A stretch of 64,000 nucleotides of DNA from a virus. How positions within the stretch are numbered: the stretch's first letter is position 1; each line of letters begins with the position of its first letter. Location of the stretch: the IMG/VR virus record IMGVR_UViG_3300027972_000001, positions 28,169 to 92,168 of that record, one strand, 5' to 3'. Below the pieces are notes generated by a model, which worked only from the letters and a program-made list of their open reading frames with translations, had not been told where the DNA came from and did not search any database. Shown here piece by piece: positions 1 to 64,000 of this stretch. Both the position numbers and the translations under genes were made by a program.

Positions 1-225
1 AATTCTTATATTGAATCTGTTCCTGTAAAATTAAATGATACAGTAAAAAAATCATTTAAATGTTTTGTCAATAAAGACTGGAGAGAACCAAAATTTAATG
101 TTGTTTATCATGAAGATGGTGGTTGTAGTTGGAATTGTTTAATGCAAAAATTAAGAAATCCAGAATATGGTATTGTTTTTAGTATTCCTTATACTGATAA
201 ATCTAAATTCAAGATCAATGATTAA
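1..225 (+). CDS. 3' end of an unknown early-region gene, cut by the window edge
   Basis: An open frame runs from the first base to a TAA at 223-225 and encodes the last 74 residues of a protein whose start lies outside the window. The fragment contains CSWNC and ends in KSKFKIND. I do not recognise a family. Codon use is AT-rich like its neighbours, and the next gene starts inside it with an 8-nt overlap. That overlap is typical of this block and supports a real gene. Confidence 0.6.
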   Translation, partial: NSYIESVPVKLNDTVKKSFKCFVNKDWREPKFNVVYHEDGGCSWNCLMQKLRNPEYGIVFSIPYTDKSKFKIND

Positions 226-571
226 TTTTGATGTTACAGATGAACATTTAGAAGTAATGTATGAAATGAGTATAACTCAATATAGAACATTACGTAATAT
301 AAAAGTTCATAATGGACATGAAATGTTCAAAATGAATATAAATGATGGAGTAATTAGTAAAGCTAATTGTACTATTCTTAATAAACATATTTCCTTAAAA
401 TATGAAGTTGGACATTTATATATAGCTGCTTTAAATCTTAATAATGCACATAATAAATTTGATAAAATACTTAATCAAATAAATATTATTGCTAAACGTA
501 GAGCAATCGCTAATTTAATGCACATTCTTTCTTTAAAGGGGAGTGGACAAATTAATCTTAATAAATCTTAA
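218..571 (+). CDS. hypothetical early protein, 117 aa
   Basis: Small soluble protein without a recognised domain. An in-frame ATG exists at 167, but it would add a hydrophobic stretch that lies inside the upstream gene. I prefer the ATG at 218, which overlaps the upstream stop by 8 nt, as other junctions here do. The protein begins MINFDVTDEH and has a lysine/asparagine-rich C-terminal half predicted to be helical. The next gene starts 1 nt after its stop. The function is unknown. Confidence 0.55.
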   Translation: MINFDVTDEHLEVMYEMSITQYRTLRNIKVHNGHEMFKMNINDGVISKANCTILNKHISLKYEVGHLYIAALNLNNAHNKFDKILNQINIIAKRRAIANLMHILSLKGSGQINLNKS

Positions 572-572
572 T

Positions 573-899
573 ATGCAGACATTATATACTGTAGAAGATA
601 AAGAAACTGGAGGTGTAAAAACATTACTTCATGTATCTAGTTATACTAGTATTGGGTTAGTAGTTGTTATTTATATGTCAGATGAATATGGTACTCATAA
701 AGGTACTGTACGTCGTATTTTTGCTAATATGATAGATGTTGCTTACCATAATGCGTTAAGAAAGAAAATTAAAGCACAAGGTGGTATAATTCATAAACGA
801 ATATCTTATACTCCTTTACCTAAAACTATTCAAAATTTAAGTGATTATCCAAATAGAGATAATAAAGGTAGATTTTGTTCAATTAAAAATAAGAAATAA
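573..899 (+). CDS. hypothetical early protein, 108 aa
   Basis: Unknown basic protein beginning MQTLYTVEDK and ending in a lysine-rich tail (SIKNKK). An upstream in-frame ATG at 543 lies within the preceding gene, so the ATG at 573, just after that gene's TAA, is the better start. Residues 22-35 form a short hydrophobic beta-like stretch, followed by a basic helical region. The stop shares a base with the next start (TAATG). No family is recognised; the basic charge would allow nucleic-acid binding, but nothing shows it. Confidence 0.55.
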   Translation: MQTLYTVEDKETGGVKTLLHVSSYTSIGLVVVIYMSDEYGTHKGTVRRIFANMIDVAYHNALRKKIKAQGGIIHKRISYTPLPKTIQNLSDYPNRDNKGRFCSIKNKK

Positions 900-1156
900 T
901 GAAATATTTAGTTATTGAATTAGAGGAAAGTCCTCACATTTTATGTAATTATAAATTTAGTGATGGTCCATATGAGCCTATTATTTATGAAGATAAGAAT
1001 AGTGCTTTTAGAGATGCTAGTAAATGTAAAAAAGGATTAGTATATCCTATTACAGATATTATGAAAATGTTTGAAAGAATAAAATTAATAGCTAAAGAAC
1101 ATGATGCTATTGATATTCTTGATGAACTAATGGCATTAGTAAATGAAGTAGTTTAA
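899..1156 (+). CDS. hypothetical early protein, 85 aa
   Basis: Small acidic protein starting MKYLVIELEE, with a mixed alpha/beta pattern and an acidic amphipathic C-terminal helix (DAIDILDELMALVNE). The TAATG junction with the gene before suggests translational coupling. No domain is recognised. Several small proteins here share the form 'M-K-x-hydrophobic strand, then acidic helix'. That form is common in phage early proteins that bind host targets, but it is not evidence of function. Confidence 0.55.
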   Translation: MKYLVIELEESPHILCNYKFSDGPYEPIIYEDKNSAFRDASKCKKGLVYPITDIMKMFERIKLIAKEHDAIDILDELMALVNEVV

Positions 1157-1171
1157 TATTAATAATATAAA

Positions 1172-1399
1172 ATGAAAGTATTTGATATTGAACTTATTGT
1201 AGCATATGATATTGGCGCTAATGAAATAATAGAAATATCACAAGGAACTCTTCCAACAGATACATTTAATTTTCATATCTTAGATAAAGATAGAGAAAAA
1301 AGTACTGGCAGAACTACTATAAGATTTGAAAATATAAATGATCTTCGTAAATGTTTAAATGATTTTGAAAAGAGGTTTAATCTAATAAAGAAAAAATGA
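1172..1399 (+). CDS. hypothetical early protein, 75 aa
   Basis: Unknown 75-aa protein. It has an N-terminal beta-rich part (MKVFDIELIVAYDI) and a C-terminal charged helix (NDLRKCLNDFEKRF). Its TGA overlaps the ATG of the HD-domain gene (ATGA), so the two are probably co-translated. No homologue is recognised. Confidence 0.55.
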   Translation: MKVFDIELIVAYDIGANEIIEISQGTLPTDTFNFHILDKDREKSTGRTTIRFENINDLRKCLNDFEKRFNLIKKK

Positions 1400-2043
1400 A
1401 AATAGGTACTAAAAGTCTTTTATTTGGTGCGCATCAATTTATAATACATCCTATTATTGTATTTATAGCTTGGTGGAAACTTTATGGTTTTCCTTTTGAT
1501 CCTAGATTATGGGTTGCTTTTATAGTACATGACTGGGGATATTGGGGTAAATCTAATATGGATGGTGATGAAGGTGAAATACATGTTTTTCTTGGAGCCG
1601 ACATAATGCATAAATTATTTGATAGAAAACATAAAACTACTAATATTGGTAGAGGACAAACTATTATGATAGGTGGTACTTACACATGGTATAATTTTAC
1701 CTTATTTCATTCTCGTTTTTATGCTAAGAAAAATAATCATCCTATATCTAAACTTTGTGTAGCTGATAAATATGCTATTGTACTTGATCCTTGGTGGTTC
1801 TATCTTATTAGAGCTAGTTTAAGTAGTGAGATTAAAGAATATAGAGATCATCATTATAAACAAACTGGTGAATTATATATAACTAATAAACATTGGTTAA
1901 TTAGTATTAAAACATATCTTAATTTATGGGTTATACAGCATAAAAACAATTTAAATGATACATGGACTAAAAATAATGATCTTAGTCCAGATGGTACAAT
2001 AGGATTTCATGAAACTATAAAAAGAGAACTATATGGAAAATAA
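1396..2043 (+). CDS. HD-domain hydrolase (putative nucleotide phosphohydrolase), 215 aa
   Basis: The metal-binding pattern of the HD superfamily is visible: H45-D46 in VHDWGYWG, a further histidine at H63 (EIHVFLGAD), H105 in FHSRFYAKK, and D124 in CVADKYA. HD proteins hydrolyse phosphate esters, often of nucleotides or (p)ppGpp. The substrate cannot be read from the sequence. Residues 10-35 are aromatic and hydrophobic and could be a membrane-associated or buried helix. It lies directly upstream of the dNMP kinase and close to thyX and dut, so a role in nucleotide-pool control is the simplest inference. The start overlaps the previous stop (ATGA). Confidence 0.75.
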   Translation: MKIGTKSLLFGAHQFIIHPIIVFIAWWKLYGFPFDPRLWVAFIVHDWGYWGKSNMDGDEGEIHVFLGADIMHKLFDRKHKTTNIGRGQTIMIGGTYTWYNFTLFHSRFYAKKNNHPISKLCVADKYAIVLDPWWFYLIRASLSSEIKEYRDHHYKQTGELYITNKHWLISIKTYLNLWVIQHKNNLNDTWTKNNDLSPDGTIGFHETIKRELYGK

Positions 2044-2263
2044 TAATCCTAATCAAGGTTTACCTTTAGTATTTATGTACGAAGGTTTTATATATTCTAA
2101 AGAAGTAGATGGAATGTATCATGTATTTTTAGCTAATTATCCTAGAATACCATCTAATAGTGTCAATATAATATCAATTGCAAAAGCTAGAGAATTATTT
2201 GCTACTGCTAAATTTATAAGTAGTATAATAGTATTAACAAATAATGTAAATTTAAAAGTATGA
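2033..2263 (+). CDS. hypothetical protein, 76 aa
   Basis: Small protein starting 11 nt inside the end of the HD-domain gene (MENNNPNQGL) and overlapping the following kinase start by ATGA. It contains a short central beta-type segment and a helical, hydrophobic C-terminal half (SIIVLTNNV). No family is recognised. The double overlap with two well-supported genes makes it likely to be translated. Confidence 0.55.
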   Translation: MENNNPNQGLPLVFMYEGFIYSKEVDGMYHVFLANYPRIPSNSVNIISIAKARELFATAKFISSIIVLTNNVNLKV

Positions 2264-3105
2264 TAATAGGTATTAGTGGTAAAATAGGAAGTGGTAAGGA
2301 TACTATAGGAAAGATTATACAATATCTTACTATGGTTGATTTTAAAACAATGAATTTATTAAGAAATGAAGATGGTAGTAAAGTTACATTTGAACAACAT
2401 TTTCTTAATAATATATATCTTCAATCATATTCCAATTGGCAAATTAAAAAGTTTGCAGATAAACTTAAAGAATGTGTTAGTCTAATTCTTAATATTTCTA
2501 GAGAAGATTTAGAGAAGATTGAAGTTAAAAATAGAATATTAGGAGAAGAATGGACTAGATATGGTTATGCTGATTATTTTTATAGAGATATGAATGGTAC
2601 TCCTATTATGAACAATAAACAATGTTCTAAAGAAGAATATGAAGAGCATTATAAAATTAATTGGCAAACTACATATAAACACGAATATACTGTTAGAGAT
2701 ATTCTTCAATTGTTTGGTACTGAAGCTTGTAGAAATCAAATACATACTAATTTTTGGGTTAATGCTTTATTTAGTGAATATACAGGTAAAACTGAAAAAT
2801 GGGATTGTGATGGAAATAGTATATTAGATATTTATCCTAATTGGATTATTACTGATATGCGATTTCCTAATGAACTTGAAGCAGTAAAGAAAAGAGAGGG
2901 AATTACTATTAGATGCAATAGAACTGTTTTTGAACAAAATGGAATTAAATATAAACTCAATTCTAATATGGATAGTCAAAGTAATCATCCTTCTGAAATT
3001 GCTCTAGATAATGCTACTTTTGACTATACTATTGACAATAATGGTACTATTGGAGAATTAATTGTAAAAGTAAAGGAAATATTAATTAAAGAAAGGATAA
3101 TATAA
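2260..3105 (+). CDS. Deoxynucleoside monophosphate kinase, 281 aa
   Basis: P-loop kinase expected to phosphorylate dNMPs to dNDPs for phage DNA synthesis. The Walker A loop is at residues 7-15 (GKIGSGKDT). The aspartate after the lysine and the SGKDT ending are typical of the T4 gp1-like dNMP kinase family. Further family-like blocks are RDILQLFGTEACR (about 145-158), which resembles the substrate-binding region, and WIITDMRFPNE (about 195-205), which carries the D-x-R-F-P motif of this family. Its neighbours thyX and dut act on adjacent steps of dTTP synthesis. Confidence 0.85.
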   Translation: MIIGISGKIGSGKDTIGKIIQYLTMVDFKTMNLLRNEDGSKVTFEQHFLNNIYLQSYSNWQIKKFADKLKECVSLILNISREDLEKIEVKNRILGEEWTRYGYADYFYRDMNGTPIMNNKQCSKEEYEEHYKINWQTTYKHEYTVRDILQLFGTEACRNQIHTNFWVNALFSEYTGKTEKWDCDGNSILDIYPNWIITDMRFPNELEAVKKREGITIRCNRTVFEQNGIKYKLNSNMDSQSNHPSEIALDNATFDYTIDNNGTIGELIVKVKEILIKERII

Positions 3106-3275
3106 TGGAAATATTAATTAAATCAAACAAACCAGAATTTATTAAAGAACTAGCTGATGCTTTTTCTAGTGGTTGTTATATTGAAAATCTTCGTGAAGAT
3201 ATTCTTATAGAAAGTACAGATGTTATTGTAGAAACAGATAAGGATTTAATAATAATTAATATTGAAAGAAAATGA
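3105..3275 (+). CDS. small hypothetical protein, 56 aa
   Basis: A short frame between the kinase and thyX. The ATG at 3105 shares a base with the kinase TAA, and the gene ends in a TGA that overlaps the next ATG. The product (MEILIKSNKP...) is acidic with a hydrophobic C-terminal strand (DLIIINIERK). No homology is recognised. It is supported by exact stop/start coupling on both sides and by neighbour-like AT-rich codons. Confidence 0.5.
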   Translation: MEILIKSNKPEFIKELADAFSSGCYIENLREDILIESTDVIVETDKDLIIINIERK

Positions 3276-3451
3276 AAAAATATGCTATTCAAGACGTTAC
3301 TGACAAACAGTATTATGCTGATAATAACCAATGGAGTAGTTCTATTGAAGATGCTTTACATTTTAATAATGAAGATGAAGCTTGGGAAATAGCGATTGTA
3401 TTGAATCGTGATTTTAGTTTTACATTAACTGTTATACCCATAATCTATTAA
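3272..3451 (+). CDS. small hypothetical protein, 59 aa
   Basis: It starts with an ATGA overlap of the preceding stop and ends with TAA three bases before the thyX start. The product (MKKYAIQDVT...) has an acidic helical middle (IEDALHFNNEDEAWE) and a hydrophobic end (LTVIPIIY). Function unknown. With the previous gene it fills the 350-bp space between the kinase and thyX completely, so no untranslated gap remains there. Confidence 0.5.
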   Translation: MKKYAIQDVTDKQYYADNNQWSSSIEDALHFNNEDEAWEIAIVLNRDFSFTLTVIPIIY

Positions 3452-3454
3452 ATT

Positions 3455-4378
3455 ATGGAATTAATTAAATCTTCTTCACAAATTATGCCTTATGATTCTA
3501 ATCCTCTAAAGCATATTGAATTAGTAGCTAGAAACTGTTATAAATCTGAAGATAAAATAACAGATAATAGTTATACTAAATTTGTACAAAAATTAAAGGA
3601 TAGAAAACATATGGCTATGTTAGAATTTTATCCTTTTTATTTTCATGTTAGTACTAGTGTTGCAACACAATTATTATACATTAATAATCAACCAGAAATT
3701 AATGGTGACTTAATGATAAATGACGATAGAACTAAATCATATATGGAAGTTAGTTGTAATTTAAGAACAGCTATTATGATTAGTAAAGAATATGGTGGTC
3801 TCGCATATTCTATTTCTCAAGTATATCCTCAATTATTATTTTTATTTGAATCTATAAATAAAGACAATAATGTGACATTAGTAACAGATATGGAAGTTGA
3901 TATGTTTCTTCAATATCTTACAGCTAGATTTATATGTGATCGTGGCGTTACTCATGAATTAGTTAGACATAGAATGTGTAGTTTTGCACAAGAGAGTACC
4001 AGATATTGTAATTATGGAAAAGAAGATGTTAAATTTATTATTCCTAGTTGGACTAAATATGAAGAAGGAATACAAGAAAATGTAACATTTGATAGTGAAG
4101 AAGCAGAAGGAATTATGAGATTTAATATGTTATCAGTAGAAGAAGATTATCAAACATTAATTAATACTCATAAATATACACCACAACAAGCTAGAGCTAT
4201 TCTTCCTAATTGTCTTAAAACTGAAATTATTGTTCAAGCTAGATTATCAGAATGGAAACATATTTTTGAACAAAGATGTTCTAAATCTGCACATCCTGAT
4301 ATGCAAGAATTAATGATTCCCTTTAAAAAGAAAGTATGTGAAATAAGTAGTGAGTATAATGATTATTTTAATTCTTAA
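3455..4378 (+). CDS. thyX: Flavin-dependent thymidylate synthase ThyX, 307 aa
   Basis: Catalyses reductive methylation of dUMP to dTMP using FAD, NADPH and methylene-tetrahydrofolate. The ThyX signature RHRxxSxxxxSxR lies at residues 171-183 (RHRMCSFAQESTR, followed by Y184). The C-terminal block with KTEIIVQARLSEW and FEQRCSKSAHPDMQ matches the family's substrate-binding region. At 307 aa it is somewhat longer than typical bacterial ThyX (about 220-250 aa); the extra length is in the middle of the N-terminal half (about 70-120). Together with dUTPase (dUMP supply) and dNMP kinase (dTMP to dTDP) it makes a local dTTP pathway. Confidence 0.93.
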   Translation: MELIKSSSQIMPYDSNPLKHIELVARNCYKSEDKITDNSYTKFVQKLKDRKHMAMLEFYPFYFHVSTSVATQLLYINNQPEINGDLMINDDRTKSYMEVSCNLRTAIMISKEYGGLAYSISQVYPQLLFLFESINKDNNVTLVTDMEVDMFLQYLTARFICDRGVTHELVRHRMCSFAQESTRYCNYGKEDVKFIIPSWTKYEEGIQENVTFDSEEAEGIMRFNMLSVEEDYQTLINTHKYTPQQARAILPNCLKTEIIVQARLSEWKHIFEQRCSKSAHPDMQELMIPFKKKVCEISSEYNDYFNS

Positions 4379-4381
4379 TTT

Positions 4382-4576
4382 ATGGCAACTGCTAAAGAAA
4401 CTGTTTATAATGAACTTTATGGACTTCTTGCTGATGACTCTGAATGTCCTAGTGATGTAGATCAAATTATTAAATATTTATGTGATTATTTCAGTACTAC
4501 TGAATTAGCTGGATTAATTGAACATATAAAAGAAGAAAAAGGAATTGAAATTGATAATGACAATGATGATGAATAA
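4382..4576 (+). CDS. small acidic hypothetical protein, 64 aa
   Basis: Follows thyX after 3 nt. Predicted to be all-helical and strongly acidic, ending in DNDNDDE. Cysteines are at C22 and C33. Such acidic phage proteins are sometimes DNA mimics or inhibitors, but nothing specific supports that here. No family is recognised. Confidence 0.55.
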   Translation: MATAKETVYNELYGLLADDSECPSDVDQIIKYLCDYFSTTELAGLIEHIKEEKGIEIDNDNDDE

Positions 4577-4597
4577 ATTAATTTAAAACCTAACGAA

Positions 4598-4861
4598 ATG
4601 AAAAAGTACAATTTTAACTTTATGAAAGAAATGAGAACTTTCTTTAATCTTACTGATCTTGCTACAAAATTTAAAAGTTTAAAAGGCAAATTTCGTGCTA
4701 TAAAAGATAAAGATGAAGAAGGTCGTGATGTCTATTGTCGTAGATTTAAATATCCTAAATTAGTAGGTGCTATCATAATAGATGGAAAATATTCTTATAA
4801 AGTTATTACAACTCCAGATATAAATGGAGAACAATTAATGGAAAGAAAAATAAGGAGGTAA
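4598..4861 (+). CDS. basic hypothetical protein, 87 aa
   Basis: Lysine- and arginine-rich protein (MKKYNFNFMKE...), in contrast to the acidic gene before it. The N-terminal half is helical and basic, the C-terminal half beta-rich (VGAIIIDGKYSYKVITT). The last codons (ATA AGG AGG TAA) double as the ribosome binding site of the downstream ligase gene. The function is unknown; the basic charge is compatible with nucleic-acid binding. Confidence 0.55.
   Translation: MKKYNFNFMKEMRTFFNLTDLATKFKSLKGKFRAIKDKDEEGRDVYCRRFKYPKLVGAIIIDGKYSYKVITTPDINGEQLMERKIRR
4852..4859 (+). promoter_or_regulatory. strong Shine-Dalgarno (AAGGAGGT) of the ligase gene
   Basis: AAGGAGGT ends 4 nt before the ligase ATG at 4864 and sits in the last codons of the upstream gene. 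Bacteroidota and their phages usually lack Shine-Dalgarno sequences, and most genes in this window do too, so this near-perfect site stands out. Confidence 0.7.
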
Positions 4862-4863
4862 AT

Positions 4864-6045
4864 ATGAGATTATTTGCAAGAGATATTAAAGGTAATATTA
4901 GGGAATATAATATTAATCAAATAGAAGATACTAATTGTGCTACTATTAGAACCGGTAGATTAAATGGTAATCTTATTCAAACAATTATAGAACACCCTTT
5001 TATACAAAAAGAGATTGCTAGTAGAATTGCTAAAAAGAGAAAGGAAGGATATGTTAGTTTAAAAGATTTAGGATATAATGAATCTAATACAGCTATTTCA
5101 GATCTTAATTTATTTTTAACTAATATTCTTCCTAAATGTAATACTGATGATAATAACAATCTTAAACCTATGAAATGTCAAAAATTTCAAGAAGGTAAGA
5201 TTAAATATCCAGCTTTAGCTCAACCTAAATTAAATGGTCTTCGGTGTGTTCTCAGATGGGAAATTAGAAAAGAAGGAGAAGGATTATTTGGAAGAGATGT
5301 AGAACAAGCAGTATTACGAACTAAAGAAGGTCTTGAATATTATATGCCACATATTACAAAAGATCTTACTAAAGATATGTTTGAATCTGAAATAGGAGAA
5401 TTAGTATTTGATGGTGAATTATATAAACATCATATACCATTGAATGAAATTAAAGCTAGTTGCCCTATGATAAATAGTAGAGGTACATTAAGTAAACCTT
5501 CTGGTAATCCATTAGATATTTCATTTCATGTTTTTGATTTAGCTATTCCAGATGTTGTTCAAGATGCTAGACTTGCGACATTAAGTAGTGTTAAACTTTT
5601 TGATGCATTTACAATTAAATATGTAAATCATATATGTATTAATAGTGATCAGGAAGCAATGGAATTTAGAGATGAAATGATTAAAGTAGGTTATGAAGGA
5701 TGTGTAATTAGAGAAATTGATGCTGAATATGCTTTTGGATTTAGACCTTCTTTTATACGCAAATTTAAAACTCATATGGATAGTGAATTTCTTATTATTA
5801 ATCTCATTCCTAAACCTAGTGATCCTACTCTTCCATTGTTTATTCTTAAAAATGATATAAATGATGAACAATTTGAATGTAATCCTAGTGGTAATTGGAA
5901 ATATCAAAGAGATTTAATGGAAAATGCTCATGAACTTATTGGTATGTATGCTACAGTAAGATATAGAGAACGTACTGGAACTGAAAAGAAACTTCCGTTT
6001 CATGCTAATGTTATTGGAATTAGAAAAACTAAAAATGAAGGATAA
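4864..6045 (+). CDS. ATP-dependent DNA ligase, 393 aa
   Basis: Seals nicks in DNA through a ligase-adenylate intermediate. Nucleotidyltransferase motifs are in order: motif I KLNGLR with the adenylated lysine K122, motif III VFDGELY around D183-E185, motif IV YEGCVIRE around E278-G279, and motif V KFK at K300-K302. The C-terminal part (about 305-393) matches an OB-fold in position. The N-terminal 110 residues are extra relative to a minimal ligase and may hold a DNA-binding or WGR-like region. Expected to act in phage replication or repair. It is the only gene here with a strong Shine-Dalgarno. Confidence 0.9.
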   Translation: MRLFARDIKGNIREYNINQIEDTNCATIRTGRLNGNLIQTIIEHPFIQKEIASRIAKKRKEGYVSLKDLGYNESNTAISDLNLFLTNILPKCNTDDNNNLKPMKCQKFQEGKIKYPALAQPKLNGLRCVLRWEIRKEGEGLFGRDVEQAVLRTKEGLEYYMPHITKDLTKDMFESEIGELVFDGELYKHHIPLNEIKASCPMINSRGTLSKPSGNPLDISFHVFDLAIPDVVQDARLATLSSVKLFDAFTIKYVNHICINSDQEAMEFRDEMIKVGYEGCVIREIDAEYAFGFRPSFIRKFKTHMDSEFLIINLIPKPSDPTLPLFILKNDINDEQFECNPSGNWKYQRDLMENAHELIGMYATVRYRERTGTEKKLPFHANVIGIRKTKNEG

Positions 6046-7284
6046 ATGTCAAAAATAAATACTACTGAATTATTTCATCATTTTGCGAATAGAGTAGCAA
6101 AAAGTGAAAATCATGGAATGTATAGTTATCGTAATGATACTTTATTTTATGGTACTCATTGTATTACTAAAATATTATCAGTTAAGAAAAAAGTTGTTAT
6201 AATTGATAAGGAATTCAATAGAGTTGGTTCTTTTGGAAATGGTTATGCATATTGGGATATTGAACATTCTTTTAGTAAAGATTGGACAATTTTATATGGA
6301 AAACCAAATGAATATGATAAATGTAATACAAAAACTATCTATAAATATATTCTATCTACTGCTCTTCCAATAGTTGAAAGTTATGCACAAAAATATATTA
6401 TAGAAAGAGAATTAGTTAAAAATTCACGAGCTTTTACTGGTAACTATTATTCTCTAGGATCACTTGAAAAGATAAAAGAATTATTTGTTAAATTTAATAT
6501 TAATTCTAAAAAGTTTTATAAACATATTTACAATACAGTTTATAGTTGTCCAATTAGATATCATGGTTGGAGAAAACCTGAATATGATAGTGTTAAATTA
6601 GATAAACCTATTTCTTTTTGGTTAGATGAAACTAAATGGTTTGATGAAAGTGAAAGAAGAATAATAGAATTTAAAAATTGGAAAAATAAAAATGCAACTC
6701 ATATAGAAAAAAGAGGTATATTTAGATATAAAACTTACAAAGAAATATGGGCAAATGAAGAATTACGTATAAATTTTGAAGAACTCGTTAAAGATACTCT
6801 TGCTCATAAAGCATTAGAGCAACAAGAACGTGAAAGAAAAATGAATGAATCACGTATTCTTGAAAATAAAATGCAATTAGAAGAATGGTTCAATGGTAAA
6901 TCTACTACTTTATGGTATATTCCAATTGAACTTCGTTTAAGTGTAAAAGCAAAAATAGCTTCAATGCCAGATGGTGTATTTAAAATTCCAGCTGATATTC
7001 TTGAATATGAAGTAGAAACTACTAAAGGTGCTAGAGTTCCACTTCATCATGCTGAAAGATTATTTAAGTTTTTCAAAAAATGTATAGCTGAAAATAAAGT
7101 ATATATTGCTCCAGTTGGTAAACATACTGATTCAGTAGATACTATCGGTGTATATCATTTAAAAGAAATTAATAAAAATGAAACTGGTTGGTTTATTCTT
7201 GCTGGCTGTCATACTATTTATAAAGATGCTATTGATAGATTTATTGAACGTTATAAACTAAATTGGAATGCAAAAAGTAACTAA
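6046..7284 (+). CDS. conserved-looking phage protein of unknown function, 412 aa
   Basis: Follows the ligase with no gap. The N-terminal 230 residues are rich in aromatic residues (Y, F, W) and basic. Residues 245-285 form a charged coiled coil (ALEQQERERKMNESRILENK). The C-terminal 130 residues contain a compact block with TTKGARVPLHHAERL and GWFILAGCHTIYKDAI. From memory, this G-A-x-V-P ... G-C-H pattern recurs in hypothetical proteins of many large phages; I know of no function for it. Its place among DNA metabolism genes is the only hint. Confidence 0.6.
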   Translation: MSKINTTELFHHFANRVAKSENHGMYSYRNDTLFYGTHCITKILSVKKKVVIIDKEFNRVGSFGNGYAYWDIEHSFSKDWTILYGKPNEYDKCNTKTIYKYILSTALPIVESYAQKYIIERELVKNSRAFTGNYYSLGSLEKIKELFVKFNINSKKFYKHIYNTVYSCPIRYHGWRKPEYDSVKLDKPISFWLDETKWFDESERRIIEFKNWKNKNATHIEKRGIFRYKTYKEIWANEELRINFEELVKDTLAHKALEQQERERKMNESRILENKMQLEEWFNGKSTTLWYIPIELRLSVKAKIASMPDGVFKIPADILEYEVETTKGARVPLHHAERLFKFFKKCIAENKVYIAPVGKHTDSVDTIGVYHLKEINKNETGWFILAGCHTIYKDAIDRFIERYKLNWNAKSN

Positions 7285-7525
7285 AGATTTATTTCTTAGA
7301 TTAAAAGCTGTACGACCTATTATACACAGTATTAGTTATTATTATGGTATTCATTGGGCAAGTGATAGGTTAGTTGAAATATGGTATCTTGAATATCCTA
7401 CTAAACATATTGAATTTAAAAGTGAAAAGGAATTACAAGATGCCATACGTGTTATGATAAAAAGTACTGAAAGTGATCTTGGATTTAGATTTCCAGAAAC
7501 AACTAAAAAATTTAAATTAGAATGA
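7268..7525 (+). CDS. hypothetical protein, 85 aa
   Basis: It starts 17 nt inside the end of the 412-aa gene and ends with an ATGA overlap of the next gene. Alpha/beta pattern with aromatic residues (SISYYYGIHWASDRLVEIWYLEYP). The next gene product has a similar layout (helix, strand pair, acidic helix), so the two may be distant paralogues. Function unknown. Confidence 0.55.
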   Translation: MQKVTKDLFLRLKAVRPIIHSISYYYGIHWASDRLVEIWYLEYPTKHIEFKSEKELQDAIRVMIKSTESDLGFRFPETTKKFKLE

Positions 7526-7785
7526 ATATAGATGTTATTAAAAAAGCAGCAGATATTAATAAGTATAACAATGATATACCTATTATAACAAATATTGCTG
7601 AAAGGTTTATATATAAACCACGTATTGGTGCATTTGACAGTTATATAAGTGTAGTAATTAGAAGTTTAAGTGGTTATTATAAAACTTTTAATTTTCCTAC
7701 TGAACGTGCTTTTGAAAATGCTTTAGATGATCTTGCTAAAAACGGTATTGGTGATCTAAAACGTATTAAAAAATATACTAAATAA
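7522..7785 (+). CDS. hypothetical protein, 87 aa
   Basis: Coupled to the previous gene through ATGA. The product has an N-terminal helix, a central strand pair around SYISVVIRSLSGYYKTF, and a C-terminal helix followed by a basic tail. The form is similar to the preceding 85-aa product. After its stop there are 81 nt of very AT-rich DNA without a recognisable promoter or terminator. Confidence 0.55.
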   Translation: MNIDVIKKAADINKYNNDIPIITNIAERFIYKPRIGAFDSYISVVIRSLSGYYKTFNFPTERAFENALDDLAKNGIGDLKRIKKYTK

Positions 7786-7866
7786 AATATTTTAAAATAG
7801 TACGTTTTTTATTTGGAAATGTCAATAAAATTGTGTAAATTTAAATTAAATTAAACTGATAATCTT

Positions 7867-8556
7867 ATGAATAATGTTTTTACTATTGTTAATGATTATG
7901 AGAATCTACTTAAAGAAGTAGAGGATCTTGGTGGAGAGATTACACCTGAACTTGAAGAACAACTTGTTATTAAAGAACAAGAGGTCGCTAAAAAAGTTAG
8001 AGGATATTATTATGTTATTAAGACTTTAGATAGTCAAATACTTCTAGCTAAAGATGAAATTGAAAGATTAAATGGACGAATTAAAGTTAAAGATAATCTT
8101 ATTAAACGTCTTAAATCTTATGTTAATTTAGCAGTTGAAGCATTTGGTATTATAAAACCTAAAGCTGTTGGCAAAAGTCTTGATCTTGGTGATCTTAAAG
8201 TTTGGCAAAAGAAAACTGAAGCTCTTGATGTTACTGGTGAAATTGATGATGCTAGATTTTGTAATAAACATATTAAATTTGAATTATCTTATGAAGAAAC
8301 TAAAAAAGTTTTGCAGATATTAACTAGTTCTGATTATAAAGGAGCGTTTCCTATAATTTCTATTATTCCTCTTAAAGATAAACTTAAACAATGGCTTATT
8401 GATAATGAAGAAGAACATAAAAAAACAATATCTGAATATAAAGAGAAAGTAAATACATTAGTTCCTACTACTCCTAATGTTAATCTTCTTACACCAGATA
8501 TTAAAATTCTTCTTAATACAGATCTTAAACATAATAGTACTGTAATATTCAAATAA
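7867..8556 (+). CDS. Gp157-family (siphovirus Gp157-like) protein, 229 aa
   Basis: Residues 1-130 fit the Gp157 family pattern: an N-terminal helix with GGEITPELEEQL, a Y-Y-V-I-K segment, a long coiled coil with an EIERL-N-R core, and a region with LGDLKVWQKKTEALDV. Gp157 proteins are widespread in phages, often lie next to single-strand annealing or replication genes, and have been linked to phage resistance. Their biochemical role is not settled. Residues 150-229 form an extra C-terminal extension with a second charged helix. The gene begins a new cluster after the 81-nt gap. Confidence 0.7.
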   Translation: MNNVFTIVNDYENLLKEVEDLGGEITPELEEQLVIKEQEVAKKVRGYYYVIKTLDSQILLAKDEIERLNGRIKVKDNLIKRLKSYVNLAVEAFGIIKPKAVGKSLDLGDLKVWQKKTEALDVTGEIDDARFCNKHIKFELSYEETKKVLQILTSSDYKGAFPIISIIPLKDKLKQWLIDNEEEHKKTISEYKEKVNTLVPTTPNVNLLTPDIKILLNTDLKHNSTVIFK

Positions 8557-8562
8557 TTTATT

Positions 8563-8886
8563 ATGACTAAAAAAGCATTTACTAATTTATTTAATATTTA
8601 TTATAAGCAAGGACTTAAATCATCAAGTATTGATAGTATGCATAAAATTACTAAATTAAGTGTAGATTTATGCACTAAACTTATAACTAATATTTGGGGA
8701 TGTACTGATCCTGATTATTTTGGTCAAAATATATATCAATTACTTGAAGCTAGTGCTGATAGTGATGGAAATATTCAATTTGAACCAAAACTAAAAACAT
8801 CATCTTGTTGTATGTATATTATATATCCTGATGAACATGCTGCTGTATTTGCTTTATATAAAATTAAAAAATATAAACATGTCTAA
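8563..8886 (+). CDS. hypothetical protein, 107 aa
   Basis: Follows the Gp157-like gene after 6 nt. Helical N-terminal half, acidic middle (LEASADSDGNIQFEP) and a beta-rich C-terminal half with a Cys pair (SSCCMYIIYP). No family is recognised. Its end overlaps the next short frame by 8 nt. Confidence 0.55.
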   Translation: MTKKAFTNLFNIYYKQGLKSSSIDSMHKITKLSVDLCTKLITNIWGCTDPDYFGQNIYQLLEASADSDGNIQFEPKLKTSSCCMYIIYPDEHAAVFALYKIKKYKHV

Positions 8887-8983
8887 TTTACTGCAATTAT
8901 TGAAAGAACTATGGTTATTAGATATAATAGTCGTAGTGTTAATGATATTAATAATAATAACTAAAGAAAATAAAAATGGCTGA
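8879..8983 (+). CDS. 34-aa single-span membrane peptide
   Basis: Short frame that overlaps its upstream neighbour by 8 nt and the DUF932 gene by 8 nt. The product is one hydrophobic helix (about residues 13-28, DIIVVVLMILIIIT) followed by a charged tail (KENKNG). Phage early membrane peptides of this size exist (superinfection exclusion, lysis control), but no family can be named. If it were not translated, the gap between its neighbours would be 89 nt. Confidence 0.4.
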   Translation: MSNLLQLLKELWLLDIIVVVLMILIIITKENKNG

Positions 8984-10019
8984 TAATCTAAATGTTAATC
9001 GTTTTACAAAGACAGTGTCTTTTGTAAGTGCTATCGAACCTGCTTGGCACCGTAAAGGAACTATACTTCCTGGCAAGTTTACTGCTGAAGAAGCAATGAA
9101 ATATGCTAATATGGGATATATAGTTGCTTTAGCTCCTATATATGCAAAATTTTCTGATGATAAAACATTATCTGAAAGAGAAAGAGGTGTTAAATTAACT
9201 GAAAATTTTGCTACATATCGTACTGATACTAAAGAAGTGTTTGGAGTTGTAGGAAATAGATATGAAATTGTTCAGAATACTGCCGCATTTAGTTTCTTTG
9301 ATAGTATTGTTGGTGAAGGTAAAGCAATATATGAAACTGCTGGAGTATTAGGTATAGGTGAAACAATATTTCTTACTGCTAAATTACCTAATAGTATTGT
9401 ACTTCCAGGTAATGATTTAGTAGATCAATATATACTATTTACTATGTCACATGATGGTACTAAACCAGTAAGTGCTATGTTCACTCCTACTAGAGTTGTT
9501 TGTGCTAATACTTTAGCAATTGCTCTTAGTAATAATAGTAATAAAGTAGTTATTAAACATACTAAATCAGCATTAGATAAAATTAAAGAAGCTGGAAAAC
9601 TTATGGGATTAGTTAATAAACGTAGTGAAGCTACAGTAGAAATTCTTAATGCTATGGCTAAAGTACAAATTACTGATGATCAATTGACTGAATATATTAA
9701 ACTTGTATTTCTTACTAAAGAAGAAATGAAACGTCTTGCAGAAACAGGAGATCATAGAAAAGCTGAAATACCTACAAGAACTATTGGTGTAATGGAACAA
9801 GTTGCTGATTTTACATTAACTGGAGTTGGACAAGATGTATTAAGTACTAAAGGAACTTTATTTGGTGCATATAGCGGTGTTACTGGTTGGCTTTATAATA
9901 AAAAAGAATATAAGAATGATGATGCACGAATGAAAAGTTTAGTTTTAGAAGGTACTGATTATCAACTTAATAATAGAGCATTTTTGACTGCTGAATTACT
10001 AATTAATCAATGGAGATAA
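8976..10019 (+). CDS. DUF932 family protein, 347 aa
   Basis: Matches the DUF932 (phage/plasmid-like protein) pattern: an N-terminal PAWHRKG motif, a strand region with VVGNRYEIVQN, the central FTMSHDGTKPVSAMFTPTRVVCANTL block, and a helical C-terminal part with LFGAYSGVTGWLYNKK. The family is common in phages and plasmids, and its molecular function is unknown. The central block with a conserved histidine and cysteine is its strongest signature. It sits between replication-type genes and dut, so an early or middle role is likely. Confidence 0.8.
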   Translation: MADNLNVNRFTKTVSFVSAIEPAWHRKGTILPGKFTAEEAMKYANMGYIVALAPIYAKFSDDKTLSERERGVKLTENFATYRTDTKEVFGVVGNRYEIVQNTAAFSFFDSIVGEGKAIYETAGVLGIGETIFLTAKLPNSIVLPGNDLVDQYILFTMSHDGTKPVSAMFTPTRVVCANTLAIALSNNSNKVVIKHTKSALDKIKEAGKLMGLVNKRSEATVEILNAMAKVQITDDQLTEYIKLVFLTKEEMKRLAETGDHRKAEIPTRTIGVMEQVADFTLTGVGQDVLSTKGTLFGAYSGVTGWLYNKKEYKNDDARMKSLVLEGTDYQLNNRAFLTAELLINQWR

Positions 10020-10025
10020 ATTATT

Positions 10026-10508
10026 ATGAAAGAAATAGAAGTTCAAATTATAAATAAAAGCAATAATAATCTTCCTAGTTATGCTACTAATTTCTCAGCA
10101 GGAGTTGATCTTATGGTTTGGAATCCTAAACTTGGTATAGATGATAAAATATTGGTTCATCCACATCAACGTTTACTTATTGGCACTGGGTTATATGTTG
10201 CTATTCCTGAAGGATATGAAATACAGATAAGACCTAGAAGTGGTTTAGCTCTTAAAAAAGGTATTACTGTACTCAATACTCCAGGCACTATTGATTCTGA
10301 TTATAGAGGTGAAATAGGTGTAATAATTATGAATCATAGTGATGAATCTGTAGCTTTTAGCAATGGTGATAAAATTGCTCAAGCAATTCTTACTCCAGTT
10401 GAACAAATTAAATGGAGACCTGTTGAAGTATTACCTACTACTGAAAGAGGAGAAGGTGGATTTGGTAGCAGTGATATAAATAAATCATTAGAAAAACCTG
10501 TATATTAA
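10026..10508 (+). CDS. dut: dUTP diphosphatase (trimeric dUTPase), 160 aa
   Basis: Hydrolyses dUTP to dUMP, keeping uracil out of DNA and feeding ThyX. All five trimeric dUTPase motifs are present: AGVDL (25-29), RPRSGLA (69-75), GTIDSDYRGE (87-96, with the catalytic aspartate D90 in TID), GDKIAQ (114-119) and RGEGGFGSS (141-149, the flexible C-terminal arm). Length is typical, with a short tail after motif V. It is the last gene before a strong terminator. Confidence 0.95.
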   Translation: MKEIEVQIINKSNNNLPSYATNFSAGVDLMVWNPKLGIDDKILVHPHQRLLIGTGLYVAIPEGYEIQIRPRSGLALKKGITVLNTPGTIDSDYRGEIGVIIMNHSDESVAFSNGDKIAQAILTPVEQIKWRPVEVLPTTERGEGGFGSSDINKSLEKPVY

Positions 10509-10567
10509 GCTGGTTTGTTTTCGTAAGGTTAGATGAGGTAACTCTATTTATCATTGTCTTGATTTTT

Positions 10568-10596
10568 GAGAGGGAGTTACAGCTCCCTCTCTTTTT
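10568..10596 (+). terminator. Rho-independent terminator after dut
   Basis: Perfect 9-bp stem, GAGAGGGAG (10568-10576) and CTCCCTCTC (10583-10591), with loop TTACAG, followed by TTTTT. Orientation and T-run fit the + strand transcript. The 59 nt between the dut stop and the stem hold no recognised element. Confidence 0.9.
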
Positions 10597-10617
10597 ATTA
10601 ATTAAATTATAAATAAT

Positions 10618-10899
10618 ATGTATATAGAAATATTACACGAAGTAGTTGCTGAATATTTAGCTAAAGAAGGAGATAAGAAAAGTGTTATTACTATTGAACT
10701 TACTCCTTTCATATATAAAACATTGCAACTAGAAATTAATAGTATCAGCACTTTTAATACAACTGTACCTATAGAAGGTTTTACATTTAGTTCTTTAATC
10801 TTTTACAAAAGAAGTGTTACTATTATAAATGGTAAAACATTAGATGATACATTTGAAAGAAAGATGGTTGAACAATTAGCTAAGTTATCTAATAGATAA
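10618..10899 (+). CDS. hypothetical protein, 93 aa
   Basis: Isolated small gene between the dut terminator and the endonuclease leader. The product (MYIEILHEVV...) has an N-terminal helix, a serine/threonine-rich beta middle and a charged C-terminal helix. No homologue is recognised. Only about 20 nt separate the upstream terminator T-run from its ATG. It therefore depends on read-through, or on a promoter hidden in the very AT-rich leader. Confidence 0.5.
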   Translation: MYIEILHEVVAEYLAKEGDKKSVITIELTPFIYKTLQLEINSISTFNTTVPIEGFTFSSLIFYKRSVTIINGKTLDDTFERKMVEQLAKLSNR

Positions 10900-10941
10900 A
10901 TTAGTACTATTAATACTAAGTCTATAATAAAATATAATATT

Positions 10942-11027
10942 TAGTTTGTTTCAGTCAAAATTTGAACATATTCATGGGCAACTTCCCAAGAGGTAAAGAA
11001 ATAACAAATTGTCAGCAACCGAAACTA
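10942..11027 (+). ncRNA. possible structured RNA leader ahead of the GIY-YIG gene
   Basis: The 189-nt space before the endonuclease gene holds nested pairings: TAGTTT (10942-10947) with AAACTA (11022-11027), AATTTG (10959-10964) with CAAATT (11005-11010), and an inner hairpin TGGG/CCCA (10975-10988). The stretches TGGGCAACTTCCCAAG and GTCAGCAACCGAAAC recall the conserved P/Q core of group I introns by eye, and GIY-YIG genes often ride in such introns. I see no 3' core (R/S elements) or downstream exon, so a full intron is not supported. Confidence 0.3.
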
Positions 11028-11088
11028 TATAAAAAATTAGCACTTGTTTAATTACATCTAAAATTAATACTAATTAAATATAAAAATT

Positions 11089-11835
11089 ATGGGAATCTCT
11101 AAAACCTTCTTTATTGATAATCCTAGTACTATTTGTACTACTAATAATCCATATTCCATTATAAATCATTCCACTATAATTAGTCCTGAACTATTAGAAA
11201 AAATTAATTCATTTAATTTTGCAGGTGCTTATCAGATTTCATCCAATATATTAAATATTATATTATATGTTGGTACTAGTGTTAATATTTTTAAAAGAAT
11301 TCAACAACATATAAGTGGAATAGTACAAGATGGAGAATATAGTAATTTTCAACTAAGAGAACATTGTAAAAAGTTTGGAATTGATGATCTAGATTTTGAT
11401 GTACTTGAAAAATTAGAAAATGGTGATTCAAATGATCTCAATTTATTAGAAAGAGAATATAGTGAAAAATTAGAACCTTTATTTAATAGAAACAACAATA
11501 GACCGATATATTTATATAATAAAAAATATACAAATGATTATGAACCTACTGATTACTATGTTAATGATAAAATATTAAATGAATTTGGTAATCCAATAGT
11601 AACTAGAAAAAGTATTAATTTTGCTTATGGTATAGTTAAAAGAAGAAAGATTCAACCTCTTGATCCAAGGTATGAAGGTTGGACTCCAACATATATTTTA
11701 TTTGATGAAAACGGAGAGATTACTAGAATAAGAGGTGATGTTACTAATCTTCCTAAAGTTAAAAAGTTTCATTCTGATACTGAAGTTACTGAAATTACTA
11801 TTGTTAGAAGAAATATGGGATTTATTGGACGTTAA
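11089..11835 (+). CDS. GIY-YIG family homing-type endonuclease, 248 aa
   Basis: The nuclease domain covers about residues 44-135. The motif variant is GAYQI (46-50) and YVG (60-62). R70 and H74 (IFKRIQQH) follow, then helix LREHCKKFG, the catalytic glutamate E121 in LLEREY, and N133. These are the expected positions for a single-strand-nicking GIY-YIG domain. Residues 140-248 form an unassigned C-terminal part, presumably DNA-binding. The gene stands alone, last in the + strand block, consistent with a free-standing homing endonuclease inserted at the boundary between the two transcription blocks. Confidence 0.85.
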   Translation: MGISKTFFIDNPSTICTTNNPYSIINHSTIISPELLEKINSFNFAGAYQISSNILNIILYVGTSVNIFKRIQQHISGIVQDGEYSNFQLREHCKKFGIDDLDFDVLEKLENGDSNDLNLLEREYSEKLEPLFNRNNNRPIYLYNKKYTNDYEPTDYYVNDKILNEFGNPIVTRKSINFAYGIVKRRKIQPLDPRYEGWTPTYILFDENGEITRIRGDVTNLPKVKKFHSDTEVTEITIVRRNMGFIGR

Positions 11836-11883
11836 AGTACCAGTTTTGAAATAGATTTTAAGTAATCTATAATATAAAAAAAT

Positions 11884-11911
11884 AGCCCTACTATCTTTAC
11901 TTAGTAGGGCT
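11884..11911. terminator. bidirectional terminator between the convergent blocks
   Basis: Perfect 10-bp stem, AGCCCTACTA (11884-11893) and TAGTAGGGCT (11902-11911), with an 8-nt loop. On the - strand it is followed by a T-rich run (ATTTTTTTATATT), making it a good terminator for the 18-kb polymerase gene. On the + strand the tail TCTTCATTCTTATT is weaker. A second, AT-only hairpin (ATAGATT/AATCTAT, 11851-11870) lies just after the endonuclease stop. Confidence 0.85.
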
Positions 11912-11930
11912 TCTTCATTCTTATTATTAT

Positions 11931-14900
11931 CTATCCTCGGAAAAGTATATAATACTTATTGGTTTTGTTTATTCGTTGCATCTGTTGTATTTTATTCCAA
12001 ATCGGCACTAACTTAATAGCATTAACTTTAATTTTAAGTTCTTTTGCATATGCACCAGTAACATATCTTCTTTCCTTATCAGTTTGGAAAGGATAGCCAA
12101 CAAGATTAGATATTAATTTATAAGTATCAAGTATAGTACCTTGTACAGCAGCAGGAGATTTTAACATCTTTTGACCTTCATTTATAAGTCCAAATGGAGT
12201 AAACATCATTACTTCACTTAATAACTTATCTATTTCATAAACACTTAAATCATAAGCAAAGTTTTCATCATCATCATCATCAGGTTTAAGATTCTTTAAT
12301 ATAAGTCCAACAACAAGAACTGTAGCAAGATAAATATGATCCAATACGGCTCTCTTAACATTACCTTTTTCAAAATCATCTAATGTATTCCAATAAAGAC
12401 CAATATTAGTAGCAAAATGATGCATATCTTCAAGTATTCTACCCATCATACCATGAAACTGTTTAGCTTCATCAACATCTAAATATTTATGTCTACTAAA
12501 TGGACTTGCTAAAAACTTAAATAAACTAACATATGCTCCCTTATTCCATTCATCTCTACTTTCTGTCCAAAAACTCTTCCAAAATTTAGCACCAAATCTT
12601 TTATTCCAACCAGGACGAACATGTTTTTTAAATTGCATACCCATTCTACCTATAACCCATCTACTTATAGTAGCAGCATCTTCTTTATTATAAATACCTT
12701 GTTGTTTTTGAACTACTTTCAATGCTTTAATTCTAAATAAAGCATATTCATTATCATCTAATTTAGTATTATATTTCTTTCCATCTATTTCAATTTCATC
12801 TTTTAAATCGGCATAACCATCGTCATTTAGATAAAAAGCATCAATAAGTTTAGGATTAGATTCAAAATTAGTAAAAGTAGTCTTATCTAATTCTTTTTTA
12901 GCTTCAACAAATGCATTTCCTTTTATTATAGGGAGATTTAGTATAAAATCACGAAGATAATCTTTTTTAGACTCTTTAAATTCTTCTTTTTTATATCTTT
13001 CTTTTAAATATTCAGCTAAACGTGTTTTTTCAGTATCATCAAGTATTTTATTTAAAGCATCTATATAATTTTGCTGTTGATATTCAGCTAAAGACATTAT
13101 TTTACCATTAATAATTCTATGATGATCTAACATAGATAAAGTACTAACATTCTGCATATAGTGTTCACCTATATCATTAAGAAAATAAGCAGAACTCCAA
13201 CTAAGTAAGTTAGATTTTAACATACCAGTTGTAAAGTCACGTTCATTAGTATTTTGAGCAATATTAAGTTTCTTAATAATTGCATTAGTTAAAGTTCCAG
13301 CTTTAGTGCTTCCTAAATTAATAAGCATATCAGGAATAGCACTCATATACATTTTATCTGCCTTAACTAAATTATTATGTTTAAAATACCATCCAGCAAA
13401 TGCTTCCAGCTGAACTTGTATTTTACCAATCATAACGTTATTAATACCTGCTGTAACATTAAACCACATATTTTTAGCAGATGTAAATTTAAGTAACATA
13501 TTACCAATGACAGTCCATGCACCTTCATCTATATCAAAATTGCCATAAAATATAGCTTCAAGCCATTCAGCAAAATGTTGTTCAAGATTAGTACCTTCTC
13601 CACCAGTAGTTCCTATTACCTCTTTATCTAATGCTTTACTACCAGCTTTATTTTTAAGAAGTTCTCTTTTACTATTTCGTTTAGTAAATTCCATATTACG
13701 TATCTGATATAAACCAAGATCAAATTCATGTTTCATATCAGCTTTTACTTTATACATAGTAGCTTCTCTAATAAATTGAGAAAATACTTCTCCAAGATTA
13801 TAATTTATTTTACCAGCGTGTTCTTCATCATTAAGTTTTCTAATTCTCTTATTTTCAACATATATAGCACCAAGAGTATTAAATTTACCTTTTCCTGCTA
13901 CAGCAACATCTTGAATAACTCTTCTTTCGTAATCACTTTCTAATTCATCTTTTTCTTTAGGAGCAATCTTAATTTCTTCAGTAGTTCCAAAATAATTTAC
14001 CATAGGAACAGTAAGAAGATAAACCATTTCATTATTTTCTCCTACAAAACTATCACTTTGTTTTCTAGCTTTATGGATATCAATCCAATGTTTAACTTTT
14101 TCAGCAATAGTAATATTTTCCTTTTCCTCATTACTTAAACTAGGAATAAATCCTCTATTAAGAATAGTAGCTTTACCAAAATAGTCAGTATATTTATCAA
14201 TTATTTCTACAAACTTTTGATAAAGTTCATCATCTTTAATAGCAATCCAAGCTGGATTAAGATATTTATCAGAAGGAACAGACAGTAAACTATCACTTAC
14301 TAAAAATTGCATTTTACCATCATATTCTCTAACATTACGATATTTCCAAGCATTAAATTCAGGAGTACTTAATTCTTCTTGTTTTCTACGAACTAAGTTA
14401 TTAAATTCTTCCTCAGTTATATTTTGAATTTCATTATCTCTATACCATGCATCTCTACCATTATAATAACTTTGACTATTTCTACCATAAGTCTTAATTA
14501 AATATTTAAATTTAGCATTTTTATCAGTATAGAATTTATCCCAATCATATTTTTGAATAAGTTTACCTGTAGGTTTACCATTTTTGCGTTCAAGATACTT
14601 ATTAAAATCAGCAGTTGTTAAACTAGTAATATTACGTCCACCAAAAGTTTTTCTTAATAATGCTTCAAACTTACCAATTTCTTTACTAGATTCATCTTCA
14701 CCATTTGATACTTTTACCATATATTTTTTGACCATTAATGCAGCAAAAGCATTATTAGTATCAGCAAGTGAATCAAGTTTTAGTTGAATAAGATTTTCAT
14801 CATCACCTATATCTATAATTCTTCTAAGACCGGCAACTATTTCAGGATTCTTAGTATATTGGTAAAGATCTCGTTCTTCAAAATCATTCCATAATTTAGC

Positions 14901-17900
14901 AACTTTAGTTTCAACATTTTTAATACTAGGAATTAAGTTTTGAAGTTGTTTTATAAGATCATTAATTACTTTTTCTTCTTCAATAAATTCATTTCCATCT
15001 ACAGATGTTAAAACATCAAACGAAGTTACCCCTTTAATAAAAGAAGTTGCCCATTTAATAAAGCCGGTAAACTCTTTTCTAACAACAGGATCACTAATAA
15101 TAACATTCATATCCATATTTTCAAACTCCTGAACTCTAGCTATAATACCACCTTTTCTAGTTTCAGTTTTAGGATCATTAAGATCAAAATCATATTGTTT
15201 AAGAACTGTAATTAATCCTTTAGCAAGATTAGCCAAATCATTTTGACCTATAAGTTTTTGAAAATTTTTATCATTTAAAAGATTGGCAGCATCACTAAGA
15301 GTTCCAGCTTTCTTAAATTCTTTAAGAAATTGTATTCTATTAGCATAACTAGTAGTAGTTTTTTCTATGAATTTATTAGCAGAATCAATAGCATTATTAA
15401 TACCTTGATTAGTAGAAGAAGTATAAGAAACAAACTTAATATCTAATTGTCCTTCTTTTTGAGTTTCATTGAGAATTTGTGCTAATGCTCTAGCTTGATT
15501 AATATCACTAGTAGCAAATTTATCAGTAAGTATTTCATTTTTAACAAGAGATCTTAATTCCTCAATTAGTTCTGGATTTTGTTTAGCCCATTCTCTCCAT
15601 CCATCTAAATAATATTGCCATTGTTGTTCTCTAGTTATATCTGTAAGTGCTGGTTTACCTTTACCCTCTTTAATACTATTATATCCTTTAATATCAATTT
15701 GATAATGTTCTTCAATTGACATACTACGCATTAAAGTACTTAATTCTCCAGTGGTATCACTAACTTGCATTAATTTAGCTCCTGGTTTTAAAATAGCATA
15801 GAAAGCACTAAATCTTTTGTCTCCAGCACTAGATACTTCATATCCTCGTGTACTAAAACGTGACCAATTATATTTATTTTCAATTATAAGTTCATTATCA
15901 TCTTCAGTAACTTCTCCTTCTTCACTAATTCCAGTATTACTATCTTTCATTACATCTTGTAAAGTACCAATATACTCATATTCAAACTGAAATAGATCAG
16001 TTCTTTTTTCAAGAGGATGTGAAACAGTAATATCCCAACCTTCTTTCTTACTCCATTCTTCTCTAGCAGGAAGAGAACTAAGATCAATATGAGTTAATTT
16101 TTTAGTAACTTTTACATATTCATCAGTTCCTTTAAGTCTAATATATGTTCCAACTTTAGCTAATTCCCATTTCTGAGCTTCTCCTGTATCAGCATATCTA
16201 GTTGTAGCAGTTCTTTCTCCTGCTCTAACTAAATCTAAAGTACTATTATATTGTTCTAATCCATCTCTGAATGCATCATGAGTTCTAGTATAACTCATAG
16301 GAAGTGGTTCTTTATATATTACTTCATTAACTTGTCTTTGTTTTTCAAGAACATTAATTATTCCAATATAATCATCGGGACTTTGTAATTCACTTCCATT
16401 GAAATCTTGATTATTATCTTCAAATACACTTTGCTCTTCATTTTCAGAATATTCAAGTTTATTTATAGGATAATAATAAAATACACCAAATCTATTGCCA
16501 AATGTATCTACATTTACAAAATTATCATATCTTTGAAACAATTGATATTTAACTCCATCTTTAGTTGTTTTTCCTAATTTTATAACTTGTCTTTCTTTAA
16601 CTCTATTGGCTATACGACCAGTAGGAATATTATCAAGAGTTTTAGCAGGTATAGATATTATACCTTGTTTATTTACTTGAAAATATCTAACTTTACCACC
16701 TGTTGTTCCATCTTCATTTTGTGTAGTATTATCTATATATTTTAATCCACTTGCATCTGGAACAATTTTATCTTCTGTCCAATGAGATTTAATATATCTT
16801 TCTTTATAGTTACTATTAAATATAAGTTGGCTACCAGCATCTAAATCTGCATCTAAATCTTTTTCATCAAATAATAAACGATTTACAAGATTTAATTTTC
16901 CATATAAATGAGTACTTAATCCAATACCTTTTTCATTATAACTACCTTCCATAAATGGTTCATTACCATAATAGAAAACAGTATTTGGAATTATTTTACT
17001 AAATGAACTAAATCCAAATCCAAATCCATTAGTAATATATTCATATTTAAGTAAATTTCTAGCAACAATTTTTTCAAGTATATTTTCACTATACCAAAGA
17101 TCATTAAAAGATTGACTTACTTTATCTAGATTCTCATTATTAATATACTCAACTTTATAATGACGATTACGTTTTAATTCTTGTGCTTGTGTACTAACTT
17201 TTAAACTATTAATAATATGATTTTCATCATATTTAAGTTGATCATGTAAAAGTATAATTTGATTAGCAAGACTAAGTTGTTCAAAATCAGTAATACTTTC
17301 AGGATTTTTTAAATCTAAATTTAAATTTAATTCAGTATTAATACCAAGAAGAGTTCTTTTTTCTTCAATACTAATATCATTTAACCAAGGAAGATCTTTA
17401 AGTAAACTATTATTTAAATAACTAGTAATAGATTCAGCTAATTTTTTATCATATTTTTTATCAGTAACATAATCATTTAATTTACTTTTAATAAATCTAT
17501 ATAATTCACTTTGACCAATAAAATATTCTCCAAATGCTTTGACACTTAATTGATTAGAAAATATAAAAAATTGTTCAAGAGTAGGATAAACACTTGGTTT
17601 AGTTAAATTAAAAAATTTAGGAAATATTTGGTGCATAGCACTTGTATCATTTATTTCAAGTATACCTACCTTTTCAGTTCTATTTATATCAAATTCAAGA
17701 GAATGAGTAACATCAAATGTAGGTCCAGCACCTAGAGTATCAGTATTCAATACATGAGTACCATCAGTAATTGCATCTGAATATGCTTTATAATGTTTAA
17801 AAGTTTCAATAATTTGAAGTTGGTAACGAAGATGATTTTCAATTTCTTTAAGTCTATTAGTATCTGGATTTTCACTTGCAAGAATATCATTAATTTCTTG

Positions 17901-20900
17901 CATATTACCAAAATCATCTAACGTAACTGTATTTACATTGTTAAGTAATGTTTCATGATTTAATGTAATTCCTAAATTATTTTTATAACCTAAATAGTCA
18001 TATTGTTGATTTCTAACTGCATCTTTACCGCCAATAAAAATTGACTGTTTATTATTAATCTTTTCATCCCAACCTTTATTATGTTCTGCATCACCTTTAA
18101 TCATTACACGATATAAAAGTGTTTGAAATTTACGTTTAGTTTGTTCAATTTCACTACCACGTTTAACATTATTTAAATTAGCAAATAAAGTATTAACAAG
18201 ATCATGTATAATAGGTTGATTAATAAATGCTGTACTTACTTTAAATGTAGAACCTAAACTAACAAGCATTTTCCAAATATTAACAGTATATTCATTAACA
18301 TTTCTTGGAAGAGGAAATGCTACATTATCAAGAATATTTGCAGTAGTTTGTGCTGAATATGAACTTATGAGTTGTCCTTCAACATTTTTAAAAGTATTAT
18401 TAGGATTATTATTAATAAATCTATGAGTTACTATTGCATATTCTTTAGTATTATTTGTAGTGCCTCTAGTTTCAAATCTAACATCTTTACCATAATTTTC
18501 AATAAGTTGTTTTTTCTGTTCAGGATTAACAATATATTCAATAATAGGTAGAGTAATGTTATTATTTATATTATTTTTTTCATCTTTGAGTCTTTCTGTA
18601 AGATGTATTCTTGCAACTTGAGCAATAGAATTAAATCTATCTGATGCTAAACTAATACCTTTCAAATCTCTACCTTGATGTGATTTATCTCTATAATGTT
18701 GCTGACCATCAAAAGTAAGGTTATTAACTCTTTGATCAATAACATTGAATTTTTCATCAATCTCTTTTTTAGATTCAGTAATAGATTTAAAGTTAGATGT
18801 AGCTATAGTTTCTGCATAATGATATTTATTAGTTAAAATACCATAATATATATTTAGAATTTGATTTTCTCTAGCTTTTCTAGTATTTTGTTCAAGTATT
18901 GGTAAAGAAGATATAATTTCTTTAACTCTAGCTTTCACATTTATATATTCAACTTTATCTTTAAAATATATATATGCTTCATCACTCATTATTTGAGCAA
19001 ATACTTCAGCTTTTTCTAAATATAATGCTTTCTTCTCTTTACCTTTAGCTTTACTAATTCTTTTATTTATAGAATCAATTTTATCAAATTGCGGTTTATG
19101 TTTTTTATTAACTTCAGAAGTTTTATCAAGACTATCATAATATTCTTGTTTAGCTTCATCTAATGAAGTAACTATATCAATTAATTTATCATTATTTAAT
19201 TTAAGAGCTAGTATATGAACTAATTGAGAATGATCTTCCATTATAGCTTGAGCTCTACTATCAAGATTATTATCTTCTGTATAGGGAATACGTTCTACAG
19301 TATATATAGAAGTAGGTTTATTATCAACTATTTCAGTAGTTACTTTAGTATGCAAATTATATATAAATGCATATACATGATCCATATCAAAATCAGATCC
19401 TGTTTGAGTTACAAAATCATCAGGAAGAACAATACTTGGACCATTATCATCAGGAAGAAAACCAACAACTTTAAATACATAAGCACTATATTTGGCTTCC
19501 ATAGGAATACGATAACCAACCATAGTTCTAACTTCATCAGATAAAGTATTTATATCAACATATTCTCCATCTTTATAAAATTGTTTTGCCCATCTTGGAA
19601 GTAATACTTCAGCTTCTTGTACCATTCCTTCTTTTTCATCAAAAAGAATAGTAGAACGAAGTTTAATATCATTACGATTAATAACTTTACCAGCAGGATT
19701 AGTTTTAACACCTACGCTTTTGTGCCAGTTAATTCCATCAATAGATTCAAGATCTGACCATTTAACACCTTGTTTCTTATTCATGAATAAACTAGACATT
19801 TGAGCACCATGAAGTCCAGGAAACTTCTGGTTAGTTACACCATTAGTAAATAATGATGTAAGAATATGTTCACATTGAGCACTTTGAGTATTAAAGAAAA
19901 TAGGAACTCTGGAATCACCAGTATCTCCAATTTGAACACTAAATAATAAGTTTTTACTTAAATTACGATCAATTCCTTCTTTTTCAAGAATATCTACAAT
20001 TACATTATAATCTATATCACCTATAATATTTCCATCTTTATCAACTCTAACATCAAATGGTAATAAAGTTTTAATAGCACTTTGAAATACATTACTATTA
20101 ATAAGTTCAAAGTAATGATTTTTTAATTCAACGCCATTTAAAGTTTTACCATTGACTATATAATCAACACCAGTATCAGGAATATTTTCTATTATTTTTT
20201 TAGCAAATTGTCTACTTAAAGTAATAGTTTCTTCAAAAATAGCATCAGGAACTTCTAATTGCATACGTAATCCTTCATAATTATAATTACGTTTAGCTTT
20301 AATAAGTTCTTTTTCTAAAGTATCATCGTCTACTATATTACCATCTTCATCAGCAATAGTTGCAATATATAATGAACCAATTTTTTCAGCACTTCCAAGA
20401 TTTATTTGAGGAATATCTAATTTTATCATTATCTTATTAAGACTATCTAGTTGAAGATCTTTAATAAGAGCTGGTGTTAATATAATCTCTGCATTCTTAA
20501 CTTGAGTGGGAATCATTTTTTGTAAATCATCATTACGATCTATACTATAATAAAAGTTCTTTTGCATAGATGCAAAACGCATAGTATCTTCTCTATTTAA
20601 TTCTCCACCATTTCTAACTTTATTTAAAATAGTAGAATACTGTTCAGTTAATCCAAATCCATGAATACGTTTTTCAAATTCATCAAAGGTAACAAATGAT
20701 ACAGCATTAGCACTATCATTAGATAGATATGGAGAAACTAAATTGTATATTTCTTTTTCTTCAGGTCTAAATAATGTCTGTTCTTTATCATTAATAACTA
20801 TTTTATTAGTTGATAATTCTTTATCAGTATAGATTTTTTCAAGTCTACTAATACGAACTTTATCTTTATTAATATTAAGAGCATAAAGTAAAGTATTAAT

Positions 20901-23900
20901 TTTATGTCTATATATTTTAGATTTTAATTTAACATCAGAAATTGTTGCTCCAGAATAAAATCCTTTATGTACACTTGGAATACCATTTGCGATAATTTGT
21001 CTACCACGTTTATTTAAATCAATATTACTCTTGTAGTCAGCTACACTACCATAAAATAATCTAACTTGTTCTACATTAAAAAGATAAGTATTAAGAGCAT
21101 ATTCAGCAATAGCATTATTAAAATTTTTATCTTTTAATATAAATGTTTTATCTTCTCTACCTACATTCTCTTTTTTAACATATGCTGTTGTTAAAAAATC
21201 TTTATATACACTTAATTTTTCATCAGCAATATTAATTTGTTGTGAAATAAAACGTAATATAAATTGTTCTAATCTATTTTTAAAGGTAGAATTAGGATCA
21301 CCTTCAATAAGTGGAGTATGAATAGCAGAATTTAAAGAATTAGATAACATTAAATATTTAATAAAATTAGTGTTATTAATAAAAATACTATTAAAAGTAA
21401 TTTGTTTATTACCCATAGTAACAGTAAGATTATTAATATCAAAAATGTTGCCACTACTTGTTGTATCTAATCTATAAGTTCCGTCTGTATCTTTAGTGAA
21501 AGTTAAATATTTCTTAACACCATCTTTAAGTTTATAATGATAAAATAATTGTCCAGATTTAACATCATTTTGAAATTCTTTTTTAAGTACAAATCCAAAA
21601 TTACCATCATCAATAGCTTTACCATCTTTAAGTTCAAATAATACTTGTTTTGCAGTATTCATTGCTATTAGTTCATCAATAGCATTTAAATATATTGCTT
21701 TAAAAATTGGAATTTCTCTTACTAATTCAAGTGATTTATTAATATCAGTTTCTTTTTTAGCAAGTAGTAATTTAGTATAGTCTACAAAATTTAATTCAAT
21801 GATAGGTGCTTCAAATAATCTAGTATTTTTTCCATCTGAAGGATTTATCATTGGAAAAATAGCTGTAAGTTTTTCATTAACTTCTTTTTTAGTAGTAATT
21901 TTACCACCACCAAAATAATAAATTAAATTTCTTAATGTCCAATCATATTTAGTAAGTTTATGATATTCAGTAGCAATTCCCTCAGTAAGATCTTTGGTAC
22001 CACTATATCTAAAACTCTTAAAATTACTAAGATTAGTAGTATTTATAGTAGTTGCTTTTCTTATTCCGTCTACTATTTTATAATCAAATATACCTCTACC
22101 TTTCTTAACAATTTCATTATCTATATATTCATCCCCCCATAAAAGAAGAGAGTGTTGATTAGATAGAATTGTTGTATAATTAATTAGAGCATTATAAACA
22201 CTATCATCACCACCTTCAAGTTTCTTAAAGAAATTACTTAAAGAATCTGGTTTATTAGCATCAAACACTAAATTACCAGTAACATTTATATTGCTAAAAC
22301 TGAAATGATCTTCTCTAAAATATTTAACTTTCTTAGCTAAACGAAGAAGATTACCAAATTCATTAAATATTGTTTTAGGTGTGGCTTGTAATCTATCAAT
22401 ATAAGGTGTTTCATATAGTTTATATTTTACTCCAGGAATACCTTTAATATTACGAAGTGGAGTAATTATTCCATTAATAAATTCATTTCTATTGTTTAAA
22501 TATTCATAATTAATACTATCTAAAGTAATATCAATTCCAACTAAATAATATAATTGAACTATATTAGCACCAATTTCAGGATCTAATTTAGTAAAATTAG
22601 AACTAAGTGTTGCAGTTTCTTTATATAATTTATCATAATTTTCAATCCAATCTTTATCATAAAAATTATTTTCACCTCTACTAATAATTAAATTAGCCCA
22701 TTTATCAGCGATATGATATTCAACTGCATTTCTATTAACATTAGTTAAGGTAAGTTCTGTAGTTTCATAATCTCCAGTATAGTCAGTTCTAATTAAATCT
22801 CTATATGAATCAATAATAGCTTTATCAAAAGATACAAACCAAGCATTAAGTAAATCTGGATTATTACTAAGTTCTTTATGAATACTATATAAACTTTTAG
22901 CAAATACACTTTCTTTATTAGTAGCATAATTAAATAATGCGGTAAGCATATCTTCTTTAGTAAGACAACCACGCATTAAATCCATTATCTTATTTCCTCT
23001 TTCAGCATAAACAAGAGTATTAGCAAAACCAGTAGGAGTATTAGTATTAGTTCTCCATATAATTTTACCATCTATTATTTGAATACTATTAGGATCTAAT
23101 TCATATGTTTTATTAATAAGATTTTTAATTTGATCATTTACTGTAATTAAAGGGTTAACAATAACTACATCACTACTATCCCAAGATTTATCAAGTAATT
23201 CAACATCTTCTATATACTCTTCTTTTTCATTTATTTTATAACCATATTGATTACTTAAATGAATTCTAAAATATTTCCAAAATCTATCATTACTACTAAG
23301 TTCTTCAAGAACTTTAGTAATAAGAACTTTTTGATCATAAGTGAGAGTGCCTTCATTTTTACGAAGAGTAGCTTGTTTAGCTAGTTCTCTAACTAAATCA
23401 CTTCTAATTGCATTAGGATCAATATCTTTACCTTTAACTCCTTTATAAGAAGCACTTACTTTTTCAATAAATAAGTTACTAAGAACATTAAGAACATTAA
23501 CTTCTTGGTCTAATTCAAATGGAGAACCAGTAAGTTCTTTATTAACAGTAGAAGAATAAGAAATTGATTTAACATCTTTTTCAGAAATTATTGTATGAAT
23601 TTGTTCAGGTTTGAATACTATATATTCTTTTATTTTTATATTAAGATCTGTTGTGTTTAAAATTATACTGTCATATCCTTCTCTTTTAGCTCTTTCTATT
23701 ACTTGTGGTTTAGTTTCTTTAATATTAATACTTGGAGTGAAATCTTCTATTAATGGATTAATGATATTTAATACTACTTCAGTAATAAAAGGAGTTCCTG
23801 CTCTATATTCAGACATTTTTTTAGCATGTTCTATAGAATCTGAAAAGAAAAATCCTTTTGATATATATTGTTTATTTTCTGTAAAAGTTTTTATTTCTCC

Positions 23901-26900
23901 TTCTGGACTACCATGATAAAGAATATCTTTTATTTTGCTATCTGGAAAAATATTATTTAATTCATTTTTAGTCTCACTAGTAAAACTAACTATAGGTTTT
24001 TCAACAGGTTCATCTTCTGCAAATTTATCAAGAATATCATCATATTCATCACGATTAGAAACTTCACCTAATGTTGTTTTATCTATAGTACTTTTAATAT
24101 CTCCACCAGTAATAAATTGTTCAAATATATAATTTAATTCATCAAGTTTAGTACTAATGCCAAAAGTTTGTGCAAGTTCTCTTATTATCTGTTTTAATTT
24201 AGCCCAAAAACTAGTAGTAACTTTACCTTCAGTAGTTTTAACTGTATCAAGAAATTTAGCAAAATCAGTATCAGTAAGACCATATGTAAGAAGTTCTTCA
24301 ACATCTTTCATATTTAAAATGCTGATTAATTTATTTTCTATTTCAGTTCTATCTTTTTTCTCATTTAATAATTTATATTCAGGAGTAGTAAATAAATCAG
24401 ATTTAAATTTGTTAAGTTGTTCAATTAATTTAGTTTGTTCTTCTTTACTTCTAGTTCCAACTAAAGCATGTATAGTATCATGTACTAAAGCAAGAGTTGC
24501 ATCAACTTTATTTTTCTTATATAACTCAACCCAGGTTTTAGTTACTGTTATAGATTTATTAGAAGGTGTGTAATACACCATAGATTTTCTACCAGTTTCT
24601 TTATCAGTTTTAGTAACATCTAATGCACCATTAAATGTAATTTTACCACTTTTAATAAAAGTATCAAGAATTTTAAATATAAAGTCATATCTTTTATCAA
24701 ATTCATATTCACTACTAAATTTAGCAAAACTTGGAGTTTTAGTAACATTGGTCTTTAAATGACTTGTATCTATATTTACAATTAAAGGTACACCACCAAC
24801 ACCATCATATTGAGATAAAGTGAAATTACTAATCTTCTTACCATTTTTATCAACTAATTGTCCAACATCTGTAAGAATAGTATTACTACTAATTAAATAT
24901 TCTTCATATGAATTGTGTTTATTACCAAGAATATCAGTAAATATATTTCCATCAAAATAATCATAATTAATATTTCTTTCAAGAGAACCTAATTCATCTC
25001 TAAATTCTCTCTCATTTATTGGTTTAGTTATTTTAGTATTACCTTCAATACGTTCGTATCTAAATTTATTATTATAAAAATCATAAACAAAATAAGTTCC
25101 ATTACTATTAAATCTAATATCTCTATTAGTAACCATTAGAACATTAAAATGTTCTTGTTCATGTTGAATATTGATAATCTTTTTAAGTTCTGTAATTATA
25201 TTACTTGCAGTAAGATTATGTCCCTCAACAACAACTTGATCATTAATTCTAAATGCTTCACGAGCAAGTGCTTGTGTTTTACCAAGTTCAATAATTAAAT
25301 CTCCAATTTTTTCATGTAATTGTTTAACATTATCATCTTTAATTAAATTACTATCAATGCTATTTAATTTTATTGGAACAGGAGTAACTTTACCACTTCT
25401 ACCTACAACCCCAACAAGAAAAGAAGATGCAAATGTTGGAATAGTTCCTTGTTTAGTTATAGTTTCATTCTTATCTCTAGTATTTTCAATTACAGTTTTA
25501 TTAGAATTATTTTGTATTTTAAATAATTTAACTTTACTAGGATTATCAATTACAGAAAGATTTCTATATTTAACATTTCCTTTCTCATCTTTACTTTTAA
25601 CTAAAGTTCCATCAGTAATATATGTAATTTTACTTTCAACAATTTTATCAATATCTATTCCAATAATTTCTCTAAGTTTAGTATTCTGAATATGATCTCT
25701 AGTAAGTTTATCTTTCCAACGAACTATATTTGCAATAATTTCATTTCTTCTTAATTCAATAGGAGTAACACCATCTGTATTCTGTCCATAAAACATAACA
25801 CGAGCAATATGAGTAAAAGCTTTCATACCTTGCTCACTTCTAATATCAATATCTCTACCTACTAAATCATAAAGAAGTTCACGAATATCAGCATCTATAA
25901 GTTCCAAATATATTCTAGAAATAGTAGTCTTGCTTTCATTCATTTTTTTAGCATTAAAAAATGTTTGAATAAGTGGGAGCAATCTACCAATATATTCTAT
26001 TTTATTATTACTAGTACTTATATCATTAATTATAACGTCTGTCCAGTCTTTACCATTAAAACGATACTTAACTCCGGCATGCATACCACTTAAAGTACTG
26101 ACTGCAGCAATAGGAGTACGTTTATTTCCACTTATTGCTTCAATTATAATAGGTATAGTTTCTTGGTTATTCTTATTTTGGTTGAACCCCTGATCTCCGG
26201 ACAATTCAGTATTGACATGGGCAACTACCTGTGAATTTTCAGCCAAAGAGTTCAAAAGAGCATTAACACGTTCAATATCTTTATCATCTACAACCTGATC
26301 ACCATTATCATTACGAGTAGTTTCTAAATTATAAAGAAATGCTCCTAATACTTCTTCACCACCAGTAGGAGTTACATTATTTATATTACTAATTTGAGCT
26401 TCTTTAAATTCATCTTTAAGTCCATAAGATTCAATAATCTTATTAACATCAGTCTTTTTTAAATTATCATCAGTATTATAAATACGTTTCTGACCTTCTT
26501 CACCTATTTTACTACTTCTAATAATACTATACGCCTGTTTAAGATATTCAAAATCTTCTTTTAATCTTTGAACACCAACTAGTTTACCATATTTAGCAGC
26601 AATAAGTTCAAATTTAAAGAATGTACCATGTTCTGCAGATTCAACAAATAAAGGAGTACCATCATTTATAATTCTAGTTATCCATCTATTTGCCCTTGCA
26701 ACTATATTTTTTGTTATGGGGTTTTGGGAAGTAAAATCAACAACAGATAGAGTTAAATCAGTAATATTAGTAGATTTATCTGTAAGTTTAGAGATTTCTG
26801 CATCATATTTAGTATTAATTTTAGCTTTTAAATATTTTTCAGAAATTTCTATTGCTTTATTTAGAGCAGTTTCACGATTTTTTTCTAGTTGTTGTAAATT

Positions 26901-29900
26901 TTTATCATAAATAGCACCTTTATTAGCTCCAGATTTTACAAAATATTCATCAAATTCAGTTTTTGCTTTTGTATAATCATCTATTAAATCTTTTGACATA
27001 CCACTTTTTAAAGCACTTTCTATATTAAATAATGTGGTTTTTAATTCTTCTTGTCTACGTTTTTCAATATCAACTATTAAACTAGAAAAATTATTAGATG
27101 ATTCTTGTTTATACGCTTGTTCTTTAATTTCTTTTTCTATTTCATCTAATTCTTTGCCATTCAATGCAGATTTAAATTCTTCAGCATTATTAATATGTTC
27201 TTGTGATTTATTACTTCCAGTAGGAGTAGTTGTTTCAGTATTAGTTATATATCCAGCAATAACAAGAAATTCATTTATAAATTCTTCTATTACATTTCCT
27301 TTAGTAAGAGCATTAAACATATTATTTAAAGCATCTCTTAACTGATTTCTAGTTGCCTGACCATACATATCAAATAAACTAGGATCAGATAACATAGCAA
27401 AGAAATCACCAATACTATTAAGTGTATTAGGATCTGTAGGTTTTGCTATTTCTTTAAGAATAGTATTTGCAAAATGTGTACTACGTTTTCCAGTGAATTG
27501 ACTTTTAACACCTACAACACCTAACTTAAGAAAAGCATCAGATAATTTATTAACAAGTGCTGTATTTTTGACTTCTACATTACTACTACTTTGTTCATCA
27601 GCAATCATTAATGTTTTTTGATTTACTAATATACTTCTTCTTTTTTCAAGAACATCAATATATGCTTCTAATCTATCTTTATTTAATTTCTTAGTAGGTT
27701 TAGCTTCAGTAACAAAAGGATCTAAATTATCTTTTTTAAGTTGTTCTAAAGTATCATCAATAACTTTAATTTTAGCATCCATTGTAGAACTAGTATCTAC
27801 TTTAGGATCTACTTTAGTATTCTCACCTATTTTAACTCTAAATGTCTCAAATTGTTTACTATATTCTTTATCAGTTTCAACTTTAAGTTTATTCTCAATA
27901 GTAGGAATACTCTTGTTAGTATTCATTACTTCTTCATATAAACTATTATCAACATGAAGAAATAATTCATAAACTTTAGCTTCTGCTTCAGCTTTTATAA
28001 TATCATTAATAGAATCAAAGTCACCTACTGCTTTATTATCTCCTAACTCTTTATCATGAAGTTTAAATTCATCTTTATATTGCTTAACTTTCTCTTTAGC
28101 AATATTCTTAGCAATTGGATCACCCCACTCTTCTACTTCAGTGTCAAGATATTTAATAACTTCAGCATTAATAAGATTATCTAAAGTTCCCTCAAAATCT
28201 TTATCTTTATTTTGTTCTTTAAGAGCATCTAAAGCTGGATTATTAGTTCGTAAATTAGTTGCTCTTTGTTTAGCATTATTACGCAATTTAGTTGTTTGTT
28301 CAACTTCAAATTTCTTATTTATTGCTTCATTAATAATGAGATTTCTTAAATGTGGTTTACTACTTGTTGCAGTAAATATTTTGTTATATGTTGCTTTAAA
28401 AGTATGTTCGGCATCAAGAATATTCTTTTTAAGACTGACTAAATCTTTACTAAAATTAACTTCATCTGTCAATCCAAGTTCAATCATTTTCTTTTTAAAT
28501 CCTTCATGTTCAACCATCTCAAGTAATGAATTAATATTACCTGAAAGTGAAGCATTAAATCCAAGATCATATCCTAATACTGTTTTGACTCTATCAATCA
28601 TATCCTTTTGAGACTGTTCAATAGTTTCTTTATCACCAACAAAAGGAGTATTAGTATTTATATTAATTCCTTTTTGAATGTCACTAATATTATTAGCACG
28701 ATTAGCAAGTTTAATATATCTATTTTGAATTTCACCAATCTTCATTTCAGTACTATGAGGATCTTTGAAATCATTAATAGTTTCTTTTATAGAACCAATA
28801 GTACGTGCACCACCACTGAATGCTACACCACCAGCAAATCCCCAAAATGCTTGTTCCCAACTACTAGGATCTTGAAGATATTCATGTATTCTATCTACAA
28901 AATCTTTATCTTTTTCACTACCTAATAGATGTTTACCATACCAATTAGCATCAGATTGAGAAATAGCATTTACAAGTTCTTCTACTCCTTCTGTCATTTG
29001 CTCACCAACTAACACAGTTCCCCCCTTAAAAAAAGAAGATGCGTTGAAACGTGGTTTAGTAATAACGCCAGGTTCTAATATATTAGCTTGTGCAGCTTTT
29101 ACTTTAGCACTTTCTAGCCAACCTGCAGTTCTAGTTTTAACTTTAAATCCTTTAAATATTGGAGCAAGTTGCATTGCATCAAATATAACATTGACTGCAT
29201 TCATACCATAATCTTTCCATGCTCCTTTACTAGCTATAAAATTAGCAAGTTCAAGTTTATCTGGAGTTCTACCTTCTGCAAGAAACTCTTGTCCAACTTC
29301 AGAATTTAGAACTTTTTGATATTCTTCATCATCTTGAAATAATTTAAATGCTTCTTCTTTAAGCGTATTAAATACTCCACTAGCTTCTCTCATATTTTCT
29401 GCATTACGCATAGCAATAGCAGAATGAGTAAGACCTTGCCAATATTTTTCAGTAGCAAATATATCAGATGCAGCAATAAATGCTTTAGAAACACCTGTCA
29501 TTTTATTAAGTCTACTAAGTGCAGCAATTTTTTGAAGTCCTTTACTAAAATAACCAGCAGCTTTAGCTTCACCAAGTGCAGGAATTAACATTCCTAAAGT
29601 ACTAAATACACTAACAGCATTGCTAGTCCACCATCCAAAATCTTTCCAATCAAATGATTTACCAGGATTATATCTAAATATAGGAGTTTTATTTCCTAAT
29701 TCTTCGGTAATATTATCTGCAAATTTAGTCATAAAATTACTAAAATCTGCATCTCTTCCTGCTATTTCATCTGCAATAGCATCAGGTAATTCCAATAACC
29801 CACCAACACCACCAATAACTCCTTGAGCAAGTATTTCTCCTATTACACCTTGACTAAACATATTACCTACTTTACTCCAAGCAGATTGATTCTGAGCAGC

Positions 29901-30122
29901 CTGACGTTCTAAATTAACATTAGGATATATTTCATCTATAAAACGTTTATATTTATCACTATTTGGCTGGTATAAACTTAAATCAGAACTAATATTATTC
30001 ATATTAGTATCAATCTTAAATTTACTATTAATTGGTGCTATTTTTTCAACACTTTTTGGAGTAACAGTAAGAGAAGGATTAATCTTTAACCCTTTATTAA
30101 TAGGAGTAAGTTCGTTAGTCAT
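11931..30122 (-). CDS. Giant multi-domain virion RNA polymerase protein, 6063 aa
   Basis: One uninterrupted 18.2-kb frame. The RNA polymerase assignment rests on DFDMD at 3577-3581 within TGSDFDMDH. This is the metal-binding loop of the crAss-like virion RNAP family (related to YonO/QDE-1 polymerases), preceded by the family-like GYRIPMEAKYS block. Before it lie Gly/Ala-rich hydrophobic N-terminal segments (about 45-70 and 360-450), long coiled coils (about 450-1000), a metallopeptidase-like site HDTIH at 1881-1885, and an ADP-ribosyltransferase-like domain (about 2060-2176). After it come an ASCH-like domain (about 4615-4720), a block starting YEVSSAGDKRFSA (about 4755-4880), and a C-terminal region with a hydrophobic helix near 5930. 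Such proteins are packaged, ejected, and transcribe early genes. The stop is TAG; a tight 3-nt gap follows the previous gene. Confidence 0.88.
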   Translation of the reverse strand: MTNELTPINKGLKINPSLTVTPKSVEKIAPINSKFKIDTNMNNISSDLSLYQPNSDKYKRFIDEIYPNVNLERQAAQNQSAWSKVGNMFSQGVIGEILAQGVIGGVGGLLELPDAIADEIAGRDADFSNFMTKFADNITEELGNKTPIFRYNPGKSFDWKDFGWWTSNAVSVFSTLGMLIPALGEAKAAGYFSKGLQKIAALSRLNKMTGVSKAFIAASDIFATEKYWQGLTHSAIAMRNAENMREASGVFNTLKEEAFKLFQDDEEYQKVLNSEVGQEFLAEGRTPDKLELANFIASKGAWKDYGMNAVNVIFDAMQLAPIFKGFKVKTRTAGWLESAKVKAAQANILEPGVITKPRFNASSFFKGGTVLVGEQMTEGVEELVNAISQSDANWYGKHLLGSEKDKDFVDRIHEYLQDPSSWEQAFWGFAGGVAFSGGARTIGSIKETINDFKDPHSTEMKIGEIQNRYIKLANRANNISDIQKGININTNTPFVGDKETIEQSQKDMIDRVKTVLGYDLGFNASLSGNINSLLEMVEHEGFKKKMIELGLTDEVNFSKDLVSLKKNILDAEHTFKATYNKIFTATSSKPHLRNLIINEAINKKFEVEQTTKLRNNAKQRATNLRTNNPALDALKEQNKDKDFEGTLDNLINAEVIKYLDTEVEEWGDPIAKNIAKEKVKQYKDEFKLHDKELGDNKAVGDFDSINDIIKAEAEAKVYELFLHVDNSLYEEVMNTNKSIPTIENKLKVETDKEYSKQFETFRVKIGENTKVDPKVDTSSTMDAKIKVIDDTLEQLKKDNLDPFVTEAKPTKKLNKDRLEAYIDVLEKRRSILVNQKTLMIADEQSSSNVEVKNTALVNKLSDAFLKLGVVGVKSQFTGKRSTHFANTILKEIAKPTDPNTLNSIGDFFAMLSDPSLFDMYGQATRNQLRDALNNMFNALTKGNVIEEFINEFLVIAGYITNTETTTPTGSNKSQEHINNAEEFKSALNGKELDEIEKEIKEQAYKQESSNNFSSLIVDIEKRRQEELKTTLFNIESALKSGMSKDLIDDYTKAKTEFDEYFVKSGANKGAIYDKNLQQLEKNRETALNKAIEISEKYLKAKINTKYDAEISKLTDKSTNITDLTLSVVDFTSQNPITKNIVARANRWITRIINDGTPLFVESAEHGTFFKFELIAAKYGKLVGVQRLKEDFEYLKQAYSIIRSSKIGEEGQKRIYNTDDNLKKTDVNKIIESYGLKDEFKEAQISNINNVTPTGGEEVLGAFLYNLETTRNDNGDQVVDDKDIERVNALLNSLAENSQVVAHVNTELSGDQGFNQNKNNQETIPIIIEAISGNKRTPIAAVSTLSGMHAGVKYRFNGKDWTDVIINDISTSNNKIEYIGRLLPLIQTFFNAKKMNESKTTISRIYLELIDADIRELLYDLVGRDIDIRSEQGMKAFTHIARVMFYGQNTDGVTPIELRRNEIIANIVRWKDKLTRDHIQNTKLREIIGIDIDKIVESKITYITDGTLVKSKDEKGNVKYRNLSVIDNPSKVKLFKIQNNSNKTVIENTRDKNETITKQGTIPTFASSFLVGVVGRSGKVTPVPIKLNSIDSNLIKDDNVKQLHEKIGDLIIELGKTQALAREAFRINDQVVVEGHNLTASNIITELKKIINIQHEQEHFNVLMVTNRDIRFNSNGTYFVYDFYNNKFRYERIEGNTKITKPINEREFRDELGSLERNINYDYFDGNIFTDILGNKHNSYEEYLISSNTILTDVGQLVDKNGKKISNFTLSQYDGVGGVPLIVNIDTSHLKTNVTKTPSFAKFSSEYEFDKRYDFIFKILDTFIKSGKITFNGALDVTKTDKETGRKSMVYYTPSNKSITVTKTWVELYKKNKVDATLALVHDTIHALVGTRSKEEQTKLIEQLNKFKSDLFTTPEYKLLNEKKDRTEIENKLISILNMKDVEELLTYGLTDTDFAKFLDTVKTTEGKVTTSFWAKLKQIIRELAQTFGISTKLDELNYIFEQFITGGDIKSTIDKTTLGEVSNRDEYDDILDKFAEDEPVEKPIVSFTSETKNELNNIFPDSKIKDILYHGSPEGEIKTFTENKQYISKGFFFSDSIEHAKKMSEYRAGTPFITEVVLNIINPLIEDFTPSINIKETKPQVIERAKREGYDSIILNTTDLNIKIKEYIVFKPEQIHTIISEKDVKSISYSSTVNKELTGSPFELDQEVNVLNVLSNLFIEKVSASYKGVKGKDIDPNAIRSDLVRELAKQATLRKNEGTLTYDQKVLITKVLEELSSNDRFWKYFRIHLSNQYGYKINEKEEYIEDVELLDKSWDSSDVVIVNPLITVNDQIKNLINKTYELDPNSIQIIDGKIIWRTNTNTPTGFANTLVYAERGNKIMDLMRGCLTKEDMLTALFNYATNKESVFAKSLYSIHKELSNNPDLLNAWFVSFDKAIIDSYRDLIRTDYTGDYETTELTLTNVNRNAVEYHIADKWANLIISRGENNFYDKDWIENYDKLYKETATLSSNFTKLDPEIGANIVQLYYLVGIDITLDSINYEYLNNRNEFINGIITPLRNIKGIPGVKYKLYETPYIDRLQATPKTIFNEFGNLLRLAKKVKYFREDHFSFSNINVTGNLVFDANKPDSLSNFFKKLEGGDDSVYNALINYTTILSNQHSLLLWGDEYIDNEIVKKGRGIFDYKIVDGIRKATTINTTNLSNFKSFRYSGTKDLTEGIATEYHKLTKYDWTLRNLIYYFGGGKITTKKEVNEKLTAIFPMINPSDGKNTRLFEAPIIELNFVDYTKLLLAKKETDINKSLELVREIPIFKAIYLNAIDELIAMNTAKQVLFELKDGKAIDDGNFGFVLKKEFQNDVKSGQLFYHYKLKDGVKKYLTFTKDTDGTYRLDTTSSGNIFDINNLTVTMGNKQITFNSIFINNTNFIKYLMLSNSLNSAIHTPLIEGDPNSTFKNRLEQFILRFISQQINIADEKLSVYKDFLTTAYVKKENVGREDKTFILKDKNFNNAIAEYALNTYLFNVEQVRLFYGSVADYKSNIDLNKRGRQIIANGIPSVHKGFYSGATISDVKLKSKIYRHKINTLLYALNINKDKVRISRLEKIYTDKELSTNKIVINDKEQTLFRPEEKEIYNLVSPYLSNDSANAVSFVTFDEFEKRIHGFGLTEQYSTILNKVRNGGELNREDTMRFASMQKNFYYSIDRNDDLQKMIPTQVKNAEIILTPALIKDLQLDSLNKIMIKLDIPQINLGSAEKIGSLYIATIADEDGNIVDDDTLEKELIKAKRNYNYEGLRMQLEVPDAIFEETITLSRQFAKKIIENIPDTGVDYIVNGKTLNGVELKNHYFELINSNVFQSAIKTLLPFDVRVDKDGNIIGDIDYNVIVDILEKEGIDRNLSKNLLFSVQIGDTGDSRVPIFFNTQSAQCEHILTSLFTNGVTNQKFPGLHGAQMSSLFMNKKQGVKWSDLESIDGINWHKSVGVKTNPAGKVINRNDIKLRSTILFDEKEGMVQEAEVLLPRWAKQFYKDGEYVDINTLSDEVRTMVGYRIPMEAKYSAYVFKVVGFLPDDNGPSIVLPDDFVTQTGSDFDMDHVYAFIYNLHTKVTTEIVDNKPTSIYTVERIPYTEDNNLDSRAQAIMEDHSQLVHILALKLNNDKLIDIVTSLDEAKQEYYDSLDKTSEVNKKHKPQFDKIDSINKRISKAKGKEKKALYLEKAEVFAQIMSDEAYIYFKDKVEYINVKARVKEIISSLPILEQNTRKARENQILNIYYGILTNKYHYAETIATSNFKSITESKKEIDEKFNVIDQRVNNLTFDGQQHYRDKSHQGRDLKGISLASDRFNSIAQVARIHLTERLKDEKNNINNNITLPIIEYIVNPEQKKQLIENYGKDVRFETRGTTNNTKEYAIVTHRFINNNPNNTFKNVEGQLISSYSAQTTANILDNVAFPLPRNVNEYTVNIWKMLVSLGSTFKVSTAFINQPIIHDLVNTLFANLNNVKRGSEIEQTKRKFQTLLYRVMIKGDAEHNKGWDEKINNKQSIFIGGKDAVRNQQYDYLGYKNNLGITLNHETLLNNVNTVTLDDFGNMQEINDILASENPDTNRLKEIENHLRYQLQIIETFKHYKAYSDAITDGTHVLNTDTLGAGPTFDVTHSLEFDINRTEKVGILEINDTSAMHQIFPKFFNLTKPSVYPTLEQFFIFSNQLSVKAFGEYFIGQSELYRFIKSKLNDYVTDKKYDKKLAESITSYLNNSLLKDLPWLNDISIEEKRTLLGINTELNLNLDLKNPESITDFEQLSLANQIILLHDQLKYDENHIINSLKVSTQAQELKRNRHYKVEYINNENLDKVSQSFNDLWYSENILEKIVARNLLKYEYITNGFGFGFSSFSKIIPNTVFYYGNEPFMEGSYNEKGIGLSTHLYGKLNLVNRLLFDEKDLDADLDAGSQLIFNSNYKERYIKSHWTEDKIVPDASGLKYIDNTTQNEDGTTGGKVRYFQVNKQGIISIPAKTLDNIPTGRIANRVKERQVIKLGKTTKDGVKYQLFQRYDNFVNVDTFGNRFGVFYYYPINKLEYSENEEQSVFEDNNQDFNGSELQSPDDYIGIINVLEKQRQVNEVIYKEPLPMSYTRTHDAFRDGLEQYNSTLDLVRAGERTATTRYADTGEAQKWELAKVGTYIRLKGTDEYVKVTKKLTHIDLSSLPAREEWSKKEGWDITVSHPLEKRTDLFQFEYEYIGTLQDVMKDSNTGISEEGEVTEDDNELIIENKYNWSRFSTRGYEVSSAGDKRFSAFYAILKPGAKLMQVSDTTGELSTLMRSMSIEEHYQIDIKGYNSIKEGKGKPALTDITREQQWQYYLDGWREWAKQNPELIEELRSLVKNEILTDKFATSDINQARALAQILNETQKEGQLDIKFVSYTSSTNQGINNAIDSANKFIEKTTTSYANRIQFLKEFKKAGTLSDAANLLNDKNFQKLIGQNDLANLAKGLITVLKQYDFDLNDPKTETRKGGIIARVQEFENMDMNVIISDPVVRKEFTGFIKWATSFIKGVTSFDVLTSVDGNEFIEEEKVINDLIKQLQNLIPSIKNVETKVAKLWNDFEERDLYQYTKNPEIVAGLRRIIDIGDDENLIQLKLDSLADTNNAFAALMVKKYMVKVSNGEDESSKEIGKFEALLRKTFGGRNITSLTTADFNKYLERKNGKPTGKLIQKYDWDKFYTDKNAKFKYLIKTYGRNSQSYYNGRDAWYRDNEIQNITEEEFNNLVRRKQEELSTPEFNAWKYRNVREYDGKMQFLVSDSLLSVPSDKYLNPAWIAIKDDELYQKFVEIIDKYTDYFGKATILNRGFIPSLSNEEKENITIAEKVKHWIDIHKARKQSDSFVGENNEMVYLLTVPMVNYFGTTEEIKIAPKEKDELESDYERRVIQDVAVAGKGKFNTLGAIYVENKRIRKLNDEEHAGKINYNLGEVFSQFIREATMYKVKADMKHEFDLGLYQIRNMEFTKRNSKRELLKNKAGSKALDKEVIGTTGGEGTNLEQHFAEWLEAIFYGNFDIDEGAWTVIGNMLLKFTSAKNMWFNVTAGINNVMIGKIQVQLEAFAGWYFKHNNLVKADKMYMSAIPDMLINLGSTKAGTLTNAIIKKLNIAQNTNERDFTTGMLKSNLLSWSSAYFLNDIGEHYMQNVSTLSMLDHHRIINGKIMSLAEYQQQNYIDALNKILDDTEKTRLAEYLKERYKKEEFKESKKDYLRDFILNLPIIKGNAFVEAKKELDKTTFTNFESNPKLIDAFYLNDDGYADLKDEIEIDGKKYNTKLDDNEYALFRIKALKVVQKQQGIYNKEDAATISRWVIGRMGMQFKKHVRPGWNKRFGAKFWKSFWTESRDEWNKGAYVSLFKFLASPFSRHKYLDVDEAKQFHGMMGRILEDMHHFATNIGLYWNTLDDFEKGNVKRAVLDHIYLATVLVVGLILKNLKPDDDDDENFAYDLSVYEIDKLLSEVMMFTPFGLINEGQKMLKSPAAVQGTILDTYKLISNLVGYPFQTDKERRYVTGAYAKELKIKVNAIKLVPIWNKIQQMQRINKTNKYYILFRG

Positions 30123-30125
30123 TAA

Positions 30126-32519
30126 TTATTTATTAGAAAAATAAGAATCTTTAAAATAATTTTCAACACTTTCTAATGAATCAAATATACTAGGAACTCC
30201 TTGTGGAATACCAGCAACATCTGTCTGATATAATAACAATCCACCTTTAGGATTACTAGTTAATTTAAAATTATATCTATTTCCATCTGCCCAAGGAACG
30301 TTAGTAAAATATTGTTCTCCTATATCATTAAAAGAAACATTTGGATTAAATTCTCTAGCTCTAGCTAATGTATTTTCAATTTCTTCAAAATAATGACGAT
30401 ACATATTATTTGCTACAGTCTGTTGTACCCAATCATTAGCCTCTCCAGTAGCGACATTACTATTAGCAACATTTGCTAAAAAATTCATAAATTCAAATCT
30501 AATTCCAACATTAGGTTCAATAATATATGTATCTTGCTCTAATGGAGTAACTTCTTTATTTTTAGGTGTAATACGTAAAAAGAAATTTGTTCCATTATGT
30601 TGTCCTTTAGGAACTTCTAAATTAAAATTATATAATGCTGGATTTCCATCTTGTAAATCTTGAGATATTACTTGTCCTAAATTTTCTCTACCATCTTTAT
30701 ACTTTGTTGCTTGATTTTTAATACTAAATTCACTAGCATTAGTTTGTGCGAAATTATTTAAACTTTCAATAAGTTTAGAAGGTTTTCCATCACTGTCAGT
30801 TAAAATAGCAGTTTCATATGAAACCTTTACACCTTTTTCTTGTATTGCTTTAGTAAGAGCATAATTGAAAGATTTTCTTGTTCTAGCCATATCAGAATCA
30901 GTATATACACTTAAATCTTTATCTGATTTATATTGACGTACAAGAAACCCAACATCTTGTGTTTCTTTTTCATTAGGTTCAAAAAGATATTTTGGTAAAG
31001 TAGAATTAACATCTTCAGTTTGTCCACTAATATACTTAATAATATAATCTTTATTTTTTATAATTAAATCTCTATCGATTTTATTTCTAGCATTTTTAGT
31101 AAATTCTTTAAATAATTCGTCTGCATATACACCACCTTCTACAGATTTTAAATAAGAACTTCTTAATATTCTTTCCTGATTTCTAATATTTTTTATTTCA
31201 TAGTCCAATTGATTATATCTAGTATAATCTTCATTTTTTCTAGTAATTGGATCAACATTTATTGAAGATCGTTCTTCAATTAATTTTCCCAATAGATCTT
31301 GTGTTTCAGTAGCATTATAGTCATTTAATTTGACATTTGTTGTAAGTCCAGGATTAACATAATAAAAATCTTGATCATCTCTCAATTTATCAGCTCTTGC
31401 CATGTTATAGAAAAACATTTCATCTTTAATTACTTTATGATCTATTTCATTATATCCAAATTGTCTACCAAAATTAACTATTTTATCAGTATCTAAATCA
31501 GTAAGTACTTTTTTATACATTTGTTGTACTGCTTCTCTATCACTTAATCCTTGTTCACGTAAATTACCATATAATCCAGTTTCCTTTAAATTAGGTGACA
31601 TAGCTTTAACAACCATACTAGTAATAATACCATTTATTCCAGGAAGATGAACTTTATTGCTCCAAGTATTCCATTTATCATCAACATCAATACCTAATGC
31701 TCTAAAATCAGAAGGAGTTAAATCTTTTTGTATAAAGTCACCATACTCATCTTGTAAATAATTACCTTTTTCATCACGTTCAGTTACAGCATTGAATATT
31801 TCACTGTCATTAATATAATCATAATATTGTTTAACTTCTGGGGTACTATTAATCCATGCTTTAACAGCTTCTCCTAATTTATTAGGATCTTTACCTTTAT
31901 TTGTATATAAATCTACATACCCTCTAAGATTACCATTAGATTTGTATATTTCCATTATATCAGTGCCAGGCATTGCCAAAGTATCAGCATGTTGATTAAG
32001 TAATGTAACAATTTCTAATACTTTCTTTTCAGTATCTACTTTAGGTGGTGGTACAGGTGCTGCCCATCTATTTATTGCTTGACCATTTTCATCAAGTTCA
32101 ATAGCTTTAGTATTATATCTTTTAGTATTAGTATAAAAAGCATCTAAAGCTTTTTTATCAATCTTACCTTCTTCAAATTGTTTTTGAACATCTTGTTTAG
32201 TCGCTTGTTCTTTAGCATAATCTTCCATTGAAGCATTTAATGCTTTATCATTAGTTAATCTATCTTTAGCATTATATAAAATATTACTAGCATAATGCCA
32301 TTTACCATTAACTTCATTAAGCATATTTTCAACATCAGTAGTTGCTTTAGCTAAATGTCCAATATTCCTATCTTCAACTTTAACATTAGCCATAGCTTGT
32401 CGCAATAAACTAGATTGTTCTCTATTTCTATAATATTTAGATTCAAGTAACTCACCAGTTCTTTCATAAGTTGAAATAGGAAGAGGCTTATAAGTAGATT
32501 GAAATTGAGCAAATTTCAT
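30126..32519 (-). CDS. large internal virion (cargo-type) protein, 797 aa
   Basis: Mainly helical, highly charged protein between the 690-aa gene and the polymerase gene. In crAss-like genomes, the position between muzzle and polymerase is held by proteins stored in the tail barrel and ejected with DNA. The N-terminal 130 residues are coiled coil with a lysine/glutamate-rich segment (EQATKQDVQKQFEEGKIDK). The middle has YGNLREQGLSDREAV and FFYNMARADKLRDDQDF. The C-terminal 200 residues look more globular (KEVTPLEQDTYIIEPNVGIR). No catalytic motif is seen. The cargo role is inferred from gene order. Confidence 0.6.
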   Translation of the reverse strand: MKFAQFQSTYKPLPISTYERTGELLESKYYRNREQSSLLRQAMANVKVEDRNIGHLAKATTDVENMLNEVNGKWHYASNILYNAKDRLTNDKALNASMEDYAKEQATKQDVQKQFEEGKIDKKALDAFYTNTKRYNTKAIELDENGQAINRWAAPVPPPKVDTEKKVLEIVTLLNQHADTLAMPGTDIMEIYKSNGNLRGYVDLYTNKGKDPNKLGEAVKAWINSTPEVKQYYDYINDSEIFNAVTERDEKGNYLQDEYGDFIQKDLTPSDFRALGIDVDDKWNTWSNKVHLPGINGIITSMVVKAMSPNLKETGLYGNLREQGLSDREAVQQMYKKVLTDLDTDKIVNFGRQFGYNEIDHKVIKDEMFFYNMARADKLRDDQDFYYVNPGLTTNVKLNDYNATETQDLLGKLIEERSSINVDPITRKNEDYTRYNQLDYEIKNIRNQERILRSSYLKSVEGGVYADELFKEFTKNARNKIDRDLIIKNKDYIIKYISGQTEDVNSTLPKYLFEPNEKETQDVGFLVRQYKSDKDLSVYTDSDMARTRKSFNYALTKAIQEKGVKVSYETAILTDSDGKPSKLIESLNNFAQTNASEFSIKNQATKYKDGRENLGQVISQDLQDGNPALYNFNLEVPKGQHNGTNFFLRITPKNKEVTPLEQDTYIIEPNVGIRFEFMNFLANVANSNVATGEANDWVQQTVANNMYRHYFEEIENTLARAREFNPNVSFNDIGEQYFTNVPWADGNRYNFKLTSNPKGGLLLYQTDVAGIPQGVPSIFDSLESVENYFKDSYFSNK

Positions 32520-32537
32520 AGTAATATATTTAATAAA

Positions 32538-34610
32538 TTAACGAGCAAATGAATATCTTCTTTTTCTTCTTACAATTTTACCACCACGTTTATATTCTTC
32601 TTTTAATCCAAAAGCATCAGTTCCAATACTATCTTTCCATCTAGCTTTTAAACTGTTCATCATATCTTTATCACGAAGAATAGTATTAAATTCACTTATA
32701 GCACCTTGAACATTTCCTAATTTAGCACTTTCAAGATCACCCATCTGTTCATTAGCACTAATTTTAGCATTAAGTTTCATTAATGATGTTTGATTAAGAG
32801 TATCATTATTAGCTGCATTATTCTGCATAATACCAATAGTATTTTGATTTCTTAATCCAGTTCTAATATTATTACGATTAGCATATACAGAACCTAATTG
32901 ATTAACTCTATTTCTATTTGCACTATTTTTTAATGCACTAGCAATAGCAGGATCAACACCTTGTAATCCAGATATAGAAGAAGTGTATCCTTGATTAATA
33001 CTACTTACCTGATCATTTACATCTACATTTTCATTTAGTAAATAATTCTTATTTAATGTAGGAGTATATGCAAGTGCATCATTAAGACTATTCTGTATTA
33101 AATTTCCTTGACGTTTAGTAGCACGATTACTCATTAAAAGATTACCTACTGTACCTGCTGCACCCATAATAGTATTCATATCTAACTCTTTTTCTTTAAG
33201 TTTACTAAAATCAAATTTAGTTTTACCTTTTTTAGCAAGAGCATGAACTTGTTTAGCAGATGAAGCATAAGGATTAGTCATTACTTCTCCTAGTTTACTA
33301 GTAGAATATTGTACTTGACCTAGTTTAGAAGTACTATATAATGGAGTACCAATAGTAAGAGGTTTCTTTTTAGGATGTAGTTCATTATATAGATTTATGC
33401 CATCAGGAACTCTTTTTCCTTTTCCAGCAACTTTATTATTCATAATAATTAAATTAGCTTGTTGATCTTCAATACTATTCTTATTATTCTTATTCTTTAA
33501 TTTCTCAAGTGCTAAATATCTTTGAGCAAATCCAAGACGTTTACTAAGAACAAATGGAGTTAATGGCATATTTTTATCATTAACTAGAACTTCACCAGGT
33601 TCACCAATAGCTAATGTCTTACCATTCTTTTTTAAAGGGATATTTTGTCCAGATTCATGTGTACCTGTAAATCCACCAGATTTGTTAGTAAGAATTTTAT
33701 CTCCTTGTCCTAAATTAATACCTTTACCAGCTATTTTGCCACCAAATTGTTTCATACCAGTAAGTTTATAATATTCTTTATTTGCTTTAAACTTCTGATT
33801 AGAATTAGATACTTCCATAGGAACAATTTCCCATATTTTTCCTTCTTCATTTGCTGTTCCTATTTTAAGAGGTTCGCCTTTTTTATTTACAGGTCTTGGT
33901 ATATATTTATAACGATTAGAATTTGCATCCATATATGCTCTTCTCATTTCTGTAGTTATTGGAGTAGTAGTATCTTTAATATATCCTGAAGCTATCATAT
34001 CAGCATTAACTTCTAATATTGCACGAGGACGTACAATATTATTTTTAACAATCATTTTAGTTGATTGTTTAGTCAATCTAGTAGGATTTTCTAATTGTCC
34101 ACCTTCTGGTCTATGTTTAGCCATTTTTCTAAATGTTTTAGCTAGATTATATCTTTTAGAACCTGGAGGACAAGAAGAACTTCCAAATTTACTTCCAGTA
34201 CAAACACCTTCTGTTCCTCTGCGTTTTATACTAGCAGTAGCCTTTTGTATCCAACCACCTTTCTTCATAAATAAACTATTTTGATTTGAAAGATCAAGAC
34301 CAGCTAAATAATTAGTATCATTAGCTCTAGTTTGTTTCTTTTGCATTTGTAATGCTCTAACACGTTCTTCTTCTTTAGCTTGAGCAATAAGAGCATCTTG
34401 CTCTTTCTGTGCTTTTATTTTTTTATTTTCTGCTTTATTTCCAGTTAAAGCACCAATTATTAATCCAGCACCACCTGCAATTTTACCAGCAACTGGTCCA
34501 AACATAGAACCAATACTAGAACCCATTTGATATCCAGTACTAGCACCAGTTAATGCACCACCCCAGTCTTTGCGAGGAAATTTACTATAATAACCAGCAG
34601 TATATCTCAT
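32538..34610 (-). CDS. internal virion (cargo-type) protein with Gly/Ala-rich N-terminus, 690 aa
   Basis: A TTG at 34640 would start inside the muzzle gene. The ATG at 34610, 1 nt after the muzzle stop, is the better start. Residues 16-57 are Gly/Ala/Ser-rich and hydrophobic (GAGLIIGALTGN), like membrane-active internal proteins of podoviruses. A charged helix follows (60-105). A mid-region has IGEPGEVLVNDKNMPLTPF and FVLSKRLGFAQRYL, a block I associate with Bacteroides phage virion proteins. The last 200 residues are Asn/Gln-rich helices, ending in a basic tail (IVRRKRRYSFAR). A role in ejection is inferred from position and composition. Confidence 0.6.
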   Translation of the reverse strand: MRYTAGYYSKFPRKDWGGALTGASTGYQMGSSIGSMFGPVAGKIAGGAGLIIGALTGNKAENKKIKAQKEQDALIAQAKEEERVRALQMQKKQTRANDTNYLAGLDLSNQNSLFMKKGGWIQKATASIKRRGTEGVCTGSKFGSSSCPPGSKRYNLAKTFRKMAKHRPEGGQLENPTRLTKQSTKMIVKNNIVRPRAILEVNADMIASGYIKDTTTPITTEMRRAYMDANSNRYKYIPRPVNKKGEPLKIGTANEEGKIWEIVPMEVSNSNQKFKANKEYYKLTGMKQFGGKIAGKGINLGQGDKILTNKSGGFTGTHESGQNIPLKKNGKTLAIGEPGEVLVNDKNMPLTPFVLSKRLGFAQRYLALEKLKNKNNKNSIEDQQANLIIMNNKVAGKGKRVPDGINLYNELHPKKKPLTIGTPLYSTSKLGQVQYSTSKLGEVMTNPYASSAKQVHALAKKGKTKFDFSKLKEKELDMNTIMGAAGTVGNLLMSNRATKRQGNLIQNSLNDALAYTPTLNKNYLLNENVDVNDQVSSINQGYTSSISGLQGVDPAIASALKNSANRNRVNQLGSVYANRNNIRTGLRNQNTIGIMQNNAANNDTLNQTSLMKLNAKISANEQMGDLESAKLGNVQGAISEFNTILRDKDMMNSLKARWKDSIGTDAFGLKEEYKRGGKIVRRKRRYSFAR

Positions 34611-34611
34611 A

Positions 34612-37600
34612 TCATAAAATATTTTTGGCTTCAATACCAATATTAGAAATACGAATCTTTTTATTACTAGAACTATTAGTATATATTAATCTCATTACTA
34701 TAAATTTAGTAATAAATTTTGACTTTTCATAATAAAGTTTAGATAAATTTAATGCAGAACTTAATAAATTATAATTAGCATCTAGAAAAACACTATTTGG
34801 AGTACTTAAATAATCTTTAATATCGTCAAATACCCATTCGCCATCTTTAAACATTGCATTACCAGTATCTTCCATGACATATGTACCGCCATTATAACTA
34901 TAACTTCTTTTAGCAATAGTTATTTCTTCAGTACATAAATTTTTAGAATATATAAGTAATTTACTAATAGTTTCATTCCAATAATTAATTTCTCCAGATT
35001 CTATATTACTAACCCATTTAACATGTCTAAGAAGGAATCTTTCAGCTGTATTACTATTAAAAATAAAATCTGTACTACTTGGAAAATATACACCTTCATA
35101 TAGTCCATAATTACTAGATAACATTTTATATATAATACCATTATTAAAACAATATAGACCATTACTATTCCATGTATATTTATCAGGAATATAATCATGA
35201 AAAGCAATCCAATTCATTTTTTCAAATTGGAAACTTAAAGTAAAATCATTAATTGTTAATATTCCACCCGTAATTGCACCAGTAGTTGAAGCAGTTGTAG
35301 TGTATGTAAAAGTTTTATCTCCAGTTACAGTAATAGAAAATACGCCATTACATACTGTAACATCCCAATTTAACATTCTTATAAAATTACCACTACTAAG
35401 TCCATGATTACTAACAGTAGTAACAGTTACTGTAATACCACCAGTTCCACTTCTAATAGCTGATGTTACTGCAATAGGAGAATTTCTTAAAGTAATAAGT
35501 AATCTTTTATAAATATCATCATATCCTAAAGCAACTCCACTTCCAATGCCTTCTTTAGTAGCACTAAAGGACATAACACTCTTAATTCTATTTCTAAACC
35601 AATCTTCAATACCAAGTTTAGTAATTTCATTAGCTTTATCAGATATAACATAAATACTACCTTTATCTAGATCAACTGTTACTAAACCATATGGAGTAAG
35701 AATAGTACCTTCCTTATTCCAAGGTCTAATATAAGCACCATCTGCATCTAGTAATTCTTCTAATGGTCTATCAAATATTTCTGAACTTTTAAGTGCAACA
35801 TCTATATTTCCAGTAACAAGTTTATCAACAATAATACCTCTAAAAATACTATATTGTGTTTGAATATAAACTATATTTTCATTACCAATAGCTTTATATA
35901 TTGCACCTTTATTATTAACCATATCAAAATAATCAAGTATTTTGAATTTTTTCCAATATACAGAACTAGCTTCAAGAGGTTGAGGCATAGAACTTTGAAT
36001 TCTATTTGGATAACTAACTATTAAACTAGTAAGTTCATTATCTATACTATCTTGTCTAAAAGTATTTAATAAATGATAATCATTATTATAAAAATAATAG
36101 TTAGCAACACCAGCTGCAATCATAGCAGTAACATATGCTTGTATTGGAATTATATCATCATTAAACTCAGTAATATCTGTTAAAGGATAAAACTTTTCAT
36201 AATCATTATATCCTTCATATCTCATACCACTATTGAGAACACTTTCAACTGGAAAATACCATATTTTAGGAACAGTATCAGCATTTGGAAAAGTAAGTAC
36301 AGAATTATGTCCAATAAATGTATCACCCCCATATAAAGAAAATGCACTAGTGTTCACTAATGGTTTAACAATTCCAGTACTTACAAGTTCTTGATTAGTA
36401 AAATCTAAATATAAATTACTTTTAATACTTATAAGATTAACTAATCTTAAATTAAAACTACCACTAGTAGTTTCAAAATAATAACAATTTTCTCTATTTG
36501 TATTTACAGGTACACTAGCACTATTATATGGTGGAAGATATTTTATTTTAGTTATAGCACTGTATGCAGCAGTTTGACCAGTATAATTAGTAATTTCATT
36601 TATATATGCACCAATACTATAATCAGCAGTTTCTAATTTTAATTCAGCTTTAACATGAGTAGGTTCAATATTAAGAAGATTACACATACTATCAAAACCA
36701 TAAAATCTATATCCTACTCCATCTGCAATTGCAATACTTTGATCTAACATTAGTTGATTAATCAAAGTACGTTTAGCATAGAATATTTCCCAACCATCAA
36801 TAACAGCTTCAAGAGATGCAGCAGTAGCTGCATGACTAGCTTGTACAGTAGTCCAATCTAAAGCTATGCGAAGTCCTAATGTTTCTTGTCCTTGTGTTGC
36901 TTCATAAACACCCATAGTTGTAGCATCTGTATAACCAGGAGTTCCAGCAGGAGCATGAGTACTTAATTGATTTATTTCAATTTGAAATGTAATATAATCA
37001 CCAACATTAAGTTCAATATCTTCAGAATGTGTAAATGTTAATGTTTCATCTAATAAAACAGTAGTTTTAGTTTCAGGTCCATGAAGAATACTAGATGTAT
37101 AACCAGTAAGTGTTTTAGTATATTTTACAATAGTTAAGGTTGCAGTTGCTCCAGCAGCAACAGTATCAATCAATCTAATACCTAAACTAAAATCAAGGTC
37201 TAATACTTGAGTATATGTAGCAGTATATGTATTTACATATGTAGTAGGAGATGCAGCCTGAACATATGTACCCATTGTCGGTGTAGCATTAAGAGGAAGA
37301 ATAACAAATAATTGATCTGTAATTCCTATTTCATATTCATTTATACCACTAAATCCTAATGTTTGTACAAGACTTCCTTTTTTAGTAGTATTTAAAATAT
37401 GTGTTTTCCATGTATTTATTTGTCCAGCACTAGGAAATCTATGATGTCTAACATTTTTTCCAGATAATGCAGTACCATATTCAGCAGAATATGTTTCATC
37501 TGTATTCTGCCAAAATCCCATTGGACCATAATAATCACTAGTTTTAGTAGCACTACTTGTTAATTTATAATTAAGTATAGATACACCATCAATAGTAGTA

Positions 37601-38799
37601 ACATCAGTAAGTTCAGTACCTGTAGCTACTCTACCAGGAATATGATATATACCATAATATCCGCCAGTTTTTAATTTAAGTCCTATATATAATGCATATA
37701 CCTCATCACTTCTAAATCCTCGTTTATCAAATATAAATATGCTGTCTTTATAACTATTTTTAGTTTGATTTAATGATACAGATGTATCATCAACCCAATT
37801 AACAGTAATTGCTGGAATTACTTCATCATATATAGTAGCAAGTGATAATTTTTCTGGTTTAGTAAGTCCAAATAATCTTAATCTTTTATTAGATTGAGTG
37901 ATACTTGTAACAGTTTTAAAAGCAGGACTAGATGTAATAACTTCTGCAAGATTAAAAGGAATTAATTTATTTAAATCATCAATAAATACTGCAACAGAAG
38001 TTGATGATCTCTTTATTCTTTTTGTAATATAACATTGTGTTCCAGATTCAGTTTTCTGAATAACTACTAATTTGAAATAAGAATAACTAGTATCTGGAGT
38101 AACAACATTAACAATAAATCCTTTATTAGTAATTATAAGACTACCATTACCTTTAAATTGTTTATATGCTGTTAATGCATCATCATCAGTTATGAATATA
38201 GGATTAGATATTCCACCAAAATTAGTATCTACATCTGGTTCTAATTCATATGTAACACTAACAAAATATGCAGCAGCAGGAAGTCTACCACCAGTAACTA
38301 TAGATGTACTGGAAAGACTAAATGTATTATGATCAAATTCAGAAAAAAGATAATAATTTTTTAATTGTACTTCAGCAGTTATTGTAATTGGAGTAGCAAT
38401 TGCTTCAGTAACATTCATTATCATTGGTTTCAAAACACCAAATGTCCAAGCAATTATTAAATCTCCTTCTGAATTATAACAATGTACTCCCTCAACATAT
38501 ATTCCACTAGCAGCAAGATTTATATATGTAGTAGTACTAGTTAAAAAAGTACTAACTGCTCCAGTGGAATCTATTGATCTAAAATAAACATCTGTACCAT
38601 TTAAAATAAATATAATTATAGTATTAGGCGTAGTAATTCTACCAATAATAGAACCGGTAATAGTTGCAAATGTAGTTTCACCAGGTTCATTTTCAACTTC
38701 ATCAAAACCTCTACTTAATAACACATTTCTAGCATGTGCCCAAGTGTAAGGAGCAGAATCAGCAAATTTACCGTCTAATCTTAAACCTTTAAGTTGCAT
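34612..38799 (-). CDS. Tail muzzle-type protein, 1395 aa
   Basis: Large beta-rich protein. Its size, fold character and place, directly before the internal proteins and polymerase, match the muzzle protein that closes the end of the short crAss-like tail. Visible blocks are RLFGLTKPEKLSL (about 300), DKRGFRSDEVYALYIGLKL (about 350), YYGIYHIPGR (about 385), and a C-terminal part with LYEGVYFPSSTDFIF. A serine/threonine-rich Ig-like insertion lies around 1115-1180 (ITVTVTTVSNHGLSSGNF). There are no membrane segments. The next gene starts 1 nt after its stop. Confidence 0.7.
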   Translation of the reverse strand: MQLKGLRLDGKFADSAPYTWAHARNVLLSRGFDEVENEPGETTFATITGSIIGRITTPNTIIIFILNGTDVYFRSIDSTGAVSTFLTSTTTYINLAASGIYVEGVHCYNSEGDLIIAWTFGVLKPMIMNVTEAIATPITITAEVQLKNYYLFSEFDHNTFSLSSTSIVTGGRLPAAAYFVSVTYELEPDVDTNFGGISNPIFITDDDALTAYKQFKGNGSLIITNKGFIVNVVTPDTSYSYFKLVVIQKTESGTQCYITKRIKRSSTSVAVFIDDLNKLIPFNLAEVITSSPAFKTVTSITQSNKRLRLFGLTKPEKLSLATIYDEVIPAITVNWVDDTSVSLNQTKNSYKDSIFIFDKRGFRSDEVYALYIGLKLKTGGYYGIYHIPGRVATGTELTDVTTIDGVSILNYKLTSSATKTSDYYGPMGFWQNTDETYSAEYGTALSGKNVRHHRFPSAGQINTWKTHILNTTKKGSLVQTLGFSGINEYEIGITDQLFVILPLNATPTMGTYVQAASPTTYVNTYTATYTQVLDLDFSLGIRLIDTVAAGATATLTIVKYTKTLTGYTSSILHGPETKTTVLLDETLTFTHSEDIELNVGDYITFQIEINQLSTHAPAGTPGYTDATTMGVYEATQGQETLGLRIALDWTTVQASHAATAASLEAVIDGWEIFYAKRTLINQLMLDQSIAIADGVGYRFYGFDSMCNLLNIEPTHVKAELKLETADYSIGAYINEITNYTGQTAAYSAITKIKYLPPYNSASVPVNTNRENCYYFETTSGSFNLRLVNLISIKSNLYLDFTNQELVSTGIVKPLVNTSAFSLYGGDTFIGHNSVLTFPNADTVPKIWYFPVESVLNSGMRYEGYNDYEKFYPLTDITEFNDDIIPIQAYVTAMIAAGVANYYFYNNDYHLLNTFRQDSIDNELTSLIVSYPNRIQSSMPQPLEASSVYWKKFKILDYFDMVNNKGAIYKAIGNENIVYIQTQYSIFRGIIVDKLVTGNIDVALKSSEIFDRPLEELLDADGAYIRPWNKEGTILTPYGLVTVDLDKGSIYVISDKANEITKLGIEDWFRNRIKSVMSFSATKEGIGSGVALGYDDIYKRLLITLRNSPIAVTSAIRSGTGGITVTVTTVSNHGLSSGNFIRMLNWDVTVCNGVFSITVTGDKTFTYTTTASTTGAITGGILTINDFTLSFQFEKMNWIAFHDYIPDKYTWNSNGLYCFNNGIIYKMLSSNYGLYEGVYFPSSTDFIFNSNTAERFLLRHVKWVSNIESGEINYWNETISKLLIYSKNLCTEEITIAKRSYSYNGGTYVMEDTGNAMFKDGEWVFDDIKDYLSTPNSVFLDANYNLLSSALNLSKLYYEKSKFITKFIVMRLIYTNSSSNKKIRISNIGIEAKNIL

Positions 38800-38802
38800 A
38801 TT

Positions 38803-39279
38803 TTATTCAATAATAGGAAATAATAAACTCATTTGTTCAACATTAACTTGAGCAGGAATTAAAGATTTTGGAAGTTTACTTATATTAACTTTGCAAGGTT
38901 GATTAAGAAATTCTTTAAATTCTTTTTCAATTTTATCATATTTATCAACTTCTTCTTTAAATTCAAGTTTAAGTTTAGAAATCTCAATATTATATGCTTT
39001 TATATCTCTAATAATAAGTTGATCATTTATTAATTGAAGTGAACCATCTTCTTTTTGAATAGTATATTTAAGATCTATTTCTTTATGCCTTTCAAGATAT
39101 TCTTTGTACTTATCTGATATTTCTTTTCTACCTTTATCAATTATTTTAAGTTCATTATCAACTTCACTACTGATTCTAGCCATTGTCATGGTAAAATTAA
39201 TATCTGCAACATTTACTAAATTTGCACATTTTTTAATACCTTCTCTAATTTTATAGAGATCATTATTTGTTATATTCAT
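38803..39279 (-). CDS. coiled-coil phage protein resembling DUF1617, 158 aa
   Basis: Almost wholly helical. The first 110 residues form an antiparallel coiled coil rich in K/E, and the end reads VNVEQMSLLFPIIE. From memory, this overall form (helical pair, then a 'sets the C-terminus to ...L.P.IE' ending) resembles the DUF1617 family of small phage proteins. That is a resemblance only. The gene sits between small unknown genes and the muzzle, 3 nt from the muzzle start, so a tail assembly or chaperone role is possible. Confidence 0.55.
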   Translation of the reverse strand: MNITNNDLYKIREGIKKCANLVNVADINFTMTMARISSEVDNELKIIDKGRKEISDKYKEYLERHKEIDLKYTIQKEDGSLQLINDQLIIRDIKAYNIEISKLKLEFKEEVDKYDKIEKEFKEFLNQPCKVNISKLPKSLIPAQVNVEQMSLLFPIIE

Positions 39280-39313
39280 ACTATTAAATTTAGTTTATAG
39301 ATATAATAATTAA

Positions 39314-39559
39314 TTATTTTTCATTATTAATAATATCATTAATTGCATTAATTTGATTATCAAGTTCTTTAAGTCTTTCTAATAATCTAGTTTTTTCAGT
39401 TGTAAGACTAACTAAAGTATATATACCAATACTTCTAGGAATTTGTACATCTGTTTCATTTATATCTTTAACAGTATCAATTGTAAACAATTGAAATTGT
39501 TTATCTTCAGTTTTTATTTCAAAAACTGGTACATTTGTTTGTTTTACTATATATTCCAT
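39314..39559 (-). CDS. hypothetical protein, 81 aa
   Basis: Small protein with an N-terminal beta half (MEYIVKQTNV) and a C-terminal leucine-rich helix (TRLLERLKELDNQINAINDI) likely to form a coiled coil, probably an oligomerisation unit. No family is recognised. It lies in the group of small genes between the 365-aa protein and the muzzle. Confidence 0.55.
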   Translation of the reverse strand: MEYIVKQTNVPVFEIKTEDKQFQLFTIDTVKDINETDVQIPRSIGIYTLVSLTTEKTRLLERLKELDNQINAINDIINNEK

Positions 39560-39571
39560 AATAAAAAATAA

Positions 39572-39733
39572 TTAAGTTATTTGTGTTTCATTTTCTGTTT
39601 CACCAGTACTAGCACTACCAGATGTTCCATTTACTTGTTTTACTAATTCTTTATTTCTTTTAACAGCAAGATACCACTTTATAGTAGTGAAACAAGCTAT
39701 TATACCCATTACAAAAATAATCACTTTTTCCAT
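39572..39733 (-). CDS. 53-aa single-span membrane protein
   Basis: An ATG-to-TAA frame fills the gap between two genes. The product begins MEKVIIFVMG. It has one N-terminal hydrophobic helix (about residues 4-24, ending KWYLAVK) and a hydrophilic Ser/Thr/Glu-rich tail (GTSGSASTGETENET). A basic residue cluster after the helix predicts the tail faces the cytoplasm. It could be a small lysis accessory protein or a minor virion membrane component; nothing decides. Its presence leaves only short spacers on both sides, which supports it. Confidence 0.5.
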   Translation of the reverse strand: MEKVIIFVMGIIACFTTIKWYLAVKRNKELVKQVNGTSGSASTGETENETQIT

Positions 39734-39752
39734 TTTTTTTAGTATTATATTA

Positions 39753-40850
39753 TTAAGCGTGTTCTAGAACAGTTACAAGAAATCTATAACCGTATGTATA
39801 ATCTAATGCACCTGCATCAAAAGTACGGATAGTCTCTGTTAAATCAAATACTAACCAAAATCCTGAAGTATAAGCTCCATAAGGTGGTACATCAGGAGAC
39901 ATAGCATGATCTGTATTGTCATATATATTTCCTTCTGATACTACATTATCTAACCAATCCAAAACCTGAACATGTATACATATACCATCAATACCAGTAG
40001 AACTGTCTTTTAAATCACCAAAGGTTATTGTACCTGCAGCTACATTAAAGGATATACCAGAAAATATAACATTACCAACTGTTTTAGGATCAGTTGAACC
40101 ATCCCAAAGAGTACCATCAAGATATAATGTACTTTGTTGTTTAACTTTAATATCAATATCAGCTAATGTAGTATTTGGTATTATACATAAAACATTAACT
40201 TCTAAATCCATAGGATCTGTTTCAGTATAATCAGATGTAATATAAGCACCTATATAATAATCAGTATGATCTATTGTAATATCAAGAAGACTTTCTAATT
40301 CAACATAAGCATTGTGCCCAAAAGTATTTAACTGATAATTTGCAAATCCTCTTACTGTAGTCTTATCACTATCTAATAAAACAAATAATAAACCATAATT
40401 AGAATCTGTACTAGGATAGTTAAAATCTCCTAAATAAACATATGCTGAAATAGTAACTTTACTACCTGCATTAACCCAATATTCAGCATCTGGAGCAGTC
40501 TGCCAACCAGGTGTAGAAAAAGTAACATGATCATAACCAGCAAAATCACCAAGTTTACACACAGTTGGTTTAGTATTAACTAATACCGCAGTTTGAAATG
40601 GATATGCTCCTACACTATATGATCTAATATAAGGATTAAATTGACTCCATTGATTAACTAAATCACTTCTACACAAATTATATAAAGAATAAGTACTTTC
40701 ACCTAAACAACTTTTAACAGCACTTAAACTAATATTAGTACAATCAATATAACCAGTTTCTTCACTAATATTACCAGCAGAAGGTATATCTGCTTTACCT
40801 TTTAAAATAGTTGGTGTAAATGTTCTATATGTTGATAATTGTTTACCCAT
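39753..40850 (-). CDS. virion-associated beta-rich protein, 365 aa
   Basis: Beta-rich, low in lysine, rich in Y, T, D and N, the composition of phage tail or fibre domains. Segments such as AGSKVTISAYVYLGDF (about 127-142) and ADIDIKVKQQSTLYLDG resemble jelly-roll or carbohydrate-binding folds. No signal peptide or membrane helix. It directly follows the 741-aa fibre gene (9-nt spacer), so it may be a fibre partner or host-binding subunit. No specific family is recognised. Confidence 0.55.
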   Translation of the reverse strand: MGKQLSTYRTFTPTILKGKADIPSAGNISEETGYIDCTNISLSAVKSCLGESTYSLYNLCRSDLVNQWSQFNPYIRSYSVGAYPFQTAVLVNTKPTVCKLGDFAGYDHVTFSTPGWQTAPDAEYWVNAGSKVTISAYVYLGDFNYPSTDSNYGLLFVLLDSDKTTVRGFANYQLNTFGHNAYVELESLLDITIDHTDYYIGAYITSDYTETDPMDLEVNVLCIIPNTTLADIDIKVKQQSTLYLDGTLWDGSTDPKTVGNVIFSGISFNVAAGTITFGDLKDSSTGIDGICIHVQVLDWLDNVVSEGNIYDNTDHAMSPDVPPYGAYTSGFWLVFDLTETIRTFDAGALDYTYGYRFLVTVLEHA

Positions 40851-40859
40851 GTTATATTG

Positions 40860-43085
40860 TTAAACATAATAAGCTACTATATCTCCTTTTGAATTTACTG
40901 TTTGTTCAAATGTAGCAGATGTTGTAGTAAAAGTTAATTTAGTAGTGCCAGCACGTTTTAAAATAAAATCTTCATCATAAGATGAAATAATACCCTCATT
41001 TATAACTAAGTTATGATCAAAATAATAAGCAGGTCTATCTGTCTCAAAATGAGAATAACTCGCATTTTGTGGTCCTACTAGTACATATCCAGAATTTGTA
41101 GTAACTCTTACAGAATTACCCGATCCTTCATGTATTTGAGTATTACCATCATTTAAATAAATGCTACCATATACTATTAAATAACTCTTTATAAAATCAG
41201 CTATAGTTGTATCATCATAAGCAGATAATCTAAGTATATAATTAGAAGTATTACCACCTCTTATTTTAACACCATATCCAGTAGCATGAATATTATAAAT
41301 ATATGCTGCTACATCACTATCCCTATTTTCAGCTACAGTAAATCTCCAACTACCTACAGATCCTGTACCTATTGAAACGTATCCTGTACTACCATCAATA
41401 TAGATAATAGCCGTACCTTTACCATCTCCAATTAAAGTATCACGATAATATGAAGTACCACCACTATAACCTCTATAACTTAAACAAAGAGTACCTGTAT
41501 CATTCGTAGTCCCATTATACCATATTTCATTGGTATTTCCAAATGTAACTCCTGCTGAACCGCTTGCAGTTATATTAGAATAAGATGTTATCGTTCCGGC
41601 AAAATAATTAGGCATTGAACCTGCTTCATAAATACCATAAGTTGTTGAACTTCCATCACCACTTAAATATAATTGACACCATTGCGAAGCCCTATGAGCA
41701 AGTATTCCTACTTCTCCTAAAGTTGTTGTAGCACCATTATACCAAACTTTTAATCCAACGTTACTTGCTGCACCCATTGTAGAATTAACAATTAATTGGT
41801 CTGTAGAAGTAGATGAACTATTTATTCCAAGAGAACCATAATAACCTGATAATCCCATTTTTAAATTACCATTACTATACCAAGCATGAGAACAATAACC
41901 ATCGGGATCGTAACCATTATAAGTAACAAGAATGTCTCCAACAGTTATATCCAGATACGTATCAGTAATTCCAGGTCTAGTAATTCTTGTTATACCATTT
42001 ATAAGAAAAGTGCTACCATCCCATGTAAGTTTAGCATCTCCTTCTATAGTATCTGCATCTGTCCATATTGCTAACTGATTATTAACTGGAGTACCACTAA
42101 TAGTTACTGTACCACCTGTTGGTGTATACCATCCTCTAGTACCACTGGGATCAGTGCCATATACTTTATTAGCACCAGGAGTAGCACTATCTCCAACAAG
42201 ATTTACATTAAAAGAACCATCTGATACTAATGAATATCTAAATGTCCAACCACCTGCACCACCGCCACCAGAACCATATGCAATTATATCATTATCTGAA
42301 GTTAATAATCCAGTACTTGGATTTATAGAAACTTTACTTTCACTATGAACTGCATTACCTGTAGTCCCATTCCAAACCATTATATCTTGATCTACAGAAG
42401 TACCAGGATCTGCAATAGCACCAACATCACTATATACTAAACCATGAGGTACAAATCCATAAGAAGTAGCTCCACTAGCTTTTAAAAAATGTCCTGTAGT
42501 TAAACTAGAAACAGGATGATTAACTGTATCAATTAAATTATGAATAGTAGGAGAAAATCCAGTATGTCCACTATCAGCATAAGCTAATTCATTTAATTCA
42601 CTATGATTAAATGTTCCAGATGTTACTACAGTCCATGCACCATCACCTCTAAAAAAATGTGTGATATCACCATCTAATTGTAAACCACCTACACTACCAA
42701 TTGTAGCTAATGGCATATCATCCCAAAAGCTACTATGAACTGTTCCACCATAAGCATGTACATCACCAGTAGTAATTGCATCTCCATCAATATTAATATT
42801 ACCATATATTGTTTGATCTGGATGTGTAACTGAATCTTGATATTTTACATATAATAAATCAGCATCACTTCTAGTTATATATCCACTAGGAATAACAGAA
42901 GATGTCGTTGAAACTAAATTAGGAATAGCACTAACTTGTTCCCAACCATCTTTCTTATTTTTTCTTGTTACACTAATTAAATGAAAAAATGTATTGTCTT
43001 TACTACAATAAACGATCTGATCTTTATTAACTTGTTGTAAGCTATAAAGATCAGGCCTATTACTTACTGTAATGAAAGCATCCAT
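40860..43085 (-). CDS. Tail or head fibre protein, 741 aa
   Basis: Extended fibre-like sequence. Residues 1-55 form a compact N-terminal domain (MDAFITVSNRPDLYSLQQVN), presumably for attachment to the particle. A repetitive beta region rich in G, S, T and D follows, with a glycine linker (GSGGGGAGGW) near 275. The C-terminal half has motifs common in trimeric fibres (TGYVSIGTGSVGSWRF, ITASGSAGVTFGN) and ends TKLTFTTTSATFEQTVNSKG. I see no S74 peptidase catalytic dyad, so no self-cleaving chaperone is evident. Its stop is next to the preceding gene with no gap. Confidence 0.7.
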   Translation of the reverse strand: MDAFITVSNRPDLYSLQQVNKDQIVYCSKDNTFFHLISVTRKNKKDGWEQVSAIPNLVSTTSSVIPSGYITRSDADLLYVKYQDSVTHPDQTIYGNINIDGDAITTGDVHAYGGTVHSSFWDDMPLATIGSVGGLQLDGDITHFFRGDGAWTVVTSGTFNHSELNELAYADSGHTGFSPTIHNLIDTVNHPVSSLTTGHFLKASGATSYGFVPHGLVYSDVGAIADPGTSVDQDIMVWNGTTGNAVHSESKVSINPSTGLLTSDNDIIAYGSGGGGAGGWTFRYSLVSDGSFNVNLVGDSATPGANKVYGTDPSGTRGWYTPTGGTVTISGTPVNNQLAIWTDADTIEGDAKLTWDGSTFLINGITRITRPGITDTYLDITVGDILVTYNGYDPDGYCSHAWYSNGNLKMGLSGYYGSLGINSSSTSTDQLIVNSTMGAASNVGLKVWYNGATTTLGEVGILAHRASQWCQLYLSGDGSSTTYGIYEAGSMPNYFAGTITSYSNITASGSAGVTFGNTNEIWYNGTTNDTGTLCLSYRGYSGGTSYYRDTLIGDGKGTAIIYIDGSTGYVSIGTGSVGSWRFTVAENRDSDVAAYIYNIHATGYGVKIRGGNTSNYILRLSAYDDTTIADFIKSYLIVYGSIYLNDGNTQIHEGSGNSVRVTTNSGYVLVGPQNASYSHFETDRPAYYFDHNLVINEGIISSYDEDFILKRAGTTKLTFTTTSATFEQTVNSKGDIVAYYV

Positions 43086-43832
43086 TTAAAGTCCAGTTTG
43101 TCCTGTTATAGTAGTACTTAAAGTTATAGTATCTTCTGTTCTAAAATCATTTAAAATTGGTCTATCAATATCAACTGCAAATGCTCTCAATAATCTACTC
43201 ATTTCTGATCTATCTTCAGAATCATTAGCACTTGCTTGATTTTTAGCCTTTTTACTTTCTTGTATCCACATACTAAATGGATTAGTAAGGGGATTTTTAC
43301 TATCTAATGAAAATATGGAATGTTTATGTCCTCTTCTAAGAATACAATATATTATATACCATTCAATAGCTCCTTGTATAATAGAATTAATAGGAACTTT
43401 AGGAAGATACATCATTAATTCACTATCATATTCAACAGCTGGAGTTTGATAATATAAATCAATATCACCATCTTCTATAGATGTAATAATATATCCATTT
43501 TTAATACTATAAGTCTCAGTACTATTATAACTTGAAACTTCTTGAGGTTGTTTTATAGGATTAATAACATTTAGTCTTCTTATTAAATTATCTTCATATG
43601 CAACACCTAATATTCGTCTAATATCTTGTGGTGCGTCATCAGGAAGATATACTATATGATCTTCAATAGTTAAAGTAACTTTTTTATCTTCATAAGAACT
43701 TATAAGTTGCATTTGATCTAAAGCATCAGCTACCCAAAGAGGAGCTCTAGATAACCAATCAGCATAATCAACATCAAAATTATTTTCAACTCTAGCAATA
43801 ATTTCTTTACAAGATACCAACTGATAGATCAT
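43086..43832 (-). CDS. putative tail ring/adaptor protein, 248 aa
   Basis: The pattern of two N-terminal helices (VDYADWLSRAPLWVADALDQM), a short beta domain with IEDHIVYLPDDAPQDIRR and YYQTPAVEYDSELMMYLPKVP, and a C-terminal helical part with AIEWYIIYCILRRGH is that of tail-accessory adaptors of short-tailed phages (P22 gp4-like or ring proteins of crAss-like tails). The assignment is by form, not by a diagnostic motif. It is the first gene after a terminator and so heads the downstream half of the virion block. Confidence 0.55.
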   Translation of the reverse strand: MIYQLVSCKEIIARVENNFDVDYADWLSRAPLWVADALDQMQLISSYEDKKVTLTIEDHIVYLPDDAPQDIRRILGVAYEDNLIRRLNVINPIKQPQEVSSYNSTETYSIKNGYIITSIEDGDIDLYYQTPAVEYDSELMMYLPKVPINSIIQGAIEWYIIYCILRRGHKHSIFSLDSKNPLTNPFSMWIQESKKAKNQASANDSEDRSEMSRLLRAFAVDIDRPILNDFRTEDTITLSTTITGQTGL

Positions 43833-43862
43833 ATTTGATGTTTATTTAAAGTTACAAAAAAA

Positions 43863-43891
43863 TTTTGATATATACAAGTATATTATCAAAA
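43863..43891 (-). repeat. AT-rich inverted repeat upstream of the ring/adaptor gene
   Basis: TTTTGATATATAC (43863-43875), AA, then GTATA-T-TATCAAAA (43878-43891): a near-perfect 13-bp inverted repeat with one bulged base. On the - strand it is followed by TTTTTTT. It can be read either as a weak second terminator in tandem with the one at 43901-43932, or as an operator/promoter element for the gene starting at 43832. The sequence does not decide between these. Confidence 0.5.
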
Positions 43892-43900
43892 GAAGTAAAA

Positions 43901-43932
43901 AATAGTGTAACCCATTTAAGAGTTACACTATT
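43901..43932 (-). terminator. Rho-independent terminator within the virion block
   Basis: Perfect 11-bp stem, AATAGTGTAAC (43901-43911) and GTTACACTATT (43922-43932), with a 10-nt loop, 4 nt downstream of the 115-aa gene stop. On the - strand the stem is followed by TTTTACTTCTTTT. It splits the virion genes into an upstream (portal to 115-aa gene) and a downstream unit. Confidence 0.85.
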
Positions 43933-43935
43933 ATC

Positions 43936-44283
43936 TTATAGGGTTAAAGGTTTAAGAACTTCTTCTGGATTAGGAATAACTTTTTCAATTAATGATGTAT
44001 GATTTGAAGTAAGTAAATCTTTTTTATCTAATTCTATAAGTTGATTTACAATTAATTTAATTTCTCCATCAGTAATATCAATATCAACATATTCAGTAAA
44101 ACCTAATTCATTCCATTTATAATCATCACCTTCAATTTTTAAATCATATTTTATAGTTTCTTCTTCATTTGCAACTAATTTTTTCTTTAATGAATCAATT
44201 AGTTTAAAGGTCATAAAATTACCTTGTCCATATTCAGCAATAGTTTGTATTGCTACAATACGTTCCAAAATATTAAGTTTCAT
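43936..44283 (-). CDS. hypothetical protein, 115 aa
   Basis: Acidic helical protein (MKLNILERIVAIQTIAEYGQG) with a central DDYKWNELGFTEYVDIDITDGEIKL stretch. Last gene of its transcription unit, ending 4 nt before the terminator stem. It might be an assembly chaperone for the neighbouring structural gene, since such genes are small, acidic and adjacent to their clients. No homology is recognised. Confidence 0.5.
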   Translation of the reverse strand: MKLNILERIVAIQTIAEYGQGNFMTFKLIDSLKKKLVANEEETIKYDLKIEGDDYKWNELGFTEYVDIDITDGEIKLIVNQLIELDKKDLLTSNHTSLIEKVIPNPEEVLKPLTL

Positions 44284-44331
44284 ATTATATATTATTATTT
44301 ATTTACTATTTATTACTTAATTATAATTATA

Positions 44332-44964
44332 TTATGCTCCAGTAGTAGTAAGCATCATATAATACTTAGTTGTACCAATTCTAATTCTAAGTGCATGAGT
44401 AGCAGCAGTAGCAGTATTTGCTTGAAATACTTTACCTGAAGCAACACTTAAACCTTGAATATCCATAATATATCCATTAGTATCAAAGTTAGCTATCCCA
44501 GCTCCCCAAGCATTAAGATTAATAAATGATACAGGAACAGTACTTGTAAATCCAGTAGGCATATTTAATTCACCTTCAAATACAGTATATGTTCCAGATC
44601 CACCTGCAGGATTAGTAGTTGGAAGATCAAGTTCTCCACAAATAGCACCAGCTAATCCAGTAACATAACCAGTAGTGGTAAAATCAACTTTACCAACAAC
44701 AGCATTTACCCATACTCCATTCTTAACAGCAGTAGTAAGAGTAAATCTAGCAGTTTCCATCATATTAACAGCAGAAACACCTGTTGTAGTTAATTTTACA
44801 TCAAGTGCTTTTATTAGACTGGCGGCTGTAATTGCCGTAGTAACTGCACGTTCACTAGCAGTTACGGTAATTGAACCCGTAGGAAAATAAGAATTCAAAA
44901 ACCTTACAATTTCAACAGTCTTTCTACGAATACTCGTAGTAACAGGACCAGATAAAATGTTCAT
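44332..44964 (-). CDS. small structural protein, beta-rich, 210 aa
   Basis: The composition (T, A, G, V-rich, almost no lysine) and the ending ALRIRIGTTKYYMMLTTTGA fit trimeric decoration or fibre-tip proteins often found in gut phages. An N-terminal helix (TTSIRRKTVEIVRFLNSYF) precedes a Thr/Ala-rich region (SERAVTTAITAASLIKALDV) and a beta domain. Codons are slightly richer in G and C than flanking genes, as for other abundant virion proteins here. It may decorate the capsid or bind surfaces. Confidence 0.5.
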   Translation of the reverse strand: MNILSGPVTTSIRRKTVEIVRFLNSYFPTGSITVTASERAVTTAITAASLIKALDVKLTTTGVSAVNMMETARFTLTTAVKNGVWVNAVVGKVDFTTTGYVTGLAGAICGELDLPTTNPAGGSGTYTVFEGELNMPTGFTSTVPVSFINLNAWGAGIANFDTNGYIMDIQGLSVASGKVFQANTATAATHALRIRIGTTKYYMMLTTTGA

Positions 44965-44976
44965 AATTTAATCATA

Positions 44977-45465
44977 TTATTTATTGTTAGTATTAGAAAT
45001 TTCCATTTTTAATTCAGTTTTAATTTCTTTACTAAATTTACTCCAAGCTGTATATCCTAATATAAATAAAACAACACAACTAATTATAATAACAGCAAGA
45101 CCAATTTTAGGATACTTTTTAACCATTTTGTATTCACTTAAATCTTCATGTATAAGAGCTATCTTTTCTTCAGTATCCCCTTTCTTTTCATCTATCTTCT
45201 TATCAAGTTCCTTAATTTTTTCAATTTGAGGACAAGTTATAATATGTTGAATACCAGCTTTTTCAAGGTCAGTTACTCTACCATTAGTCTTTTTAGTTTG
45301 TGCTTCAATTTCTTCTAAACAACTATCTTGTTTATCCATTCTCTCATGAATATTGATGAATTCAGCATTTATATGACTACTTAATCCACTAAGTTTTTCA
45401 GAAACAATTCCTAGTTTAGCTGTAAATAATTTATCAAGAAGATCAATATCATTAGAATCAATCAT
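44977..45465 (-). CDS. coiled-coil protein with C-terminal membrane anchor, 162 aa
   Basis: Long helical, charged N-terminal part (1-115, heptad-like, with C49 and C78), then one membrane helix at about 120-141 (GLAVIIISCVVLFILGYTAW), then a short charged tail. This topology resembles XhlA-type holin partners and other phage lysis accessory proteins. It lies beside the 125-aa multi-span membrane gene, so a two-gene lysis cassette is possible. No endolysin is seen in this window. Confidence 0.5.
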   Translation of the reverse strand: MIDSNDIDLLDKLFTAKLGIVSEKLSGLSSHINAEFINIHERMDKQDSCLEEIEAQTKKTNGRVTDLEKAGIQHIITCPQIEKIKELDKKIDEKKGDTEEKIALIHEDLSEYKMVKKYPKIGLAVIIISCVVLFILGYTAWSKFSKEIKTELKMEISNTNNK

Positions 45466-45497
45466 AATAGTTTGTTTTATAGGGTAATGTTAGTAAA

Positions 45498-45875
45498 TTA
45501 TAAATTTAATAGAAAAGATATTCCAACTATTCCACATATTGTTTTTATAAATAATAGATAATGCCAGGGTACTTTTTGTAGAAATTTATCATATAATTTA
45601 GTATTACCAATATATTCAAATTCTAAACCTCTTGTAATATTATAAATATAATCAAATATCAAAAACCTAACAAACACAAATCCTAATATTATTTTCCATA
45701 CTGGTATATCTATTGTATAAACTGTAATACCATAAGTCACATAAGCAACTGTAAAGATACCAACTAACTTACCAATAAACTCAATGACACCTGATATAGT
45801 CTTCTTACCTTTATCATAAAGACCATCAGCTATTGCTTCAAGGGCATTCCAAAGTATTGTGAAAATTAGTATCAT
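45498..45875 (-). CDS. small multi-span membrane protein, holin candidate, 125 aa
   Basis: Three clear hydrophobic helices at about 33-52, 60-80 and 104-124, with a possible fourth at the N-terminus. Size and topology fit a holin, which would permeabilise the inner membrane at lysis. A membrane-bound superinfection protein would look similar. The start overlaps the stop of the LamG gene (ATGA). The next gene downstream encodes a coiled-coil membrane-anchored protein. Confidence 0.5.
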   Translation of the reverse strand: MILIFTILWNALEAIADGLYDKGKKTISGVIEFIGKLVGIFTVAYVTYGITVYTIDIPVWKIILGFVFVRFLIFDYIYNITRGLEFEYIGNTKLYDKFLQKVPWHYLLFIKTICGIVGISFLLNL

Positions 45876-48607
45876 ACTTCAATTCCTTCTTTTAAAACAA
45901 AATTAGTAACTCTATCTCCTGCACCAGTTGATTGAACAAGTATATATTCAGACGTAGTATATGTATTATCAGTAACAGGATTAGTACCACTACCACCTAC
46001 AACAGAAATTGTAATCCATGTGTTATTACCACCTTTTATATATGCAGTCCAAACTCCGGCAAGAGAACGTGTTATCTTAATTCTATACCAATTATTAATA
46101 TTTAGATATGAAGCTACTGTTGAAATTAATGTGCTAGGTGTTGCCAAATTATGTTTACTAAATTCAAACTTTTCTGCACTAGTGTAATACACACGATAAG
46201 CACCTATGGCACTATCAGGAACTTTAGTATTTGAATTAATTAAATAAATAAGTAATGCATTACTATCAGCACCTTTATACCAATCAAATTCCCATGTACC
46301 ATATGCCTGTTTACTTGGTATTGCAATAATACCAGCAGTAACACATTCAAGATACTTAGTACCATTGGTAAAGGTTGGAAGAGGGGGAATTTCTTCTAAT
46401 ACACAATCCGCTATATAAAATATATCTCCAACAACTCCAGTAGCCATATAAAAATAATAATTATCATCAGATAGATTATTACAACTAAACTCGAAAGATG
46501 AAGATTGCCAATAATCTGCTTCTGTAACATAAGGAGTTAGGGGTACTCCAGTAGATACTCTTAATCCAGGAGTACCTAAATTAGATGCTGTAGGAATATA
46601 ATATTTACATTTAAGTCTATATCTCTTTCCTACAGTCATTTTATCTGTTTGATATATATATATTGTGGATGCACCAGTTACTGTGCATTTACATACATTA
46701 TTAACACCTTCAAAAGAAGATAAATACGCTGCAGTACAATCAGAAACACTCCAGCCAGTAGTATCTCCTGTAGAAAAATTACCATTTGTTAATTTATTTC
46801 CTAATGATGTTTGATGTTCACCAATCTTAAATGAACCAGACTGACGTGTCCATCCACTCGGAACCTTACTAACACCATCAGCACCTTCATCTTTAAACGA
46901 TTCTTGAAGTGTAATACGTTTAGCAAAAGAGTTATGCCAGTTCTTAATTTCTTGTGCAGTTAGAGTTCTATTGTATGCTTTAAAATCCTCAGAAATATTT
47001 GGTGTACTTGTATAAGTAGTACCCCCACGAGTAAAGAAACCAATTATAGTAAGGTTACCAGCAGGCAAAGATGCTAATAAACAACTATTAGTTTGCAATA
47101 CTCCATCAACATAAAAATATATTCTTGTTCCATCACTAACAAAAGCCAAATTGACAAATCTGTTAAGAGGTAATGATACATCTAAAGTGGTGTCTACAGT
47201 AGATGATCCACCAGATGACCTAAATCTAATGATATTAGATGCAGCAACATTACAATATCCCGAAGAAGTTATTTGATGTAGATATCCTGTTGCTGTTGTA
47301 CCTGTGAATTTAAATCTATGAAGAACTGTAGATGGTTTAAATAAATCACCAATACCAGATGCTACAGAAATAGTTGAACCAATATCTCCTTTAGTTTGTA
47401 ATCCTTCTTTACATGAAACAACACTACCAACTAATGTTCCATTCTTACCATTCCCACTAATATCAACCAATGTATTACCATTAGGAATAAAATTATATGC
47501 GGCTACAAGACCAGATACTTCTTCAATGACCCACTGATCAATATATATAACTTCACCTGCAGACATGTTATTACCTTTAATATAACACCCAGTTGTACTA
47601 GCTGCAGCTTCTGTAATATTAAACCATTGATAAGAAGTAGTTAGTGTTAAAGTGGTTGTATTTGTTAAATATACAAGTAAACTTGGATTGCCTGAATTTA
47701 ATTTTGCTCTAATGCTTACTCTATACTTTTTACCAATAGTTAGATCACGATCTAAATCATAAGAATCTCGAAATAAAGTATAAGCACCTAAAGTATTATC
47801 AACAAATGTTACCTTTAAAGCATAACCATTTAATGCATCAGCATCTGTAACTCTTTCTATTGTATTATTACCATAAACTGTCCAACTTTCTGTATCACTA
47901 ATAAAAGCACCTTTTCCAGCATCAACAATATTGGTATATACATTCTCCTTCTCCATACTCAAATCAGTAGGTTTCATTGCCTGATAGTCTGGAGTCTTAC
48001 AATCTTCTATAGGATAAGAGTTGAGAAAGTCTTTGTATGCTTGTGAACGTTCTTGTTCTGTTAGTATATGGTTATAGCAAGTAATTCTAGATATAAATCC
48101 AGCACATCCTGCCTCTGTTGGAGCCATAGCACCTAGTGTTGAAAATGAAAAATCATTATTCGTTACATAAGTATTTGAACCTAAACTAATTTGATCAATA
48201 AAAGTTTCAACATTTAAACCATTTCTAACAATTATTAATTGATGCCAATTATTGTCAAAAGAATAGGTTTTAAATTTTGCTTCTGTATTAATTGTATAAT
48301 AAATAGAACCCCATCCTCTGAATGATAAATAATCTGCCGAACCTACAACACCTAATATACCATAATGAGTACTAACACCTTTAGTTTTAGAGTCTTTTTT
48401 AACATTAATAATAATGGTATGAATTGTACCTAAATTTAATTCTGGATAAACAATGTTGGAATCGGAAGCAACTGTTGGAATATAAATCGCTAACCCATTT
48501 TCCTTTTTATTAAAAGTAGCAATACCATTAGTATTAGTGCCAATTACACCAGATACTTTCTCAACCAAACTACCAGTCCTAAAATCAACATCAAATATCT
48601 TAGCCAT
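45872..48607 (-). CDS. LamG/carbohydrate-binding-like virion protein, 911 aa
   Basis: Four beta-sandwich modules alternate. A LamG-like domain (about 1-195) ends ITCYNHILTEQERSQAY. A CBM4/9-like module (about 215-375) has LTIGKKYRVSIRAKL. A second LamG-like domain (about 378-575) has AYNFIPNGNTLVDISGNGKNG and ends DFKAYNRTLTAQEIKNW. A second CBM-like module (about 600-735) begins LTNGNFSTGDTTGWSV. A final jelly-roll follows (about 745-905). Such arrays bind sugars, so the product is probably a host-surface adhesin on the particle. Its gene overlaps the upstream paralogue-like gene by one base. Confidence 0.7.
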   Translation of the reverse strand: MAKIFDVDFRTGSLVEKVSGVIGTNTNGIATFNKKENGLAIYIPTVASDSNIVYPELNLGTIHTIIINVKKDSKTKGVSTHYGILGVVGSADYLSFRGWGSIYYTINTEAKFKTYSFDNNWHQLIIVRNGLNVETFIDQISLGSNTYVTNNDFSFSTLGAMAPTEAGCAGFISRITCYNHILTEQERSQAYKDFLNSYPIEDCKTPDYQAMKPTDLSMEKENVYTNIVDAGKGAFISDTESWTVYGNNTIERVTDADALNGYALKVTFVDNTLGAYTLFRDSYDLDRDLTIGKKYRVSIRAKLNSGNPSLLVYLTNTTTLTLTTSYQWFNITEAAASTTGCYIKGNNMSAGEVIYIDQWVIEEVSGLVAAYNFIPNGNTLVDISGNGKNGTLVGSVVSCKEGLQTKGDIGSTISVASGIGDLFKPSTVLHRFKFTGTTATGYLHQITSSGYCNVAASNIIRFRSSGGSSTVDTTLDVSLPLNRFVNLAFVSDGTRIYFYVDGVLQTNSCLLASLPAGNLTIIGFFTRGGTTYTSTPNISEDFKAYNRTLTAQEIKNWHNSFAKRITLQESFKDEGADGVSKVPSGWTRQSGSFKIGEHQTSLGNKLTNGNFSTGDTTGWSVSDCTAAYLSSFEGVNNVCKCTVTGASTIYIYQTDKMTVGKRYRLKCKYYIPTASNLGTPGLRVSTGVPLTPYVTEADYWQSSSFEFSCNNLSDDNYYFYMATGVVGDIFYIADCVLEEIPPLPTFTNGTKYLECVTAGIIAIPSKQAYGTWEFDWYKGADSNALLIYLINSNTKVPDSAIGAYRVYYTSAEKFEFSKHNLATPSTLISTVASYLNINNWYRIKITRSLAGVWTAYIKGGNNTWITISVVGGSGTNPVTDNTYTTSEYILVQSTGAGDRVTNFVLKEGIEV

Positions 48608-50607
48608 TACACTCCATATTTAGTTCTCTCCGAAGAGAATATTTCACTAATCTCATTTACTGAAAGGATACCATCAATGATACGAACTTTGTCTATTAGG
48701 CCATTAAAGAATGTACTATTTGCATCTCCTCGTCTACCAATTCCTATGTTAGTGGTTCCAGCCACAGGAGTACCACTAGATTGATTGGCTGTACCAGACA
48801 AAACTCCATCTATATAAAAATTAGTAACTCCTGTTGAAGTTCTAGAAATAACCATTAATTTCCATTTAGCTCTTGGAAGAAGAACTGCAGCACTTTGAGC
48901 ATATGTTGAATTATTTGATGTTAACCAACAAGAAGCAGATTTATTTTCATCAATTTGCAGTTGACCATTCCTAAATACGATAAAGTCATTTCCTGTAGAT
49001 GCATCTGGATAAAATTTGCTCCAATAACAAAATGTTTTATCTCCTATTAAATTATCGTAAGCTCCACAATCTATCTTAGATGTAAGACCATTAAACAACA
49101 TAGCAATAATGTCTCCGTCTTTTACTAAAGATGTTGCAGTATTAACTACTAAAGGAATAATTTCGTATATTCTTATATCGCTGAAGTCACAATAAGGACT
49201 TGTTCCGCCACAATAAAAATAGTTAGTTCCTGCTGCAACAATAGTTTCGGTATAAGTACCATTAGCTGTTCTTTCTGCTCCAGCCCCTGTTCCGCCACAA
49301 GCTATTTTTGCTATTCCTGATACATAATTACTAATTGTGTATGTTACCTTATATGTTCTTCCTATTATTGTTGTACCTGCTGTTGTATAAGAGCTAGAGG
49401 CTTGACCCGTAGCATGTATTTTTCCATTCGATATTGTCCACCCAGCTCCTTTAGTCCAGCCGCTGTCTGCCGAAAATAGCCCAAGCCCTTGTAAAACTTC
49501 GTAGTTAATATATTGTTCGCCACTAAATTTGTTTTTTATTACTCCAGAACATGCACAAACATCAAGGATAGAACGTGTACGATTAACTAAGACTTCTTTG
49601 ATTGACACATTGTCGATGTATCCTGGCGTAGAACTTGCCGTTTGTCCATATATAGACAGTCCATTTGTTCCCCCTGTAAAAGAAGCTGGTGTATCAACTA
49701 AGAACGAATAAGAACCTGTTGTGTATAATGCTCCTACTATTATAGGAGTGCCACCAACATAATTTAAAAAATAAAAAAAGGTATTTGTTTCGGATATAAT
49801 ATCAAAACTTATTCGATATCTAGTAGATACCTTCCAAGTCATTGTATTTTGTCGTATATATTGAAGATTATTTACATCATCATAATACGCCCTACCGTTT
49901 AATATGGTCCAGCTTGCTTGCTTTTCCCAAGTAGCCTCGCTATCGAACCCTCCATTAACAACTAACTCAGGACCTAGCTGCTCTTCTTTATCTAATTGAA
50001 CATCTCTATACATAGAGTTATTAAATATATTTGAGACTTCTTCAACTGTAAGAGCATCTTTATAAATTTCGAATAAAGAAATTGAACCATTCAATGTATT
50101 AGAACCTCCAACATTGCCTAAGTAAACTGTATTCTTTGAAGTAAGCTTAAGACCTGTTGAAATAGAGGCAATTAAAACGTTGTCAACATATAATGTAATT
50201 GTTGAAGCAGATTTTGTCCAAACTACGTCGTGCCAAACACCAACTACTATAGGAGTTGTAGAATAAATGTTAAAAGAATTAAAAGCAATAGCCCAATTTA
50301 AATCTGCAAGTTGATCTGGCATAATTGCCAAATTCCAATTTCCAGAACCTATTACTCCTGAGCCATGAATAAGCGTATTAAACTTAACCTTAAATCTAAG
50401 AGAAAAAGTTGTTTTATAGAAAGAATAATTTAAATAATCTGGTATCTGAATTCTACTATTAATTGTGCCGTTGAATATAGCGCTACCATCGACAATGGTA
50501 GATTGAGTACCCAATGTAAAACCTTTGCTTCTTACAGATGCCTCGTCGTTGAAGGTCTCTCTAAAAACACACTTACGGTCAAGACTATATGTGGATTCTC
50601 GACGCAT
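48607..50607 (-). CDS. LamG/carbohydrate-binding-like virion protein, 666 aa
   Basis: The module order mirrors its neighbour. LamG-like domain (about 15-195) with HDVVWTKSASTITLYVDN and FEIYKDALTVEEVSNIF; CBM4/9-like module (about 210-340, LVVNGGFDSEATWEKQ); a second CBM-like module (about 375-485, WTKGAGWTISNGKIHATG); a final LamG-like domain (about 505-660) ending DKVRIIDGILSVNEISEIF. Probably an adhesin or receptor-binding subunit recognising surface glycans of the host. The DNA is visibly richer in G and C, and codons differ from the flanking virion genes, suggesting exchange between phages. Confidence 0.7.
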   Translation of the reverse strand: MRRESTYSLDRKCVFRETFNDEASVRSKGFTLGTQSTIVDGSAIFNGTINSRIQIPDYLNYSFYKTTFSLRFKVKFNTLIHGSGVIGSGNWNLAIMPDQLADLNWAIAFNSFNIYSTTPIVVGVWHDVVWTKSASTITLYVDNVLIASISTGLKLTSKNTVYLGNVGGSNTLNGSISLFEIYKDALTVEEVSNIFNNSMYRDVQLDKEEQLGPELVVNGGFDSEATWEKQASWTILNGRAYYDDVNNLQYIRQNTMTWKVSTRYRISFDIISETNTFFYFLNYVGGTPIIVGALYTTGSYSFLVDTPASFTGGTNGLSIYGQTASSTPGYIDNVSIKEVLVNRTRSILDVCACSGVIKNKFSGEQYINYEVLQGLGLFSADSGWTKGAGWTISNGKIHATGQASSSYTTAGTTIIGRTYKVTYTISNYVSGIAKIACGGTGAGAERTANGTYTETIVAAGTNYFYCGGTSPYCDFSDIRIYEIIPLVVNTATSLVKDGDIIAMLFNGLTSKIDCGAYDNLIGDKTFCYWSKFYPDASTGNDFIVFRNGQLQIDENKSASCWLTSNNSTYAQSAAVLLPRAKWKLMVISRTSTGVTNFYIDGVLSGTANQSSGTPVAGTTNIGIGRRGDANSTFFNGLIDKVRIIDGILSVNEISEIFSSERTKYGV

Positions 50608-51422
50608 TAAGCTACATATTTATGTGCTGAAATGAAATAACTAACATCGTTTGTTCCTGCAGCTGCCCAGCCTCTTGTCCACATAGCTTTTGTGACAGCA
50701 AAACGTGGGCAGTTTATAGGAATACAAATATTATCGCTTGTTACTGCAGCTTTTGAAACTACTGTTTCTGTAAGAAGTGTTGGATTTGTGATCGGATGGA
50801 AATTACAAGTTCCATTTCCCCCTCCAAGTGTTACTGCAGAGCCTCCACTTGTTAACGATACTTGGAAATTATTGCCAGATACGCCGACAACGTAGTAAAC
50901 TGTGTAAGCATTGACGCCTGTTGTTGTAGCTATAGTATTCAGAACGATACGCATACCATCTGTAAGTCCATGACCTACTTTTGTGAATAAATCTCCAGCA
51001 TCTGTTAATGTCACAGATGTAACCTGAGTTCCAATGTCACCTGTATAAAATTCAAGAATACTTACTCTGTTAGCTGTGCCTACTGCAGTAACATAAAGTT
51101 TATTCAAGTCAACTTTTAAGTTGCTTCCTCCTTCTGGAAATGCACCTCCAAGATACTGCTCATTTCCCCAAGCACCACTACCACAAGGAGTTATTATTGG
51201 AGTCGTTGCTTTCCTAGTTAAGACGCCATTTGCAGCACTTAATCCATAGACTTCTTCAGCACTATGAAAATGCTTTTCAATCTCATGAACCTTATATGCT
51301 AAAGAATCGGCCACACCAGCTAAACCACTAACTGCAGCACCATCAATCTTAAGCGTATGCCCACTAATTGTGTTTACAACTGTCTGAATAGCGGACTCTA
51401 TTGTTTGTGTAAACCAACCCAT
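50607..51422 (-). CDS. appendage or fibre protein, 271 aa
   Basis: The N-terminal 60 residues are helical (MGWFTQTIESAIQTVVN... LAYKVHEIEKHFHSAE). The remainder is beta-rich with GVNAYTVYYVVGVSGNNFQVSLTSGGSAVTL, an Ig-like block frequent in phage structural proteins. The C-terminal third has TSDNICIPINCPRFAV. The GC content is higher than the window average, like the neighbouring 152- and 666-aa genes. It likely links the adhesins to the particle; that is inferred from order only. Confidence 0.55.
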   Translation of the reverse strand: MGWFTQTIESAIQTVVNTISGHTLKIDGAAVSGLAGVADSLAYKVHEIEKHFHSAEEVYGLSAANGVLTRKATTPIITPCGSGAWGNEQYLGGAFPEGGSNLKVDLNKLYVTAVGTANRVSILEFYTGDIGTQVTSVTLTDAGDLFTKVGHGLTDGMRIVLNTIATTTGVNAYTVYYVVGVSGNNFQVSLTSGGSAVTLGGGNGTCNFHPITNPTLLTETVVSKAAVTSDNICIPINCPRFAVTKAMWTRGWAAAGTNDVSYFISAHKYVA

Positions 51423-51425
51423 GAC

Positions 51426-51884
51426 TTATAGTATTATTTGTGATTTATAAAAAGCAAAAGTACCTGTCCCATCAAACTTTGACCATTTCATCATAGCACT
51501 TACTATAGCTGTAACCTGGCCAGCTGTGAAATCATCAAATAATGGAGCAATAGTTGTCCCAAGAGCTGTCTGTGTAGCCGGAGGAGTATTCATTACTGCA
51601 GGAGTTGTTATGTTGCCATCCCCATCAAGAACCGCAGGAGTTATAACAACTTCACCTCGCATATAAGCTCTCGCTGTAGCCTGCATATTATCTATTAATT
51701 CAAATAAGTAATTAACGAACTCCAATGGAAGCTTCAATTCTGTTGCAACATGGGCTGCCGGCTTAGCCATTATAAAATGGTTAAGTATGTCTGTCTTCTG
51801 CTGTGAAGAAAGAGTTGCTATTTTCTCCTTTATAGTTGGTTCCACTACTGGAGTCGGTTGTGTAAAACAATAAAATCCTGCCAT
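51426..51884 (-). CDS. hypothetical appendage-module protein, 152 aa
   Basis: Starts MAGFYCFTQPTPVVEP. Mostly helical, with a Pro/Thr/Ala-rich middle (VVITPAVLDGDGNITTPAVMN) and a C-terminal helix. No family is recognised. It belongs to the higher-GC module, only 2-3 nt from both neighbours, and may be a small connector or assembly factor for the fibres. Confidence 0.5.
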   Translation of the reverse strand: MAGFYCFTQPTPVVEPTIKEKIATLSSQQKTDILNHFIMAKPAAHVATELKLPLEFVNYLFELIDNMQATARAYMRGEVVITPAVLDGDGNITTPAVMNTPPATQTALGTTIAPLFDDFTAGQVTAIVSAMMKWSKFDGTGTFAFYKSQIIL

Positions 51885-51886
51885 GA

Positions 51887-53470
51887 CTATGAAGATTTTT
51901 TGATGAATACTGTGTATGTGTTTGTTGCAGCTGTCGCAACGCTACTTTCCTGAACAAGCTTCAGCATATATTTAAGCATTGTTGTCGGTGTGTCAATAGT
52001 TATTATGCCTTCTGAAACAACTCCTACGGCTGTTGCAATACCGGCCGAATTTCCAAATATCTCAAGAGACATATCAACCCAGTTTGTGTCTGCATCAGGA
52101 GTAGCAGAAGCATCAAGAGTTCCATAAATCTTAAGATAAGAATTACAATTAGTTGTTGGAGAAAGCCTATAGTGAAGTGTCAAGAAATTATAACCTTCCA
52201 TTGGAATCTCATAACGCCTGACTGCAGGCAAAGAATAAGCTTTAGACTGCCATGTTGCAGACCCAGAAAGAGTAGCTGTTGAAATATTCGTAGCGAGATC
52301 AACTGCTGTAATTAAAGCTGACTGATTATCGGCTGTCTGCCAAGCTGTGTAACCAACTGCATGAGTAGATATAGCAAATGCTCCATCAGCATCAACTATA
52401 TCATCTGTATCACCTCCAGCATCTCCTGTCGCTTTGTAGCCAAGCAAGTTTGTTTCTGAAATTAGTGTTTCTACTCCTGTATAATGACCATAATCAGGAT
52501 TCTGAACAACGACTTGCTGACTATCTAACGATATATCATACGCTTTATCAGGACCTATAAGAGAAATATAGACTTCATCTCCTGTAGCAAAATTAGTTAC
52601 ACCACCTAGAGTAATAACTCCACCAGATACACTTACTGTACTTGGCAAAAGTGTAGTAATAACATTAGTAGTAACTACTTTCTTTTTAATACTGCCTAAT
52701 ACTACATGACCGGCTTCCAATGTAAATGGTAAACCAGTAATAGTAATATTTGTAGTGCCATTGGTAATAGTAGCCACGAAGTCACCAGACATATTAGTAT
52801 ATACAATACTACCACCACCAGCACCACCTGCACCACTAGATGCAGGTCTAGGAATATTAGTAAATATTATAATAGTATCAGTATTTACAAAAGCAGCGCC
52901 AGTTACAGTTAATACAGCACCACTCATTGACATTGTTGTATCATTTCTATGATATTCTGCTACTACAGCACCAGAAGTATCAATTTGTCTAATACTTTCT
53001 ATATCACCGTTATATATAGCAGTAATTGCTCCAGGAAAAGCACTTAATGTAACTTGTGTTGCAGCAGTATAAGTAACAAGGAAATCTCCACCATTTGTTC
53101 CAGATGTTTTTCCAATATAACAATCTGATGTAATAGAACTTGTAGTAACATCTACATCAGCAGCAGTTGCTGGAATATTAGTATAAACAACTAGTACATC
53201 TGTAACAGCAAATGAAGCACCTTCTACAGTTATTACATTAGTAGCAACCGTTATCTTGTTATTAATTCTATTAAAAACTTTAATAACATGACCAGCATTA
53301 TCCATCTGTCTAATTGCCTCTATATCTTTATCAGTAATAGAAAGCAATCCAACAGGTAATCCACTTAATGTTATAGTGGTAGCTCCACTACGAGTAGTAA
53401 TAAAATTACCATTCGTCGGTTTACCTATATAACAATTAGTAGTAGTTTTGTTGTCATTAAAATAGTTCAT
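51887..53470 (-). CDS. repeat-containing fibre/appendage protein, 527 aa, compositional mosaic
   Basis: Residues 11-100 and 115-207 are clear internal repeats (NCYIGK...DIEAIRQ...YTNIP and DCYIGK...DIESIRQ...FTNIP). A glycine linker (SSGAGGAGGGS, 211-221) follows, then a third, more distant copy (228-310). The last 215 residues differ and end in a beta-rich domain (FLTLHYRLSPTTNCNSYLKIYG). The DNA of the first 310 codons is AT-rich like the head genes; the rest is richer in G and C like the appendage genes downstream. The protein probably anchors in the particle by its repeats and carries an exchangeable C-terminal part. Stop is TAG. Confidence 0.6.
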   Translation of the reverse strand: MNYFNDNKTTTNCYIGKPTNGNFITTRSGATTITLSGLPVGLLSITDKDIEAIRQMDNAGHVIKVFNRINNKITVATNVITVEGASFAVTDVLVVYTNIPATAADVDVTTSSITSDCYIGKTSGTNGGDFLVTYTAATQVTLSAFPGAITAIYNGDIESIRQIDTSGAVVAEYHRNDTTMSMSGAVLTVTGAAFVNTDTIIIFTNIPRPASSGAGGAGGGSIVYTNMSGDFVATITNGTTNITITGLPFTLEAGHVVLGSIKKKVVTTNVITTLLPSTVSVSGGVITLGGVTNFATGDEVYISLIGPDKAYDISLDSQQVVVQNPDYGHYTGVETLISETNLLGYKATGDAGGDTDDIVDADGAFAISTHAVGYTAWQTADNQSALITAVDLATNISTATLSGSATWQSKAYSLPAVRRYEIPMEGYNFLTLHYRLSPTTNCNSYLKIYGTLDASATPDADTNWVDMSLEIFGNSAGIATAVGVVSEGIITIDTPTTMLKYMLKLVQESSVATAATNTYTVFIKKSS

Positions 53471-53484
53471 ATATTAATTTTATT

Positions 53485-54345
53485 TTAATTATTAATACAC
53501 ACAACTTCGTGTGCTTTAGTTTCTTTTTCAGGTCTTCTATAATTTAAAAATTGCAAAGAATTAAACTTCATTAATTCTAACATTTTATTAACATTACCTA
53601 TTTCAGTAGAATTCAATATTTCATCAAATGAATTAAAAAGAATATTTTTTCTATTACCTCTTCTACAAAATTTACTAGGAATAAATTTAAAAAATCCTCT
53701 ATTTTGTATAGCTCCTGCTTCCCACCAAAACCAATAAGCATAATCACTATTATGATATACATGCCATTTAATACCATTAGGTGCAGTAGTTTGATCATAT
53801 GGAATTTTACCTTCTTCTATTAATTTCGCTTTATATTTATTACTTGTTCCCCAATCAACAGGTAATTTAACAAGCCTCCCATTAAAAAGAAATGTGCGTT
53901 CTTTTTCACGAATATATAATTTACCAGCATTACCAAATGTATAATATCCACCTTTAAGTATATGTTTAGCTATTTCAATATCACTATATCCTAATATTTT
54001 AAGATATACTTCATAAGGCATTATTGATTTAACAAGTCGTTCATAAAGTAATTTATGAAGAGTAAGATAACGAATTGAATTAACATATGATTTAACATAA
54101 TGAGCAACCCGTGTAAGTTGTCCATTAGCAACAAGTTCTTTTATTTTGAGATCGGCAATATATGGATTCTTAAAAAGATTGTCAATATTAACATCTATTT
54201 TTTCAAATTCTGCACGATTATTAATAATACATTGTTTAATATATTCTTGACTACCATAATACTGTCCTATTTTAACAGTTACAGCGTTAATTTTAATTTG
54301 AACAGCTTCAATATAATCTCTATATAAATCTCTAGTTTCTAACAT
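53485..54345 (-). CDS. virion connector-region protein, 286 aa
   Basis: Helical N-terminal third (LYRDYIEAVQIKINAVTVK...), a basic middle with YYTFGNAGKLYIREKERTFLFNG, and an aromatic region (HNSDYAYWFWWEAGAIQNRG) followed by a basic stretch (SKFCRRGNRKN). No family is recognised. The start shares a base with the stop of the 214-aa gene. Its position between ring candidates and appendage genes suggests a neck or tail-hub part. Confidence 0.5.
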   Translation of the reverse strand: MLETRDLYRDYIEAVQIKINAVTVKIGQYYGSQEYIKQCIINNRAEFEKIDVNIDNLFKNPYIADLKIKELVANGQLTRVAHYVKSYVNSIRYLTLHKLLYERLVKSIMPYEVYLKILGYSDIEIAKHILKGGYYTFGNAGKLYIREKERTFLFNGRLVKLPVDWGTSNKYKAKLIEEGKIPYDQTTAPNGIKWHVYHNSDYAYWFWWEAGAIQNRGFFKFIPSKFCRRGNRKNILFNSFDEILNSTEIGNVNKMLELMKFNSLQFLNYRRPEKETKAHEVVCINN

Positions 54346-54989
54346 TATTGAATATCTCTAGTTGTTATTGGATTTTTAGGTTGAGCATCTTGAGTAGTAC
54401 GAATTATATTAATAACTTCTTTAATAACATCATTTAACATATCACCAGCAAGAGGAAATTCCATATCATCTTTATAACATAAACCAGTAGGATCTGTGCT
54501 ATCTTGTGTGACATCTAATTGTTCATAAATAGCTTCAATTAAAACTCGTTCTAATTTAGTACTATTCCAAATATAAATATATTTATTTGTATAAAAATAA
54601 CAAATAGCATTACCAATAAGTCTTAAACTTCTACCATACTTCATAATATAGGGTTTAATGTTACGAAACCCTATCATTCTATCAAGACTACCTACAAATA
54701 CAAAAGGAACATCACTATTAAATCTAATAGGAGCAGGAATTTTATTTGTGGTTCTTAAAAGAGTATATTTTGAAGTTATAGTACTATCAACAGAAGCATT
54801 AACTAACTCTAATTCAGCATTATATGGTTGAATATATCTATCATTAATACCATATTTATCAGTTTCTCTATGAACAAATTGATTTCTAGTTTGAATAATA
54901 AGATCTTTAATTCTTTCTATAAACAGAAAATCTGTATCTCTATCAAAACTAGATGCAACTTGATAAGCTAATGTTTTTAATGTAGCCAT
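54345..54989 (-). CDS. putative ring/adaptor protein, 214 aa
   Basis: The layout resembles tail-adaptor proteins of short-tailed phages: N-terminal helices with FLFIERIKDLIIQTRNQFVHRE, a beta part (TSKYTLLRTTNKIPAPIRF, FVFVGSLDRMIGFRNIKPYI), and a C-terminal helix preceded by CYKDDMEFPLAGDMLNDVIKE. The layout is close to that of the 248-aa product encoded at 43086-43832, so the two may be different rings of the same stacked tail. Assigned by form only. Confidence 0.5.
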   Translation of the reverse strand: MATLKTLAYQVASSFDRDTDFLFIERIKDLIIQTRNQFVHRETDKYGINDRYIQPYNAELELVNASVDSTITSKYTLLRTTNKIPAPIRFNSDVPFVFVGSLDRMIGFRNIKPYIMKYGRSLRLIGNAICYFYTNKYIYIWNSTKLERVLIEAIYEQLDVTQDSTDPTGLCYKDDMEFPLAGDMLNDVIKEVINIIRTTQDAQPKNPITTRDIQ

Positions 54990-54990
54990 A

Positions 54991-55278
54991 TTAATATTCT
55001 AATACTTCACGTTTATACATTATTGCATTATATTCATCTTGAGTAAGCCAATCAAGATATGTCCAATCAACATCAATAGTTTGTTCTAATAACTCAATAA
55101 CTTCAAAATAAAAATGAGCAAGATGTATTATTAAATTACCTTGTTCTTCACTACTACCAAAACTCTTTTCATTAGCAATTAACCATGCTAGAGATTCAGT
55201 TAAATCTACAGTTTTAGCAGTATAAAAAGTTTGATATAAAGATAATATATTAGGATTAAATGTTATTGTCATTCCCAT
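54991..55278 (-). CDS. hypothetical head/neck protein, 95 aa
   Basis: Small acidic helical protein (SLAWLIANEKSFGSSEEQGNL, HFYFEVIELLEQTIDVDW). The second ATG at 55272 would give the canonical ATGA overlap with the upstream stop and a product 2 residues shorter, so it is an equally good start. Function unknown; it lies among connector genes. Confidence 0.5.
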   Translation of the reverse strand: MGMTITFNPNILSLYQTFYTAKTVDLTESLAWLIANEKSFGSSEEQGNLIIHLAHFYFEVIELLEQTIDVDWTYLDWLTQDEYNAIMYKREVLEY

Positions 55279-55766
55279 ATTTTATTAGTACTCTGTGGAG
55301 TATTTTCTTGTCTATCAAAATATTTAGAACATCTATCAATAGCTGTAGCAATAGTAGTATATGCAGTTAAACTACCAGCAACATATAATGCATTTTGATA
55401 CGGACTATTTCCTATAAATGCAATAGATAACAATACTAAAGTAATAAAATCGTATCCTTTAGGAAGTTCTTTTCTAATATCATCAGCTAAAAGCAATTCT
55501 TTAACATCTTCTTCAAGTTCATCTAGAATATCATAATTAATAATGATTGTATTACCTTCTACAGCAGTAGGATTCCATACTTTATATAATCCTTCAGCAG
55601 TAAAAGTGTAATCTGAATCACTACCTGTTGCTATACTTAAAGTATCAGCAGTATCAAATACACCAGTAGTTAATAGTTTAGATATTTCAAAAACTACTGT
55701 ACCACCAGTTGCATTAGCTATATTAATCACACTATCTGAAACAAATGTTATAGTTACTCCTGTCAT
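55269..55766 (-). CDS. head/neck protein with Ig-like N-terminus, 165 aa
   Basis: Residues 1-85 read as a small beta-sandwich (VTITFVSDSVINIANATGGTV... SDYTFTAEGLYKVWNP). Residues 90-165 are helical (LDELEEDVKELLLADD, LYVAGSLTAYTTIATAIDRC). A beta-sandwich fused to a helical segment is common in particle connector proteins. No family is named. Coupled to the next gene by overlap. Confidence 0.5.
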   Translation of the reverse strand: MTGVTITFVSDSVINIANATGGTVVFEISKLLTTGVFDTADTLSIATGSDSDYTFTAEGLYKVWNPTAVEGNTIIINYDILDELEEDVKELLLADDIRKELPKGYDFITLVLLSIAFIGNSPYQNALYVAGSLTAYTTIATAIDRCSKYFDRQENTPQSTNKIWE

Positions 55767-55770
55767 TAGT

Positions 55771-56814
55771 TTATCGTTTAACTTGTGATGCTATTTGATC
55801 AAAACTACCATTATTTACAGTAGTCATAATATATTTAATAGTATTTTCCACAATAGTAGTATGTACCAATTCTGGTAAATCACATTGTGTTATAGTACTA
55901 GAAAGTATTGCAGGTTTTTTAATATAAATAATACCTACTTTACTAATTGCATATCTACCTAAATGATATAATCGTAAGCCAGTTGTTTCAAGTATTGTAC
56001 CAATATATTGCCTTCCACCACCAAAAGGATTATTATTAAATGATATAATATCATAATCATCTAATAATAAATTAGGAAGTTGAGTATCATTACTATTACC
56101 ACTATATAATGCTCCTAAATTAGCATCTGCAACATTATCTGTATAAATAGTAGTAACATTATCACTAATAGTTGTTAATAATCTACCATTATACCATGCT
56201 TCTCCAACTTTAGTTCTATATATCTTTCTAGCCGTACATCCAGTTAATCCAAGAGGAATTGCAGTAAGCTCAATTTTTCCATTAACTCCTTTTGCAATGA
56301 CTGTTGCATCATCTACATTAATTCCATTAATGTCCGTTTCTAATGTAGAATATATAAAAGTGACAAAATAGTAGTGTTTACCATCATCAACATTTCCTGC
56401 TCCACTACCTAATGTAGCAGTTAAGGCTGTAGCACTAGGATATGTTATACAATCAATAGGACGAACATTTGTAAAACTAGCTTCATATTTAAATAAATCA
56501 CTAGGCAAAGTATATTGATAAAAATTAGTATCAATTGGTGTTAAAGGAAGTAATGTATCATCTATTTTAATTAATGTATAAAGACTACTATATTTAGATA
56601 ATATATCACCATATGTTAAAATCCTAAAAGGAACCCTTTTATTTTCATCTGGAAAATTTGATTTATTAACGGTAAAATTAATAAATTCATCAATTGTTCT
56701 ATTTATAAAAACATCTTTTACTAATGGATCTAATATAGTAATAGGATAACTATCTAATTTTTTTATAGCTAAATCTATATTAATATGCATTTCATTTCTA
56801 GTTAGAGTAGGCAT
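55771..56814 (-). CDS. tandem paralogue B of a ring-type structural protein, 347 aa
   Basis: Aligns end to end by eye with the preceding gene product: TRNEMHINIDLAIKKLD against TRAEMHIGLDLALEVLD, then LDPLVKDVFINRTIDEF, and a C-terminal IYIKKPAIL...CDLPELVH. Residues about 145-235 form an Ig-like domain with HYYFVTFIYSTLETDI and TGCTARKIYRTK, a module seen in many phage virion proteins. Probably a ring or neck component; the Ig-like part would project from the particle. Function from gene order and form. Confidence 0.6.
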   Translation of the reverse strand: MPTLTRNEMHINIDLAIKKLDSYPITILDPLVKDVFINRTIDEFINFTVNKSNFPDENKRVPFRILTYGDILSKYSSLYTLIKIDDTLLPLTPIDTNFYQYTLPSDLFKYEASFTNVRPIDCITYPSATALTATLGSGAGNVDDGKHYYFVTFIYSTLETDINGINVDDATVIAKGVNGKIELTAIPLGLTGCTARKIYRTKVGEAWYNGRLLTTISDNVTTIYTDNVADANLGALYSGNSNDTQLPNLLLDDYDIISFNNNPFGGGRQYIGTILETTGLRLYHLGRYAISKVGIIYIKKPAILSSTITQCDLPELVHTTIVENTIKYIMTTVNNGSFDQIASQVKR

Positions 56815-56820
56815 ATTATA

Positions 56821-57909
56821 TTATTTTGATTGTTGTTTAGCTTCCATTAATAATTGTTCATAATTACCACTACTTGTAGCAGCAGCAATAAATTTAGCTG
56901 TATCATCAACTATTCTATCGTGTACAGATTCAGGTAAATCACAATTAACAATTCCAGGACTACTAGTTAATATAGCTGGTTTTTTAATATAGATTATGCC
57001 TGTTCTATTTATAGCATATTTATTTAAATGATAAATTCTTAATGTACTAGTTGTACCATTACCAATAATAGCACTAGCCATTAAATCAAACCAAGTAATA
57101 GTATTAGGATATAAATATAATCCTAAAGGTTTAGTATTATAAAATGTAATATCATATGTATTTAAAAGAATATTCGGAAGGATTGTGTCATTTGTATTTC
57201 CTGCATAAACTGCTCCTAAAGCAGCATCAGCAGTATTATCAGAGTAAGTTGTAGTAACATTATCTCCAATAGTTGTTAATAATCTAGCACTATACCAAGG
57301 ATCATCTAATTTAGATCGATATATCTTTCTTGCAGTACAACCTGTAACACCAACGGGAATTGTACTTAAATTAACTTGTTGATTAGCTCCAGAAACAACA
57401 GTAATACTAGTAACATTAGTATCTATAATGTCTGTTTCTCCAGCAGGATAAACAAAAGTAACAAAATAATAATGTAATCCAGCAGTAACACCTGCACCTG
57501 CAACAGCAGCTAAAGTAGGAATTGTAGCACTAGAATATGTAATAGAACTTAACCATCTAACATGAGAAAAACTACATTCAAATCTAAATAAATTTGTTGG
57601 TAGTGAATAAATATTAAACAAAGGACTTATTGCAGTAGAAGCAAGAGTTGTATCTAAAAGAGTAACTAAAGTATAAATATCATTATATTTATTTAAACTA
57701 TCTGCAAGTGTAGGAATTCTACTTAATACCTCTTTACTTTCATTAGGTTTATTAGCTTTAGTTACAACATCTTTAACAAATTCAGAAATAGTACGATTAA
57801 GAAAATAATCTTTTACAGGAGGATCTAATCTATTCATAGGAGTAGCATCAAGCACTTCAAGTGCTAAATCCAGTCCTATATGCATTTCTGCTCTAGTTCT
57901 GATTGGCAT
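56821..57909 (-). CDS. tandem paralogue A of a ring-type structural protein, 362 aa
   Basis: Shares its whole length with the downstream 347-aa product. N-terminal helical part TRAEMHIGLDLALEVLD and LDPPVKDYFLNRTISEF (6-44); Ig-like insertion about 143-232 with HYYFVTFVYPAGETDI and TGCTARKIYRSK; C-terminal RTGIIYIKKPAIL and CDLPESVHDRIVDDTAKFI. The C-terminal block (D-L-P-x-x-x-H then helix) is typical of adaptor proteins whose helix packs against the portal or a neighbouring ring. Its ATG follows closely on the terminator at 57924-57949. Confidence 0.6.
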   Translation of the reverse strand: MPIRTRAEMHIGLDLALEVLDATPMNRLDPPVKDYFLNRTISEFVKDVVTKANKPNESKEVLSRIPTLADSLNKYNDIYTLVTLLDTTLASTAISPLFNIYSLPTNLFRFECSFSHVRWLSSITYSSATIPTLAAVAGAGVTAGLHYYFVTFVYPAGETDIIDTNVTSITVVSGANQQVNLSTIPVGVTGCTARKIYRSKLDDPWYSARLLTTIGDNVTTTYSDNTADAALGAVYAGNTNDTILPNILLNTYDITFYNTKPLGLYLYPNTITWFDLMASAIIGNGTTSTLRIYHLNKYAINRTGIIYIKKPAILTSSPGIVNCDLPESVHDRIVDDTAKFIAAATSSGNYEQLLMEAKQQSK

Positions 57910-57923
57910 AATAAAAAGAATAA

Positions 57924-57949
57924 AAGCCCTAGCCTTACGACTAGGGCTT
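57924..57949 (-). terminator. terminator/attenuator between head and neck genes
   Basis: Perfect 9-bp stem, AAGCCCTAG (57924-57932) and CTAGGGCTT (57941-57949), loop 8 nt, followed on the - strand by TTATTCTTTTTATTATG. It lies 9 nt after the stop of the 303-aa gene, and only 14 nt before the ATG of the next gene, leaving no room for a promoter after it. Partial termination (attenuation) is more likely than a full operon end. Confidence 0.8.
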
Positions 57950-57957
57950 ACTATTGA

Positions 57958-58869
57958 TTAGACGTTAATATCAATTACAAAATTATCCATTCCTTCTTTA
58001 CTCTTTCCATCTCCACTATCACTAAGTGAAACAAGAAGAGCAACAACTAACTCCTGTGTAGGATTAGTATCTGTAACAAAAGGTCTCAAAGGATCAACAC
58101 TGTAACTTATTTGATAAAGATCATACGTTTCTCCAACAGTAACTTCACTTACACCAGGAAACATTAAATCTCCATCAATACGATAATTACCATCACCACG
58201 TTCAGGATTACATTCTTTTTCATATGCAATCAATTGAGCGGCTGTACCAGTTCCAGTAATATGAGGTGTAGTAATTGTAATAGTAGCATCACTAAATATG
58301 CCAACTTTAGAAGTTTCAAAGTTTTTACCAGCTGTAATTCTAGTAAGTACAATATCTGTACCTGCACTAGCATTTACACATCTGTTTACATCTGCATTTA
58401 CTAGTACAATAAGAGCAGCTACAATAGTAGCTTCAGTATCACCATCTACAACTACATGTTCATATGACCTATTTCTAGTAAGCTCATGAGCAGGTTTAGT
58501 AGTATCAGTTACTATAAAACCAGCAACTTGCCCAACATCAAGAGTACCAGCAGTCCAAGAAATATTCATTACTTTAGCTTGTGGAGCTACATATGCTTGA
58601 GATTTAACTCTACAATTTTTTAAAGTAATGACAGGACTATATTTAAGTCCATTAGCAGTATTTGTAACAAACTGAAATTTAGCAGGAGTTGCATCTTCAG
58701 TTGTAGCAGCAATCTTTACAATGTGATTAACACTTGCAGATTCAGGATCACGATTTATAATAGCATATGCTCCAACAGCTAACGATGCAATTTCATCTAC
58801 ATCTTTAGTACCATCGGCAGTTATTCCAGAAGCATATGTATCATGAGAAATCACCATCAATTGTTTCAT
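57958..58869 (-). CDS. head structural protein, auxiliary capsid candidate, 303 aa
   Basis: Begins MKQLMVISHDTYASGITADG. Beta-rich with repeated short A/T/V-rich strands, LTRNRSYEHVVVDGDTEATIVAALIVLVNADVNR-type helix in the middle (about 130-165), and a C-terminal PFVTDTNPTQELVVALLVSL. Second gene downstream of the capsid gene and followed by a terminator, the arrangement expected for an abundant capsid-associated protein. Codons are less AT-biased than neighbours, as in the capsid gene. It could instead be a tail protein; no diagnostic motif was seen. Confidence 0.5.
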   Translation of the reverse strand: MKQLMVISHDTYASGITADGTKDVDEIASLAVGAYAIINRDPESASVNHIVKIAATTEDATPAKFQFVTNTANGLKYSPVITLKNCRVKSQAYVAPQAKVMNISWTAGTLDVGQVAGFIVTDTTKPAHELTRNRSYEHVVVDGDTEATIVAALIVLVNADVNRCVNASAGTDIVLTRITAGKNFETSKVGIFSDATITITTPHITGTGTAAQLIAYEKECNPERGDGNYRIDGDLMFPGVSEVTVGETYDLYQISYSVDPLRPFVTDTNPTQELVVALLVSLSDSGDGKSKEGMDNFVIDINV

Positions 58870-58900
58870 AATACGTATTTATTTAATTGTTAATTAATAA

Positions 58901-59890
58901 TTATTGTTTTGTTATTTGTGCATAACGAGTTTTAAACTCTTTTGTTTTAGCAACTTTATCACTAGCTTCACTAGAAAAGAAAACAACAGCTTCATCAGTT
59001 GTATTACCTATTAATATACTATTGTCAGTAGAATCTACTATAATAGAACTATTAGGTAATCTTTTCAAAATTCCACTAACACAATATCTTTCAATCCTTG
59101 CTTTAATAGTAACTGTAGGATCATTGACAATTGCCAAGAATTCTTTTGGACTAGTATCAACAAATTGTTTGAGTCTTGCATCAGCATCTAGATCATCTAA
59201 TGTAGAAGCATTAATTCCTTTGACATATAAAATGTCTTTTACTTTAGTCCTGTCAGTAAGTATTTCTAGATATTTTTTAGTAGCTTCAATACTAATCTTA
59301 TGTTGTGATTTTCTAGTATCCTCAATATCTTTAGGATCAATTAATATAAATTCAATATTGGTACTTTTTTGAAGATCATCTGCTTGTTTAGCTACTTTAC
59401 GATGTCCCAAGCAAAACAACCAAGTAAGATATGATACAGGATTAATTGGAGTACCATATTTATATTTTTCAAACTCAGTTATATTTTTAAGAACATAATT
59501 AGCTAAACTCTCATCTGAATCAATAACAATTTCACTTTTTTTAGCAACAGTAGTTAATTCAGCTATTGCTTTTTTACGTTCAATGTCATTAATATCAAAA
59601 TTAAAACCAATTTCTAGTTTTTTACCACCTATAGGAATTTTTATACCAAAACTATCCCAATAATATTTAACCCTTTTATACCATGTAGGATCATCAGGAT
59701 TAAGAGATATTACTGTTGGCATAATACTTTTCAATAATTGTGTATATTCAGGTGATATTATTCTATTTACTGCTCCTTGAACAGAACCAAGAGGTTGTTC
59801 AACAGTACCAAAAATATCTTTATTGAGTAACTTAAAAACATCAGGATTTAATCTACTGACGAGATCAATTGTGTGACTTTTAGAAATCAT
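58901..59890 (-). CDS. conserved head-region protein, 329 aa
   Basis: Follows the major capsid gene. The block PTWYKRVKYYWDSFGIKIP then GGKKLEIGFNFDIND (about 70-103) is one I associate with proteins encoded beside the capsid gene in crAss-like phages; function unknown to me. The rest is helical and charged, with a Cys-containing helix LTWLFCLGHRKVAKQADDL (about 155-173) and a C-terminal beta part. It may be a capsid-interacting or packaged protein. Confidence 0.55.
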   Translation of the reverse strand: MISKSHTIDLVSRLNPDVFKLLNKDIFGTVEQPLGSVQGAVNRIISPEYTQLLKSIMPTVISLNPDDPTWYKRVKYYWDSFGIKIPIGGKKLEIGFNFDINDIERKKAIAELTTVAKKSEIVIDSDESLANYVLKNITEFEKYKYGTPINPVSYLTWLFCLGHRKVAKQADDLQKSTNIEFILIDPKDIEDTRKSQHKISIEATKKYLEILTDRTKVKDILYVKGINASTLDDLDADARLKQFVDTSPKEFLAIVNDPTVTIKARIERYCVSGILKRLPNSSIIVDSTDNSILIGNTTDEAVVFFSSEASDKVAKTKEFKTRYAQITKQ

Positions 59891-59946
59891 AGTATTTTAT
59901 TTATAAGTTATAATCTTTTATATATTATTACTCGATTTAGTTCTTA

Positions 59947-61419
59947 TTATAGAGCCATTTCAAGCCAAAATGAAGTAGTGGCGTTCTTAAAGTTAATACC
60001 TCTTGAAGTCATAACTTCATAAGAAGCTTTATCTTTAGTAGTAGATAATTTAGAATCACGACCAGCTACAGCTTTCCATGCATCAGGAAGATTAGTAAGA
60101 CCAGTGTAAACACCAGCAATTTCTTCTCTACCTTTTTCAGCAACTAGAACAACATTACGTTCTCCACCTTCATCAAGACTATGATCAATAAAAACAAGAT
60201 TATAAGAAAACAATGGATAACCATTATACATTCTACCATTTTCTCTATCCTGTTCAGCAAGAGCGCCATGATCAAACATCTTACAAGGACGAACTGTTAT
60301 TACTCTACCATCAATAAGCTGATACTTGTTAAAATAAGCACCAAACTTCATATGTGAATCACCAGTAACAACTTTAGCACCAACAGCTACTACATATTCA
60401 GCAGATTCACCCATAAGCATAGTATGAAACATCTCTGCACCACCACGTCCAGTATATAATACAATTTCCATAGGAGTATTATCAACTCTATTATCAAATA
60501 CTGTACGAACAGTACTATCAAATTTAGCTTTAGTTAATACAGAAAAAGTATCATAATTACCAGCAGTCTGGATAATTTGTTTTACACCAGCACCTTTAGG
60601 AATAGGAAGACCGGTTTCAGGATCAATAGTTGTAATTATACCAGTTGTAGTTCTGTTATACTCTGAAAACCAAAGATCAGTTTCATCAAGCATTCTACGT
60701 TCAGTTTCCCACTGTTTAAGTTCAACAGGAAGCCACATATTAGTCTTTCCACCACCTTCAACATCAAATTCAACATTGACTACTTTATTAGCAACGTTAC
60801 CAGTGATAACTTTAGAATATCTCTGCCATCCAAACTGATTAGTAAGTTTACCAGGAACCATTCTATTGGAAGTAGTTCCATCAGACAACTGACCAGCTAC
60901 AGAAGTAGGACCCATTGCCCATGCTTGTCCAGCATAAAAGTTAGTAAGTGGAACATATGCTGTTGCATCACTTGTTATAAGCTGAACAGTAACTCTCCAA
61001 CGACCTTCAGATTCTTTTTTAGGTTCACTCTGAAAACGTACCTGATAAAGTTGATCAGGAGTATAAGCAGAATACTGATAGTGAATCCAGTTATCTTCAA
61101 ATATCACATCAAAATTAGTGAATCCAAGACCTGGATAAGTAAGACCAGTATCAGCCAGTGCAACTACTTTTGTAGTCCATCTGGTTCTACCCATAACAGG
61201 CCATGTATACTGAGTATCATTAAGTTCCTTAGGAGTCATAGATACAAAAGCATTCTGACCTTGTGTAGCGGTAAGTAGAGGAAACATATCACTATCTTTA
61301 CCCCAAAGATAAGTGAGGTTTTTACTTAGAGTAACCTGATCAATAAGACCAGATTTATACAGTAAATTCTCATCGAGATAGGTATTACTGTTGTACTCTG
61401 TTGCATACAATTCTCTCAT
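59947..61419 (-). CDS. Major capsid protein, crAss-like, 490 aa
   Basis: Forms the icosahedral shell (HK97-type fold expected for the group). It has the expected length (about 490 aa) and gene order (portal, scaffold-like gene, capsid). The N-terminal segment DENLLYKSGLIDQVTLSKNL then LTYLWGKDSDMFPLL and the ATQGQ motif are of the type I associate with crAss-like capsid proteins. Further blocks are LDETDLWFSEYNRTTTG (about 243-259), NTPMEIVLYTGRGGAEMFHTM (about 315-335) and the C-terminal SRGINFKNATTSFWLEMAL. Codons use more C and G at third positions than neighbours, consistent with high expression. Confidence 0.88.
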   Translation of the reverse strand: MRELYATEYNSNTYLDENLLYKSGLIDQVTLSKNLTYLWGKDSDMFPLLTATQGQNAFVSMTPKELNDTQYTWPVMGRTRWTTKVVALADTGLTYPGLGFTNFDVIFEDNWIHYQYSAYTPDQLYQVRFQSEPKKESEGRWRVTVQLITSDATAYVPLTNFYAGQAWAMGPTSVAGQLSDGTTSNRMVPGKLTNQFGWQRYSKVITGNVANKVVNVEFDVEGGGKTNMWLPVELKQWETERRMLDETDLWFSEYNRTTTGIITTIDPETGLPIPKGAGVKQIIQTAGNYDTFSVLTKAKFDSTVRTVFDNRVDNTPMEIVLYTGRGGAEMFHTMLMGESAEYVVAVGAKVVTGDSHMKFGAYFNKYQLIDGRVITVRPCKMFDHGALAEQDRENGRMYNGYPLFSYNLVFIDHSLDEGGERNVVLVAEKGREEIAGVYTGLTNLPDAWKAVAGRDSKLSTTKDKASYEVMTSRGINFKNATTSFWLEMAL

Positions 61420-61437
61420 AGAAAAAATTTAATTAAT

Positions 61438-62787
61438 TTAGTTAATTGGTAAAACAAGTTTACCGCCTTTTCCAGCGGCTCCGCTTCCTCCACCACCTGC
61501 TTTAGTGGTTAGCTTAATAACCTTCTTAACAATAGCATCAGAAGCATTTGCAGCGATAATTTGTGAATCATCGTATTTAGTAAATCTTCTATATGCATCA
61601 AAAAGATCGTTGTGGGGTGTGCGTTTAGTATCTTCAACAGCTTCATCATATTCAAGCTGTGTCATAGTATAATTTTGATTATTAATTCTAAAAGTTAAAG
61701 GTTTCTGAATATAATCTTGAAAATCTTTAATTGTTCTACTAACAATCTTACCTTCATTATCTTTAATTTTAATTACTTCTGGAATAATAAATTTCTTATC
61801 ACCAACAAGTAATTGTTTAGATGTAAGTGCTTTATTAACTTCATTCCAATAAGCAGTACGTCCTGCTTCCTCATCAGCTTTTATTTTAGCTACATCAGCA
61901 GCACGTTGTGTAATTGCATTTGTTTGTTCAGTTTTTAAATATGTTAATCCAGCTTCAGCAGCACTTTTAAGTTTTTTATCTGCTTTATAATAATTAACCA
62001 TATCAGTTATCTCACTCTGAGACAAACCTTGTGCTAATTTAGCTTTTGTAAATATATCAATATATTGAGATTCATCATCACCAAGAGTAATTTTAGAATA
62101 ATCAACATTTTCAGTAAAATCTTTTAAAGAACCATTAATAGTTAAATGTTCAATAATATCATTTAAAATAGGAAATCGTCCAAATAGATTACTTTCATAT
62201 TCTTCAGCACCTAATTTACGTCCTTCTTTATGTACATCTTGTACATACTGTGTAATACCTGGAAGAGTATTTTCATAAATAATAGGTTGATTGTTAGTAT
62301 CTATAATAGTAAGATTAGTTGTTTTTTGAATTTCTTTAACATAATCTACATCACTAGATTCTTCTTCTTGAGCAAGTAAAATAGCAGTTACTTCAGCCTT
62401 AGTTTTAATTACTTTATTTGTTGCATCAACTACATTACCATCTTTATCAAGTTTGTATTTTATTATAACTCCTTTATCATCTAGAAGTTCAACTTCTGCA
62501 TCTTCAATAAGTTGTTTTTCAACTTCTTTAGTCTTTTCTGCAAGTTTTTCAGCAGTTTCTCTAGCAGTTTTTTGAGCTTCAGTTTCTTGTCCAGCACCAC
62601 CAGTACCTTTTTTAAGAACCTCAAGTTCATCTTTAGTTTTAACTACTTTTCCAGTTTCATCTACAGCCTCACCTTTGTCATTGATTTTAAATGTATCATT
62701 ACCAATTACAAGGTCTGTAAAAACTGGAGGAGGAGGAGGAGAACCAACTCCACCACCAACTACATCAATAATTTTTGGATTTGCCAT
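61438..62787 (-). CDS. putative capsid scaffolding-type protein, 449 aa
   Basis: Lies between portal and capsid genes, the usual place of a scaffold. The protein is charged and helical: Gly/Pro-rich start (GGGVGSPPPPPVF), acidic coiled region (about 60-150, EKLAEKTKEVEKQLIEDAEVE), two short duplicated beta units (NDKGEAVDETGKVVKTKDEL and LDKDGNVVDATNKVIKTKAEV), and a long helical C-terminal half ending KAGGGGSGAAGKGGK. Scaffolds are typically acidic, helical and flexible, as here. No protease domain is seen. Identity rests on order and form. Confidence 0.6.
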   Translation of the reverse strand: MANPKIIDVVGGGVGSPPPPPVFTDLVIGNDTFKINDKGEAVDETGKVVKTKDELEVLKKGTGGAGQETEAQKTARETAEKLAEKTKEVEKQLIEDAEVELLDDKGVIIKYKLDKDGNVVDATNKVIKTKAEVTAILLAQEEESSDVDYVKEIQKTTNLTIIDTNNQPIIYENTLPGITQYVQDVHKEGRKLGAEEYESNLFGRFPILNDIIEHLTINGSLKDFTENVDYSKITLGDDESQYIDIFTKAKLAQGLSQSEITDMVNYYKADKKLKSAAEAGLTYLKTEQTNAITQRAADVAKIKADEEAGRTAYWNEVNKALTSKQLLVGDKKFIIPEVIKIKDNEGKIVSRTIKDFQDYIQKPLTFRINNQNYTMTQLEYDEAVEDTKRTPHNDLFDAYRRFTKYDDSQIIAANASDAIVKKVIKLTTKAGGGGSGAAGKGGKLVLPIN

Positions 62788-62894
62788 TGTTTAATGTTTA
62801 TCAGTTAATAATCTGTTATATGTTATAAAATTACTTATAATACTACTTTTATTAGCACTACTATCTTATTTTTCCAACGTATATAGTGTAAAAT

Positions 62895-64000
62895 TTACTT
62901 TTTACTGTTTTGCTTATTTTTAGTAGCAGTTAATCTTTCTCTAGCTAATCTTTCAGTACTAGCTATTTGTTTTTCTTTTAATCTATTTTTAATATTACTA
63001 TCATTAGTTTTAGCTTCTAATTTATCACGTTCTAATGCAATTTTATCTTCATTATCAACATTAGTAATATTAGAGTCAATATCATTATCATTATCATTTA
63101 ACCTTATACTAGCAACCTCTACAGCAGATTCTTTTCTTTTATCAGCAACATATTTAGCAGTCTCATTAATACTATCTTGTCTAGCAGTTTGTGCGTCAGC
63201 AACATATTTCTGTGCAGCAATTTCATTTGCTTTCATAGTTTCTTCAAACTTCCTGTTAGCTTCACTAATTTCTTTTATTGCTTGTCTTAATTCAGGAATG
63301 CTATCATACATAATAGCAGCAGCTGCAGATTCAGTATCACCATTCTGTCCAGCATTAAATCCAAGTGCTTTAAATTGATCTATTTTATCTTGATCTATTT
63401 TAGAATTTTCAACAGTAACACCATAATCACTTTCTCTATGTTGTTCTAGATTAATATCAATATATATTGGTTTACCTGTAGTTTTATCAATATAACTTCC
63501 ACGTTTTTCATCTTGATATGCAATCTTACTAAATTCCAAATCAGCTAAATGATCTCTTTCAAGTGCAGCGTGAAACATTGTAATAGCCAATACATTACCT
63601 ATTCTAGCTCTATAAATACCTTCTTGCATTACACCTTTACCAGTACTAGCCATCATATCACCTAATGCATAATTATTCATATTAGCAATTTCAAGTCCTT
63701 CTTCTTTATATTTATCACGTAATTCAATAAGTGTTTTAAGATAACTAGCAATATCTGGCATATTAACTATTCTAAAACCCTGAGCAACAGTATTGAAATC
63801 TACAGAAGTATCATCATATACTAAAGTGTTATCTGCTTTAATATAAAACATTTTTTCTTGTTTACTTCCAGTACTATCACTATTCAATAATGATTGCGGA
63901 ATAACTTGAATATATCCTTGATATTTAGCTATAGTACGTTCTTGCTGAAGAAGAATCATTCTATCTATAACCACATAAGGAATAAGACGTTTTGGAATAG
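62895..64000 (-). CDS. portal protein, C-terminal part (cut by the window edge)
   Basis: The frame continues upstream through the window edge; the GTG at 63974 is not its start. The visible 367 or so residues contain a helical middle (NMNNYALGDMMASTGKGVMQEGIYRARIGNVL), a short beta segment with KRGSYIDKTTGKPIYIDINL, and a long helical tail with QTARQDSINETAKYVADKR and RLARERLTATKNKQNSKK. The beta-wing/helical barrel pattern and the place before scaffold and capsid genes fit the crAss-like portal. TerL should lie just upstream. The C-terminal Lys/Arg/Asn tail is unusually charged. Confidence 0.72.
   Translation of the reverse strand, partial: IPKRLIPYVVIDRMILLQQERTIAKYQGYIQVIPQSLLNSDSTGSKQEKMFYIKADNTLVYDDTSVDFNTVAQGFRIVNMPDIASYLKTLIELRDKYKEEGLEIANMNNYALGDMMASTGKGVMQEGIYRARIGNVLAITMFHAALERDHLADLEFSKIAYQDEKRGSYIDKTTGKPIYIDINLEQHRESDYGVTVENSKIDQDKIDQFKALGFNAGQNGDTESAAAAIMYDSIPELRQAIKEISEANRKFEETMKANEIAAQKYVADAQTARQDSINETAKYVADKRKESAVEVASIRLNDNDNDIDSNITNVDNEDKIALERDKLEAKTNDSNIKNRLKEKQIASTERLARERLTATKNKQNSKK

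Follow-up and report, generated by a model that had tools for sequence, protein, structure and literature searches.

A one-chain crAss-like virion RNA polymerase of 6063 residues and the cysteines at the meeting ends of its split relatives

The window analysed here (64,000 nucleotides, the final 64 kb of a 92,168-base virus record) encodes a crAss-like virion RNA polymerase (RNAP) as one chain of 6063 residues, in which an RNAP-associated, zincin-like N part, a catalytic M part and a helical C part are fused in the order found in relatives. Very probably this is the complete enzyme, which would be packed into the virion and ejected as one thread, with peptide bonds in place of the disulfides proposed below for relatives with split genes. 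A review describes crAss-like RNAP genes of up to ~6000 aa and enzymes of one to three large subunits (PMC10136315), so the single long chain varies a design already known, and its novelty is modest. What is new bears on how the enzyme gets through the tail: the chain is depleted of cysteine, the cysteines of split relatives are confined to the ends at which subunits meet, and the zincin motif has degraded to HDxxH. crAss-like phages rank with the most common viruses of the human gut, and the problem addressed is how megadalton amounts of folded enzyme pass through a channel less than 50 Å wide.

The catalytic core

The polymerase open reading frame (ORF) lies on the minus strand at positions 11931–30122 (28.4% of the window), starts with ATG and contains no internal stop codon (translation table 11). 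Its product has a predicted mass of ~694 kDa and carries the motif DFDMD at residues 3577–3581, flanked by 3576 residues on the N-terminal side and 2482 on the C-terminal side. Translation of the ORF confirms the one unbroken 18.2-kb frame with this motif that a preliminary description had reported. A chance open frame of 18 kb at ~27% G+C is far beyond expectation.

The polymerase core is not recognised by Pfam, PHROGs or NCBIfam, and a phmmer search of the PDB with the core alone returns nothing real; the known structure is reached only via a profile of relatives. Searched against the PDB, this profile of 12 core sequences finds a single sequence, 6VR4 (the virion polymerase of phage phi14:2; E 2.2e-50), and the DFDMD of the window aligns over its catalytic DFDID. 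An AlphaFold2 model of residues 2961–3800, built with 44 sequences (pLDDT 83.5, pTM 0.82), has 6VR4 as its first structural match (E 1.6e-29, probability 1.00), followed by distant multisubunit RNAPs. All three aspartates of DxDxD are invariant in the 44-sequence alignment. A tblastn search with the core retrieves 107 phage records, almost all crAss-like, with phi14:2 among them (E 7e-21). The preliminary assignment to the crAss-like virion-type RNAPs is therefore supported by the core profile, the core model and the invariant aspartates. The profile search and the AlphaFold modelling that it had proposed both lead to 6VR4, and neither a different fold around the motif nor a loss of the motif among relatives was seen. 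The position following the motif is occupied by H, T, S or K, so the DFDMDH ending once singled out as peculiar has no special meaning; the Met of DFDMD occurs only in the window phage and in relatives L009 and L022. An N4-like virion RNAP with a T7-like single-subunit domain is ruled out, since the match of the core is to 6VR4, a two-barrel enzyme.

Three subunits in one chain

The labels N, M and C were assigned by profiles, and the parts of the chain are as follows (window coordinates).

11931..30122, minus strand: whole chain in the order N-M-C, 6063 aa, 2 cysteines; single-chain crAss-like virion RNA polymerase ORF
23970..30122, minus strand: N part, residues 1–2051; equivalent to p-crAssphage gp45, crAss002 gp32, crAss001 gp47 and phi14:2 gp078
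26763..27158, minus strand: residues 989–1120, without counterpart in L009 and L022 (the alignment breaks here)
24468..24482, minus strand: degenerate zincin motif HDTIH, residues 1881–1885, by comparison across relatives
23580..23969, minus strand: insert at the N/M junction with an ART-PolyVal (ADP-ribosyltransferase) domain, residues 2052–2181, Pfam PF18760
15891..23579, minus strand: M part, catalytic, residues 2182 to ~4744; equivalent to phi14:2 gp077 (the virion RNAP of PDB 6VR4) and crAss001 gp50
19380..19394, minus strand: DFDMD metal-binding motif, residues 3577–3581, by profile and alignment
15459..15872, minus strand: PHROG_9995 module, residues 4751–4888, without counterpart in L009
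11934..14453, minus strand: C part, third subunit, residues 5224–6063; equivalent to phi14:2 gp076 and crAss001 gp49

Matches to the reference proteins are colinear along the chain. In blastp, residues 47–601 match crAss002 gp32 (E 1e-51), residues 47–436 are covered by a match to p-crAssphage gp45 (E 4e-34), and residues 1736–2024 again match crAss002 gp32 (E 1.5e-4). The N subunits of crAss001 and phi14:2 (gp47 and gp078) give no blastp match to the window N part and were equated with it by gene order and size. Residues 2594–4384 match the catalytic subunits phi14:2 gp077 and crAss001 gp50, and the first part of crAss002 gp33 and p-crAssphage gp44. Residues 5224–6058 match crAss001 gp49, phi14:2 gp076 and the ends of the same crAss002 and p-crAssphage proteins. 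The N and C partner subunits of crAss-like polymerases are thus both found, by matches to reference subunits, inside the window chain. The C part is predicted to be mostly helical, and its model, of fair quality (pLDDT 77), has no match in the PDB.

The preliminary description placed the length of the chain at the extreme end of the known range. This view does not hold, since the chain is the sum of three known subunits, and relatives that make the enzyme as two or three chains total 5.4–7.4 thousand residues (5398 in phi14:2, 6027 in p-crAssphage, 6102 in crAss001, 6265 in crAss002, 6642 in cr127_1 and 7369 in cr271_1). The phi14:2 enzyme (KC821624 gp077, called gp66 in the literature, with gp078 and gp076), whose subunits are virion proteins by MS/MS, shares the homologous core, the DxDxD motif and the N-M-C order. 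It differs in having three chains (1797 + 2180 + 1421 aa), four cysteines at the meeting ends and no ART module noted. In p-crAssphage (Carjivirus communis; gp45 and gp44) and crAss002 (gp32 and gp33) the same three parts are present with M and C fused (4070 and 4245 aa), but N is a separate ORF with an HExxH zincin motif and a terminal cysteine. In cr127_1 (Crevaviridae), gp48 and gp49 place N and M+C in one frame, in the order of the window chain; here one TAA lies between them, and gp48 has a cysteine at its end, gp49 at position 4.

Cysteine depletion of the chain

The window chain contains two cysteines where ~53 are expected, or 0.3 per 1000 residues versus 8.7 in the remaining proteome (binomial P 1.7e-20), and every other residue of the chain stays within 0.45 log2 units of the remaining proteome. 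The L009 chain has three cysteines, none of which aligns with the two of the window chain. Polymerase subunits of gut Intestiviridae carry additional internal cysteines.

Other ejected giant proteins, namely the N4 virion RNAP (3500 aa), T7 gp15, T7 gp16 and the tape measure protein (TMP)-RNAP of Thermus phage P23-45 (5002 aa), have no cysteine at all, and authors working on N4-like phages tied this absence to passage through the tail and the periplasm (PMC3715699, PMC2784036). The N4-like enzymes (Schitoviridae) are likewise giant injected single chains, but they have a T7-like polymerase fold, ~3500 aa and a non-homologous catalytic domain. P23-45 gp96 is likewise a two-barrel RNAP in a virion chain, but there the RNAP is the N-terminal portion of a tape measure protein, in a phage with a long tail. 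As the crAss-like core fold differs from that of the N4 polymerase, the depletion seems to have arisen convergently and speaks for ejection of the chain, with indirect support for its predicted packaging and early-transcription role; near-absence of cysteine is what is expected of a thread that avoids stray disulfides en route.

Cysteines where split subunits meet

At the stop codons between split subunits, C or Cx closes the upstream subunit and M-x-C opens the downstream one. This pattern was counted in relatives from metagenomic contigs, some of them close kin, with the first ATG taken as the start codon. In the first set, a cysteine is present in the last three residues of 28/28 N and 16/20 M subunits, and in the first nine residues of 40/45 M and 18/18 C subunits. 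The outer ends have none (0/22 N-termini of N, 0/55 C-termini of C). Among 340 other ORFs of the same loci, cysteine is found in the first nine residues of 13 and in the last three of 16; Fisher tests of junction ends versus these controls give P of 1e-15 to 1e-37, values that are not true probabilities because the sequences are related. A second set, obtained with a different query and taken from at least 544 relatives after removal of contigs already used, behaves in the same way. Here a cysteine is present in the last four residues of 47/49 M and 6/7 N subunits and at the N-termini of 44/45 C and 26/33 M subunits; most of the missing M N-termini belong to chains of 3.9–5.0 thousand residues, which are probably N+M fusions with an undetected N. 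The outer ends of this set score 0/52 and 0/28. Pooling both sets without near-duplicates leaves not one outer end with a cysteine among the 12 residues nearest the terminus (0/98 and 0/46, together 0/144). The subunits without the terminal cysteine include N of L022 and L154 and M of L067 and L071.

The total number of cysteines follows the number of chains, with a minimum of 2 × (chains − 1) and no case below it: two-chain enzymes never have fewer than two (37 phages) and three-chain enzymes never fewer than four (7 phages). Single chains have 0–3, and eight of ten have none; L041, counted among the single chains by its length, starts with MSKC and is probably split. The phi14:2 enzyme has only four cysteines in 5398 residues: the last residue of gp78, positions 3 and −2 of gp77, and position 3 of gp76. 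In crAss001 the corresponding cysteines stand at position −3 of gp47, positions 5 and −9 of gp50, and position 5 of gp49.

A start or stop motif shared at the DNA level was considered as the cause of the pattern and rejected, as both TGT and TGC are used and the spacing between the genes varies, from an overlap up to 265 bases. Moreover, in crAss001 and cr85_1 N is encoded on the opposite strand and still ends with a near-terminal cysteine, which indicates that selection acts on the protein. The idea that cysteines are merely tolerated at loose ends was rejected on the count of 0/144 at the outer ends. In the crAss-like phage literature searched we found no mention of this rule; the phi14:2 polymerase paper and the 2018 crAss-like genomics paper lie outside that scope, and an earlier mention is possible.

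Judged from these sequences, the simplest reading of cysteines at the junction ends, none at the outer ends and none needed in fused chains is that inter-subunit disulfides would join the subunits into one linear thread. It is conceivable, if rather doubtful, that the end cysteines would instead bind a metal across the interface or tether the subunits to another virion protein. Such roles fit poorly with cysteines that flank each break on both sides and avoid the outer ends, and with the minimum counts given above. The ends that were inspected have no conserved histidine or second cysteine nearby, and crAss001 virions do contain inter-subunit disulfides elsewhere (PMC10172136).

With disulfides as the preferred reading, the route of the polymerase can be outlined. 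By homology, the chain is most likely packed in the head beside the cargo proteins. It would be pushed, partly unfolded, through the portal, the tail and the envelope as a single thread, and would then refold in the cytoplasm and transcribe the early genes; partial unfolding and serial extrusion of cargo have been proposed (PMC10172136). The thread would consist of an RNAP-associated N part with a relic zincin, a two-barrel catalytic M part and a helical C part, with the ART and PHROG_9995 modules riding on it as injected extras. Split relatives would build an equivalent thread by coupling their subunits head-to-tail through disulfides where the window phage uses peptide bonds. We lean towards extending this to all crAss-like phages: each would eject its polymerase as one covalent N-M-C thread of ~5–7 thousand residues, held together in split genes by junction disulfides that persist outside the cell and are reduced in the cytoplasm, and in fused genes by peptide bonds, with no cysteine needed.

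The single chain indicates that all three polymerase parts can be delivered as one thread. The end cysteines amount to a simple, quantitative and testable rule, by which separately made parts of the enzyme have a cysteine wherever they meet a neighbour and, in many cases, no other. Should these ends be joined by disulfides, crAss-like phages would order and deliver proteins by means of redox-cleavable couplings, and the published reduced and non-reduced samples of crAss001 virions might already contain the answer.

Accessory modules and the integrity of the protein

The ART-PolyVal domain (PF18760, E 1.7e-11, above the Pfam cut-off) sits as an insertion precisely where N meets M. It has the H, D and E signature positions in common with two phage homologues, and may be an active ADP-ribosyltransferase. 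The nearest phage homologues lie within large proteins of unrelated Dolichospermum and Pseudomonas phages. The PHROG_9995 module (E 1.1e-33 in PHROGs) has no Pfam name and is 42–44% identical to small proteins of phiKZ-like, N4-like, Achromobacter and Delftia phages. An ASCH-like reading of the region near residue 4630 (the GERTATTR stretch, residues ~4601–4710, window 15993–16322) was dropped, as Pfam reports no such domain there.

Polyvalent proteins of phages and conjugative elements are likewise large multidomain chains with ART-PolyVal and zincin-like domains, and some N4-like virion RNAPs carry zincin and ART domains as well (PMC5512222). The window chain shares the ART-PolyVal domain but differs from polyvalent proteins in its crAss-like RNAP base and its degenerate zincin motif. 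The HExxH signature of an active zincin metallopeptidase, present in nearly all relatives, is replaced by HDTIH in the window phage and by HDMIH in L009, while L022 has HEILH. Self-cleavage by the zincin-like domain is therefore unlikely in the window phage and L009, although another protease could act. Loss of HExxH is not strictly coupled to fusion, as the fused L023 has HELVH.

These motifs bear on whether the enzyme is a polyprotein, synthesized in one piece and later divided into its three parts by a protease (its own zincin or a different one), either inside the head or once injected. For large injected polyvalent proteins, processing by their zincin-like peptidases has been proposed (PMC5512222), and HExxH is found in the zincin region of many relatives. 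We nevertheless consider such cutting unlikely. HDxxH should cripple the zincin of the window phage and L009, whereas HEILH is retained in L022, a split relative. Furthermore, the fused chains are devoid of the terminal cysteines found on almost every separate subunit, as if separate ends had never existed. The chain would thus probably remain uncut.

Arrangements in relatives and integrity of the frame

The N, M and C profiles reveal four arrangements among relatives: three separate subunits, N separate from M+C, N+M separate from C, and N+M+C. Besides the window phage, nine relatives probably have single chains (L009, L023, L138, L140, L141, L147, L155, L157 and L161); L141 is so called by its length, its N part being too divergent for the profile. 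On a FastTree tree of the core, the fusion state switched 14 or more times at the N/M junction and six or more times at the M/C junction. In L020, L029, L032, L038, L043 and L046, N and M+C are in frame with a lone TAA between them, which one substitution would remove.

The single chain of L009 has no counterpart of residues 989–1120, of the ART insert (2052–2181) or of the module at 4745–4893. L022 is ~46–49% identical to the window polymerase and has N separate from M+C, with roughly 6 kb and several ORFs at the N/M junction. The ART insert of the window and these ~6 kb indicate that the N/M junction tolerates insertions. In L076 (reverse strand), of the L022 phage, the ~6-kb interval from N to M+C holds ORFs of 771, 564, 212, 189 and 171 residues, some of them fibre-like by eye.

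Separate M or C proteins might also be made from internal starts of the same gene, but this is very improbable: GTG and TTG aside, the sole in-frame ATG in residues 2000–2300 is at 2103, inside the ART domain, and the window chain has nothing like the MxC-type N-terminus with which M of split relatives begins.

The same frame is open in L009, from a different metagenome (5824 aa, 60% identity over 5745 aligned residues), and in L023 (5646 aa counted stop to stop). An error in one place could fuse an arrangement like that of cr127_1 and several relatives, with N and M+C in one frame and a single stop between, but that misassembly or a sequencing error erased the real stops between the subunits of the window phage is scarcely credible, as the frame is open in L009, with codon position 2 better conserved than position 3 all along the chain, and likewise in eight more distant single-chain contigs, and the N/M junction itself holds a 130-residue insert.

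Genome context and classification

Both ends of the record carry the same exact direct repeat of 127 bp (window 63874–64000, identical to record bases 1–127), which indicates a complete, circular genome of ~92,041 bp. The polymerase gene has a late-gene position, with two cargo-position ORFs and a muzzle-like ORF directly upstream on the same strand. Two of these neighbours are given here.

30126..32519, minus strand: 797-aa product of the adjacent upstream ORF, cysteine-free, at the cargo position and on that basis C2-like
34612..38799, minus strand: 1395-aa muzzle-like tail protein (position of the stabilization protein, gp44), with a C-terminal match to a cr127_1 protein (E 1e-16)

Just past the 3' end of the polymerase gene and convergent with it lies an ORF that looks GIY-YIG-like by eye (window 11089–11835), and the GC skew switches sign near the same positions.

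The window phage carries the Crassvirales signature of TerL, portal and major capsid protein, with identities to cr127_1 of 48%, 30–31% and 45%, respectively; the major head protein matches PHROG 11589 (E 2e-63). By TerL and major capsid protein, cr127_1 (Crevaviridae) is the closest classified phage, at less than 50% identity, and its RNAP forms a long branch in the core tree. No close relative of cr127_1 turned up in a scan for them. In the same tree, the window phage groups with L009, L022, L023 and L024 beside 32 Intestiviridae-like rows (support 80–100). Membership in Intestiviridae was rejected, as the core groups outside the rows of that family and N is fused instead of separate.

The major capsid protein (window 59950–61419) is 89% identical to that of L009 and the polymerase ~60%, which indicates that the polymerase evolves much faster. 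Two adjacent ORFs of 347 and 362 aa (window 55771–56814 and 56821–57909) have the look of a tandem duplicate; tandem copies of gene 74 are reported in Beta and Delta crAss-like phages (PMC7886860).
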